From Linanthus parryae (taxonomy: Eukaryota; Streptophyta; Magnoliopsida; Ericales; Polemoniaceae), in assembly GCA_023055425.1 (NCBI GenBank), contig JALGPY010000002.1, positions 50,987,321 through 51,051,320 on the forward strand: a stretch of 64,000 nucleotides of DNA, in the 5' to 3' direction. Shown in pieces: positions 1 to 64,000 of this stretch. Under the pieces are notes generated by a model. It had not been told where the DNA came from. It searched no databases and saw nothing but the letters and a program-made list of their open reading frames with translations. The translations under genes and the position numbers were made by a program. The number at the start of each line of letters is the position of its first letter. Position 1 is the first letter of the stretch.

Positions 1-1479
1 CCTATAATGTATGCTGCTTCTCCCAAGTCTTTCATATCAAATTGACTTTATAACCATACCCGCACACTAGATAATACACCCACATTGTTTCCAATGAGCA
101 ATATATCATCAACGTAATGTATCAAGAATACCACCACGTTTTCCTTACACTTCTTGTACACACGCGGCTCATCTGGACATTGATCAAAACCAAAAAGTTT
201 AATTGACTGATCAAAACGGATGTTTCATGATCTAGATCCTGCTTAAGTCCATAAATAGACCTCTTAAGCTTGCACAACTTGTGCTCCTGGCCCTTAGCTA
301 CGAATCCTTCTGGTTGCATCATATAAATGAACTCATCAAGACTTCCATTAAGGAAAGATGTCTTGACATCCATTTACCAAATTTTGTAATCGAAATGAGC
401 CGCAATGGACAAGAGAATCCTGATAGACTTAATCATGGCTACTGGCGAAAAAGTTTCCTCATAGTCGATCCCTTCTTTCTGAGTAAAACCTTTCGCAACA
501 AGCCTTGCTATGAAGGTTTCAAACTTCCCGTCTACCCCTCTCTTTTTCTTGTAAATCCACTTACATCTGATGGGTTTTACCCCATCTGTTGGATCTACAA
601 GATCCCAGACCTGATTTGAGAACATAGACTCCATCTCAGAAATCATAGCCTTTTTCCACTTTTCCGCATCCGTACTTTCAATAACTTCATTATAGTTACT
701 GGGATCAGTATCATGTTCATCAGGGACCTTGTCGAAAGACTCTCCCAAGTACATGTATCTGTCTGGTTTACGAGAAACCCTCCCACTACGACGAGGTTGT
801 ACTTGTGGTTCACCAGCAGTAATATTTTCCCCACTGCTCAGTTGCGGCGGAATGTCACTACTATCTTGTGGATCACTAGTATTGTCATTTCCTCCACTGC
901 CCTCTTGCGGTGGGATGTCAACACTATTTTGTTGTGTATCACGAGTATCTACATTTCTCCAACCACCCAAAGGTAGTTGAATTTCGATATCATTTTCTTG
1001 TGGTTTTTCTTCTTGTACAGTTGGTATATCATGACCTTGGACTACTTGATTTCCTCACATTTCTTCCAGAACAATTTTACTTTTAGGCTTGTGATACATA
1101 ATATAGTCTTCCTCTAAGAATCTAGCATTGGTGCTAACAATGACTTTCTGATCCTTCGGACTATAAAATATACCACCCTTTGTTCCTTTCGGGTATCCTA
1201 CAAAGACACATACTTCTGTTCTTGATTCCAACTTACTTGCGTTCCCCTTCAGCACATGTGCTGGACTAACCCAAATCCGAACATGCCGTACACTAGGCTT
1301 GCGCCCTGTCCAAAGTTATGTGGGTGTAGTTGGTACTGACTTAGACGGAACCAAGTTTAGAATATATGCAACTGTCTCTAAAGCATGCCCCCAAAAGGAA
1401 ATTGGTAAATCTGAATAACTCATCATGGATCTCACCATTTCTAAAAGAGTCCTATTCCTTCGCTCTGCCACACCATTAT
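1..1479 (-). pseudogene. C1 pol, C-terminal half: integrase end and reverse transcriptase (broken)
   Basis: Minus-strand translation gives the end of a copia integrase ([14 protein letters not shown] and [15 protein letters not shown] near 1290-1474). A linker follows, then the reverse transcriptase start (KWIYKKKRGVDGKFETFIARLVAKGF near 460-560, quoted here only as a landmark by its KARLVAKGF-like core), [10 protein letters not shown] at 371-342, SIYGLKQ near 250, and YVDD at about 100. Lesions: in-frame stops at 1316-1318, 1055-1057 (TGA where a sense codon is expected) and 374-376 (TAA in place of the Gln before MDVKT), plus a frameshift just after SIYGLKQ. The window edge removes the rest of the reverse transcriptase and RNase H. 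Copia family membership is secure; no clade is assigned. Confidence 0.88.
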
Positions 1480-1696
1480 TGAAACAGCCCGGGATCTCGG
1501 TTCAGGGTTAAAGAGACAATCGACAACCAAAAGTAGAAATATACTATTAAGATTACATTTCGCTTAATGTACATAACAAAATTCCGATAATAGGTACAAT
1601 TTAAAAGATAACATTTGTGATCTACTAAGTGATCCAAGTTAAGCTATACTTCTTCGTCTCGTTCCAGCGTTCCCATCCCCCACTTTGACTGACGAC

Positions 1697-2705
1697 CTGC
1701 GGTTTTAAAATGGCAAAAGCCGACGCAGTTTTGAAGAAATTGATCAGTAAAAACTGAGTAAGTACACACTACGACATGTAAAGCAACGAGTGGCACGGAT
1801 GCTTGAGTTGAAACAAATCAGAAGATTTAAACAGTAAAACTATCATATTGGAGAATTTGGATCAACTTGAAGTAACCGAGTAACAAAAACCTCTCAATTT
1901 AATAACATTGAGAAACCACGAGTAGTTGGTAAAATATCCAGAGTAAACAAGTTCATTTGAACTGATAACGATAGTAGTTCATGAGTAGCCAAGATTTACA
2001 ATTCATTTCAATCGATTAGGGCATATCAAGAGAACATTAATAAGTAGTCAATTTTTTAATTTCGACTTCAATCAACAGTTTCATTTAGCTGAGGCGTGCC
2101 AGGAGCCACCAGCAGGATTGATGTAAACAGAGGGATCACGAAATAATCACTAAGGGTTCCTTCTAGGGTCTATCAAACCCTATTTCACCCGATCGTTAAG
2201 GGAGCCCATTCGTCAACCCCGCTCACAACATTAGCTAAAAGGCCTTAAGTGTAGACACCCCTATACCGTAGTGACCCTTACAAGTATAAGTAGCACTCTA
2301 TAGCTCTATAAAACCCTTGGCTTCAATATCTTGATACATTTTAGCTCATCGGGGGCGGATTTGTGGACATTAACGTTCTATCCAATAATAAGAAGCATTG
2401 CTTCAATGGTCATAGCCATAAGAAAATGGAGGATCGCTTGATGCCTCCCATTAATAACAGTACTCTGTACATCGTCCTAAGTATACTAGAGGTATTTTAT
2501 TTCTTCTCTTTCACGTAAACAGAATCAGATATCAACAGTTCGGAAGTAATTTTCCGGAGTTCTCAAACGAGATTAATAAAATAGTTTAACAACTTTCGAG
2601 TGGAAAACATGAATTCTCATACTTTTTTTCATATAACAAAACATTCATTTAAAACATCACACACACACGCATTTTGATAATCAAAGGCCGTACATATGTA
2701 CTTAC
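1697..2705 (-). other. Predicted intron inside solo LTR A
   Basis: On the minus strand the donor reads AGAG/GTAAGTACAT (intron starts at 2705) and the acceptor reads AAACCGCAG/GTCGTC (intron ends at 1697), 1009 nt in all. A branch-site-like TTTTTACTGAT lies about 50 nt before the acceptor. The same layout occurs in the B, D, G1 and G2 LTRs. This is a sequence prediction; no transcript evidence is available here. Confidence 0.5.
2243..2261 (-). promoter_or_regulatory. Conserved palindromic motif in the LTR intron (A copy)
   Basis: The minus strand reads GGGGTGTCTACACTTAAGG. G1 and G2 LTRs have the same 19-mer with a perfect 10-bp palindrome GTGTCGACAC; here one base differs. It lies inside the predicted intron. 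Conservation between otherwise diverged LTR families suggests a protein-binding site, but no factor is assigned. Confidence 0.4.
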
Positions 2706-5088
2706 CTCTGGGCCATGAAAGGCGCAAAGCAAAGCTAGCACTCCTACAACGCTCGTCTCATATAAATCCGGGTCTCACGGTCAGTGCAGCAGCACGAAAT
2801 AATACGCCTACTTGGTACGAGCACAACGGCTGGATACAAACAAGTCAAGTATACAGTCTATTAGCATTTACCCTCTACATGAGGTTGTATGCAAGAATGC
2901 AATGGAAATGCGGATCATGCAAGCTAACTTGACCAAAATGCCCCGATACTTTGAAACTGTCCAGTACAGTCCCTGACTGTGCCTGGACCCCAAATTACAC
3001 CCATACTGGCCCAAAAACATCGAAGAATACTCTTAACTCTCCCATATGAACTGAGCATCGAAATCTACAACTTTCAATAAATTACACTTAAGCCCCTAAA
3101 GTTTGCTAAAATTACAGAAAGACCCCCACCATTGATTTGGTCACTCCCAAGTCAAATAATTCCTTCTTAAGGCTCCAAGTATCCTTCTAAGTCAGGTTGT
3201 TGGTCTCATAACATTAAATTTGTCTCAAGTAGCTCAAATGTGAAGTTTTAATTAATTGCACATAGGCCCCCAAAGTTTAGTAAAATTGCAAAAAGACCCC
3301 AACATTTGACTTGGTCAACACTAGCCCAGAATTACATAGAAAGTACTCCAAATTCGCATACAAGACATGCTGCCAAACTCCAAGTTACTAAACTAACCTC
3401 AATTCAAAGTTTAAGTGAAATGACTATTTTGCCCCTCCTATACAGTTCAGTCAAACTAGGGTTTTCGGAAAGTCAAACTTGGTCAAAATTGATATATAGA
3501 CTCAGAATATGAATACGAACAAGTTTCGTGAAGAACGCTAAGGCCAAAACGTCATTCAAATGCTCAAAACCGAATATCGAAGATAGCGAAAAGTCGTTTC
3601 AAGTAGTCAACTTTGCGACTGATTTCTGATCAATTGAGAAGGAGTTTTATGAAAGTGGAAATAGGGTTTTGAAGATGACAGTGCAAGGATTCCAGAACAT
3701 ATTTAAACTCCTAAAAACTTTAAGTATTCAAAGAAATATCGCTAGCCAAAGTTGGATGAAAATTACGATTCAATACTTAGAAAAATTCGATAGTGCTTTG
3801 CGAGTTCAAACTGGCAACTTTAGGCTCATTTTGTGAGAAATCCGTTATAAATTTGAAGATGACCCAGAGACGATGAAATGAAGTATTATGTATCATCTTT
3901 ATACAGGAGAAAACAGATCCAAATTATGTTAAGTTTTGAAGAAGATACAAGGGTTAGAAAATGGGTGTTTCACCATAGCCTTCCATACTTAGAAAATTTT
4001 TGAGCACTCATAGCCAAGAACAAATCAAACACCTAGCTAACTAGCCATGTTCAAGACCAATTTCAGGGGGGCTAGAGATCGAATTGGACCAAGAAATCAA
4101 CACGAAAGTTGGACTACTATATGCAGGGAGTCCATAGCAACAAGAATCAGGTCAAGACATCAAGTATCGAGAGAATTAAATGGCCATGAACAAGGCAGGA
4201 TTTCAACCCGAGAAACTCAACATACACGAATCGAAATTGTCGAATTCATTGTTACAGTCATGATTTGGTAATGCAAATGAGTTCAGGAGATGATTAGGAG
4301 CATGAGCAAGCTTTTAAACGATCAAAAACAAGAAAGAAAAGGGTCTGAACCGAGCTATGCACTTACCGGCGGCCATGGTGGATTCCGGCGACCAGCTGCT
4401 CGGTTACCGGCACTTCCACGCGTTCCTATCAATTTCTGAGTTGTTTACAGAGTCCTAGTATGATTACAGAAGGTCTGGGGATCACAATGACGCGAGAATC
4501 TCAGGAAACGACGAAGAAATCGCCGGTTCGCGCTTTGCCGGCGACGGGTTCTGCAGAATCCGGCGACCCGTCGCGAATCCGGCGAGTTACAGAGTTTCTT
4601 GGTGCCGTTGAGCTCGCCTGGAGATGGAGATCATGAATATGGGGCTTATTACAACTGAATATCAACGGGGAAGACGAATTTGACAAATTAAGGGTTAGGG
4701 TTCTTCAACCTTACCCTCGAATTTCCGAAGCCACTGCTTGACGAACGCCAAAATTGATTTGGGGGTTTTCGTTGCTATGTTCTCACGAACTCCCAGCAGC
4801 AGCAGGTTGGCTTGAGGTGATGGCAGGTGGTGGTTTTGGTGGTTCCACCGTGGGAGGGGGTGGTGTAGAGGTGGTCTTTGTGGTGGTTCATGAAGAAGAA
4901 GAAAAGGAAAAAAAAATGGTGAGAGGAGAGATAACTCCACTGAATTGAGGTGATTTATTGTTGTTGTGAAGCTACCACCTCATGGGGGTAGGTGGTAAGC
5001 TCTCACAAGAGGAAATGACAAATGGCTAACATGCATAGGGGGGGGGGGTGAAAGTGTAGTTTTCTAAATTTTTGGGTACAACTAGAAT

Positions 5089-5480
5089 TAGAGCTTCTAC
5101 TTAATTTCAGAGAATCGCACAACCACCCCGACCATCTCTAGTTCTTCAAAATCATTCTACGACTTCCAAATATTGCTAACACTCCAAAATTGCAACTTTA
5201 AAGCCGTGACAAACTATTTACAAAATTGCCCCAAAGTCTTGATATTTCACTAAGAATTGTCTCGAGAATGAGGGGTGTTACAGTATAGAGCTTCTACTTA
5301 ATTTCAGAGAATCGCACAACCACCCCGACCATCTCTAGTGCTTCAAAATCATTCTAACGACTTCCAAATATTGCTAACACTCCAAAATTGCAACTTTAAA
5401 GCCGTGACAAACTATTTACAAAATTGCCCCAAAGTCTTGATATTTCACTAAGAATTGTCTCGAGAATGAGGGGTGTTACA
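5089..5480 (-). repeat. Tandem duplication of the first ~195 bp of solo LTR A
   Basis: 5089-5282 and 5286-5480 are near-identical copies, each ending GGGGTGTTACA on the plus strand. They differ by a few bases (for example one extra A in CTAACGAC in the second copy). The LTR start has therefore been duplicated in tandem, leaving a false internal LTR terminus at 5282. B has only one copy of this region. Confidence 0.9.
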
Positions 5481-7291
5481 ATTATGTTGTGGTGTACCTG
5501 GAGCAGAAACCTGGGATTGAATCCCTTGTTCCTCCAAGTAATCCCTGAATTTTCCCAAGAGGTACTCGCCACCTGGATCAGATCGAAATGACTTGATATA
5601 TTTTCCTAGACGCCTCTCTGATTCTGCCTTAAAAATTTTAAATTTCTCAAAGACCTCAGACTTATGCCGCATCAAATAAATATATCCATATCTTGAGTAA
5701 TCATCAATAAAAGTAATGAAATACTCAAAACCTCCCCTCGCTTGGACATTCATTGGTCCACAAACATCTTAATGGATAAGCTCCAACAGTTCTTTGACCC
5801 TATTACCCTTTGCCAAAAATGGCCTCTTGGTCATCTTACCTTCTAAACACGACTCACATGCTGGTAGTTCCTCCACTTTTAATGAACCTAACGGTCCATT
5901 CTGAACCAGCCTTTGTATTCTGTTTATATTGATATGACCAAGTCGTAAATGCCAAAGATATGTTTGGTTTATCTCGCAAGGTTCATTTCTCTTTTTAAGT
6001 AAGCTATCCGAGTTATTCAGTTCATATAGCTGCGCTATGGGAGTCTCAGGATTTATAATGTAAAGACCATCCACCAATGTACCATAACAAATAAAACGTT
6101 TATTTTTCTTAATAACCACAGAGTCATTAAAATAAACTGAATATTCATTCTTAACCAACTTAGATATCAAATTCCTTCTAATGGAAGGTACATAAAGACA
6201 ATCTTTCAAAACTAAAATCCTATCATTCCCAAAATGTAAGAAACAAATTCCTATTGCAACTGCAGCTACTTTTTTCGTGTTGCCCAAGTGTAGATAAATC
6301 TCGCCATCACTAAGCTGTCTGGTTTCCTGGAACCCCTGCAATGAATTGCAGACATGGTCAGTGGCTCCCGAATCTACACACCAGGTTCTAGTAGATCGAA
6401 CCGCTAAACATGATTCAACTATTAGTGAAAGAGATATACCTGAATTGTTCTGGGTTGGACGAGTCAGGAACTTTGGACATTGCTTCTTCCAATGCCCTCT
6501 CTGGTTACAGAGGAAACACTTGCCTTTCGGCTTTCCCAATGTCCCCTGAGGAGCAAGTGCTTGTTGTGGCCCACGATCTATTCCTTGAGGTGCCGGAGCA
6601 ACCTTCAGAACTGCTGCTTGTGCAACTTTCTTCTTCTTCTTATCCCTAGGGCTAGAAGCAGAAGCCTTTTCATCCACCATTACATTAACCGGTTTCTGCA
6701 GGATTCCCTCAGCTGCAAGCTCCTTTAACAATTCGGCTAAAGAATAAGTCTTTTTGTTCATATTATAATTTAGCCAAAAACTGTTAAATGAATCAGACAG
6801 CGTCATGAGCACGATATCGACCTGAGTTTCCTCATCGATTACAGCTCCAAGGATCTCTAGTTCACCTAGAAGACTTATCATCTTCAGAACATGATCCCTT
6901 ACAGAGGATCCTTCAACCATTTTTGTGTTCATGAGGTTTTTCATAGCAACCTGCCTGGCAGCACGATCCTGATTCCCAAACATTTCTTTGAGGTTCTCCA
7001 TGATCTCAAGGCAGAGCCCATGTTCTCATGCTGATGCTGCAACACATTAGACATGGAGTCTAATATGTAGCATTTAGCCATCTGATCGGCTTTCTGCCAC
7101 CTCTTATAAGGCTTGGCTTCTTCCTCAGAAGCCCCTTCTAGAGGTTCTTCAGGACATTCCTCAAGAAGCACAAATTTGTAATCCTCAGCAGTTAGCACAA
7201 TATTCAAATTCCTCTTCCAATCAATATAGTTTGATCCATTGAGTTTGTTTTGATTCAAGAGAATAGATAGTGGGTTGAATGAGTTCGACAT
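5481..7291 (-). pseudogene. C1 gag, protease and N-terminal integrase (broken)
   Basis: The gag ORF starts at ATG 7291 (MSNSFNPLSILLNQNKLNG), a typical copia gag start. A CCHC zinc knuckle follows (CFLCNQRGHWKKQC), then protease (CVDSGATDHVC), GAG-pre-integrase (YLWHLRLGHININRIQRL with CESCLEGK, the HHCC zinc site), and the integrase core start (FITFIDDYSRYGYIYL, SFRSDPGGEYL). Lesions: a frameshift near 7000-7010 inside gag, a TAA at 5769-5771 in LIH-stop-DVCGP where Ser is expected, and a Pro in SDPGGE where active integrases usually have Arg (SDRGGE). The frame is cut after TPQHN by the A insertion and resumes at 1474. Non-functional. Confidence 0.9.
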
Positions 7292-7936
7292 TTTGAACCT
7301 GAGAATCATGTAAATAAAATATATAAGTGCAATGTAAACCACCAGTAGTCTAACACACATAAAAATAGTATGCCACGATGGGTGGACGTCTACCATTCAT
7401 TCTATGGTTAGACATGGTACCTTTGGTCCTGCAAGCCATAGCAGTGACTCCGATGGTGAGGATACTATAACTTACATCTAAGTGTATACCATCATTTTAC
7501 TTCTAACCCATTACCCCATTACATGCCTCTCAGATGGAGAGATGACAAATAAACAGTAATTATTAGAAGTATACTTATAGGAATTTATACCAGTGATACT
7601 GTAGTGGTTATGTTCGATAAGAAGATTAACTCCAAGGCTAACACACACAACCAACTACATCACTTATAAATCAATGATGGAGACCGCGGGATCTATAAGC
7701 ACTAGGCTCCGTCTCCCACTTAGTTGTTTGAACAATTTAATACAAATTAAATTTGTTTATCCATGTTGTCCATGATTTGTCATGCACGCATTCACAATAA
7801 TCATACACACAGATATACTCAAGCACATAAAAAGAATTCAACCACACACAGCCCAGCTATTATGGTCGGAGCTTCTTTAGTCGGGTTAGCAAGACCCATC
7901 TGACACAGCGACACGGGGATCGAATTTGATACCAAT
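7292..7936 (-). other. C1 untranslated leader with primer-binding site
   Basis: Between the 5' LTR and gag. The minus strand next to the LTR reads TGGTATCAAATTCG (7921-7934), a primer-binding site whose first 8 bases match the 3' end of plant initiator tRNA-Met. The rest of the leader, about 630 bp, has no coding signal that I can support. Confidence 0.75.
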
Positions 7937-9205
7937 TGAAGGGAGGCGAATCCCTGGACCAGTTCGATTGCATGTCTGCTATACCGATTAAAAAATTGTT
8001 TCAACATGAACGCCATAAACCCTACTAGGCGGAATTAGGGTTCTTACCTGCGTCCAAGCTATCTGATGTAGGTCTGAAAACACTCCTAATCTTCTCCCGT
8101 ATTCCTGAAGTTCCTCCTGGATGCAAGTGTGGGCTTGCTGCTTCCAGAATCCTTCTTGGCCTCCAGACGAATTTCCCTCACTCTCGAAACCCTAGATTTC
8201 GGTGTGTATCTCAAGCATCCGAATTCTGAAGACTAAGGACACTTATATAGGCTACGGGAGGGACCTGGAGGAGAAAATACGAATCAGGCTCCTAACTTTA
8301 TTAGGACTTATGGTTCCACCCGAACCTAGTCCGAATAAAGTTAATAACAGTTAGTACCACTAAATAGCTGTTATTGCACTCCTATCCATATTCTTAAAAA
8401 CTAATATTTCGAGCTCCTGTTATTAAATACTTATTGTCTCCCCGTGTTAAGATTACACATATCCGTCGATTAAATTAATTACTGACTAATTCATTTAATC
8501 GACATCTTCCCATTTCCTTGATCCTTACCACTTAACTTATTTGATATGTCCAGATTACCAAGTAATCTACCTGCAGGGTTTGACATAATCAAAACTTATA
8601 AGCTTCATCAAGGGGATATCATCAATCCCATAACCGGGACATGGATTCCTTCGATATATCAATCTACACCATGGACTCAATAGTATTACCTAACTCATCG
8701 AGGTTATTGACTCCATATGAATCTCACTCACAATAACTACTAAATACATGTGCACATTGACTATCTAAGGATTAAGAGCATAAGTAATCATAATAACCAT
8801 GAGACATAGCTTGTCTTATTATGTCAGTACAAAGACAATGATCTCAACTTGGTCCTGTTCAATATACACAAAGTATACTAGCACATTGAGTTGAAACTAT
8901 CGTATGAACTATACTGTTTTCTCTAGCCAAGACAGACCTACCAAAACAATGTGCTACAATCGTTCTGATGGTTTGTCTAATTCCATCTAGATTGTGAACT
9001 CACGACTTTCATTCCACAAGAACCGAAGATAAGATCTTCTGTGTGTAAGCTATACTCTACACACCAGATCTTCTACTATGCAGAACAATAGACAACCATG
9101 CACAATGATGATATAATTCAAAAACATTGCCCAAAACCATTCTCATAAATATCAAATTCATATAATCCAATACAAAAAGCATGACTTTTAGTATTCAATC
9201 CAACA
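7937..9205 (-). repeat. C1 5' LTR (1269 bp)
   Basis: On the minus strand it starts TGTTGGATTGAATACTAAAA (at 9205) and ends in CA at 7937, directly before the primer site. TG...CA termini and adjacency to the PBS define it. The 3' LTR is outside the window, so age cannot be estimated. A 65-residue frame at 7819-8016 overlaps leader and LTR and is not treated as a gene. Confidence 0.85.
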
Positions 9206-9210
9206 TTGAT

Positions 9211-9744
9211 AACCTCAATTTGCCAATATACCCTTTCTGAATTGACCAGTGTTATGTGATTTACTCCATTCAGTGATGTAGACTCACATACACAACTTGC
9301 AGTCTGTTGTCTTCAATTGATCTGCAAGCATCAGTGTGTGCACAGATCTTCAAGTTGCATATTATTTCCCAGATAAAAAGAGAAAATCAGACAATTGATT
9401 TGCATAATGTAAGTAATGGAATCAATTCAAGGAATTTACTAATAAAACACAGAGTTCAAGATGAGTAAATCAAAACTGATGAGGAAAATCCGATTTGCGG
9501 AAGAGGACAAAGTAGGAGAAAAATGATGGAAACTAACTTGATTGGTAACCTGCCAATATACCCTTTCTGAATTGACCAGTGATATGTGATTAACTCCATT
9601 CAGTCATGTAAACTCACATAAAATTTATTCTTTTCAATTGATCTACAAGTGACAAGGTCAGTGTGAGCACAGATCTTCAAGTTGTATATTGTTTCCCAGA
9701 CAAAAAGAGAAAATCATATAATTGAGCTGCAGAAAATAAGATCA
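9211..9744. repeat. Diverged direct repeat, two ~200-bp copies
   Basis: 9211-9412 and 9546-9741 share long matches (GCCAATATACCCTTTCTGAA, CAGATCTTCAAGTTG, AAAAAGAGAAAATCA) with scattered differences. Units are separated by about 130 bp of unrelated sequence. No ORF, TIR or LTR feature explains them. They may be part of an older, unrecognised element, or non-coding host DNA. Confidence 0.7.
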
Positions 9745-9753
9745 TTTACAAAA

Positions 9754-11184
9754 GGTTAAAAGACAAAAACCACCCTCCATTTATGGTGAAAATACCATTT
9801 ACCCCCTGATTTATGGTGAAAATACCATTTGCACCCCTGTTAGTGGATGGAGGGAGGACATATACCACCCTTCCGTTACAATCCGTTTGTAGAGGGGTGC
9901 AAAATGAATTTTTGTGACTATTTTACCCTTATTGATTGTGGACAAATACCACCATTTTTTTGTTTAATATAGTGTTCAGCATGTTCTTGATGCTCTTGGT
10001 GTTCTTGGGCACCACCTCCACTACCACCAAATCTCCACCAACACCACCACCACTGAATCCCCACCAAAACCATCTCTGCCACCATCACCACCACCAAACA
10101 CCAACAACAACAATCAACAAGAATAACAAGAACCAAAACATACCCGTTTCTACACAACCACCACCACCAACAACCACTGCATTCTTCCTCAAATTAAGAA
10201 CACAACCCAAAACTCATCCACCTCTGCCTCAACTCAGCATCCATAACCTCCTTGAACCACCACAATGACCTCCTACCCACCATTCTCCTTCACACCCTTC
10301 ACCAATCCATAAGGACCCAAAAACTAGCTGCAACGGCAGCAACTTTGTCCCGACCCGAGAAGGCCCCGACGCAGAACTCGACCCTCTGGGTTTCAATCAG
10401 ACCCTCTTCTTCCTCCTCTGGGTTTCTTCGTCTGGGTTTCAACAGTTTTTCTTTTTTGTCTCTGATTTCAAGCATCGGAGGAGTCTTCCGCCAGAATCAA
10501 GAAGCACAAGAAGTTCGATGTACATAACTAATATGCATAACCCCCTTTCCTCTCCTCAGTTGGACCCTAGCCGCCACCAATATGCAGACCCGTACATCAA
10601 AACCGACCAAAGATACGTATCCGATTGAGATAAAGATGGAGACTTGGGTCTAGATCTGAATCGAAACAACCCTTCTGTTCTGAGACAGAGAGAGAGAAGG
10701 ACGGAGAGAGAGAGAGGGCGAACTTTCACCATCATCGAATACGACTGTAGTCTTCTTCTTCAGCTCTTCTTCGTCTGCACTGTACGAGAGACTTCGAACA
10801 AAGATGGTGGTGGAGAAGAAAGTGGTTTTGAGGGGTATGCTCTTACTGGTATATGGTGGGTTTCGTGAGAGGAGTATCTGTTCGTGGGTGTGGGTTTCGT
10901 GAGGAGAAGATCGTGGGTGTGGGTTCCTGACAGTGTGGAGGCGGCGAGGAAGAGGGAGAGAGAGAGCATGAGGAAGAAGGTTGTTAGGGTTAGAAAAATG
11001 AAGAGGAAAGGTATTTATAGTGGGGTAAGTTTTCAATACTTCAGGTGTATTTTTGTCTTTTCACCCCTCCGTTAGCCTCCGTTAGTCTCCATCCACTTAC
11101 AGGGGTGCAAATGGTATTTTCACCATAAATCAGGGGCAAATTGTATTTTCACCATAAATGGAGGGTAGTTTTTGTCTTTTACCC
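9754..11184. mobile_element. M1, non-autonomous Mutator-like (MULE) element, 1431 bp
   Basis: Terminal inverted repeats of roughly 105 bp: the left end GGTTAAAAGACAAAAACC and the reverse complement of the right end GGGTAAAAGACAAAAACT, both continuing into CACCCTCCATTTATGG-type sequence with a short internal repeat. Flanks TTTACAAAA (9745-9753) and TTTAAAAAA (11185-11193) form a 9-bp target duplication with one mismatch, the size typical of Mutator-like elements. The interior is CCA-rich on the left and purine-rich on the right, with no transposase. The proline/histidine-rich frames at 9936-10527 are read as low-complexity shadows. M2 shares both the TIR type and part of the interior. Confidence 0.85.
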
Positions 11185-11193
11185 TTTAAAAAA

Positions 11194-11681
11194 AAGTTAC
11201 ATGACCAGATGATTCAAAGTAATCAGAAAAGTAGTTTACACAATCCATACAAAACAAATGTTAATAGGGTTCATGGTGACTTGATGTATATTCAAAAGCT
11301 GGCTGCCAAGGATAATTCCACACAACAACAAACCTTCAAGTAAGTGCCACTTTGTCTTCTTCAGCGGATTGGAGGTAAGATCTCTCCCATCTTTTGTCCA
11401 ATTTCTCTAGCAGTACTCTTTCCATTACAGTTTTGTTATTCTGCCTTTAAACTGTTTTTTCGGCATGTTTTTCTTGTTTTTGAACGGATACCAAACATGC
11501 TATAATGGTGGGCTCAGGGTCTTTATGAAATAGTCCCATTAGCTCAATGAACATCGTTCTTAGTATATTTGATATTGACAGCTGCATCCCACACTTAGGA
11601 AGAAAAACAAACATAACCCAGTATTTGTGTACTTTCTGTACTCGGTGGATATATAAGTTAACTGCTATGTTTAGGAATACC
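11194..11681. other. Unassigned spacer, no gene seen
   Basis: About 490 bp between M1 and solo LTR B. Frames here (11158-11343 plus, 11447-11683 minus) match nothing I recognise and cross element boundaries. I see no RNA gene or TE structure. Confidence 0.6.
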
Positions 11682-11686
11682 AATTT

Positions 11687-14600
11687 TGTAACACCACTAA
11701 TTTCCGAGTGTTCTTAAGTGCAATATCAAGACTTTGGGGCCAAATTTGTAAATAGTCCGTCACGACTTTATAGTTGGCATTTTGGAGTGTTAGCAATATT
11801 TGAAAGTTGTTACAATGATTTTGAAGCACTAGAAGTATTTGGGGTTGCAGTGCAATTATCTAAAAGTAAGTAGAACCTTTAATTCTATTTTATACCCCCA
11901 AAGTATGGAAAACTACACTTTCACCCCCCCTATGCATGTGAGACACTTGTTAACCTTCTTTTGACACCCCAAGAGCTAGGTGGAAGCTCGACTCTCCCTC
12001 TTCAGCACCTGCTGAGCTCTGTGAAAGAGAAATTATCATCTCCTTCCACCATCATCATCTTCTTCTTCCTCTTCACCACCAACCACCACCAACTCCACCC
12101 TAGATCTACCACCACTTCACCATTTGGAAAGATGTTACAGGTAGAGGTAGAGGGTGACCAGGGGAGCAAAAGGCACAAATCAATTTCAGGGGAGGAGATG
12201 TATCGAGAGAGAAAACTCGATCATAAGGTACGAAACCTAGCTTAGTAATCATTCAAATTCTCCTTCATCCTTGCGTTTGAGCCTCTAATCACTCTTGTTG
12301 TGTTCTCGTGGTGATTGCGAGCATGACACACCCAAACTCAGCAGCAAATTCATCCGATTTTGACCTTCGCCGGAATCTGGGTTTGAAAACCCGACGGGAA
12401 CACCACCGGTGGCTGGACTTGGTGGTTCTCTCCGTTCTTGGACATTTCTTTCCCTCCCAACGGCTGTGAGAGTTTTGGACAACTCAGGCGAACCCAGAAG
12501 CTCCTGGGAACGCGCTGAATCGCCGAAAACCTAGCGGCATGCCGCCGGTTTCTGACATGGCCGCCGGTCACTATTGCTGAAGGGTACGACCTCAATTCTT
12601 GCTTGTTTTGATCGATTTAAAGCATGAGCATGCTCCTAATAATCTCCTGAACTCATTTTCATCATCAAATCGTGACTGTAACAACAAATCATCAAAGTTT
12701 GATTCTTGAAGTTCATGATTTTTCAGTTCATAAACTGCCCTGTTCATGGGAATGTAACTCTCTCGATACTTGATTTCTTGACCTGATTTTTGTTTCTTTG
12801 GATTCCCTACATGTATTACTCCAACTTTCATGTTGATTTCTTGGTCCAATTCGATCTCTAATCGTGTCTAAATCTGAGCTAAAGTTAGGGGAAAGTGAAG
12901 TTCATGAATGTGTTCTTGGAGTTCATGTGTTTTAGGTACAAAAAACCTCCCCTGTTCAAATGCTTGTATCTCCTTCGTTTGTAATCCATTTTGAGTGATC
13001 CATAGCTTTCTGGAATCCTCAGGTGATTGGCTACAACTTTCTTGTTTTAAGTATTGTCAAATTAGATCTCTAAACCCTCTGATTTTGGCTCCAAAAGTGG
13101 CTGCAATGTTAATGTTTTTCGCTAGCAAAAACTCATAATTTTTCTAAGTGTTAAAGTTTGAATTGAAGTAGTCGTTTTCAAACGACTATAACTCCCTCAA
13201 TTCTTAATAAAATCTTGCTTTTCTTCTCCTGTGTGCAGATGATGTATAATACTTCATTTTATCCTCTCTGGGTCATCTTCAATTTTGTAACGGATTTATC
13301 ACAAATCAAGCCTAAAGTTTTTGCTTTGAACGCCTCTAAATCTCTTAAATTTTCTAAGTGTTGGAACCTAAGTTTTCATCCAAGTGTTGGAACCTAAATT
13401 TTCATCCCACTTTGACTAGCGATATCTCTTTGAATACTTTGAGTTTTTAGGAGTTCAAATATGTTCTAAAATCGTTGAACTATCATCTTCAAAACCCTAT
13501 TCTTAGTTTCTCAAAACTCCTTCTCAACGGATCGAAAATCAGTCGCAAAGTTGACTACTTGAAACGACTTTTCGCTATCTTTGATATTCGGTTTTGACCA
13601 TTTGAATGACATTTCTGGCCTTCGCGTTCTTCACGAAACTTGTCCATATTCATATTTTGGGTCTATATATTAAGTTTGACCAAGTTTGACTATTCAAAAT
13701 CCCTAGTTTGACTGATCAAGATAGGAGGGGTAAAATAGTAATTCCACTTGAGCTTTGAATTGAGATTTGTTTAGTAACTTGGAGTTCGTCAGCATGTATT
13801 GTATGTGTATTTGGAGTACTCGTATGTAATTCTCGGCTGATGTTGACCAAGTCAATAGTTAGGGTCTTTTTGCAGTTTTATTAAACTTTAGGGGCCTAAG
13901 TGTAATTTATTGAAAGTTGTAGATTTAGTTGCTAAGTTCATATGGGAGAGCTAGAAGTCATTATTTCACGTTATTGGGCCAATATGAGTATAATTTGGGG
14001 TCCGGGAAACTAGACTGTTTTGGAGTATCGGGGGCGTTTTGGTTAATTAGATTGCATGACCCGCATTTCATTGCATTCTTGCATACAACCTCATATAGAT
14101 GTTAAATGCTAATAGACTGTATACCTGACTTGTGTATATCCAGCCAGTGTTGAGGACCGTTCCGCGATAGACTTATGTGTTCGTATTGCCGCATCGACTA
14201 TACGACACAAATTCATATGAGACGAGCGTTGTAGGAGTGCTAGCTTTTCTTTGCGCCTTTCATGGCCCAGAGGTAAGTACATCTGTGCCACTCGTTGCTT
14301 TACATGTCGTAGTGTGTACTTACTCAGTTTTTACTGATCATTTTCTTCAAAACTGCGTCGGCTTTTGCCATTTTGAAACCGCAGGTCATCAATCAAGGTG
14401 GGCGATAGGAACGCGGATTGAGACGAAGAAGTTTAGCTTAAGTCAGATCACTTAGTAGATCACAAACGTTTGTTTTAAATTGTACTTATTATCAAAATTC
14501 TGTTATGTACTTTAACCGAAATGTAAACTTAATAGTTAACAATCTACTTTTCGTTATCGATTATCGCGTTAACCCTGAACCGAGATTCGGGGTCGTTTCA
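11687..14600 (+). mobile_element. Solo LTR B (same family as A, opposite orientation)
   Basis: Starts TGTAACACCACTAATTTCC and ends GGTCGTTTCA, with perfect AATTT target duplications at 11682-11686 and 14601-14605. Homologous to A along its length (for example TTTTTACTGATCA, AAACCGCAGGTCATC, AACCCTGAACCGAGATTCGG) but 2914 bp long, because about 890 bp of the intron interior is missing and the terminal tandem duplication of A is absent. No coding region or PBS; a solo LTR. Confidence 0.88.
14273..14384 (+). other. Predicted LTR intron in B, internally deleted (112 nt)
   Basis: Donor AGAG/GTAAGTACATC and acceptor AAACCGCAG/GTCATC match those of A, as does the TTTTTACTGATCA branch-like site. The roughly 890-bp interior present in A is missing; the junction falls at similar short sequences (ACATCTGTGCC in B, GCATCCGTGCC in A). 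The deletion spared both splice sites. Confidence 0.45.
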
Positions 14601-14605
14601 AATTT

Positions 14606-15018
14606 ATAGGGATATTTGATATTCACACTCATGTCTGTTGTTATCTCTTACCTTCCTTGATGAGTTTTTTCTAGATGGTGTCTTTATATATGCATATCAC
14701 ATATTTGTTTTCAGGATCGAAACAGATAGGCAGATGATAACATTTTTTACGTTTTGGATTGGATCTCCATAAATTCACATTACGTGTTGTTATCACTTTT
14801 TAGGATCAACATAACCAGAAAACATGTAAACCAAATCAAAATAACTGTTTTAGGTTAGTCTTCGAACATCCAAGGTAGAGATAGCACTTCATAACTCTGA
14901 GAAATTCACATATCAGAGATGAAATAGGCATTGGAAGGTTAGTCTTAGAACATCCAAGGAAGTGATATCACTTCATAACTCTGAGAAAAGTTAACTTAAC
15001 ATATCAAAGATCAAATAG
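14606..15018. repeat. Spacer with a local ~85-bp tandem duplication
   Basis: Between solo LTRs B and D. GGTTAGTCTTCGAACATCC (from about 14852) and GGTTAGTCTTAGAACATCC (from about 14938) head two near-copies that both contain CACTTCATAACTCTGAGAAA and end near AAATAGGCATT. No gene is seen in the rest of this stretch. Confidence 0.7.
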
Positions 15019-15920
15019 GCATTTGTAATAACCCAGAATTTCTTAGGGGCATTTTAGTAATTTAACATACGTAAACTAGGTCTTGTTGTAAACTAATTTC
15101 TAAATCGTTGTGGTCAAGTTTTAAATTATTAGTTTTATAAATTTAATTGATTTCAAGCAACCATTTTATCTAAAATTATTATTAAATCTTAAATCGTAAT
15201 CATAAATAAATTTTTTACATTTAAAAATCTTATTAAGTTAGTTTTATGGAAATATTAATATTATGAAACGTCGTCGACAAAATTGTTTGCGAAGTTTCTA
15301 AATCGAGAATCATGTTAATTATTCGTTTCGATTTCTCATTGCGTACCTAAACGACCGCGTCATTCGTGAACTTGCCACACCCAATTCTTTTTCCTTCCCC
15401 TTCATTTTCTCTTCTATTTTCTCTATATTTATTCCCCTGTTTTCTTCACCAGGAGCTGGGTTTGCCGCCCCTAGCCTCTGCTCCCTTTCAGCATCAGCCG
15501 CCTACTCAACCACCTCCCATCAAACTCTCCAATCAATCTCTTCTCTTCTCTTCTTATTATTCTTCACCTTCTTCTCTTCATCCTCACAACAACAACAACA
15601 AAGACAAAATTCGACTCACCCCAACTCCATCTCTTACCCTCTGTTTTATTTTTCAGAAACAAAAATCAACGCCATCACCACCACCCTTTCATCACCGAAC
15701 CACCACCACACCGCAGCCACCCCTGCCACCACCATTCCCTCCACCTCTCAGCCCTCTATCTCTCTGTCTCACTCTCCTCCTTCCTCCCTCCCTCTTGACA
15801 AAAACCCAAAACCAACAAACAACAACAACAACACCGACGGCACCAACACCGCCACCACTTGAAACCCCCCAAAACCACCAATCAGCGCCACCTCCGCCTC
15901 TCTGTTTCAGCATCTAAACC

Positions 15921-16151
15921 TGTTGGTGATTTTAGTGTCATCGACCATTTGTGTAATCGGATTTACTTACAACCAAGTAGACATTGACATTAAGTTGTAC
16001 ACGTTAGGAGGTGTGGAGTACACGTGTGCACACAACTATGTTAATGACTTGGACAAGGAACTCGCGGACGACTCCGGGGGTTCGGGGGCGGAGCTCCCGA
16101 AGGGGGTCCGGGGGCAGCGCCCCCGGTGGGTTCCAAGGGGCAACGCCCCTG
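15921..16151 (+). repeat. C2 5' LTR remnant
   Basis: Matches the first ~231 bp of the 3' LTR (TGTTGGTGATTTTAGTGTCA onward) and stops after GGGCAACGCCCCTGGC. The sequence then switches directly to gag coding sequence (GGCAGGATTTCCGAAGG). The deletion removed about 315 bp of LTR plus the PBS and leader, and with it the element's normal start of transcription. Confidence 0.88.
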
Positions 16152-19100
16152 GCGGCAGGATTTCCGAAGGTGGCAGAAGAAGATGCACTTCCTGTTGACG
16201 ACGCTGAAAGTTGTGTATGTTCTTACCACCCCGATGCCTGAAGCTGTGGAGAACGAAACCCTGGAACAGACAAGGAGGAGATCAAAGTGGGAGAATGATG
16301 ACTACATCTGCCGCGGACACATTCTTAACGGTATGTCTGATTCCTTGTTTGATGTTTATCAGAATGTTGAGAGTTCAAAAGAACTGTGGGATTCTCTTGA
16401 ATCAAAATACATGGCTGAAGATGCTTCAAGCAGAAAATTTCTGGTCAGTAATTGGAACAATTACAGAATGGTTGATTCAAGGCCTGTGATGGAGCAATAC
16501 CATGAATTGCTTCGTATCCTAGGGCAGTTTAATCAACACAACATGAAAATGGATGAATCAATTTCCATTTCTAGTGTGATTGATAAACTGCCTCCGTCAT
16601 GGAAGGATGTTAGGCATAAGTTGAAGTTTAAAAAAGAAGAACTTTCCTTGGTGCAATTGGGCAGTCACTTTCAGATTGAACAATCCTTGAGGGATCAAGA
16701 AAGTGACAAACCCAAGGACAAACTTACTGCTGATCCAGGTTCTGCGAATATGATGGAGGAAGGGGATTTTTCGAAGGGAAAGAACAAATCGGGAAAAAGG
16801 AAATTTAAACAGCAAGACAACAATCCTAACAAGAAGCCAAAGTTTGCATGTTGGAAGTGTGGGAAACCAGGGCACTTCAAGAAGGATTGTTGTGTGGGCA
16901 AAAGTAAGAAAGGTGAAGACACAAGTGGCAAGGGAAAGGGGCCGAAAGGCCAAGATCAGCAACAAGGTATGTTCATTGAACAACCTGAAAATTCAATTCA
17001 GAATTATGTATCCCTAAATTCTGATGCATTTTATGTGCAGGATGATGACATATCATGGTGGGTTGATTCGGGTGCTACAAGACATGTATGCAAGGATCAA
17101 AGATGGTTTACAACCATGCAAACCATTGAAGATGGATCCACAATAAGAATGGGGAATGTTGCAACCGAGCCAATCCATGGAGTTGGAAGTGTTAACCTAG
17201 TATTTACTTCTGGAAAATGTTTAAGTTTGTATGATGTATTGTTTGTACCCGGGATTCGAAAGAAGCTCTTGTCTGGAATTGTATTAAATAAGCTTGGATA
17301 CAAGCAGGTTATTGAGTCGGATAAGTTTGTATTGTCAAAACATGGTTCTTTTGTTGGCTTTGGTTATTTATGTAATGATATGCTTTGTTTAAATATCGTT
17401 GCTCCTTTTGGTAACAATTCAATTTGCGTTGCTAGTACTAGTATTGATAAATCAACACTTTGGCATGCACGTTTAGGACATGTACACTTTAAAAGGTTAC
17501 AAGATATGTCCAAAATGAGTCTAATTCCTTCATTTGATATTAATACCGAAAGGTGTAAAACTTGTATGCTGACCAAGATAACTAGACAACCTTTTAAGGA
17601 TGTTAAAAGGAACTCTAAGGTGCTTGAACTAATTCATAGTGATCTATGTGACTTTCATGCAACACCGTCTATAGGAAACAAAAAGTATGTTATTACTTTT
17701 ATAGACGATGCTACTCGGTTTTGCTATGTGTACTTGTCACACTCTAAAGATGAAGCTTTAGATAAATTCAAGACATACAAAACTGAAGTTGAGTTGCAAA
17801 AGAATGGTTTAATAAAGATTTTACGCACGGATAGAGGAGGCGAATATTATGATCCTAAGTATTTCCAAGAGGTTGGTATTATTCACCAAACCACTTCTCC
17901 TTATACACCTCAACAAAATGGTGTATATGAGAGGAAGAATCGAACTCTAAAGGAGATGGTTAATTCCATGCTTTCCTACTCGGGTTTGAGTGATGGATTT
18001 TGGGGAGAAGCTATGTTAACAGCTTGCTATTTGCTTAATAGGGTTCCTAACAAAAGGAACAAAATTACCCCATATGAACTTTGGTATGGTAAACCTCCAA
18101 ACTTGCATTATTTGAGAGTTTGGGGTTGTAGAGCTATTGTTAGGCTCAATGATCCCAAGAGAAAGAATCTTGGTGAAAGAGGTATAGATTGCATCTTCAT
18201 TGAATATGCCATGCATTCCAAGGCTTATAGGTTCTATGTGATTGAACCTAGTGACTCAGTATCCATTAATACTGTAATAGAGTCAAGAGATGCTATCTTT
18301 GATGAAGAAATGTTTTCTTCCATACCTAGACCAAAGGACTTGGTTCCGAATTTGAGCAATGCTCAAAATGAAGGAACAAGTGACGCCATCACTTTACCTG
18401 AAGTAAGAAAGAGTAAAAGAGGTAGAGTAGCCAAGGACTATGGTTCTGATTTTCAACTATATTTAGTTGAGGGATCTAGGGATGAGATTCATACTCAGTA
18501 TGCTTATTGTTTTAGCATAGAGGAGGATCCTATAACCTATAGTGAGGCTATGGCATCTCGTGATGTTGCATTCTGGAAAGAAGCAATAGATGATGAGATG
18601 GATTCGATCATGCAAAATGGGACTTGGGAATTATCTGATTTGCCCCCTGGGTTGAAACCACTTGATGCCAAGTGGATCTTCAAAAAGAAGATGAAAGTAG
18701 ATGGTACCGTAGAAAAGTTTAAGGCCCGACTGGTTGTACGTGGTTTTAAACAAAAAGAGGGTATCGACTACTTTGATACATATGCTCCTGTTGCTAGGAT
18801 ATCCACGATTAGATTATTAATAGCTCTTGCAGCTATACATAATCTTGTTATTCACCAAATGGATGTGAAAACCGCATTCTTGAATGGTGATTTGGATGAG
18901 GAGATATATATGAAACAACCCGAGGGATTTGTTATGCCAGGAAATGAGCATAAGGTGTGTAAGCTTGTTAAATCACTTTACGGTTTAAAGCAAGCTCCTA
19001 AACAATGGCATCAAAAATTTGATGATATTGTGTTGTCTAGTGGTTATCATTTGAACCAAGCAGACAAGTGTGTATGTAGCAAATTTGATGATTCTGGTAA

Positions 19101-20053
19101 AGGAGTCATAATTTGTTTATATGTAGATGACATGTTGATCTTTGGTACCAGCCAAGATCAAGTGGATCAAGCGAAGGAATTCTTGTCATCTAAATTTTCA
19201 ATGAAGGATTTGGTTGAGGCTGAAGTAATCCTAGGTATTAGGATTAAACGTGAGAACAAGGCCATTTCTATTTCTCAATCTCATTACATTGAGAAGGTGT
19301 TAAAGAAATTTAACTGTGAAAATTGTTCTCCGGTTAGTACTCCGATGGAACCAAATGTGAAATTGTTGCCTAACCAAGGCAAGGCTGTATCTCAACTGGA
19401 ATACTCTAGGGCTATTGGTTGTCTAATGTATGCCATGATTAGTACACGACCAGATATAGCATTTGCTGTTGGAAAGCTAAGTAGGTATACTAGCAATCCA
19501 AGCACACATCATTGGCAAGCAATGAGGAGAGTATTCAAGTATTTAAGGAAAACCATGAATTATGGTTTGACATACAGTGGAACTCCTTCGGTTCTAGAAG
19601 GATATTCTGATGCAAGTTGGATAAACAATATGGAAGATCATTCCTCAACTAGTGGATGGGTTTTTCTACTTGGAGGAGGGGCAATCTCATGGGCTTAAAA
19701 GAAGCAAACTTGCATTACTAAATCGAAAATGGAATCTGAATTTGTGGCATTAGCTGCAGCCGGTAATGAGGCTGAATGGCTAAGGAATTTAGTGTATGAG
19801 ATTCCATTGTGGGCCAAACCGATTTTCACCAATATCTATCAGGTGTGATAGTGCTGCTACTCTGGCTAAGGCATATAGTCAGGTGTATAATGGCAAGTCT
19901 AGACACTTGGGTGTCAGACATAGCATCATTCGGGACTTAATCATGAATGGTGTGATATCGGTTGAGTTTGTTCGTACACAACAAAATCTTGCGGATCATC
20001 TGACCAAAGGGTTAGCAAGGGACTTAGTGCACAAGTCGGCCGTGGGGATGGGA
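16126..20053 (+). pseudogene. C2 gag-pol polyprotein (gag, PR, IN, RT, RNase H), broken
   Basis: A single frame of 1190 codons runs from an ATG in the LTR remnant to a stop at 19696-19698. In order: gag (RRWQKKMHFLLTTLKVVYVL), CCHC knuckle CWKCGKPGHFKKDC (16849-16890), protease WWVDSGATRHVC (near 17060), integrase zinc site (LWHARLGHVHFKRLQ with CKTCML), catalytic stretches YVITFIDDATRF, LRTDRGGEY and PQQNGVYERKNRTL, then reverse transcriptase with YVDD at 19120-19131 and RNase H (GYSDASWINN). Two lesions hit RNase H: TAA in place of Ser in ISWA-stop-KKQ, and one extra T in the run at 19823-19826 that shifts the C-terminal CDSAATLAKA...VRTQQNLADHLTKG segment. The true gag start is lost; the first ~9 residues are LTR-derived. 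Copia for certain; clade not assigned. Confidence 0.93.
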
Positions 20054-20578
20054 TAAGTCCATCTAAAAGATCTCTTATGATAAGATACCCAATTCCCTTC
20101 TAATACAACGTTAGAAGCTGAATTCAATGTGGAACTCTTACATGAAGAAATTGGAACACAAAGATCATCCCAAGGTATGTGTTCAGACCTGCAAGTTAAG
20201 GAGGTTGAAGTTTACACTTCTTAATGGTTCTTTTGAAAAATTGTATGGCAGGTACAAGAAGAAAAGAACCACCTATATGAGTATGGAGTTTAGCCGCTTC
20301 AAGAAGTTTGGACTTGGCTTCTATATGCTCATTGAAGGATAGTGACACTAGGCTAGTAAAAAATAAGTGTCAAGTTAGAACATGGAATATGTTGAACTTA
20401 TGTGTATTTTACTTTCATGTATTCATCATGAGTAGAAAGGGTTCAATCCGTAGGACACCCCTATACTCGAATATTTGAAGATGTAATTTACTAAGATGAA
20501 AATTCAATCTTCGAGACATTTTCATTTATGCATAAGTTTTCCTCGTTTTTGAAAGGATAAGTGAATCAAGGATTACAC

Positions 20579-20594
20579 TAAAATGGGGGAGGAT
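20579..20594 (+). other. C2 polypurine tract
   Basis: AAAATGGGGGAGGAT directly before the TGTTGGTG start of the 3' LTR, the usual copia plus-strand primer. The ~520 bp between the pol end and this tract is 3' untranslated sequence. Confidence 0.88.
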
Positions 20595-21140
20595 TGTTGG
20601 TGATTTTAGTGTCATCGGCCATTTGTGTAATCGGATTTACTTACGACCAAGTAGACATTGACATTAAGTTGTACACGTTAGGAGGTGTGGAGTACACGCG
20701 TGCACACAACTATGTTAATGACTTGGACAAGGAACTCGCGGACGACTGCGGGGGTTCGGGGGCGGAGCCCCCGATGGGGTTCCGGGGGCAGCGCCCCCGG
20801 TGGGGTCCAAAGGGGCAACGCCCCTGGCAGCGTGGAAAAATTGGATTTTTGACGTTTCAGTGCTTAACAAAAAACGTCTCCGATTTAATTTTCTGTTAAA
20901 AAACGGACTGAAATCTGGCGGTTGTAACCGCCAGATTAACCGCCCTCTCCCTCCCTATTTGTCAGTGTGGTTGAATTCAGAAACATACAGGAAATCATAT
21001 TCGTTCTTGAAGTCTCTGTTTTATCCGATTGGAGATTTCGTGCACAACGCCGAAATACTTTAATCTGAGAGTGATATCACGACTCAGAGATCATCCAAGT
21101 TCAATTGTTCCCGTTCTAAACACCACCCAGATTTCCTACA
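20595..21140 (+). repeat. C2 3' LTR (546 bp)
   Basis: TGTTGG...TTCCTACA, followed by the AAACC duplication. It contains a GC-rich block of inverted repeats at 20751-20830 and a CGGTTGTAACCG inverted repeat near 20928. It is complete, unlike the 5' copy. Confidence 0.9.
20751..20830 (+). repeat. Cluster of GC hairpins in the C2 LTR
   Basis: Three back-to-back inverted repeats, GGGGGCGGAGCCCCC, GGGGGCAGCGCCCCC and GGGGCAACGCCCC, each a short perfect stem with a 3-5 nt loop. The 5' LTR remnant has the same cluster with a few changes. They could form strong RNA stems in the R/U5 region; role unknown. Confidence 0.8.
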
Positions 21141-21636
21141 AAACCCAGCACCACCAATACCCCAACCTCCTCCTCATCCTAAACTCCTTCACCACCGAAC
21201 AGAGGACCCCCCTCCAATCCTCTGTTTTTATTTCCCGAACCCGACAACAACGCCACCACCGTACACCACACCCGTTCGGACTCTCTCTCTCTCTGCCTAT
21301 CGTCTCTCACTCTCATTAGGACTCTCTGTTGCGCCTTAGACCGAGCTCAGCCCCGAGGCAAGCCCCAAGTCCAAGCACGGCAGCAACCTCCGAGACCACC
21401 ATCGTTTTGCTGGCGAATTTTCCGATTCGTCGATTTTTCGTCTTAGGGTAAATGCACTTGTCATTCCTAAGGTATTATTGCTGTTGGAGCATGTATAATT
21501 GTATGGGTTTGTGTATACACGGTGCACTGTAAATGTTTGGCAAATGGGTCATTTTGTACAAACCGAAACTGTAGGGGTATATTGTGACATTTCAGAAAGT
21601 TCTAATGTTAAGTTGGGGTACTCTTTATTTATTAAT

Positions 21637-23227
21637 GGGTAAAAGACATTTTGCACCCTCCAACTATGGAGAAAAAACATTTCGCCCCCTGATTTATGGG
21701 AAAAGACATTTTGCACCCTTATTAACGGATGGAGGGTGGACAGATATTACCCTTCTGTTACAATCTGTTAGTGGAGGGGTACAAACTGACTTTTTGTGAC
21801 CATTTTACCCTTATTGATTGTGGACAAATACCACCATTTTTTGTTTATTATAGTGTTCTTGATGTTCTTGGGCACCACCTCCACTTCCACCAAATTTCCA
21901 CCACCACCACCACCACCACCAACAACAACAACAAATTCATACTTTTTTTACGAAAGAACCACTTTCATTACTAAGCATTTGCAAAATCCTTACACAAAAT
22001 TAATAAAAACTCACCATCTAACAAAACTTCACTACCATCCGATGAACTAGAATGATTTTGTTTTGCTAATAAATCTGCAACTTCATTACCAACCAAACTC
22101 CACCTACAAACCCAGCCACCATTAGGAACCTTCCTCCATCACCATTAACCATCCACACCATCTTTGAACCCCAACACCCATAACATTTCTCCTTCACATG
22201 CACCATCCCCAAATCAGACCAATTTACCCACCAACAAACCAACCCACAAATGGACAGAGATTGAATTGAGAACCACCCTCTGCCTCTCGATTATCTACCA
22301 ACAAACCAACCACAACTGGACAAAGAAGATCGAATTTACCTATCTATCTCTCTCGATCTGAAATATCTGAATTTGAAGAAATCACAAAGAGAGATGCGAA
22401 GAACACAGACAGAGAAGATTAGGTTTTTAACTTGTGTACTCTGAAGAAATCTGAAGTTCAGATCGGAAAAGAGAGAAGTGGCGTCTCTTCCGATTTCAAT
22501 CCCACACCGCCACTTTTATTCCCTCCTTCATTTCACCACAAACCCACCACCAATCAACACCAACAACCACCGACGCCAACAACTACCACCACAACCCTTC
22601 CGCATTTGAAGAATCCCCCCTCCAATTCCAAACCATGGTCTCGGCTCACCTCCATCGATTTGAAAACCGGTCTTCGCTCTCTGCTCCGATTACAGCATCT
22701 ACGAACTCATGCACAATCGGGGCATCTTCCCTCCAACAACAAATCGAACGAGGTGGTGGTGACAATGGTGATGGCGGCTGCGGCTAGGGAAGGAGATAAG
22801 AAGAAGGAGATGGAGATGGAGACACCCACCTCTACCTCGCGCTTTTGCCGAGGTGTATTCAGCAGAAGAGGTATGCGGTCGTTTCCGCAATCGCTGCTTG
22901 TGCTTGTCCCGTCTCTCGTGATTGCTCGTGGTCACAGGTGTGGTGGAGAGAGGAGGCAACAGAGGAGGTATGGTCTGTGAGATGATTTGGGTAAGAGAGA
23001 GAGATGAGCGGCTAGGGTTAGTATTTAGGAATGATTGAAGCGAAGGAAGAATGGGTACTTATGTATGTGTAAATTTCTTTGTTCTTGAGGGCAATTTTGT
23101 CTTTTTGCCCCTCTTTTAATCCCACGTTAGTTTTTAACTCTGACAAGGGTGCAAAATGTTTTTTCCATAAATCAGGGGGCAAAATGTCCTTTCTCCATAG
23201 TTGGAGGGTGCAAAATGTCTTTTACCC
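21637..23227. mobile_element. M2, non-autonomous Mutator-like (MULE) element, 1591 bp, inserted in D
   Basis: Near-perfect ~90-bp terminal inverted repeats starting GGGTAAAAGACATTTTGCAC, flanked by a perfect 9-bp duplication TTTATTAAT (21628-21636 and 23228-23236). The left interior (GATTGTGGACAAATACCACC, CTTGGGCACCACCTCCACT) matches M1, so the two are one family with diverged ends. No transposase. The arginine/proline-rich frame 22432-22980 has no recognisable domain; it could be captured host sequence (Pack-MULE style), but nothing here proves that. Confidence 0.9.
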
Positions 23228-23839
23228 TTTATTAATTAATGTAATTAGTAACTTCTTTAAACAAAAATTAGAGTATATATATTTATAGTTGTAAAGAAAA
23301 TAAATAAAGAGAATATGTTTTGTAAAATGAAAATAATATTTTCATAAAATAAAAGTAACTTACATTTTGATTATCACAATTAGTTTTCTTGAGAAACAAA
23401 TGATAAACTAGTTAAATTTGATAAATGTCGGTTTAGTCTTATTTAACAAACATTATGTTTAAAACTAATTACATACTACTTGTTATTCTTTTATCGAAAA
23501 ATAAAGTAATGTTTAATTTAAATATTTATCAAATAAAAATGTTCACTTTAAATAAATATATTCGAAACCTTTCTTTTAATTAGTTGGAATACAACTCTTT
23601 TCGTTATATTATATATTCATAATAGATTTATAATCATAGGTTTTGTGGCGAAATGAATTTAAGACTTACTCACGCGAATTAGGGCTATAATTTGCATATC
23701 ACGTAGGACATGTGCGTTATCATTCTACGACATAAAATTGCTTGTAATTAGGACTATCTGTGCTTGTTTATAGAGCATCTTTGAAGAAGTTGGAGTCGTT
23801 TACGAGTAGTTGACTAGCTAGCACTCTACGGCTCTCACG

Positions 23840-24802
23840 GTGAGTATTCATGCTTAGCCTAGTTGTGCCTTATTCTTTCCTCGCGTGAGTATTCTTGCTT
23901 AGCATTGCGTGTTCTTTTGTGTCAAAATGTGATTTTTATTTCATGTCTCAAAATATACATGTGAGCTTACCTGCTCAATCTTGCTTGCCTAGCTCTTTCA
24001 TGTGGCATACTTATTTACTTCAAAATAATTGGCGTACCTAATTTCGAATGTGCTAAACGAGTTTTACTTGACTTGATTTCGCACTTCCCGGCTCGTTTTT
24101 AAACTAGCAAACTTATTGTTCAAATGACACTAAATCAGAATGCATTAATAACGTAAAGTGAAAGAATCGTAAGTACCAGAACCAGTTGGGTCTTAGACAG
24201 TGCTATACGTCTACGTCGTGTTACTTTACGTTACTTAAGGGAATCAGACCCTCAAAACGGGACTTTCGCGTCCTGCTAGGGCATCAGACCCTCAAAACGG
24301 GACATCCGCGCCCTGCCAGGGCATCAGACTCTTAAAAAATGGACATCTGCGTCCAGCCAGGGCACCAGACCCTTAAAACGGGACATCAGCGTCCTGCAGG
24401 GCACCAGACCCTTAAAAACGGGACATCCGAGTCCTGCTGCAATCATATGTTACTATATTCTCCCAGGATTATTATACCTTAATAATATGACTTGTTTCAT
24501 TCCACGTTTGGGAACTTATCTCGGTAGACGAACCTGCTACTCGTAATAACTTTCACTTTGGAAATAGCAACTTTCGATAACTCTAATAATCGTCACTTCT
24601 ACTCGTACTTATATTTCTGAAATAGTTCAAGTCTTTACTCTGACGTTTATACTTATACTCTGTTACTGTTTAAACTCTTTTAAATACAAAACCCCGTAAC
24701 CTGTCTCAGCCACTCTGTATTACATGCTAAGTTGTTTATTCACTCAGTTTTTACTGATACTCGGAAAAACTGCGTCCTTGTATTTCTTTTAATTCCCCGT
24801 AG
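23840..24802 (+). other. Predicted intron inside solo LTR D
   Basis: Donor CACG/GTGAGTATTC, branch-like TTTTTACTGATAC, pyrimidine-rich TTTCTTTTAATTCCCC and acceptor GTAG/GTTTATG, 963 nt. Same position relative to the LTR end (266 nt) as in A, B, G1 and G2, although most of the surrounding sequence has diverged. Confidence 0.5.
24240..24440 (+). repeat. Five tandem ~40-bp repeats inside the D LTR intron
   Basis: The unit is close to CATCAGACCCTCAAAACGGG plus ACATCCGCGTCCTGCCAGGG, repeated five times with point changes and small length differences. Not a CRISPR: no unique spacers between units. Confidence 0.85.
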
Positions 24803-25073
24803 GTTTATGATTGGTTGCTTGGGGTAACGCGCTGGGATCACGACTCGTTCTCTCATGCAGACAGTAGAGCTTAGTAATTAACCGGAGAGTCTGCTTTTTG
24901 TTGTAATCTACACTTTGTTAAACGCTGTTGGCTTTTGTAATATAATCAGTAGTTGGATGTTTCTTTTCACTTGCTTATCGTTACTACTCCTTGTACGAAA
25001 GGGTAAAATACCCCGTACGGAGGGCACTATCCCGGTCTCCAGCTCTTCTGGAAATCGGGGGTGTTACATCATT

Positions 25074-25800
25074 GAATCCGCAAAAAACAAAACATGAAAC
25101 CCAGATGAAAATCGTACCATCTCCTTGAGGTCTTCACCTTGCAAGTCCTAAAGGATATCCATAAACGTATCCACAAGCAAGGCTGTGAACACACCGGTGG
25201 ATTCCACGATGGCCTCTGGTTTTAGATCAAATTCACCACCTACTTTTAACAATTTAGTAAAAATTGTGCGATTTAATTTGTTGCCCAAGATGGTAACCGC
25301 CTAAACAGAGAAGATGAAGCATACCTAATGAACCAATCGATGTAAACAGAGAAGATGAAGTCGTAACAGTGAAGGGCAGCCACAACTTGGAGAATCCTCG
25401 TTATAACGGGGATCTCTCTAGGAGGACTTTATTAAAAAATAGCTATTCTTAGAATTAATAAGACACTTTTATAATTATAACTTTTAGGGAGACACTTTCA
25501 TAATAAAAGATCTTAGGAGCCACTTTTATATTCTTCACTCTTTTGAGACAATAAAGATAAATCGTACTTTACACTCCTATGAATTATTAGTATACTTGAA
25601 ATTCTAATAGAGCAGCCTATAATGAAGATATGTCATCTATTTCCATAGAATATAATTGGTTTGCTGTGCTGTGCCAGTCAAACAACTTGTAAACCTGAAT
25701 AGAATCGGGCTACTTCAGAAATATGGCACACCAAAGCCAAAACAATGGCCTTCACCTAACAACTATAACATATTATTTGCAAAGTGAGGACTGAAATATG
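25074..25800. other. Unassigned spacer, no gene seen
   Basis: About 730 bp between D and copia fragment C3. The left part is mixed, the right part AT-rich; it ends in a C-run at about 25812-25824. I recognise no coding, RNA or TE signature. Confidence 0.55.
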
Positions 25801-25801
25801 T

Positions 25802-26382
25802 CTAATTCACAACACCCCCCCCCCCTTCAAGATGGAGTGCCCTGAGGCATAACGCCCGTATTGGATAACAAAGCTGAGTTGCATCAAATTTAGTTATCCT
25901 GTGATGAAGTGTAGCCGCATAACACAAACACCCGAACACCCTCAAATGACTGTAAGTGGATGAAACCTTATGCAACACTTCATATGGTGTTCTCTCATCA
26001 AGAATAGGTGCTGGTAACCTATTGATTAGATAATCTACTGCCAACACACAGCCGCCCCAAAAATTCAATTTAGCAGGTGTTGTTGCTCAACACATGAAAT
26101 TCAATTTAGCAGGTGATGTTGCTCAACACATGAAATTGGTGCACAATGTCCTCAGCACCAAAGATTCCTTAAAATCCAATTCTGGTGCCTGATTTTTCTA
26201 ACTTGTTTAATCTTGCAAGAATATTGAGTCTGAACCAGATTATAGAAAGTGGGAAACACCACTGCAACTTCTGATTTAGCTCTCCTCAAGTTAAACCAAG
26301 TTGTTCGGCTATGATCCTCCACTATAGTCGACAAACATGAATTTCCAGAATAAGTAGGCACATTAGTGTCTTCATGCTTAAT
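25802..26382 (-). pseudogene. C3 copia integrase fragment
   Basis: The minus strand encodes integrase core remnants: STIVEDHSRTTWFNL and VFPTFYNLVQTQYSCKIKQV (26152-26361), then NFWGGCVLAVDYLINRLP and TPYEVLHKVSSTYSHLRVFG (25802-26068), the well-known copia C-terminal core. The segment between, with the second Asp and the Glu region, is deleted and replaced by a ~36-bp direct duplication at 26060-26133. Stops and shifts occur throughout. The rest of C3 lies to the right of element E. Confidence 0.85.
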
Positions 26383-29321
26383 TGATAACTCTGTATAGAG
26401 TTATATTTCTTCGACGTGTTTATATCATTTTGCGTGCATTCCGGGTAAATATTATGAGTTTTGCACTTTGAATGCGTGGATTTTGTGTACTTGAGCTAGA
26501 TATGCTTATTTGATTAGTCCGGGCGTCTTCAAGTTGATTTGAACTATAATTGTCATATTTTATGCCGGTATTTGTTAGGGTTGTGATTCTCAGGTACCGG
26601 AAGCTCATGAGCGTGGAACGGGAACGGAAGACGAACTTCGGAAACGGAAAAAGCTCAAGAAAATAGAAAGAGAAGAAGATGACAGCAATAAATTGTTGCT
26701 GTGATGATCCAAACCAAAATACCAATTCTCTACCTTAACATCCTGCCATAGCCACCTAAACCACCCATTTCCAATACCCATCATCAACTACCTTCAACCA
26801 AAATAACTAACTTACCACAAGAACTACTGCTACTGCTACTACTACTCCAAACCATTTCACTAATTAACTCTAAACATCAACACCACCAGTACCTACCTAA
26901 CACCACCAATCTACACACAAACACACTGCCATGTCATTCCCCAAACCAAATCAACCATCAACATACAATTCCAAATTCCCTCCATGAAAACCAGTTCAAA
27001 ACTATACCCAGTAATCACCAAATCACCAACAACCAGTACCTCAGGCTGTTATCATCATCAATCACCATAACTAACTTAACTAACTCCACTTCAATGCCTT
27101 CAACCCATTTAACAAATCCAAATTACATCCTACAACCTGCTGCAACAACCATGTCAACACTCATATACCTCCTAATTAGCCTGCTCTTAGTACACAACCC
27201 AGCCACCCACAACCAATACCAACCTTCACCACCATAAACAATCAAAATAAACCACCATCAGACCACCTGCACCTGCAACTCCAACACCACAGCCACCTAA
27301 CCCAATCCATAACCCGCCATTATCACCTTTAAAACCAGACCCAACAACCTGATAGTCCACCTAAATCCTTTCACCTAACCTCAACCTGAAACTACTCCCT
27401 ACATCACCAATCTGCCAACCTTCATCCCACAACCTTATCACCACCATAACCTGCAAATAAACCCAGGCCATAACTACTTCCAAATCTACCTAAGCCAAAC
27501 AACCACAAATCAACCACCTAATACACCCCCATGAACACCAGACCCAATATGACCACCATTACAAACTGAAACCCATCCGATACGCACCTGTTACAAACCC
27601 AGCATATACCCCTGTTAAACCAACTCCAGAACTTCCCAACAACTCACCTCCGTCCAATCCGCCATTGTCACTGCCACCACCAACCATAACACAGCACCCT
27701 AATCTACTTCATAACCACCAGACCTCAACAAAACTCCAAATCAATTCAACTCAGTACCTCCATCCATCACCCAATTCCAATCAAAACCTACCCACCTGCA
27801 ACCTTCTCCAACCTGATCCAAATCACCACCGCAACAAAACCTAGCCACGGCCTTCTCTACAAACCACGATCAAAAGCCAGAATCACCGCAAGAGCACCAA
27901 AGGCAGCGGCAATCATAGAAGAGAAGCCCAAAGGCAGCGCCAATATCAGCAGCAACATCGCTGAAACAGAGGAAAGAGAGAAGAGGCTCGATCTCAGAAT
28001 CAAAGCAGCGAAGAAGAATCACAGCGGCAAGAAGAGAAGAAGCAGAGCACAACCCGAAGCAAAACCCAGCAGAGGCAGCGAGCAAATCAAGAAGAAGAAG
28101 AGAAGGCTCAGATCGCAAGACCAGCCCTCAGGTCGTGCGATCAGAGGAAGAAAGAGAAGAGAGAAAACTCTCTGCTTTTCACGATCAGAGAGACAGATCG
28201 CGCGATCAAGTGAAGGCCAAACGAGAAACAAAAACAAAGCTGCGGGTTATTTTGGTTCCTAGGGCTTTGGAGAAGTCCAACATTATTGGAGGGGTCAATT
28301 TGCAAATAAAGAGAAGTTTTACTCCAAGTCTAAGAACGGGACTGATTCACAGGAAGGGAGGGGGCTGTTGAGGAGGATTAATATTCATTCAGTACGGTAG
28401 AAAAACGGAGGAGGACGAAGGAGAAAACACAGAGAGCTCCGGATCGCCGGTTTATTCTTCTTTTTCTCTTCTCTTTTCATTATCTCTATGGAGAAACTTG
28501 TATTGTTTGTCTACTCTATGAGTAGCTAAACCTCACGTGCTAGATAGTTTATGGAGAACTAGGGTTTTGTTTAGATTTTTTGGATTGTGAATTGATTCAT
28601 GTCTTGAGCTTAATTCTTCTTATTGTTCTAGTTAATTCAACAAGTTCTTGTTTTTAATTCTTAGTTTGTTTGGTTTGATCACCCAATACATGCTAGTTAT
28701 CTAGGTTTGTTGCACGACAGTGAACATAATCCGGATTCGTGAAGAACGTTGTTGAAATTCTAGTAGTTTCTTGAGACCGACAGGAGATAGAGACTTGAAT
28801 GACCGTGTGTGGGTTGTTTCGGTTAGTCGTAGTTAGGTTTTAGTGAAATCGGTGGGCCGACAGGACCCGGTGAGCGAACCTGGCTAGCTGACTAGAACGT
28901 AACGGTAGACAGAGGTGGACCGACAGGACCCGAAGTAGACTGAAACGTAGATTTGCGTGAGATCGACAGAAGATCGTAATGAGTGTGACCTGGTATAACT
29001 GGACGTAGGTAGAGTGTTTCAAATCATAGTCCGGAATTGTCTAAATACCCTAGGGACCCTAAAACTATCTAGTGTTCTCCATATTCGTATTATTCAGAAA
29101 ATTACAAAAATATTAGTTTAGTTCGTTTATTTAATTTCAGTCACTTGTTTGAGGGTGACTATCTCTTAAATCACACTTTTCCTCCGGTTACTTGACTTTA
29201 AATTAATTGTTTAACTAAATAATCTCAAGACTGTCCCTGTGGGTTCGACAACCTGAGTTTTAATACTCTCATTTTATTACTTCGACCGTGCACTTGCGTA
29301 CACACGTAAGAAATCGTGTCA
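26383..29321 (+). repeat. E 5' LTR (2939 bp)
   Basis: TGATAACTCTGTATAGAG...AAATCGTGTCA. It contains a ~1-kb CCA-rich tract (26790-27840) and a purine-rich block near 27890-28230. The small frames inside recur in the 3' LTR and have no recognisable domains, so they are not called as genes. Confidence 0.93.
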
Positions 29322-29324
29322 AGT

Positions 29325-29345
29325 TTTTGGCGCCGTTGCCGGGGA
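29325..29345 (+). other. E primer-binding site (tRNA-Asp)
   Basis: TGGCGCCGTTGCCGGGGAC starts a few bases after the LTR end. This is the primer site complementary to the 3' end of plant tRNA-Asp and is characteristic of Athila/Tat gypsy elements. Confidence 0.9.
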
Positions 29346-29470
29346 CAGCGGTAGTTTATTTAGTTAGAAATTAGTTTAGAGTTTTTGTTTTATTTTTCTT
29401 TTTTTTTTTCTTTTTTTTGTTACTATCTGTTTACCTCACGGGTGTGCTAGTGTTGTTTTCTCAGGTAGCT

Positions 29471-31594
29471 ATGGCGGAAGGCCAAGGGCTGATTAGCCTC
29501 ACAACGGAGCAGCTGCAAGCTATGGTAGCTTCAGCCGTAGAGAAAGCATTGGCGGCAACATCGAGACCGCACCCGACCTTAATGCCATATAACCGTTCTG
29601 GGAAAGCAATAATCCAGGCATTTGAGGCGGATCTTAGAGGAAGGGAGCCAGCAATTTTGGTTCCACCAATTCAGGCAGAAAGCTTCTGTCTAAAGCTGAG
29701 CACAATTCACTTCACTCAGGAACAGTGCACATTTGCCGGTACATATGAGGAAGACCCACATGATTTCATTGGGAGATTTCAGAGCCATTGTGGGCTAATC
29801 CGATATAGTGGGGTCACATCTGAAGCGCTCAAACTGATGCTCTTTCCCCATTGCCTCAAGGGAGCTGCTATGGATTGGCTGGATTCATTGCCATCCAACT
29901 CAATCAAGACATGGAAAGACTGTGCCTCCCAGTTCATGAGTAAATTTTTTCCCATCTCACGCATGATTCAGCTGCAGAACGAGATTTGGTCATTCAGGCA
30001 AAAGCAAAATGAATCCATGGTCAAAGCATGGGAGCGTCTCAACTTCTTGCTACGCAAATGCCCCAACCATGGCATTGCAAAAAGCCAGATCATACAGGTC
30101 TTCTATGATGCACTTGGAATGCTTGACAAAGACAAGATTGATAGAGAAGCTGGGGGCAGTTTCTTGTTCAAATGTGATGTTGACGGTGCATATGAGTTGA
30201 TGAGACGTGTGGTTGAGCAAGAGGAGAGCTTGGATTATGAGTGCCAACATCAAGAACCGATGAAGCATAGCTCACTGGCACATGGCATGGTTCAGGTGAA
30301 TGCGGTGGAGGTAGTACATGAAGTAGCTAGTCCAGAGATGCATCAGCAGCAGCCAGTACCACCTTCAGATTCGTCCGAGATGACAGGGATAATAGAGGTA
30401 ATGGCTCAGCACATGACGGACATGTCCACACATGTCAGCTCTTTGGCAATTGCACTTCAGGTGGCTCAAGCAGAAATAAAAGATCTGAAAGAGAAAATGG
30501 AACAAAGAGCACCAAGCAACATTGTTCATACTTCTGAGGAGCAAGCTCAAGCTATCACAACTCGAAGTGGTATTGCACTTGAGGATCCCCCATATCCGAG
30601 TCATGCCAGAGCTACAGCATCTAAAGCAAAGGAACATGAAGTCTTCGATTCTGAGAAGACACCTGTCATGATCCCCCAATCAAAGGGCATGACTCACCAG
30701 GATGCAGAGAAATCTACAGAGGTACCACTTCCATCTCCTTCTTCTTCTCCAGAAATACCATTTCCATTACGTACTAGGAAGAAGAAGGACGATTCTAAGG
30801 AATACAGGCGCTTTCTAAACGTATTTTCAAAACTTCACATTAATATTCCGTTGATTGAGGCACTTCAAAAGATGCCAAAATATGCAAGGTTTATTAAAGA
30901 TGCAGTCCTTGGTAAGAAAGCGGTGGATGAATTTCAGAGAGTGAACTTAAATGAACAGGTTAGTTCATGTGTTTTGCATGGACTACCTAAGAAAAAGAAG
31001 GATCCAGGTAGTTTTGTCATTGAAGCTACCTTGGGTGATGCCTACACGGGAAGGGCTCTCTGTGATCTGGGAGCGAGCGTGAATTTGATGCCGTTGTCGG
31101 TATTCAAAAAGCTAAGTGTGGGGGAGCCTCCAAGAACTTGTATCACTCTCCAATTTGCAGACAAATCATCCAAGAGAGCATGTGGGATGATACAGGATGT
31201 CCTTGTGAGGGTTGGCAGCCTGATAATTCCTGCCGATTTTGTCATATTGGATATGCCAGCAGGTGATGTGCCTATCATTTTGGGCAGACCGTTCTTGGCG
31301 ACAGGTCGTACTCTCATTGATGTAGAGAATGGGGAGCTGATTATGAGGGTCAATGATGACATGGAGACGTTTCGGGTCTTCAAACCGACGCCCCAATACT
31401 CGTGGGAGTATCAGCCAGGGGTTCCATTTGCTGTACAAGTGAAGCGCCAAATCCCAGAGTTATCGCAAGGGGATCCACCTGATTATTGGGATAGGAACAA
31501 GCCATCAGCGGTGCATGCACATGAAGCAGTGCTTCAAATCCAACACAGGAAAGCTAAGCTGGAAGCGGCACAATGTGCCAGACCACCCTCGTGA
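29471..31594 (+). CDS. Athila-type gag-protease polyprotein of element E
   Basis: An intact 707-codon ORF. The start is placed at ATG 29471 (MAEGQGLISLTTEQLQAMVA); the frame is open 18 codons further upstream, but that part reads as U/A-rich leader and ends in a splice-acceptor-like TTTTCTCAG/GTAGCT just before the ATG. The N-terminal half is a gag/capsid domain (GTYEEDPHDFIGRFQSHC, LKGAAMDWLDSLP, SFRQKQNESMVKAWERL). The C-terminal half is a retropepsin-like protease with active-site DLGAS at residue 532, followed by ADFVILDMP and IILGRPFLATG, the usual flap and second-half signatures. No CCHC knuckle was noticed. The protein would form particles and process itself; replication enzymes must come from an autonomous partner. 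No lesions, in line with the element's youth. Confidence 0.92.
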   Translation: MAEGQGLISLTTEQLQAMVASAVEKALAATSRPHPTLMPYNRSGKAIIQAFEADLRGREPAILVPPIQAESFCLKLSTIHFTQEQCTFAGTYEEDPHDFIGRFQSHCGLIRYSGVTSEALKLMLFPHCLKGAAMDWLDSLPSNSIKTWKDCASQFMSKFFPISRMIQLQNEIWSFRQKQNESMVKAWERLNFLLRKCPNHGIAKSQIIQVFYDALGMLDKDKIDREAGGSFLFKCDVDGAYELMRRVVEQEESLDYECQHQEPMKHSSLAHGMVQVNAVEVVHEVASPEMHQQQPVPPSDSSEMTGIIEVMAQHMTDMSTHVSSLAIALQVAQAEIKDLKEKMEQRAPSNIVHTSEEQAQAITTRSGIALEDPPYPSHARATASKAKEHEVFDSEKTPVMIPQSKGMTHQDAEKSTEVPLPSPSSSPEIPFPLRTRKKKDDSKEYRRFLNVFSKLHINIPLIEALQKMPKYARFIKDAVLGKKAVDEFQRVNLNEQVSSCVLHGLPKKKKDPGSFVIEATLGDAYTGRALCDLGASVNLMPLSVFKKLSVGEPPRTCITLQFADKSSKRACGMIQDVLVRVGSLIIPADFVILDMPAGDVPIILGRPFLATGRTLIDVENGELIMRVNDDMETFRVFKPTPQYSWEYQPGVPFAVQVKRQIPELSQGDPPDYWDRNKPSAVHAHEAVLQIQHRKAKLEAAQCARPPS

Positions 31595-33990
31595 GGTGGC
31601 AGAGGTAACATGGTCGGGCTGTCGACCTTAAATTACAAGCGCTTCTTGGGAGGCAACCCAATGTAGAGTAGGATATTATCTGTTTTCTTTTTATTTTAGT
31701 CTCCATAACTGGTTTTGAGAGGTGAGAGAGAGGGACTGATGAGTTGTCTAATTTTGCAGGTAATGTTAGCGAAGAATCTACCCCAGTGTGCCATGGCACA
31801 TTTGACTCACATGAGGACTCTTGAGGGAGTTGGGGATTTTTCGTGCATTTTTGCAAGATGGAGCAGTCTACCCCGGTGTGCGAGGCATACACGACCTTAG
31901 GGGAGTTACATTGTAGCATGGTGTAGCTTGGGGATTGCACATGTCATCTTCATCAGCGGGAAACTATCAACGGTCCAGAAGACCCCTTCTTGTTGCAGTT
32001 TCATAGTACGGTGTCCATGGTGTTCCGGGCACCCCAGGTACCTTTAACTCTCTCTCTTGTTTCTACGTTTTGAGCCATAATAGTGTAGATCCACCGCCAA
32101 CACATTTAAGCGATGAGTCCTCTTATTATATCTCTAAATTCGTTGAGGACAACGAAACGCTTAAGTGTGGGGGGTTTGTGTATATTTTGCTAGCCATGTC
32201 AGTTATGCATCGCCAGTTACATGCAGTTGTGTCGTATTGTGGAGTACATGTGGTTAGTGTAGAGTGTTTGATATAGTGTCGTATTGTGTTAGGATTGTTA
32301 GTATGCATTTTTTTAGCACTTTTACTTTATTGAGTCCCCTACCAAATCGTGTGATTAGTCGAGTTGGCCATTGCATATAGAGTTAGGAAATATTGAAAAA
32401 AAAATAAAAAAATCATAAAAATTTTAAATTTTTGAGAAAGGGCAATCGAAGAGAGTGAATGTGGAGAGGGCTTAATGATAGAATTCCTTAGGAATATGAA
32501 AATCTGAGGTGAGGTAGACGCGAGAATCTGGAGTAGGAAGACTTATAGGGATAATGCACATTAGAAATGTGAGTAGCTGCCTCTCAGACTAGTTATCCTA
32601 CTAGCGCTACACCACCGTCACTTAGGTAGTCGTCAACCCTCCTCGTAGTGGCAACGGAACAGCTGTGCGAGTGATGTTTATGGGGGCCTCACGTCCCGTC
32701 TCCATCTCCTAGGTCCACTAGTTACCCCTATTGATCCGTTTACCCCTTTTATTCACAGCCTCTAGCCTAGGAAGCCTTTCATTGTGACTGTCATCACTTG
32801 TTAGAATGGTCCGTTCCTATGCGTCATGATAGAGGGAGTTGAGTTAGGGAGGTTTGATGAGGGTGAGCTGATTTGATACATCTTATGTGGATTCTCTTAC
32901 ATGTTGTCTTTTGAGGGGATGTGAGGGTGAGTTAGAGACGGTAGCACACTTCGGTGTGGCGGTGAATCGTGTCCTTACACCACGATCACAGGTGGAGTAC
33001 CGTAGTGCGTGATATTTCTTCCGCACGTCATGGGGTGGGGGTTGGTTGATCTTATAGGAGGCCGTGCTTATGCTTTATTTATATTCTCTATATCTTAGGT
33101 GATGAGGAGGATCGGTTGGAAAAGCACGTTTACACATTGACTACTGGATTCGTGATTTGCTTTGCATCAAGTGTGGGGGTGTCGACATCTATGTTATTAC
33201 ATCACTAATTTGACACATTCCACCCCCATGTTATCTAATTTTGACATTTGATCTCCTCGGATATTACTATCGTATTGTCGGCTCCATGTGCTTAATGTTA
33301 TTGTGTGGAAATGAAAAAAAAAAAAAAAGAAAAAAAAATTAAAATAGAAAGTGAAAGTGAAAGGGAATAAAGGAGCAAGCTTGAAATTGAAGACCGGGGA
33401 GATTGGCTATTGTTCGAGATCACTTCTTCACATTTGTGGTCGCGAGAACGGCGTTGCACCAAGATTCGGTGTGGTTCCTTGGATTTTGGTGAGGGAGTGT
33501 GAGAATCGGGTTTTGTGAGTTAGATCATGACGTCTAGGACTACGCTTCTAAATATCCTATCCTACCCGTCCTAAACCGTCAACAATTTAACCCGTGGATA
33601 AATAGCTCGGATGGTAAGTGCTAGGGATACGTTTGATGAGTGTGCGGAAGCAACAAATTTTGTGTTCGTGCCCGTTCTGTCTAACGAAACTGGCCGCAAG
33701 TTCTACCGATCACCAAAGTTATAGAACTTCCGAGGGAATATGAGAGCCTTATGACTTGCCGGTTTACTTTTTGAGATTGCCCAATCTCTAACTAAAGAAA
33801 GAAAATTTGTGTTATTTCAGTATTTGCATTGTTTAATAATCGAGTTGCATTGTATAAAGCATGTAAGTTGCATAGTCGTGTGTGTGCGTTGTTTGTGTCA
33901 CATGGCTAGTAAAATGTATGCAATTCGGTGGATTGAAAATCATAGCGTGAGGGAATTTGAATGAGATTTTGCTCGGGACGCGCAAAAAGG
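31595..33990 (+). other. E 3' non-coding region, no pol or env
   Basis: Begins shortly after the gag stop with AAGCGCTTCTTGGGAGGCAA, a sequence that in complete Athila elements follows the end of pol; the jump from protease to this point suggests a clean loss of RT, RNase H and integrase. A-rich runs sit near 32395 and 33313. PPT-like AAGTGTGGGG occurs near 32163 and AAGTGTGGGGG near 33172, in addition to the true PPT. The short frames here are not conserved or domain-like. Confidence 0.75.
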
Positions 33991-34005
33991 TAGTGTGGGG
34001 GAATT
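33991..34005 (+). other. E polypurine tract
   Basis: TAGTGTGGGGGAATT directly precedes the TGATAACTC start of the 3' LTR, as expected for the plus-strand primer. Confidence 0.85.
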
Positions 34006-36945
34006 TGATAACTCTGTATAGAGTTATATTTCTTCGACGTGTTTATATCATTTTGCGTGCATTCCGGGTAAATATTATGAGTTTTGCACTTTGAATGCGT
34101 GGATTTTGTGTACTTGAGCTAGATATGCTTATTTGATTAGTCCGGGCGTCTTCAAGTTGATTTGAACTATAATTGTCATATTTTATGCCGGTATTTGTTA
34201 GGGTTGTGATTCTCAGGTACCGGAAGCTCATGAGCGTGGAACGGGAACGGAAGACGAACTTCGGAAACGGAAAAAGCTCAAGAAAATAGAAAGAGAAGAA
34301 GATGACAGCAATAAATTGTTGCTGTGATGATCCAAACCAAAATACCAATTCTCTACCTTAACATCCTGCCATAGCCACCTAAACCACCCATTTCCAATAC
34401 CCATCATCAACTACCTTCAACCAAAATAACTAACTTACCACAAGAACTACTGCTACTGCTACTACTACTCCAAACCATTTCACTAATTAACTCTAAACAT
34501 CAACACCACCAGTACCTACCTAACACCACCAATCTACACACAAACACACTGCCATGTCATTCCCCAAACCAAATCAACCATCAACATACAATTCCAAATT
34601 CCCTCCATGAAAACCAGTTCAAAACTATACCCAGTAATCACCAAATCACCAACAACCAGTACCTCAGGCTGTTATCATCATCAATCACCATAACTAACTT
34701 AACTAACTCCACTTCAATGCCTTCAACCCATTTAACAAATCCAAATTACATCCTACAACCTGCTGCAACAACCATGTCAACACTCATATACCTCCTAATT
34801 AGCCTGCTCTTAGTACACAACCCAGCCACCCACAACCAATACCAACCTTCACCACCATAAACAATCAAAATAAACCACCATCAGACCACCTGCACCTGCA
34901 ACTCCAACACCACAGCCACCTAACCCAATCCATAACCCGCCATTATCACCTTTAAAACCAGACCCAACAACCTGATAGTCCACCTAAATCCTTTCACCTA
35001 ACCTCAACCTGAAACTACTCCCTACATCACCAATCTGCCAACCTTCATCCCACAACCTTATCACCACCATAACCTGCAAATAAACCCAGGCCATAACTAC
35101 TTCCAAATCTACCTAAGCCAAACAACCACAAATCAACCACCTAATACACCCCCATGAACACCAGACCCAATATGACCACCATTACAAACTGAAACCCATC
35201 CGATACGCACCTGTTACAAACCCAGCATATACCCCTGTTAAACCAACTCCAGAACTTCCCAACAACTCACCTCCGTCCAATCCGCCATTGTCACTGCCAC
35301 CACCAACCATAACACAGCACCCTAATCTACTTCATAACCACCAGACCTCAACAAAACTCCAAATCAATTCAACTCAGTACCTCCATCCATCACCCAATTC
35401 CAATCAAAACCTACCCACCTGCAACCTTCTCCAACCTGATCCAAATCACCACCGCAACAAAACCTAGCCACGGCCTTCTCTACAAACCACGATCAAAAGC
35501 CAGAATCACCGCAAGAGCACCAAAGGCAGCGGCAATCATAGAAGAGAAGCCCAAAGGCAGCGCCAATATCAGCAGCAACATCGCTGAAACAGAGGAAAGA
35601 GAGAAGAGGCTCGATCTCAGAATCAAAGCAGCGAAGAAGAATCACAGCGGCAAGAAGAGAAGAAGCAGAGCACAACCCGAAGCAAAACCCAGCAGAGGCA
35701 GCGAGCAAATCAAGAAGAAGAAGAGAAGGCTCAGATCGCAAGACCAGCCCTCAGGTCGTGCGATCAGAGGAAGAAAGAGAAGAGAGAAAACTCTCTGCTT
35801 TTCACGATCAGAGAGACAGATCGCGCGATCAAGTGAAGGCCAAACGAGAAACAAAAACAAAGCTGCGGGTTATTTTGGTTCCTAGGGCTTTGGAGAAGTC
35901 CAACATTATTGGAGGGGTCAATTTGCAAATAAAGAGAAGTTTTACTCCAAGTCTAAGAACGGGACTGATTCACAGGAAGGGAGGGGGCTGTTGAGGAGGA
36001 TTAATATTCATTCAGTACGGTAGAAAAACGGAGGAGGACGAAGGAGAAAACACAGAGAGCTCCGGATCGCCGGTTTATTCTTCTTTTTCTCTTCTCTTTT
36101 CATTATCTCTATGGAGAAACTTGTATTGTTTGTCTACTCTATGAGTAGCTAAACCTCACGTGCTAGATAGTTTATGGAGAACTAGGGTTTTGTTTAGATT
36201 TTTTGGATTGTGAATTGATTCATGTCTTGAGCTTAATTCTTCTTATTGTTCTAGTTAATTCAACAAGTTCTTGTTTTTAATTCTTAGTTTGTTTGGTTTG
36301 ATCACCCAATACATGCTAGTTATCTAGGTTTGTTGCACGACAGTGAACATAATCCGGATTCGTGAAGAACGTTGTTGAAATTCTAGTAGTTTCTTGAGAC
36401 CGACAGGAGATAGAGACTTGAATGACCGTGTGTGGGTTGTTTCGGTTAGTCGTAGTTAGGTTTTAGTGAAATCGGTGGGCCGACAGGACCCGGTGAGCGA
36501 ACCTGGCTAGCTGACTAGAACGTAACGGTAGACAGAGGTGGACCGACAGGACCCGAAGTAGACTGAAACGTAGATTTGCGTGAGATCGACAGAAGATCGT
36601 AATGAGTGTGACCCGGTATAACTGGACGTAGGTAGAGTGTTTCAAATCATAGTCCGGAATTGTCTAAATACCCTAGGGACCCTAAAACTATCTAGTGTTC
36701 TCCATATTCGTATTATTCAGAAAATTACAAAAATATTAGTTTAGTTCGTTTATTTAATTTCAGTCACTTGTTTGAGGGTGACTATCTCTTAAATCACACT
36801 TTTTCCTCCGGTTACTTGACTTTAAATTAATTGTTTAACTAAATAATCTCAAGACTGTCCCTGTGGGTTCGACAACCTGAGTTTTAATACTCTCATTTTA
36901 TTACTTCGACCGTGCACTTGCGTACACACGTAAGAAATCGTGTCA
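34006..36945 (+). repeat. E 3' LTR (2940 bp)
   Basis: Nearly identical to the 5' LTR at a constant offset of 7623 bp. The only differences seen are C at 36614 (T in the 5' LTR, in a CCGG/CTGG context) and one extra T near 36800. The TTAAT duplication follows directly. Confidence 0.95.
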
Positions 36946-36950
36946 TTAAT

Positions 36951-37160
36951 AAAGCATTTATCTCTAGAACAAACACAAGTAAGTGATCACTAAGTTTGCT
37001 CACCGGAACCAGATTATAATGGAAATCTGGCACAGACAACACGTCACATAAAATCAGAGTGACTGCAATTGCTTTGCCATTGGGCAAATGCACAGAGGTG
37101 TTATGCACTTCTGTAACTAAAACAAAATAGACAGAGTGCAAATCCTAAGTATGAACATAC
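36951..37160 (-). pseudogene. C3 copia protease-region fragment
   Basis: The minus strand encodes TEVHNTSVHLPNGKAIAVTL and SVPDFHYNLVPVSKLSDHLL, typical of the stretch between copia protease and GAG-pre-integrase. It continues the C3 element whose integrase part is at 25802-26382; E separated the two. Between these pieces the GAG-pre-integrase domain is missing, so C3 was already deleted there before E inserted. Confidence 0.75.
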
Positions 37161-37201
37161 AACACGAACATATGACAGGAGCCATACCAACAAAATTAGC
37201 C

Positions 37202-37530
37202 TTAACCTACAGTCATTAACCAGAATCTCCCTGATTTCCTCAAGGGGTTCTTCCGACCAGATGAAGTGTTCACTTTGGTGTCCTTCTTGGCCATCGGATC
37301 TGCAATTCCATTGACTTCTCTGTTAATACTCTTGATGTTACATTGGCAGCCATTGAGCAGAATCTCGATTTCTTGGATTAGGTGGTTGTGTGGGTGGTTC
37401 ACCAGTTCATTTTGGTTTATCAGGTTCAAAGCTTCGATGGAATCACATTCATGTGTGATGGTGAGGCCTCTAAAGATCCCCACAACTCAGCTTCCAGGAT
37501 TGAGCAGTGTCCTATGCTTCCGTATTAGCC
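37202..37530 (-). pseudogene. RNase H-like domain fragment
   Basis: The minus strand encodes CSILEAELWG then, after a frameshift at about 37475, IFRGLTITHECDSIEALNLI, HPHNHLIQEIEILLNGC and INREVNGIADPMAKKDTK. This follows the plant RNase H pattern (AELW..., ECDS, HxxREaNxxAD) found at the end of some plant LINE ORF2 proteins and in stand-alone plant RNase H-type genes. About nine residues seem missing before ECDS. Its origin is unclear: a truncated LINE end or a gene fragment lying in or next to C3. The G1 insertion (duplication GAAAC at 37555-37559) lies just upstream. Confidence 0.7.
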
Positions 37531-37785
37531 TCCAATCCTACCCAGAATTGAACAGAAACTGAAACATCCCGAAGGACCACGGTTCACAGCTAGTACAATT
37601 CAACCAAATCCCAAGTACATTATTTATAAACAAAAAGGAGAAACCCTCCAACAACGTTTGGAAACAGAGAAATAACAATGACTAAAAGTTTGAAATGTCT
37701 AAGTGACGAAATGAAAACTAAACTTTATTTGCTGATAAAATCCTAAGCTTCAACGTGTGCGCGTTTCCCCCGCCTCAATGCCAAC

Positions 37786-38502
37786 CTGCGGGTTTTACAA
37801 TAGACAAAGCCGGCCGCAGGAAAATTTTAATTAGTAAAAACTAAGTAAGTATATACCACAATACGTAAACAAGAGTTTTTGGCTCAAGATACACACGATT
37901 TGATAAAATTCCATTTGAAAGATGCCAAGAGTAATTGATAAACTCAGTGATAGTAAACCAGGGATGAAGGAAAATTGAGCATATGGAACAGTAACCAAGA
38001 TCCAGATTTTAGTGTTCGGTTTGGTTGAGGCGTAGCCTACGAGCCCCAACAGGTACTATGTGGATAGAGATGTCACGATGCAATAAATCATAATAAAGGG
38101 GTGCATTCTTGGAATATACCAATTTCTCCCCGGACGTTAGTAGATAGCCCAACGCTATCCCGCCCAAACCATTCTAATGAGACCTTAAGTGTCGACACCC
38201 CTATACAGTCATGACCTAAACATGCATAGGTAGTACTCATAGATTCCACGATAAAGTTAAGAGGGTAAATACCCTAAAGGGGAATCAACTCACATGTGTC
38301 CCCAGCCTTAGCCTTCACGCACATCCTCTGCACATCGTCCTAATTATATTATCGTACTTTCATCGATTTAAACATGCCAGAGCTTTTGTTTCCAATTTCC
38401 ACGATAACCAAGTATTTTACGAGGGATAACAGTTCATGACTTTGGAAAACAACACACGCCAAATACATTTTGACAGTTAAGATATTGTGCATATAGACTT
38501 AC
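37786..38502 (-). other. Predicted intron in the G1 LTR (3' copy)
   Basis: Minus strand: donor AATCCAA/GTAAGTCTATA, branch-like TTTTTACTAAT, acceptor AAACCCGCAG/GTTGGC, 717 nt. It ends 226 nt before the LTR end, as in A and B (about 216). The 5' LTR copy has the same sites. Confidence 0.5.
38183..38201 (-). promoter_or_regulatory. Conserved palindromic motif in the LTR intron (G1 3' copy)
   Basis: The minus strand reads GGGGTGTCGACACTTAAGG, with the perfect palindrome GTGTCGACAC. The 5' LTR copy is at 47262-47280. Also present in G2 and, with one change, in A. Confidence 0.4.
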
Positions 38503-38756
38503 TTGGATTGAAGAAAGCTCCACACACACAAGCAAGCACGGAACTAGTACTCGTAGCACGGACTGTCAAAGAACTGATCGTCTACGAACTCGGAATCTAC
38601 AATTATCACATAATCCTAATATTAATACAATTTCATTTGCACGACAAGAGTAAATACAATGCCCTATATGCAAATGCAATCCAAATCCCCCAACACGTTT
38701 CAATTTAATTTACGTCACTCTAACATTAGAAAAGAATAATAGTTTACAAAGTTATG

Positions 38757-38847
<91 letters not shown>
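38757..38847. repeat. TAA trinucleotide microsatellite in the G1 3' LTR
   Basis: About 30 uninterrupted units. The same site in the 5' LTR (about 47837-47902) has about 22 units, so the tract has changed length since insertion. Confidence 0.95.
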
Positions 38848-38848
<1 letters not shown>

Positions 38849-40254
38849 CTAAAATAGTAGAAATAAACTTTAAACAAATTAACTGTATTCTTAAAATCTA
38901 TTTATAACAAGTTATCTAGAAAAGAGTATAATATCTAGAAAGATGATAATAGTATTAAAGAAAAGTTAACTTTACTTATTAAAAGAGTAAATATCTAATT
39001 GTAAACAATATATATTTTACAAAGAGAAATCTTGAAATGAATCCATAGTATAAAGTTATCTAGATAATAAGAAACAAATTGTTATTTAGCACAACTATTT
39101 ATTTTTATTAGTAAAACTCTACTTATAAAATTATACTATACAAACTTATATTTATTTTTATATTAAAAGAAACTATTTCAATGAGATTTCATATTAATAA
39201 ACAAAATCATTATAAATATATACATATATATATATATACATATATAGAACTTATATATAAATAATAACCTAAAAGAAAACAATTTACATTTACAATTAAT
39301 ATCTTAACCTTCCCAAAGTTTCTGAATCATACAAACCACCCCCAACAGATTTTGCCAAAGTACACATTAACCCCCAATTTCAAATATCTCCTTCAATTAC
39401 ACTCTCTTCTCCAAATCAACTCACTGCAACTCCACAATCACACAAACCCAAACAACTATTGATCCATATGGAGATAACTGGGTAATTGGAAGCATTCGAA
39501 TTGAATTAGAAATCAAAAGAGGCTGATGTGGTTACCGATTGAAGAAAAGCAGAGTGAAGAAAACGACGGCGGCGACTAGGGTGATGTCGCTGCTGCTGCT
39601 GCTAGCGGTGGTCGCCGGAATTGAGGACGACGGTGACGAGAGGGAGAAGGGACGACGGACGGAGCAGAGGAGACGCTGGCGGCGTCGGGTTTGCGTCGGG
39701 CTTGCGTCGGCTTCTCTCGGGTCGGAACCGGGTCGGCGATGAAACAGAGCCGATGGTGGCTCTGTTCTTCCTGCTGGTTCGCCGGACGTTGAGATGGAAG
39801 GGAGGCGAGTTGGTGGGGTGGGTTTTCGCCGGAATTTTGCAGAGATGGTGGTGGTGTTGGCGGTGATTCTGAAACAGAGGAGGCAGTGGTTTGTTGCTTC
39901 GTCGAAAACAGAGTGTGGTGAGATGGAGGGCGACGAGGAGAAGAGGGGTGTTGATATATGTTGACTGGAGATTGAAATAGAGGGGAACGTGGGTGAAATC
40001 GTGGGAGGAATCGGGGGAATTGTTGAGGAGAAATCGGAGATGAACAGATGCTCTGTTCCGATCGTTTCGATCGGTAGAGACGCTACAGGGGTCAGTTGGG
40101 TTTACACCCAACTTTGGGAAAAGACACTTTAACCCCCTCTAACTAAGTTTCTATAATTACAAATACCAACCCCCCAGATTAGGAAAGAATAATTGTAGCC
40201 CCAAACTCAAGATTAATATACCAAAATACCCTATTTAAAAATAGGGGTGTTACA

Positions 40255-40267
40255 TCACCTTCCCCTT
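40255..40267 (-). other. G1 polypurine tract
   Basis: The minus strand reads AAGGGGAAGGTGA directly before the TGTAACACCCC start of the 3' LTR. Confidence 0.85.
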
Positions 40268-40456
40268 AAAACAACGCTTCGTCCTCGAAGCGTAAAACAA
40301 TATATTCCCCAACTAAAATATCGCGACGATATGCAAGATGCAGATGTGATTCTAATGCACATGCCAACAAAACAACTACGAAGAAATTACTTCACAGGCC
40401 AACAGGGTTGCACGGTCACCTTCCCCTTAAAAGGAGTGACGCCCCCGGCACTCAAA

Positions 40457-43400
40457 TTATACCTGGTCGAAAAGGTGCGGATAACGCTTCTTCATGTCAG
40501 CCTCGGTTTCCCACGTTGCCTCCTCCGTGAGATGGTTCGACCAAAGAACCTTAACCAACACAGTGGACTTGGTACGGGTATCCCTAGTCTTTCGATCTAA
40601 GATTTTGATTGGTTGCTCCTCATAGGTTAGGGACGGGTCTAACTCAACAGGCTCGGGATCAAGAATATGGCTTGGATCATGAATATAAGGCTTGAGTTGG
40701 GATACATGGAAAACATTATGGACTCGACCTAGGTTGTTAGGAAGATTAAGGCGATAGGCTACCTCTCCGATCCGATCCAACACTTCATATGGTCCAATGA
40801 ATTTGGGACTCAACTTCCCCTTCTGGTTGAAACGCATAACACCCTTTGTAGGAGAGACCCTTAGGAACACTTTGTCACCAACCTTGAACTCCAATGGTCT
40901 TCTCTTCAAATCTGCGTAAGATTTCTGTCGATCCTGATCTGCCTTCATCCTTTGTTGAATCATCCGAATCTGGTTCGTCGACTCCTCAATCAATTGTGGT
41001 CCCAGAATCACCGTCTCGCTGATGTCGCTCCAACATAATGGCGTCCTTCACTTCCTTCCATACAATGCCTCATAAGGTGCCATCCCTATGCTGCTATGGT
41101 AGCTATTGTTGTAGGAGAACTCAATCAGTGGAAGCTTGTCCACCCATGATCCTCCAAAGTCCAATATGCAAGCTCTTAGCATGTCCTCCAGTGTTTGGAT
41201 TGTCCTTTCGGTTTGCCCATCTGTAGCTGGATGAAATGCTGTGCTAAACCTTAATTCCGTCCCCATAGCTTTCTGTAGTTCCTTCCAAAAATGAGACAAG
41301 AAATTTGGGTCTCGATCAGACACAATCGAACTAGACACTCCATGTAACCTCACTACATTCTTGATGTATGCATCGGCCCTCTTTTCCATATCCCACATGT
41401 CCTTCATGGGAATGAATCTAGCTGTCTTCGTCAGTCGATCGACTATTACCCAAATCTGATTGAGTCCATTAGTTGAAACTGGCAAAGCCGTAACGAAGTC
41501 CATTGAGATGGAATCCCATTTCCATACTGGAACTTCTAACGGTTGCAACATTCCTCCTGGTCTTTTGTGCTCGAACTTAACCTTCTGACATGTCAAACAT
41601 CGAGATACAAAATCTGCAACTTCCTTCTTCATACCCTTCCACCAAAAGTTCTTCTTCAGATCCTTATACAGCTTGTCTCCTCCTGGGTGTACAGAATACG
41701 GCGTATTATGAGCTTCCTTCATGATCTTCTCCTTCACTTCCGCACATTTAATCGGAATACACCATCTTCCTTTGAACTTTACACTGTCGCCTTCCTCGAC
41801 CTTGAAATCGAGTGCTTCGCCCTTCTTGATCTTTTCCTTGATATGTTGCAGAAACGCGTCCCCCTTCTGTCCTTCCTTAATCTCAGCAAAGATATCCGGA
41901 ACTATCGACAAATTGCATAACATGCTACTTGTCATCCCTTTCACACAAACCTCAATCTCCAATTTCTGAAAATCTTCATAAAGTTTACGCGGCAAAACCC
42001 ATAAGGAATTCACCGTGTGATTTGTCTTTCGACTCAAAGCATCCGCCACTACATTGGCTTTCCCTTCGTGGTATTGGATTTGCAAATCATGATCCTTTAC
42101 CAATTCTAACCACCTTCGTTGACGCATATTCAGCTCCTTCTGGGTGAATATGTACTTCAAACTCTTGTGATCCGTGAAGATCTTGCAAGTCGTTCCGTAC
42201 AGGTAGTGTCTCCATATCTTCAAGGCAAACACTATAGCAGCTAACTCTAAATCATGGGTAGGATAGTTCTCTTCGTAGGACTTTAGCTGCCTCGAAGCAT
42301 ACGCTATCACTTTCCCACCTTGCATCAAAACGCATCCTAAGTCGTGCTTCGACGCATCACTATAAACTTCAAACTCTCCTCCTTCAGTAGGTAATGTCAG
42401 TACAGGTGCTGACGTCAACCTATCCTTTAACGTTTGAAAAGCTTCTTCACACTTTTCATCCCATACATACTTACTCGACTTCTTCATTAAGGCTGTCATA
42501 GGTCTCGCAATCTTCGAGAAATCCTTTACAAACCTCCGATAGTATCCTGCCAATCCCAAGAAACTTCTTATCTCAGTCACACTCTTTGGTGTTGGCCAGT
42601 CCTTCACTGCCGCTACCTTCCCCGGGTCCACTGACACTCCTTCCTTGGATATTATGTGTCCTAAGAAAGGCACTCTATCCAACCAAAACTCACACTTCGA
42701 TAACTTCCCATACAATTTCTCTTCCCTTAGAGTTTCCAACACTTCTTTCAAGTGTTGTTTTGTGCTCCTCCTTTCCTTTAGAGTAGATTAGAATGTCGTC
42801 GATGAACACGACAACAAACTTATCAAGAAACTTCTGCAACACACGGTTCATCAACTCCATGAACGCTGAAGGTGCATTTGTCAAACGAAATGGCATCACT
42901 GTAAACTCGTAATGACCATATCGAGTTCGAAATGCTGTCTTAGGGATATCCTTCTCGGCTATCCTAAGTTGGTGGTACCCTGACCTCAAATCAATCTTTG
43001 AGAACGTATCGGCTCCTTGTAGTTGATCAAACAAGTCGTCGATCCTGGGAAGTGGGTACTTGTTCTTGACGGTCACACCATTTAACTCACGGTAGTCTAT
43101 GCAAAGCCTTAGACTTCCGTCCTTCTTCTTCACGAACAAAACTGGTGCTCCCCAAGGTGAGACACTAGGTTTAATGTAAGCCTTATCTAATAGGTCCTTA
43201 AGTTGCTCCTTCAACTCCTTCAACTCAGCTGGTGCCATCCTGTATGGAGCCTTAGAAATAGGTCCAGTCCCAGGCACTAAGTCGATTTGGAAATCTACTG
43301 CTCTCTTTGGTGGCATCCCAGGAAGTTCCTCCGGAAACACATCTGGAAAGTCTCTCACTACTGAAATATCTTCCAATTTATCTCCTTCTTTCTCATGATT

Positions 43401-45264
43401 GTGGATCGTACAGAGGTATGCCTTATGCCCTTTCTTAACTTCCGAAAGAATGGTTAAGGCCGACACGATTTGGATGCTGGGTCCACTGGTTATACCCCTA
43501 TAGGATAGACGCTCACCTTTTGGTCCACGAAACCTAACTTTTTGGCTGGCACATTCTATGGTCGCCTTATACTTGCTAAGCCAATCCATACCCAAGATAA
43601 CATCTAAACTCCCCAAATCGAAAAGGATAAGGTCTGATGGAAGTTCAACACCGAGGATTTCTAGTTTGACTCCAGGGTACACGGTTTTACACGATGTGAC
43701 TTCTCCATTAGGGGCAGAGATAGAAACTGATATAGGTGTGGGATTAGGTAAATCTAGTTTCTTAGCAAAAGAAGATGAAATGAAAGAAAAAAGTGGCTCC
43801 AGAATCAAATAAGACATATGCAGGGGTAGAGTGGATAAGGAATGTACCAGTCACTACGTTGGCCTGCTCCGCTTGTGTCTGGTTCATCACGTTGATAGTC
43901 CCTGCCTTGCTGTTGGTTGTGGCTGCTGGTGCGGTAGTTCCTGCTGCTGCTGTTGATGTGGATCCAACGTTACTTCCTTGGGGTCGGTTATTGTAACCAT
44001 TCCTTCCTTGCCAATTGTTTCCCTTGTTGTAGCCACCTCCATTGTTGTTCCTGTTGCCAGCATTGTTGTTGTTCCTGCCCTGATTGTAACCTCCATTGCT
44101 TCCGTTGCGGTAACCTCCACCATGCTGGTAATTCTGCTGATTCCCGCCATACTGGTTACCACCGTTGTAGTAGTTACCTCCACGATTAGGTCCATTGTTT
44201 CCCCCTGAGCGGTTCATACCACTTCCATTGTTCCCACCTCCATAGAAGTTACCCTGGTTGTTAGAGTTGCTGCCACTATTGTTATCTCGAGGCCTTGAAC
44301 GACATTCAAATCGGCGATGGCCCAACTTACCATAATTGATGCAAGTCACCTTCATACCATGGCAGTCCACCCCAGGGTGGTTTCCGCCGCATCTCTTGCA
44401 GTAGTATGACCTTATCCGACCTTGTCCACCTTGGGCTTGACTTCCAAACTGGTTGGTGGGGGCAGGGTTGGGACGAAACTTCTTATCTCCGCTGTTGTTT
44501 CCAGTACCGCGGTTTTGGAATCCGGTTGCAGCTGGCACCTCAGTCTTCCTTTTCCTGTTGGCTTCGGTATTAGTATCCAGCATGCGCTGCATGTCGTGAG
44601 CCGCTCCATAAGCCTCCATGAGTGAGTTAAATTTTGTGGGTCCCATTGCCCTTCGGACTTCGAAGTCCAGACCTTCGACAAATTTGCGGATCCTACGCAC
44701 TTCTGTGGGTACAATTTCCCGTCCGAACCTCATGAGTTCCATAAATTTCTCATAGTAAGCAGTTAAGGTAGCTCCATCTTGCTTCAGGTGCAAAAACTCC
44801 TCAAACTTCTTCGACTTCACATGGTAGGGGTCAAACCGTTCACGCATAGCCTCCTTTAGCTGCTCCCATCCAAAGCCTTCCTGGGCGAGTAACTCGGCTG
44901 AGACGGAAGTCCACCAGTTATCAGCTTATTTCTTAAAGTAATAGACCGCCACTTCTATGCGTCGGTCCTCGGGGCAACGCACCGAAATCAGTGCTTTGTG
45001 GAAGTCGCGAATCCAATTCTCTAGGGTGGTCGGGTCGTCCGTCCCATAAAAGAAATCAGGGCGGAGTTCTGCAAGCTTACTCATCACGTCACCTCCCCCC
45101 GCCTGTTGGCTGTGCAGGAGTTGGGTTAGGGCTAGGGTCGCTTGTTCCATGTTCAGGAACCGAATTGGGTCATATTGTTCTGGAAATGGAGCCGGTTGGT
45201 TTCCTTGGGTTCCCTGACTCATCGTTCCTACTTCTCTTGCACGTCTCCTGGTATAATATTGCAT
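40457..45264 (-). pseudogene. G1 gag-pol polyprotein with chromodomain (four lesions)
   Basis: The start is placed at ATG 45264 (MQYYTRRRAREVG), matching the QYYTRR start of G2. Order: gag, zinc knuckle CINYGKLGHRRFEC (second Cys replaced by Tyr), Gly/Asn-rich linker, protease LFDSGAT, reverse transcriptase [10 protein letters not shown], RNase [13 protein letters not shown], integrase HHCC and DDE ([27 protein letters not shown]), GPY (SPKFIGPYEV), and chromodomain (VKVLWSNHLTEEATWE) near the C-terminus at 40457. Lesions: TAA at 44926-44928 in gag; one extra T (run 43787-43792) right after DSGAT; a +1 shift at about 42752-42765 after FIDDIL; TGA at 41048-41050 after EALYGRK. Four breaks make it inactive. 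The domain set and order are those of Tekay/Del chromoviruses. Confidence 0.93.
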
Positions 45265-45498
45265 TGTACCTTTTAAATACGACTTTACTAAATGAAATCC
45301 TAACGCGATCATACACATGAGAGACACAATATAGAACAACCATGCATTTATTGATTCAAATACCACATAAAATCCACATAAGGAACTCAAACCAACAACT
45401 AATCCAACATAAAAGAACATATTGAATCAAAATTCTAATACTAATCGTCCTCACTTGTAGCGAAAGAAATAAAAAGGATAACCCTAATGGAAAGAACA

Positions 45499-46236
45499 TC
45501 ATATCCGGGAGTCGTACTCATCGTCTGTAACACACTCGGGACCAGTTCCACCTAAGGTCACAGGATAAGTTTGAGGCGTGTAAGTTGGTTCATCATCTCT
45601 CAACATATCAGGTTGATCATCACCCATAACCAAGTGTGCAAGCGATGGCTCAACGAGTTCGACCTCATGCTCTTCATACATTCCATCGTCTTCCTGCTCA
45701 TCCTCCATGTCCTCATCTTCGTCTTGCTCCTCTTCTGGGTCTTCTTCAGGCTCGTATTCTTCCTCCGGGTCCTCTTCTGGGTCCTCTTCAATTTCGTCGG
45801 CTTGGTGCTCGGCGTCCTGTGCTACCTCCCGGTGCATTGGTGGATGTAGCAATTCTTCCATTTGGCTCCAAAGTTCTAAGTGGTTCATCCAATAATGATC
45901 ATAATCGCGATGCTTGTACTTGGTGACATTAGGCACCATTTGACCCCATATATTCCTAACAAACAAGTCATCGTATCTTCCCTTGAGGCTCGTCCATAAA
46001 GGCTCATCTGGTAGACCGTTGAGGATGTAACAACATATCTTCAGCGGGTGGGCGTGGATTTCTTTTCCATGTGGGCTTTGGCTCCAAGCACGACACAGGT
46101 TACGTACATAAGTACAATACTCTCCTATCGTCTCCTGTCCCGCAAGGTATGTGACATAGCGCGGCGCGTGAGCAGGTGTGAGGTCTGCAGGGGCTGGGAT
46201 GGGTGGTCTAACTGCGGAATCAGGTAGGGCAGCCAT
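45499..46236 (-). CDS. ORF0 of G1: extra protein upstream of gag, acidic C-terminus
   Basis: An intact 245-codon ORF lying between the primer site and gag, on the same strand. Start chosen at ATG 46236 (MAALPDSAVRPPIPAPADLT) because a strong acceptor-like CTTTTCTTCTTTCAG sits immediately before it; the frame opens 17 codons earlier through that pyrimidine tract. No known domain is recognised. Residues 25-130 form a Cys/Trp/Tyr-rich, probably folded region (YC at 40-41, LPDEPL at 75-80, GRY at 86-88, HRDY at 109-112). Residues 147-195 are almost all Glu/Asp/Pro. The folded part aligns by eye with ORF0 of G2, with the same YC position and the same LP-to-(R/K)Y spacing of 12. It has no histone-like N-terminus, signal peptide or membrane segment, so it is not an env gene. 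It is intact although gag-pol next door has four lesions. Function unknown. Confidence 0.8.
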   Translation of the reverse strand: MAALPDSAVRPPIPAPADLTPAHAPRYVTYLAGQETIGEYCTYVRNLCRAWSQSPHGKEIHAHPLKICCYILNGLPDEPLWTSLKGRYDDLFVRNIWGQMVPNVTKYKHRDYDHYWMNHLELWSQMEELLHPPMHREVAQDAEHQADEIEEDPEEDPEEEYEPEEDPEEEQDEDEDMEDEQEDDGMYEEHEVELVEPSLAHLVMGDDQPDMLRDDEPTYTPQTYPVTLGGTGPECVTDDEYDSRI

Positions 46237-46624
46237 CTGAAAGAAGAAAAGAAGAAGTCTCAGAAATGTTCTAAACCCACACATCACTTAATATCTCAAC
46301 GGAATTTAATTTTAAACAATCTAAAGAACTAAACAGTAATTTCCACAAATTTTAATTAACCAAAACAGTAGTATCCACATGACGAGACATGAAGTAATAC
46401 ACATATGCCACATAGTAAACATCTATAATCAATGAAGCATTCTCAAGTAATCATGAAAGACAACAAAATATTACAAAACTACCCCCAACCCCGGCTTGTT
46501 CCATTTTATTATTACCATTTTTGGTTATCCTATGTGAATTTTAAATTTCTTTCAAAAATGATTTTAATATTTGATTTATCTTTATTAAAGGAAAATGGAG
46601 AATCGCACTAGCTTAGAACCGTCC

Positions 46625-46637
46625 GCTCTGATACCAA
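46625..46637 (-). other. G1 primer-binding site (initiator tRNA-Met)
   Basis: The minus strand reads TTGGTATCAGAGC right after the 5' LTR end, complementary to the 3' end of plant initiator tRNA-Met. Confidence 0.92.
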
Positions 46638-46638
46638 C

Positions 46639-47836
46639 TGAAACATCCCGAAGGACCACGGTTCACAGCTAGTACAATTCAACCAAATCCCAAGTACATT
46701 ATTTATAAACAAAAAGGAGAAACCCTCCAACAACGTTTGGAAACAGAGAAATAACAATGACTAAAAGTCTGAAATGTCTAAGTGACGAAATGAAAACTAA
46801 ACTTTATTTGCTGATAAAATCCTAAGCTTCAACGTGTGCGCGTTTCCCCCGCCTCAATGCCGACCTGCGGGTTTTACAATAGACAAAGCCGACCGCAGGA
46901 AAATTTTAATTAGTAAAAACTAAGTAAGTATATACCACAATACGTAAACAAGAGTTTTTGGCTCAAGATACACACGATTTGATAAAATTCCATTTGAAAG
47001 ATGCCAAGAGTAATTGATAAACTCAGTGATAGTAAACCAGGGATGAAGGAAAATTGAGCATATGGAACAGTAACCAAGATCCAGATTTTAGTGTTCGGTT
47101 TGGTTGAGGCGTAGCCTACGAGCCCCAACAGGTACGATGTGGACAGAGAGGTCACGATGCAATAAATCATAATAAAGGGGTGCATTCTTGGAATATACCA
47201 ATTTCTCCCCGGACGTTAGTAGATAGCCCAACGCTATCCCGCCCAAACCATTCTAATGAGACCTTAAGTGTCGACACCCCTATACAGTCATGACCTAAAC
47301 ATGCATAGGTAGTACTCATAGATTCCACGATAAAATTAAGAGGGTAAATACCCTAAAGGGGAATCAACTCACATGTGTCCCCGGCCTTAGCCTTCACGCA
47401 CATCCTCTGCACATCGTCCTAATTATATTATTGTACTTTCATCGATTTAAGCATGCCAGAGCTTTTGTTTCCAATTTCCACGATAACCAAGTATTTTACG
47501 AGGGATAACAGTTCATGACTTTGGAAAACAACACACGCCAAATACATTTTGACAGTTAAGATATTGTGCATATAGACTTACTTGGATTGAAGAAAGCTCC
47601 ACACACACAAGCAAGCACGGAACTAGTACTCGTAGCACGGACCGTCAAAGAACTGATCGTCTACGAACTCGGAATCTACAATTATCACATAATCCTAATA
47701 TTAATACAATTTCATTTGCACGGCAAGAGTAAATACAATGCCCTATATGCAAATGCAATCCAAATCCCCCAACACGTTTCCAATTTAATTTACGTCACTC
47801 TAACATTAGAAAAGAATAATAGTTTACAAAGTTATG

Positions 47837-47902
<66 letters not shown>

Positions 47903-49216
47903 GTAGAAATAAACTTTAAACAAATTAACTGTATTCTTAAAATCTATTTATAACAAGTTATCTAGAAAAGAGTATAATATCTAGAAAGATGATAATAGTA
48001 TTAAAGAAAAGTTAACTTTACTTATTAAAAGAGTAAATATCTAATTGTAAACAATATATATTTTACAAAGAGAAATCTTGAAATGAATCCATAGTATAAA
48101 GTTATCTAGATAATAAGAAACAAATTGTTATTTAGCACAACTATTTATTTTTATTAGTAAAACTCTACTTATAAAATTATACTATACAAACTTATATTTA
48201 TTTTTATATTAAAAGAAACTATTTCAATGAGATTTCATATTAATAAACAAAATCATTATAAATATATACATATATATATATATACATATATAGAACTTAT
48301 ATATAAATAATAACCTAAAAGAAAACAATTTACATTTACAATTAATATCTTAACCTTCCCAAAGTTTCTGAATCATACAAACCACCCCCAACAGATTTTG
48401 CCAAAGTACACATTAACCCCCAATTTCAAATATCTCCTTCAATTACACTCTCTTCTCCAAATCAACTCACTGCAGCTCCACAATCACACAAACCCAAACA
48501 ACTATTGATCCATATGGAGATAACTGGGTAATTGGAAGCATTCGAATTGAATTAGAAATCAAAAGAGGCTGATGTGGTTACCGATTGAAGAAAAGCAGAG
48601 TGAAGAAAACGACGGCGGCGACTAGGGTGATGTCGCTGCTGCTGCTGCTAGCGGTGGTCGCCGGAATTGAGGACGACGGTGACGAGAGGGAGAAGGGACG
48701 ACGGACGGAGCAGAGGAGACGCTGGCGGCGTCGGGTTTGCGTCGGGCTTGCGTCGGCTTCTCTCGGGTCGGAACCGGGTCGGCGATGAAACAGAGCCGAT
48801 GGTGGCTCTGTTCTTCCTGCTGGTTCGCCGGACGTTGAGATGGAAGGGAGGCGAGTTGGTGGGGGTGGTTTTCGCCGGAATTTTGCAGAGATGGTGGTGG
48901 TGTTGGCGGTGATTCTGAAACAGAGGAGGCAGTGGTTTGTTGCTTCGTCGAAAACAGAGTGTGGTGAGATGGAGGGCGACGAGGAGAAGAGGGGTGTTGA
49001 TATATGTTGACTGGAGATTGAAATAGAGGGGAACGTGGGTGAAATCGTGGGAGGAATCGGGGGAATTGTTGAGGAGAAATCGGAGATGAACAGATGCTTT
49101 GTTCCGATCGTTTCGATCGGTAGAGACGCTACAGGGGTCAGTTGGGTTTACACCCAACTTTGGGAAAAGACACTTTAACCCCCTCTAACTAAGTTTCTAT
49201 AATTACAAATACCAAC
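46639..49216 (-). repeat. G1 5' LTR, main part (interrupted by G2)
   Basis: Matches the 3' LTR from its GGGATGTTTCA end (46639 on plus) up to CCAAC at 49216, where G2 begins; the last 84 bp are at 60745-60828. It includes the predicted intron, the motif at 47262-47280 and the shorter TAA tract (47837-47902). The G2 insertion lies in the promoter-proximal start of this LTR. Confidence 0.95.
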
Positions 49217-49506
49217 TGTAACACCCCCAAATGGCCCAAGCCGGAGACCCGGGGATGTCACTCCGTACCCGAGAGGAGCCCGGATACAAGGAGATTTTAT
49301 AACATGGTTCACAAGCACACACATCCACAATAATAAATTAAATCCAATTAAAATAATGTATTATCATAAACCTTCGTCCTAGCCACAAACCGGCAAAAAC
49401 AACTAAAGCGTTTAAACTACTAAGAGTTCAAATTGAAATGTAATACTACTATTAATAATCCATGTGGTGCGCGCCCCCTTCTATGCCCGATAACCTTCTT
49501 CCAAAC

Positions 49507-50154
49507 CTGTGGTGCGGAATGAAAAAGAAACACCACAGTACAAAATCAGCATTGAAATACTGGTAAGCAAACATCCAAACATGTAAAACGATGATGGATA
49601 GTTATAAAACAAGACTCATTTGTAAGTAAGAGTTTTTCGCAAACACAGCGGTAATAAAGTGACTCTTGTTTCAAAACATAAGAGTTCCCAATTCCATAAC
49701 ATATTTCCAAACCAATTTCTATATTATTAGGAAAAATCCAAATCCAGTGTTAACTTCGTTCCGTTAACAAAACCAAACAAATCCATTATTACTTTGTTGT
49801 GACGGGGAAAACCAAATACTACAGCGTGCATGACCTTAAGTGTCGACACCCCCCAAAGACTACGCCGGTCAGAGGAGTGAGTACATGTTATTGTCCGGGG
49901 ACTTGCAACCGGATTAAAAAGAGACGGGACCGCAGCCAACACCGCCCAAAGAATAATAACGTCCCGCACAACATCTTCCACTTTACGTATTAGTTCATTC
50001 ATTATCATGGTGATGTTTTCGTCAAAAACATTTAGCAAGTAGAAATCACATATTCCAAGTCATGTATCATGTAAACACATTTTGAGACGTAATAAATCAA
50101 ATATTCGTTTGACACGAAAGAGATAAGCACACTAGGCTTGGCACATTTACTTAC
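49507..50154 (-). other. Predicted intron in the G2 LTR (3' copy)
   Basis: Minus strand: donor TTTGAG/GTAAGTAAATG (a near-perfect plant consensus), pyrimidine tract GTTTCTTTTTCATTCC, acceptor CACCACAG/GTTTGG, 648 nt. The 5' LTR copy is 58742-59389. This is the best-scoring pair of splice sites by eye among the five LTRs. Confidence 0.55.
49834..49852 (-). promoter_or_regulatory. Conserved palindromic motif in the LTR intron (G2 3' copy)
   Basis: The minus strand reads GGGGTGTCGACACTTAAGG, identical to G1 although the surrounding LTR is strongly diverged. The 5' LTR copy is at 59069-59087. Confidence 0.42.
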
Positions 50155-51504
50155 CTCAAAGCAAATTCCAACAATAGCAATCAATCAACGTACTCTACGT
50201 ACTCGTCGTCGACGAACTCGTTACCTACACATAACAATATGCTAATCAAACCAATATTCTAGCAATATATACTTGCTATACTAGTTACATGCATATGATA
50301 GTCCATGGTTTAGGGTTCTAACACTTCCCCAATATCCCATTCAATTCATGCTCCAAAATAAGCTTAAAGCTTTGCCTCAAAAACCCTTATCCTAAAATAT
50401 GCATAATCCATCATAACTCCACCAATTCTATTACTCCAGTTTCCCAAACAGATCATGGTCTAGAAACAGTTCCATTGGATTCAAAACATTCGAAATAATA
50501 AGTTTAGCCTCAAACGGATCTTAATTTCGATTCCTGAATCAAAAGTTACACTAGTTTCAAGTTTCCAACTTCATTCAAAATATCCATACGGGAATTGTCA
50601 ATCTTCATTAAACTTTTCCCCCAAGCATCTAATTCATCCTATAATCATACTAAACCTAATATAACATGATTCCCACATTCAAATCAGATTGTTATCCACC
50701 TAATATGATCATTCAAACTCCCAAATCATTCAATCAAACTTCCCTTTCAAACTAGGGTTTCTTCCCAACACTCAAGAACATGATAAACCCTAAAACTTGA
50801 TAATAAACCCTACGAATTCATGAACAATGATCCTAACCCTAACAAACTGAAATTTAAAGATTACGTGCAACATACATGAATCATGAACAAGTGATCACAA
50901 GATCAAGAGATCAACAAAATAAAAGAGAAAAAGAAACGAAACAACCCAACCCGCTCAACCCGCCGCCCATAGAGGCGGACGGAGAGAGAGGCGGACGGGT
51001 ATAGGGAGAAAGAAAGAGAGAAAAGAGAAAAGAGAAAAAGAAAAGAGAAAAAGAGAGAGAGAGTGAGAGAGTTACCTTGCCGGAAAAGAGAGAGAGAGCG
51101 GCGGCGGCGGTGGGGTGGCTGCCGTCGGTCACAAGGGAGAGAGAGAGTGAGAGAGGGACGGGTAGAGTAGGGAGACGTGAGAGAGATTAGGAAAAATAGG
51201 AGAATGAGGGTTTTTATGAGAGTTAGAATTAAAATTAACTTCATAAGTAGGAAACCCTCTTGGATTAGGAAACTTTTATTGTAGGAAGAAATTTAGGTCA
51301 AAAGACACTTATTTCCCCTTAGTTTTGCCAAAAGACAAACACCTCCCCCCAACTCAAGTAAAAGACACTAAAACCTTTGATTAAAGTCACAAAGTTCCCC
51401 CCAAACTCTCAAAGCACTATAATTAACTCTCTATAATTACTTTAACTTCCCAACACTTATAATAATATCACAAAATACCCGTAGTCACAAAACGGGGTAT
51501 TTCA

Positions 51505-51517
51505 TCCTTCCCTCCTT
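51505..51517 (-). other. G2 polypurine tract
   Basis: The minus strand reads AAGGAGGGAAGGA directly before the 3' LTR start. Confidence 0.85.
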
Positions 51518-51753
51518 AAAGAGAACTTCGTCCTCGAAGTTTAAACAAAAACCTCCCTCCTAAAAGAGAAACTATCCTTGAAGTTTAAACCAAAACTTTA
51601 ACCACACAAAGGTATACACCTTCCCTCACTAGTACGACTACTAAATGCAACCTAAGGTCATGAATGATATGCAGTATACTATAGGTAGTATTGTATTAAA
51701 GAAAAACGAAGGATTACATCCTCTCCCCCTTAGAGGAGTGACGTCCTCGTAAC

Positions 51754-54700
51754 TCAAGGTACCTCGTCAAACAAGTGAGGGTACTTCTTCCTCATATCAT
51801 CTTCCGCTTCCCAAGTTGCCTCTTCCGTGAGGTGGTTAGTCCATAAGACCTTTACAATCTTGACACTCTTATTACGGGTGTCCCTTGTCTTGGTGTCTAA
51901 AATCTTGACAGGTTGTTCTTCATAACTCAAAGACGGGTCCAGTTCTACTGGTTCGGGATCTAATACGTGAGATGCATCAGGCATATACTTCTTCAGTTGC
52001 GATACGTGAAATACGTTATGAACACGACCTAAATTCGACGGTAAATCCAATCGATAAGCCACTTCTCCAATCTTTTCTATAACATCATATGGTCATATGA
52101 ATTTCGGGCTCAACTTCCCTTTCTGATTGAACCTCATGACTCCCTTAGTCGGTGATACTTTAAGAAATGCTTTTTCTCCAACTTGAAATTCCAACGGTCT
52201 TCTCTTCTGATCCGCGTAAGATTTCTGTCTATCCTGCGCTGCCTTCATTCGCTGCTGTATAAGTCTCACTTGATCTGTCATCTCTTCAATAAGTTGTGGA
52301 CCAATTACTATCGTCTCACTTATGTCGTTCCAACACAACGGTGTTCTACACTTCCTTCCATACAACGCTTCATGTGGTGCCATTCCAATACTGGCATGAT
52401 AACTGTTGTTGTAGGAGAATTCTATCAAAGGTAATCTATCAACCCATGAACCTTGAAAATCCATAACACACGATCTTAGCATATCTTCCAACGTTTGTAT
52501 TGTTCTTTCGGTTTGTCCATCTGTAGCCGGGTGAAATGCCGTGCTAAACTTCAACTGAGTTCCTAGTGCTTCCTGAAGTGCTTTCCAGAAGTGAGAAAGA
52601 AAATTGGGATCTCTGTCGGAAACTATAGAGCTTGGTACTCCATGATACCTTACAATGTTCTTCATATACGCATCAGCTCTTTGTTCCATATTCCATGTGT
52701 CTTTCATCGGAATAAACCTTGCTGTTTTGGTCAATCTGTCAACTACGACCCAGATCTGATTCAGTCCATTCTTTGATGTTGGTAACGCAGTCACGAAATC
52801 CATCGAAATAGAATCCCACTTCCAAACTGGGACATCTAATGGTTGTACTAAGCCTCCCATTCTTTTATGTTCAAACTTTACCTTTTGACAAGTTAGACAT
52901 TTTGCCACAAATTCTGCCACTTCTTTCTTCATGTTAGGCCACCAAAACATCTTTTTCATGTCCTTATAGAGTTTGTCACCTCCTGGATGTACTGAGTAGG
53001 GTGTGTTGTGCGCCTCACGCATCAACTTTTCCTTAATTTCCGTACACTTATGTGGTACACACCATCTTCCTTTGTAACGGATACTTCCATCTTCATGGAT
53101 TTTGAAATCTTTTGCTTGTCCTTCTGCAATCTTCTTCTTTATCCTTTCCAGTTTCACATCTCCTGGCTGGTTACTCCTTATTTCTTCTAAGACATCTGGC
53201 ACAACTGTCATATTCCCAAGAATATTCTTTACTTCTCCTTGTTTCACTACTTCAACTCCAAGTTTTCGGAACTCTCGGCATAGCCGATCTGGTAAAACTA
53301 GCATAGTATCCAAAGTATGGCTCGACTTTCGGCTTAATGCATCAGCTACTACGTTTGCCTTCCCTTCATGGTATTGAATACGCAAATCATAATCCTTTAT
53401 GACTTCTAACCAACGTCTTTGCCTGTTGTTTAGCTCTTTCTGCGTGAAAATGTATTTGAGACTGCTATGATCCGTATACAATCTACACACAGATCCGTAC
53501 AAGTGATGTCTCCATATCTTCAATGCAAATACTATAGCTGCAAGCTCTAAGTCATGCGTAGCATAGTTCTCTTCATGAGTTTTCAGCTGTCTTGAAGCAT
53601 AAGCAATAACTCTTCTATCTTGCATAAGCACGCATCCTAAACCCTTCTTCGATGCATCACTATAAACATCAAACTCGCCAGAATCATTGGGTAAAGCTAA
53701 GACAGGTGCCGTCGTTAACTTTTCCTTCAGTGTCTGGAATGCTTCTTCACAATCTTCGCTCCACTTATACCTTACCGTCTTCTTGGTTAGTGTAGTAAGC
53801 GGTCTAGCGATCTTCGAGAAATCTTTCACGAAACGCCTGTAATATCCTGCTAGTCCGAGAAAACTTCTTACTTCGGACACATTCTTCGGAGTAGGCCAAT
53901 CTTTCACTGCTGATATCTTTCCTGGATCCACGGATATTCCTTCCTTGGAAATTATGTGACCCAAAAATGGAACGTGTTTTAGCCAAAATTCACACTTCGA
54001 GAGTTTAGCATATAACTTCTCATGTCTCAAAGTTTCTAACACTTCTTTGAGGTGTTCTTCGTGTTCTTCCTCGCTCTTTGAATAAACAAGGATGTCATCA
54101 ATAAAGACGACCACGAAACGATCTAGAAACGTTCTCATAACACGATTCATTAGATCCATAAATACTGCTGGAGCATTGGTCAGACCAAAAGGCATAACGG
54201 TGAACTCGTAGTGTCCATACCTCGTTCTAAAGGCTGTCTTCGGTATGTCCTTCTCGGCTACTCGAAGCTGGTGATAACCTGATCTCAAGTCTATCTTTGA
54301 GAAAACACTCGCCCCTTGTAACTGATCAAACAAGTCGTCAATTCGGGGTAAAGGGTACTTGTTCTTGATTGTTGCGCTATTCAACTCCCTATAGTCAATG
54401 CACAATCTCAAGCTTCCGTCTTTCTTCTTCACAAACAACACCGGTGCACCCCACGGGGAAACACTCGGCCTTATATACCCCGTTTGAAGTAACTCTTGCA
54501 ACTGATCCTTTAGTTCTTTCAACTCTACTGGCGCCATTCTGTACGGTGCCTTTGAAATTGGAGCTGTTCCAGGTGCTAAATCCATAGTGAATTCGATCTC
54601 TCTTCTAGGTGGCATTCCTGGAATTTCGTCCGGAAACACATCGGGAAAATCTCTAACGATTGGTATTTCTTCTAGCACATTCTCCTTCTTAGATGTGTCT

Positions 54701-56427
54701 TGAATATAGCACAAATAAGCACTATTCCCTTTCTTCACTTGGTTGACTATGGTCAAGGCTGACACTAGTCGGATACATGGTTCTTTTGTGATACCACGAT
54801 AAGAAACTTTTTCTCCTTTTGGACCTTTAAGCCTTATCTTCTGATCGTGGCAGTCTATTACTGCACGATATTTTCCCAGCCAATCCATTCCCAATATAAC
54901 ATCTATCCCTCCAAGATCAAACTGTATCAGGTTCGCTGGTAGGGTACTAGCCGAAATCTTAACTTCTACTCCTTCAAAAATGGCGTCACATACTGTTACA
55001 TGACCGGTTGGGGTAGCTACGGGGATGGATATTCTAGACGGCTTATTGAGACTCAATTTTTCCACAAACGATGACAAGATAAACGAATACGAAGCTCCGG
55101 AATCAAATAAAGTAAAAGCTGGTTGATCATGAACGAGAAATGTACCAGTGACTACTCCGTTTGCTGCTTCCGCTTCAGTCCTGCTCATGACAGCGATCCT
55201 TGCGATATTCCCATTCTGTGCGGTAGTTCCTGTCGTACCAGTCCCATTGTTGTTGGCGTTAGTTGGAGTGTTGTTGTTCCTATTCCCGTTCTGAACTCCA
55301 TTGTTCCTTCCATTGCCTTGGTTGTTCACTTGTTGTCTACCATACTTGTTGCCTCCATTATTGTTGTTGTAGTTCCCATAGTTCCGATTTCCGCCCTGAT
55401 TGTTGTTGTTGAACTGTCGGGTTCCTTGGTAATTGCCTCCTTGGTTCCCTAGTTGGTTTCCATTTGGTTTTACTCGACACTCAAACGAACGATGACCTTT
55501 CTTGCCACAATGGTAGCAAGTGACAAGGTTTCCTTGACAGTCCTTTCCTGGATGATTCTGTTGGCACTTCTTGCAGATATAACGGCGAGATTGCTCATCT
55601 CCATTATTCTGCTTGTTACCACGATACTGTCCTTGGTTACTTCCTCCGTGGTTAGGCTTAAACCTTTTGTCCTGACTACCTTGGTTAGTCCTACCCTGAT
55701 TGTTTCCATAGCCCACGGCGTTCTCAACTTTGCGTTTCCCACGCTTCTCGTCTTGTGCCTCTTGAATACGCCAAACGGCTGCAGCCCTATCATAAGCTTC
55801 CTGTAGCGTATCGTACGTCCTACACATCAAGTCTTTCTGCAGATGAAGTTCGAGACCAGACATGAACTTCCTGACTTTAGTCGCTTCATCAGGCATCAAC
55901 TGACCTGCGAATCGGGATAATTCCATGAATTTCTTGAAGTACTCGGTCACGGAACCGTTTCCTTGTGTTAGATTCACGAAGTCTAAGTACTTTTGATCCT
56001 GGACATGGTCCGGATAAAAGCGAGTGCGAAGTGCGGTTTGAAGAGCCTCCCAATTGAAATTGGGTTGCGCCAAAAAGTTCTGACGCGTACTCCTCCACCA
56101 TGTATTAGCTTCGTTCTTCAAGTAAAATGCCGCGCAAACCACTTTGCGGTCTTCGGGACACTCAACTAGCTCAAGGATCTTATCCATCTCATCGATCCAA
56201 TTCTCGAGCTCAACAGGGTCCTCATTGCCTATGAAGTTCCCTGGCTTCATATCTGCCACTTTCTTTGCCCAGTTTGCGTTATTCTGCTCTCCCTGGTTTG
56301 CGTTCTGCGCCATCTGAGCAAACTGTACGAAGAACTGCTCCATATTGTTGTTGTTGTTGTTGTTGGGTGCGGCCATTGGTACTTGGCGATTTCTCCTGGT
56401 GTAGTATTGATGTGGTCTATCAGTCAT
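51754..56427 (-). pseudogene. G2 gag-pol polyprotein with chromodomain (one premature stop)
   Basis: One frame of 1558 codons broken only by TGA at 52093-52095 (codon 1445). Start placed at ATG 56427 ([16 protein letters not shown]); the open frame begins 28 codons earlier, in what looks like leader. Domains by residue: gag; CCHC knuckle C304-C307-H312-C317; Asn/Gly-rich linker to about 410; protease DSGA 442-445; reverse transcriptase with FIDD 775-778; RNase H (D924, E961, D986); integrase HHCC (H1140, H1147, C1177, C1180) and DDE (D1210, D1271, E1307). The stop replaces the Gly of the GPY module (SPKFI-stop-PY). The GPY remainder and a chromodomain (VKVLWTNHLTEEATWE) follow in frame to 51754. 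The encoded product would have all catalytic domains but lack the chromatin-reading tail. Single-copy sequencing error cannot be excluded as the cause. Confidence 0.95.
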
Positions 56428-57448
56428 AATCCCTACACTATAGCCTATTGTATTACTTATAAAGTACCAAGAAGTACAAACAATCACACATATACGGCAT
56501 GTAGTGCACAATTAAGCAAGTAATGTCACACACTGACCATCATTTAACTCAATTACTCATGTATTTCCACATAGACTGATCACGTCTCAACTTTTCATCT
56601 ACTTCCAAAATTGGAAAAAGGATCAATCGATCAAGCAAAAATTGCAAATTTTGGTGTACAACACCCTCTCTGAGTCTACTTTCATAGTCAAGAAGAATCA
56701 ACTCAAAATCAATCGTGGAACTCAAGATACAAAGGAAACTCTACAGCTGCTGTCACAGCCCACCAGAACAGAGACATCGACTTTGAAAAGACTTAAATTG
56801 ACCATAAAATTCTCAAAATGAGCTAGGCTTTCTTTGGGAGTTAGCCAAACGTGTCTAATAGTCGCCATAAAAATTTGGGGTCAAAACAAGGTCTAGAAGA
56901 TAGGTAACTATCAAAGATGCCACGGCTAGTCACTTTGCAATTCTGCTACTGAACCGTCAACTTTGGAAATTCGTAGCTAATTCTCCAGAACTCGTATGGG
57001 GTTGAAATTTTTATGGGAGATACCTGGGTATGTCTACTTTCTGGGAAAAATTCAGGGAAAAATAACTCCAAAGTTAAATACGTCTGCTACATCGAAAACT
57101 CACTGCTGCGCAGATTCAACAGCACCAAAAATCAAAGTTTTCGCGTTCTAACTCCATGAACACTTTCTAAGCCCATAATTAATGATTGCAAGCGTAACAC
57201 AACCTTAATTCATCCAATCATACTCCAAAATTCAGAAAACTAAGTTTATAAAGCTTCCTAAATCAGGTCTTCAAAACAAAACATTATTCATCCCAAAGCA
57301 AGACGCTAAGAATTTAACTCTAGCCCAAAAGTGACTATTCAAGAATCGTTCTAAACCTTCAAATGTTACTTGGCTATGGAGCCTTATTCAAACCAATAAA
57401 TAAAACTTAAAGCATCTAGTCTAAGAAATCTAAAGAACTCTAACAAGC
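56428..57448 (-). other. G2 spacer between ORF0 and gag, no gene seen
   Basis: About 1.0 kb without a supported ORF. An acceptor-like TATAGTGTAG/GGATT lies 5 nt before the gag ATG at 56427. The matching spacer in G1 is only 234 nt. Confidence 0.6.
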
Positions 57449-58078
57449 TTAATCGTCGTCCTCATCGCTTTCGTCCATCTCTTCCTCTTCGTCGGAATCA
57501 TACTCGTGCTCTTCATCTTCACTAGGGTCTTCTTCACTTTCTTCATATTCCATGGGATCTTCTTCAATCTCGGGGTATTCATCGACGTCTTCCATTGGAT
57601 CTTCTTCAACTTCTTCATCATCACTAGAATCTATAATAATCACTTCTTTCTCATCACTAGAGCTTATGTAGATCACGTCTTCTTCATCACTGGACTTTAT
57701 CTCAATAACTGTATAACTTTGCCACTTAAGGTAAGTCTCCATCAACAACTTGCATATGAAATCTGCACTTACCGTCCATTCACCTTGGCAACGATAATCC
57801 CTATCATTCAAACGATTCATCCTGCCCATGATGTTGCTATATTTTGTAATAATATCCCCAAACATCGGTTTCATAGGTAATGCCTTCACCATACAGTAAG
57901 CCTGAAAAGCTGGATTTCTATATCGAGGGAATTCTAAGGCTCGGAATCTATCTTCACAATATTGAACCACGCGGTCACGAAAATCTGGAAAATCTTCACC
58001 TTCGACCCAACGTGTCACAACAGGGTGCTTCTCTACTGGCAACACACGCTTCCTTGCTGTATGCTTAGTTCTAGCCAT
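57449..58078 (-). CDS. ORF0 of G2: extra protein with histone H3-like N-terminus, SIM-like repeats and acidic tail
   Basis: An intact 209-codon ORF between primer site and gag. Start ATG 58078 follows an acceptor-like TTTCCTCTTGTAG. Residues 1-10, MARTKHTARK, copy the H3 tail (ARTKQTARK) at 8 of 9 positions after Met, keeping R2, K4, R8 and K9; Met before Ala is normally removed, which would expose the same N-terminus as in H3. Similarity to H3 ends there. Residues 28-118 are a probable folded domain shared with G1 ORF0 (YC 40-41, LP 67-68, KY 79-80, DRDY 92-95). Residues 124-156 are three 11-mers, VIEIKSSDEED, VIYISSSDEKE and VIIIDSSDDEE, each a hydrophobic core followed by Ser and acidic residues, the form of phospho-regulated SUMO-interacting motifs. 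Residues 157-209 are nearly all Glu/Asp/Ser. No enzyme motif, signal peptide or membrane segment. The fold and function are unknown; a chromatin or SUMO-pathway role is inference. Confidence 0.82.
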   Translation of the reverse strand: MARTKHTARKRVLPVEKHPVVTRWVEGEDFPDFRDRVVQYCEDRFRALEFPRYRNPAFQAYCMVKALPMKPMFGDIITKYSNIMGRMNRLNDRDYRCQGEWTVSADFICKLLMETYLKWQSYTVIEIKSSDEEDVIYISSSDEKEVIIIDSSDDEEVEEDPMEDVDEYPEIEEDPMEYEESEEDPSEDEEHEYDSDEEEEMDESDEDDD

Positions 58079-58436
58079 CTACAAGAGGAAACAACTTAAT
58101 AAATCTCTAATTTAAATGGTATAAACTGTAATCCAAATAACTACTCTTCGCAGACCAATAATTATTCCCAAGACTCCAAATCGATGGTTCCAATACTTTT
58201 GAAGAAATCTCCCAACGAAGTCTCTTAAAATAGGCCTAACTTAGAATCCAATTGGGATACTCCAAAAATTCGAATGGGTGGATGGGCACTTGTTTTCTAT
58301 CCTATTTTCTAAACACTTATACATAACAATCCTATCCATACTACCCAAATTCCCACGGCTTGTCGAATTTTAAGTTATTTTCTCCTATATTCATTTTAGT
58401 TGCCCTAACAAGTTTCAAATTTCTTCTTAGAATGCC

Positions 58437-58449
58437 GGCTCTGATACCA
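58437..58449 (-). other. G2 primer-binding site (initiator tRNA-Met)
   Basis: The minus strand reads TGGTATCAGAGCC two bases after the 5' LTR end, complementary to the 3' end of plant initiator tRNA-Met. Confidence 0.93.
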
Positions 58450-58451
58450 CC

Positions 58452-60739
58452 TGTAACACCCCCAAATGGCCCAAGCCGGAGACCCGGGGATGTCACTCCG
58501 TACCCGAGAGGAGCCCGGATACAAGGAGATTTTATAACATGGTTCACAAGCACACACATCCACAATAATAAATTAAATCCAATTAAAATAATGTATTATC
58601 ATAAACCTTCGTCCTAGCCACAAACCGGCAAAAACAACTAAAGCGTTTAAACTACTAAGAGTTCAAATTGAAATGTAATACTACTATTAATAATCCATGT
58701 GGTGCGCGCCCCCTTCTATGCCCGATAACCTTCTTCCAAACCTGTGGTGCGGAATGAAAAAGAAACACCACAGTACAAAATCAGCATTGAAATACTGGTA
58801 AGCAAACATCCAAACATGTAAAACGATGATGGATAGTTATAAAACAAGACTCATTTGTAAGTAAGAGTTTTTCGCAAACACAGCGGTAATAAAGTGACTC
58901 TTGTTTCAAAACATAAGAGTTCCCAATTCCATAACATATTTCCAAACCAATTTCCATATTATTAGGAAAAATCCAAATCCAGTGTTAACTTCGTTCCGTT
59001 AACAAAACCAAACAAATCCATTATTACTTTGTTGTGACGGGGAAAACCAAATACTACAGCGTGCATGACCTTAAGTGTCGACACCCCCCAAAGACTACGC
59101 CGGTCAGAGGAGTGAGTACATGTTATTGTCCGGGGACTTGCAACCGGATTAAAAAGAGACGGGACCGCAGCCAACACCGCCCAAAGAATAATAACGTCCC
59201 GCACAACATCTTCCACTTTACGTATTAGTTCATTCATTATCATGGTGATGTTTTCGTCAAAAACATTTAGCAAGTAGAAATCACATATTCCAAGTCATGT
59301 ATCATGTAAACACATTTTGAGACGTAATAAATCAAATATTCGTTTGACACGAAAGAGATAAGCACACTAGGCTTGGCACATTTACTTACCTCAAAGCAAA
59401 TTCCAACAATAGCAATCAATCAACGTACTCTACGTACTCGTCGTCGACGAACTCGTTACCTACACATAACAATATGCTAATCAAACCAATATTCTAGCAA
59501 TATATACTTGCTATACTAGTTACATGCATATGATAGTCCATGGTTTAGGGTTCTAACACTTCCCCAATATCCCATTCAATTCATGCTCCAAAATAAGCTT
59601 AAAGCTTTGCCTCAAAAACCCTTATCCTAAAATATGCATAATCCATCATAACTCCACCAATTCTATTACTCCAGTTTCCCAAACAGATCATGGTCTAGAA
59701 ACAGTTCCATTGGATTCAAAACATTCGAAATAATAAGTTTAGCCTCAAACGGATCTTAATTTCGATTCCTGAATCAAAAGTTACACTAGTTTCAAGTTTC
59801 CAACTTCATTCAAAATATCCATACGGGAATTGTCAATCTTCATGAAACTTTTCCCCCAAGCATCTAATTCATCCTATAATCATACTAAACCTAATATAAC
59901 ATGATTCCCACATTCAAATCAGATTGTTATCCACCTAATATGATCATTCAAACTCCCAAATCATTCAATCAAACTTCCCTTTCAAACTAGGGTTTCTTCC
60001 CAACACTCAAGAACATGATAAACCCTAAAACTTGATAATAAACCCTACGAATTCATGAACAATGATCCTAACCCTAACAAACTGAAATTTAAAGATTACA
60101 TGCAACATACATGAATCATGAACAAGTGATCACAAGATCAAGAGATCAACAAAAGAAAAGAGAAAAAGAAACGAAACAACCCAACCCGCTCAACCCGCCG
60201 CCCATAGAGGCGGACGGAGAGAGAGGCGGACGGGTATAGGGAGAAAGAAAGAGAGAAAAGAGAAAAGAGAGAAAGAAAAGAGAAAAAGAGAGAGAGAGTG
60301 ATAGAGTTACCTTGCCGGAAAAGAGAGAGAGAGCGGCGGCGGCGGTGGGGTGGCTGCCGTCGGTCACAAGGGAGAGAGAGAGTGAGAGAGGGACGGGTAG
60401 AGTAGGGAGACGTGAGAGAGATTAGGAAAAATAGGAGAATGAGGGTTTTTATGAGAGTTAGAATTAAAATTAACTTCATAAGTAGGAAACCCTCTTGGAT
60501 TAGGAAACTTTTAATGTAGGAAGAAATTTAGGTCAAAAGACACTTATTTCCCCTTAGTTTTGCCAAAAGACAAACACCTCCCCCCAACTCAAGTAAAAGA
60601 CACTAAAACCTTTGATTAAAGTCACAAAGTTCCCCCCAAACTCTCAAAGCACTATAATTAACTCTCTATAATTACTTTAACTTCCCAACACTTATAATAA
60701 TATCACAAAATACCCGTAGTCACAAAACGGGGTATTTCA
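58452..60739 (-). repeat. G2 5' LTR (2288 bp)
   Basis: Same length as the 3' LTR at a constant offset of 9235 bp, with about seven substitutions seen (for example C/T near 58952, G/T near 59843, A/G near 60098). On the minus strand a TATA-like CATAAAAACC precedes the CT-rich leader block near 60450. Confidence 0.95.
58742..59389 (-). other. Predicted intron in the G2 5' LTR
   Basis: Same donor (GAG/GTAAGTAA) and acceptor (CACCACAG/GTTT) as the 3' copy. Because this is the 5' LTR, the intron would lie in the transcribed leader upstream of the primer site if transcription starts in the CT-rich block. Confidence 0.52.
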
Positions 60740-60744
60740 CCAAC

Positions 60745-60828
60745 CCCCCAGATTAGGAAAGAATAATTGTAGCCCCAAACTCAAGATTAATATACCAAAA
60801 TACCCTATTTAAAAATAGGGGTGTTACA
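60745..60828 (-). repeat. G1 5' LTR, outer 84 bp
   Basis: Continues the G1 LTR after the G2 insertion and ends GGGGTGTTACA, followed by the GAAAC duplication at 60829-60833. Confidence 0.93.
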
Positions 60829-60833
60829 GAAAC

Positions 60834-61616
60834 CCCTTTGTGTAAGGTACTCTAGCAATAACTCGTAGCTCCTCCAAGAAAATGCTCTGAAACTGACGAT
60901 GGAGATTCATACCTTCCCACTCTCTTCAGATTGAGCTGAATTCTGACTACCAGTAGTAGACAACTAACGTTACCACAAGCTGTTGATTAATCAACTATGA
61001 ACATTGTGTTACAGACAATCGAACATTCGTAGAAGTAGAGCCGGTTCCCCTGTCTCCACCCTAAGGGGCGGAGCCATTAAGGGGCACCAACCCCCTCAAG
61101 GTTTCCAAAACATGCAAACACCTCGCCATTTTGTATTGATATTTTCAGTTGTGCCCCTAAAAAAGTATACAATGTCACTATTTATGCCCCTGTAGCTGCA
61201 ATAACCTCCGCCTTTTAGCTGCTTTTTTAATTGTGCCCCTAAAAATAGTAGGCAACTTTCTAATATCTGCAACTACCCACCCCTTGTAATATTTTTGTTG
61301 TGGTTCTTGTTTTTCTTTAGATGAATGACATAATCTAGCTGCTTAGTGAGAATATTTGCTTGAATTTTTTTAATTTTTGCCCCCCTCTTGGCCAATCCCC
61401 GGATCCGCCACCGTCCACCCCCATCATGAGACTCTAAACTCACTTGATGAGCGTGATTCTTGTACATAATCTTAAAATTTAGCTGGATATCCATGTAATT
61501 TCCAGCACGTGTCTTTCATATGTCCTGTGCCTCCCAAGTGATAGCACACGATCTTGCTCTTGTGAGGTTTTCCAATAGTATGAATGGGAGTATTGTTATA
61601 TTAAATTCAAACTTCA
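60834..61616 (-). pseudogene. C5, copia gag fragment (contains a hAT-like insertion)
   Basis: The minus strand near 61495-61560 encodes CYHLGGTGHMKDTCWKLHGY, a copia gag zinc knuckle whose second Cys is replaced by Leu. It runs on as PAKF then KIMYKNHAHQVSLESH to 61414, where the hAT-like element interrupts it. Left of that, weak gag-tail-like sequence reaches the G1 boundary. It could belong to the same old copia as C3, but the RNase H fragment in between makes that uncertain. Confidence 0.65.
61063..61413. mobile_element. Small hAT-like non-autonomous element (351 bp)
   Basis: Ends AAGGGGCGGAGCC (left) and, as reverse complement of the right, CGGTGGCGGATCC, resembling the GGGGCGGAGCC / GTGGCGGATCC termini of plant hAT MITEs. 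Flanks TCCACCCT (61055-61062) and TCCACCCC (61414-61421) form an 8-bp duplication with one mismatch, the hAT size. Interrupts copia gag C5. No coding capacity. Confidence 0.6.
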
Positions 61617-62065
61617 TGTAGATTATCTAAAGGCGGAATCATAATCTATAAGACATAAACTATCATTTAGAATAGTCAAGAACATAAGACCATTAAATAA
61701 TACTAACCTCGGTCCATAGCCAGTGTATTGTCTTCCACGTCATGATGATCTTGAGTGGACCGCGATCTTCCAACCACAACTCGGACAAGAATAAATGATC
61801 TCTCTCAATGGGTAGAGTGAGACTACTGTATTTGAATGTGTGGGGGATCACAACCCTAGTAGTCTTTATATACTAAACTGAAGAGGCTCCCATAACCTTA
61901 ACCATTTAGTAATGGGCTACTACACATTACAAAACCCACGCCACTTTATATTCCTACGAGCCCAATTATTAATTAGATCACTTTAGTGGCCCGTTTATTT
62001 GATAGCCCAATAATATAACTACTAATATTTCATATTGGCCCACAAGAAAATAAAATTTCTCAACA
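61617..62065 (-). repeat. C4 copia 3' LTR (left boundary tentative)
   Basis: On the minus strand it starts TGTTGAGAAATTTTATTTTC right after a copia-type PPT. A TATA box (TATATAAAG on the minus strand, 61864-61872) fits a promoter. The left end is placed at the TG of TGTAGATTATC (61617), where gag C5 stops; this is an estimate, because the second LTR is outside the window. Confidence 0.6.
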
Positions 62066-62080
62066 ATCTCCCACTTGGGC
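62066..62080 (-). other. C4 polypurine tract
   Basis: The minus strand reads GCCCAAGTGGGAGAT next to the TGTTGAG LTR start, a classic plant copia PPT. Confidence 0.82.
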
Positions 62081-64000
62081 CAAACTTGAAAACCGAATGT
62101 AGTTACATACCATAATGCTAGCAAAAATTCTATCAACCTTAGAACATTCCCTATAACAATCTGATCCATTGTCCATACCATTGTGAGATCAAAGCGATCT
62201 TTGCTACATTTAAATATAGTCGTAACAAAGACCCATCAATGATCATCAAACCAATATATTCAACGGCATAGATCAAGTGTGGATGTGTAGCGGGAAATTA
62301 CATGCAATGTGATCTTTAGACATGCCTATTTCCACTGATCCTTACAGAAGTGAGATCAAACCTTATAATTTCCATCTTTATGCTAAACCGCAATTGGAAA
62401 TTCAAAATAACAATAATTCGGAGTTACTTGAATAAAATGATAAACTTTATTCTGCAGAAAATGAAGTAAGTGTCTCGAGAAATGACATTCATTGGATGCA
62501 AACTCCCACTAAACCAAAGTACCTTAGATATTACCACTCCAAATGAGCAATCCGCTCCTCAACACTTTATGTGGTAATTCTTTAGTTAGAGGATCCTCAA
62601 GAATGGAGTTTATCATAGTAATATCACATTGACACAAACACTCAGAATAATATCTTAATAGGAAATAAGACTTTATGTCAATAACATGACATAATCCTCA
62701 TAATTATATTCATTGATCTCAAAATTATCTAAATTCTTATAGTGAGCATGCAGTCTTTTGTTCTCTTCAATACCTTACTAACCGATTGTATGTTTACCCT
62801 AATACATACATTGATTAACCAAAATTATACCAAATATACCAATATGTATACAATAACCATATGTGTACATATTCTGGTATACACAAGACTCATTGATTCG
62901 ATGTATTACTAATCGTTGCATCCTTTTTATTTATTTCGAATGAGACTAGAAATTGTCTCCTAAAATAGTAGGAGTATTCCTTAGTGCATAACTTAAGTAC
63001 TCGATCTAGCAAATACCTTATCGGTATAGATCTCTTGTCGAATACTCAATGATACGCCCCAAGAGCATTTATTTTCGACACATGAAATAGGTCCCCGAGA
63101 TCTTTTTTTTTAAACCTCAATAAAGAATATCTTGGTTCACCCAACAAGTCTATATCGGTGCTAGCCAAAAGAGTATCATCCAAATGATGCACCAGAAACT
63201 TACTTCCACTGAACTTTGGTACTCAAAAATATCTACCGTAGTTATCTTGCAACATCATGAGATGATAACTTTATGAATATTGCAATACCCTATCTAGAAG
63301 CAAGCTTTTAGACTATAAATGGAATTGTGTAATTTAGAAACATGTAATTTGAATTATCAAAGTCAAAGTTATATGATTGTAATCCACTTATTCATCTATA
63401 TGTACATCTATTTCAAGAGAATTTTGTAAAACTCTATGAATTCTCTTATGCCAAACCCAAATACATCTTCAGAGATTTCAAATGTCACGAATTATGCTAT
63501 ATGAAAGATTTCAAATGTCACGAATTTCTTCAGACATTTCATCTTATCATTACAAAATCAATTCACTTTAATATTTGTTTGACTTGCAAGAAGTTGATTG
63601 AATCATCTTCCACAAATCTTATGCCAAACCCAAATACATTATAATAACGTGCAATACATAAATCATATTCCTCATGTCATTAGTGAATTACTTTAGCGAC
63701 GCTTCATATTTGAGGCGGATGAGTTTGCCTATTATGAGTATCCTTATGGAATATTTCTTGAACGGTCTGAATAACTAAATATGCACCCTCTTATTTGACC
63801 AAACAGATAATCTTCCTTTTGGCCGATTACTGTTCACATAAACAAGTATGCCTCATTATTTGACCACACAATGACCTTCCTTTGGGCCGACATTGCTTGC
63901 ATAAATAATAAACACATGCATTTCACAAACATAACAAATTTTACGTTCAAATAAATTATTCCTCATAATCGTATCTCCCACTCAAACTCAACATCCTCAA
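62081..64000 (-). pseudogene. C4 copia internal region, heavily decayed, runs off the window
   Basis: The minus strand retains reverse transcriptase pieces: KLHNSIYSLKAC near 63260-63340 (compare KL-SIYGLKQ), then LVHHLDDTLLAS near 63150-63200 (compare L-YVDD-LLA) and KKDLGDLFHVSKINALG near 63060-63115. The remainder is AT-rich, full of stops, and gives no usable frame. Orientation agrees with the 3' LTR and PPT to its left. No other gene is seen to the end of the window. Confidence 0.65.

What the first reader, a model, noticed from the sequence alone, without database searches (positions are those of the whole stretch)
58049..58078. Retrotransposon protein that begins with a histone H3 tail mimic
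ORF0 of chromovirus G2 starts M-ARTKHTARK; histone H3 starts M-ARTKQTARK. Eight of nine residues match, including K4, K9, R2 and R8, at the exact N-terminus where H3 readers and writers act. Met-Ala would be processed as in H3. The match ends after K9, so this is not a captured histone gene. Established: chromodomains of some chromoviruses bind H3 methylated at K9, and a viral protein with an H3-like tail is known (influenza NS1). Inference: the ORF0 tail could be methylated by H3K9 or K4 enzymes, compete for their readers, or be bound by the element's own chromodomain. I know of no description of this, but could not search.
Basis: partly seen in the sequence, partly recalled or inferred. Interest (0 to 1): 0.9.

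Follow-up and report, generated by a model that had tools for sequence, protein, structure and literature searches.

The report
Retrotransposon protein wearing a histone tail
A plant jumping gene carries an extra protein that starts with nine residues almost identical to the tail of histone H3, differing only at a position where several plant centromere histones carry the same residue; 358 sites in the genome encode this start, and it would likely let the element engage the host's chromatin-reading or silencing machinery, which is untested.

Summary
ORF0 (window 57449-58078, minus strand) begins M-ARTKHTARK, 8 of 9 residues of the H3 tail; chance gives about 7e-8 for the 102 ORFs examined. It is the sense 5' additional ORF (5'aORF) of a young Tekay-type chromovirus: 2288-bp LTRs with seven differences, 5-bp TSD. 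The genome has 358 sites encoding the same ten residues, reversed pattern 0. In 49 copies the rest of ORF0 has pN/pS about 0.28, so the protein is under selection. New here: the odd residue, His5, stands in plant CENH3 too (poplar, sunflower, Chionographis start ARTKH), so the model may be the end common to H3 and CENH3. The ATG abuts a conserved 3' splice-site-like sequence, also seen in a second element of the window that lacks the tail. The element's chromodomain lacks two of three cage aromatics, so self-binding is unlikely. Most likely a host-directed histone-tail mimic; function, the host's own CENH3 and unbiased tail conservation stayed untested because the genome search stopped answering.

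The parts
58049..58078 (-). Start codon plus H3/CENH3-like tail ARTKHTARK (codons 1-10 of ORF0)
   Evidence: Read directly; chance estimate; 358 identical encodings in genome, reversed control 0
57449..58078 (-). ORF0, 209-aa 5' additional ORF (5'aORF)
   Evidence: open to at least 195 aa in 32 of 49 tail-selected copies; pN/pS 0.28 over codons 11-209; no Pfam family at a meaningful score
57629..57715 (-). Three tandem SUMO-interaction-like motifs, codons 122-150
   Evidence: Sequence reading; three matches to a loose pattern of mine in 28 of 32 full-length copies (the other four, L001, L010, L042 and L046, have changed length); the SIM consensus is recalled, function untested
57452..57622 (-). 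Acidic C-terminal tail, codons 153-209
   Evidence: Sequence
58079..58098 (-). 3' splice-site-like sequence TAAGTTGTTTCCTCTTGTAG directly before the ATG
   Evidence: 0.50 changes per site over the 24 nt before the ATG against 2.42 for the 36 nt before that, 47 copies; same arrangement in the second element; splicing itself not shown
59384..59392 (-). Candidate 5' splice site GAG|GTAAGT in the 5' LTR
   Evidence: Best donor-like site of LTR plus leader (donor frequencies recalled); identical in 17 of 20 other copies, but 195 of 2126 LTR 9-mers do as well
58438..58449 (-). Primer binding site TGGTATCAGAGC
   Evidence: Read directly; match to initiator tRNA-Met recalled; beet chromoviruses have a Met-tRNA site near the LTR (passage)
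58452..60739 (-). 5' LTR
49217..51504 (-). 3' LTR
   Evidence: seven differences to the 5' LTR over 2288 bp
49212..49216 (.). Target-site duplication CCAAC, left
60740..60744 (.). Target-site duplication CCAAC, right
52093..56427 (-). gag-pol ORF (gag, zinc knuckle, protease, RT, RNase H, integrase), 1444 aa, ends before the chromodomain
51754..52092 (-). Chromodomain stretch, same frame, after the stop at 52093-52095
   Evidence: read as a separate piece; named by likeness to the second element's ORF 40457-40963, which hits Pfam Chromo (E 2e-06); lacks the first and third cage aromatics by eye

Best explanation
ORF0 is the 5' additional protein of a Tekay-type chromovirus, and its first ten residues are likely a working mimic of the N-terminal tail shared by histone H3 and plant CENH3, which would dock host proteins that read or modify that tail. 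Shown: the match, its place at the exact N-terminus of a sense 5'aORF, its encoding at 358 genomic sites, selection on the rest of the protein, and strong conservation of the splice-like sequence that ends at the ATG. Inferred: a leader intron joins an LTR exon to this ATG so that ORF0 is translated first; Met is removed as in H3, exposing the alanine; the tail is bound or methylated at K4/K9 by host enzymes or readers; the acidic C-terminal part with its SUMO-motif-like repeats recruits or holds further silencing factors. I commit to competition with host silencing (a decoy that titrates H3-tail writers or readers away from the element's chromatin) over integration targeting.
For: 8 of 9 identity at the free N-terminus, chance about 7e-8 for the window. 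358 identical encodings, reversed control 0. Silent changes do occur in the tail: 12 of the 100 listed copies by my count, and 1.22 changes per third position on a tree against 1.43-2.00 elsewhere in ORF0 (47 copies), so the site is not simply too young to vary. ORF0 codons 11-209: pN/pS 0.28; codons 11-29, next to the tail, 0.12 (49 copies); second positions 0.62 changes per site against 1.77 at four-fold sites. ORF0 open in 32 of 49 copies. The 24 nt before the ATG change about five times less than the 36 nt before them. Several plant CENH3s start ARTKH, and the N-terminal end of plant CENH3 tails is described as strictly constrained, with a block shared with H3 (PMC4314295, passages). The 49 listed copies on the 194.5-Mb contig C1 are evenly spread (KS p 0.83), which does not favour centromere targeting.
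Against: All copies analysed were found by the tail, so absence of amino-acid change there is imposed, not observed. Counted by copies, silent diversity in codons 2-10 is lower than in the rest (pS 0.035 against 0.114), which a nucleotide-level signal could cause. No binding, modification, expression or localisation data. A second chromovirus in the window has a 5'aORF without such a tail, so the tail is not general to these proteins. The ORF0 fold could not be predicted (mean pLDDT 44). A short basic N-terminus could serve nuclear import. The decoy step has no direct evidence.
Confidence: 0.4

Rival explanations
1. The tail is a chance or convergent basic N-terminus, kept for nuclear import, start-codon context or splicing signals at the nucleotide level, with no histone-like role.
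For: Conservation begins before the ATG and runs into the first codons, as a splice site with an exonic signal would give; codons 2-6 have only 2 changes at 5 third positions; pS in codons 2-10 is 0.035 against 0.114 in codons 11-209. Sunflower Tekay 5'aORF has an unrelated nuclear localisation signal (PMC11728184, passages).
Against: Nucleotide signals do not explain an 8 of 9 amino-acid match to H3; codons 7-10 have 9 changes at 4 third positions, so the later tail does vary silently.
Confidence: 0.3
2. The tail mimics CENH3 rather than H3, and lets ORF0 bind the partner of the conserved CENH3 N-terminal block, for centromere chromatin or its loading factors.
For: His5 and ARKR recall plant CENH3 (poplar MARTKHPVARKRARS; sunflower ARTKHPAKRS).
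Against: The T6-A7-R8-K9 spacing is that of H3; the 49 listed copies are evenly spread on C1 (the centromere of C1 was not located); the host CENH3 could not be read. A solved structure named Histone H3 (7d69) also starts MARTKHTARK, so His5 is not unique to CENH3.
Confidence: 0.15
3. The tail was captured from a host H3 or CENH3 gene together with a leader-intron acceptor, and its role, if any, is secondary.
For: The ATG abuts a 3' splice-site-like sequence; plant H3.3 genes are recalled to have a leader intron ending near the ATG.
Against: The second element has the same arrangement before an unrelated N-terminus, so the acceptor need not come with the tail; no H3 similarity after K9. Host genes could not be compared.
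Confidence: 0.1
4. The ORF0 tail is a ligand of the element's own chromodomain and links ORF0 to integrase.
For: Both are encoded by one element; H3K9me is the ligand of canonical chromodomains (PMC3350952, passages).
Against: The chromodomain reads as group II: no aromatic at the first cage position and His at the third, only the Trp kept (by eye); the interacting factor of plant group II domains was not found in the work cited there.
Confidence: 0.05

Closest known systems
5' additional ORFs (5'aORFs) of Tekay chromoviruses, e.g. sunflower Tekay 13-2, and those of rice, maize and sorghum named in PMC11728184
   Same: Sense ORF between 5' LTR and gag, conserved in its family, no similarity to gag or pol, biased composition
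   Different: The sunflower protein is 402 aa, proline-rich, with an unrelated nuclear localisation signal; the word 'histone' does not occur in that paper's main text
Histone H3 / plant CENH3 N-terminal tail
   Same: ARTK-x-TARK at the free N-terminus; His5 as in several plant CENH3s
   Different: No histone fold and no similarity after K9
Viral histone-tail mimics such as influenza NS1 (recalled)
   Same: Short H3-like peptide in a protein of a parasite
   Different: NS1 carries a short match at its C-terminus (recalled); here nine residues at the exact N-terminus of a retrotransposon protein
VANC anti-silencing proteins of Arabidopsis VANDAL transposons (PMC10398659, listing and start of abstract only)
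   Same: Transposon accessory protein that counters silencing
   Different: VANC is described as sequence-specific; that it binds DNA is recalled; no histone-like tail is named in what I saw

Membership tests
Tekay (Del) clade chromovirus | LTRs with 5-bp TSD and Met-tRNA primer site near the 5' LTR | tested here: met
   (these features are shared with the other chromovirus clades)
Tekay (Del) clade chromovirus | gag to integrase in one frame, then a group II chromodomain upstream of the 3' LTR | tested here: met
   in this copy a stop separates pol from the chromodomain; group II judged by eye, a type also found in Reina and Galadriel
Tekay (Del) clade chromovirus | Placement in the clade by RT phylogeny | not tested
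   No reference set at hand; the clade name rests on structure, size and recalled motifs
5'aORF of plant Ty3/gypsy elements | Sense ORF between primer site and gag, unrelated to gag and pol | tested here: met
5'aORF of plant Ty3/gypsy elements | Conserved coding capacity in the family | tested here: met
   32 of 49 tail-selected copies open to 195 aa or more; pN/pS 0.28
Histone H3 / CENH3 | Histone fold | tested here: not met
   No histone family in Pfam at E<=10
Histone-tail mimic | Tail-like sequence at a terminus where readers act, beyond chance | tested here: met
Histone-tail mimic | Tail kept at amino-acid level by selection | tested here: inconclusive
   Only tail-selected copies available; the search without the tail did not complete in 24 requests
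Histone-tail mimic | Bound or modified by histone readers or enzymes | not testable with these tools
   Needs peptide or cell assays

The most novel reading that the evidence does not exclude
A plant retrotransposon encodes a dedicated histone-tail mimic: an N-terminally exposed peptide common to H3 and CENH3 on an acidic protein with SUMO-motif-like repeats, made from a spliced leader, which is modified by the host's H3K4/K9 enzymes and draws silencing or centromere factors away from the element. To my knowledge it would be the first histone mimic in a transposable element.
Probability: 0.35. Interest if true: 0.92.

Novelty: new variant of a known kind. Interest (0 to 1): 0.7.

Why it matters
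The function of the 5'aORFs of plant chromoviruses is unknown. A histone-tail peptide at the start of one gives a concrete, cheaply tested hypothesis, and would extend histone mimicry from viruses to transposons. It also warns that antibodies against CENH3 N-terminal peptides (those of poplar, Chionographis and sunflower were raised against peptides starting ARTKH with or without Met) might cross-react with such proteins where they exist.

Tried and rejected
Homologues: the search for homologous proteins with the whole ORF0 (1289 candidates, none at E<=1) and with residues 1-125 (2 candidates, none at E<=10); viral contigs by protein (91 pattern matches, none confirmed) and by tail pattern with His or Gln at position 5 (0). 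These collections probably hold few plants, so this says little. Pfam: nothing at a meaningful score for ORF0 (best CDC45, E 0.78) or for the second element's 5'aORF. BLASTP between the two 5'aORFs of the window: no similarity (E 0.77); a likeness seen by eye was not confirmed. Solved structures with the first 20 residues: one weak hit, histone H3 7d69, E 3.2. Structure: AlphaFold on the single sequence, mean pLDDT 44, not used. Centromere targeting: even spread on C1, not favoured. A first impression that the tail is ultra-conserved also at silent sites (pS) was weakened, not removed, by counting changes on a tree. That the 20 nt before the ATG are the single most conserved part of the leader is not so: the window -240 to -221 is as conserved in 21 sequences (0.005 against 0.007 substitutions per site). 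A 60-kb look near known copies for tail-independent copies found none. The candidate donor in the LTR is only in the top tenth of LTR 9-mers. Literature: ten searches were answered (one search was rejected for its wording); no listed title or abstract start named a transposon protein with an H3-like tail, but only the first 4-20 papers of each were listed and the library holds open-licence papers only; a survey of aORFs by Steinbauerova et al. (recalled) is not held under the DOI I recalled.

Full report
What is there. Window 57449-58078 (minus) holds a 209-codon ORF starting M-ARTKHTARKRVLPVEKHP. Eight of the first nine residues after Met equal the H3 tail ARTKQTARK (recalled). Among 102 ATG-started ORFs of at least 50 aa in the window the next best has 3 of 9, and the composition-based chance of 8 or more is 6.9e-10 per ORF; among all 11556 nine-mers of these ORFs only this one exceeds 4 of 9. 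The likeness stops at K9 and no histone family is hit in Pfam at E<=10.

The element. ORF0 lies between the 5' LTR and gag of a Ty3/gypsy element on the minus strand: LTRs 58452-60739 and 49217-51504, 2288 bp each with seven differences, TSD CCAAC on both sides, primer site TGGTATCAGAGC, gag-pol 52093-56427, then after a stop at 52093-52095 a chromodomain stretch in the same frame (named by likeness to the second element's ORF that hits Pfam Chromo). The total is 11523 bp; Bongo3, a Tekay element of beet, is 11565 bp with LTRs of 2561 bp (PMC3605345, passages). By eye the chromodomain has no aromatic at the first cage position and His at the third, as described for group II chromodomains of Tekay, Reina and Galadriel elements (PMC3350952 and PMC3605345, passages). 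With substitution rates recalled for plants the seven LTR differences mean roughly 0.1-0.2 million years. The clade name rests on structure; no RT tree was made.

The family. A degenerate-codon search of the 1.51-Gb genome found 358 sites encoding M-ARTKHTARK (189 + 169), none for the reversed pattern. Of the 100 places listed, 12 carry one synonymous change by my count. I fetched 48 of these copies and, with the window, analysed 49: 32 keep ORF0 open to at least 195 aa. Over codons 11-209 pN/pS is 0.28, over codons 11-29 0.12 (the 49 include L021 and L036, which are cut short by other sequence). In the same count silent diversity is lower in codons 2-10 (pS 0.035) than in codons 11-209 (0.114). 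On a tree built from codons 31-209 without the two short copies (47 copies), the 36 nt from -60 to -25 have 2.42 changes per site, the 24 nt before the ATG 0.50, the first 30 coding nt 0.37 (amino-acid change there is excluded by the selection), the rest of ORF0 0.67-1.59. Third positions of codons 2-10 have 1.22 changes per site, against 1.43-2.00 elsewhere; four-fold sites 1.25 (4 sites) against 1.77 (52 sites). So silent change in the tail is somewhat low but present: 2 changes at 5 sites in codons 2-6, 9 at 4 sites in codons 7-10. The critical test, amino-acid change in the tail in copies found without it, was not possible: all 24 requests did not complete.

Not H3 alone. The one mismatch to H3 is His at position 5. 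Plant CENH3s read MARTKHPVARKRARSPKRSD (poplar, PMC11288735), ARTKHPAKRSSGIPADGRSS (sunflower, PMC4628103) and MARTKHFSSNRTSRS (Chionographis, PMC10264360). A maize paper prints MARTKHQAVRKTAEK in a sentence that, as worded, calls it the H3 tail; by recall it is the maize CENH3 tail (PMC4814585, passage). A survey of 67 plant CENH3 tails found Blocks 1 and 2 in nearly all of them and in canonical H3, and says that both ends of the tail are under strict constraint (PMC4314295, passages); the letters of Block 1 were not in what I saw, and that it is the ARTK end is my reading. ORF0 thus has the CENH3 residue at 5 and the H3 spacing TARK at 6-9. Against over-reading this: a solved structure named Histone H3 (7d69; Giardia by recall) also starts MARTKHTARK. 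The host's own CENH3 could not be read.

How it may be expressed. The ATG follows TAAGTTGTTTCCTCTTGTAG directly, a good plant 3' splice site by eye. In 21 sequences these 20 nt are among the two most conserved 20-nt windows of the leader (0.007 substitutions per site; -240 to -221 has 0.005). The other chromovirus of the window has CTTCTTCTTTTCTTCTTTCAG before its own 5'aORF ATG at 46236, whose protein starts MAALPDS and shows no BLASTP likeness to ORF0 (run on the longer frame that starts upstream). So the splice-like start is shared while the histone-like tail is not. The best donor-like site, GAG|GTAAGT at 59384-59392, is present in 9 of 9 sequences with enough upstream DNA and identical in 17 of 20 copies, but 195 of 2126 LTR 9-mers do as well, and the transcription start is unknown. 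In the 3 kb before the second element's ATG the best donor-like site lies about 1350 nt upstream, a similar distance. A leader intron of about 1.3 kb is therefore likely, not shown. Three ATGs in the unspliced leader would be removed by it.

The rest of ORF0. After a part predicted helical in a low-confidence model come three tandem motifs of SUMO-interaction type (recalled consensus) and an acidic tail. Three matches to a loose pattern of mine were found in 28 of 32 full-length copies; the other four have changed length.

Mechanism. The 49 listed copies on contig C1 are spread evenly (KS p 0.83; the centromere was not located), so a centromere-targeting role is not favoured. The own chromodomain is a poor candidate for binding the tail. 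A separate accessory protein with an exposed H3-like end is best explained as a competitor for host factors that read or modify the ARTK end of histones, in favour of the element's expression. This last step is inference.

Known or new. 5'aORFs in Tekay are known; in sunflower 500 of 523 group 2 elements have one, with predicted nuclear location and unknown function (PMC11728184, abstract and passages). Histone mimicry is known from viruses (recalled). I found no report of a transposon protein with an H3-like N-terminus in ten answered searches of open-licence papers. Of these I saw the listings; passages were read in ten papers: PMC11728184, PMC4814585, PMC11288735, PMC10264360, PMC4628103, PMC6317226, PMC7264820, PMC4314295, PMC3350952 and PMC3605345. 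No paper was read whole.

Noticed in passing
window 45499-46236 (-): A second chromovirus in the window (pol pieces 40457-44847) has its own acidic 5'aORF, MAALPDS..., with a 3' splice-site-like sequence directly before the ATG but no histone-like tail.
   Followed up: partly
window 58079-58098 and 46237-46257 (-): Two 5'aORFs without BLASTP likeness share the arrangement polypyrimidine-(T/C)AG|ATGGC, which suggests that leader splicing onto the 5'aORF start may be a general feature of these elements.
   Followed up: partly
window about 58300-58319 (-), -240 to -221 from the ORF0 ATG: A 20-nt stretch of the leader, AAGTGTTTAGAAAATAGGAT, is as conserved as the splice-like sequence (0.005 substitutions per site in 21 sequences), reason unknown.
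   Followed up: no
window 57629-57715 (-): Three tandem SUMO-interaction-like motifs in ORF0, each followed by Ser/Asp/Glu runs.
   Followed up: partly
window 52093-52095 (-): This copy's pol frame has a stop just before the chromodomain, which continues in the same frame.
   Followed up: partly
window around 49200 and 60745-60830: The element seems to be inserted in another LTR-like sequence (right flank runs to ...GGGGTGTTACA).
   Followed up: no
window 5769-7396 (-) and 16183-19698 (+): Further retroelement ORFs; the one at 16183-19698 reads by eye like a large Ty1/copia polyprotein.
   Followed up: no
G000:C34:2327444-2346706: Three tail copies spaced about 9.6 kb apart, as in a tandem array of elements sharing LTRs; similar pairs about 9.2 kb apart on C1 and C2.
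   Followed up: no
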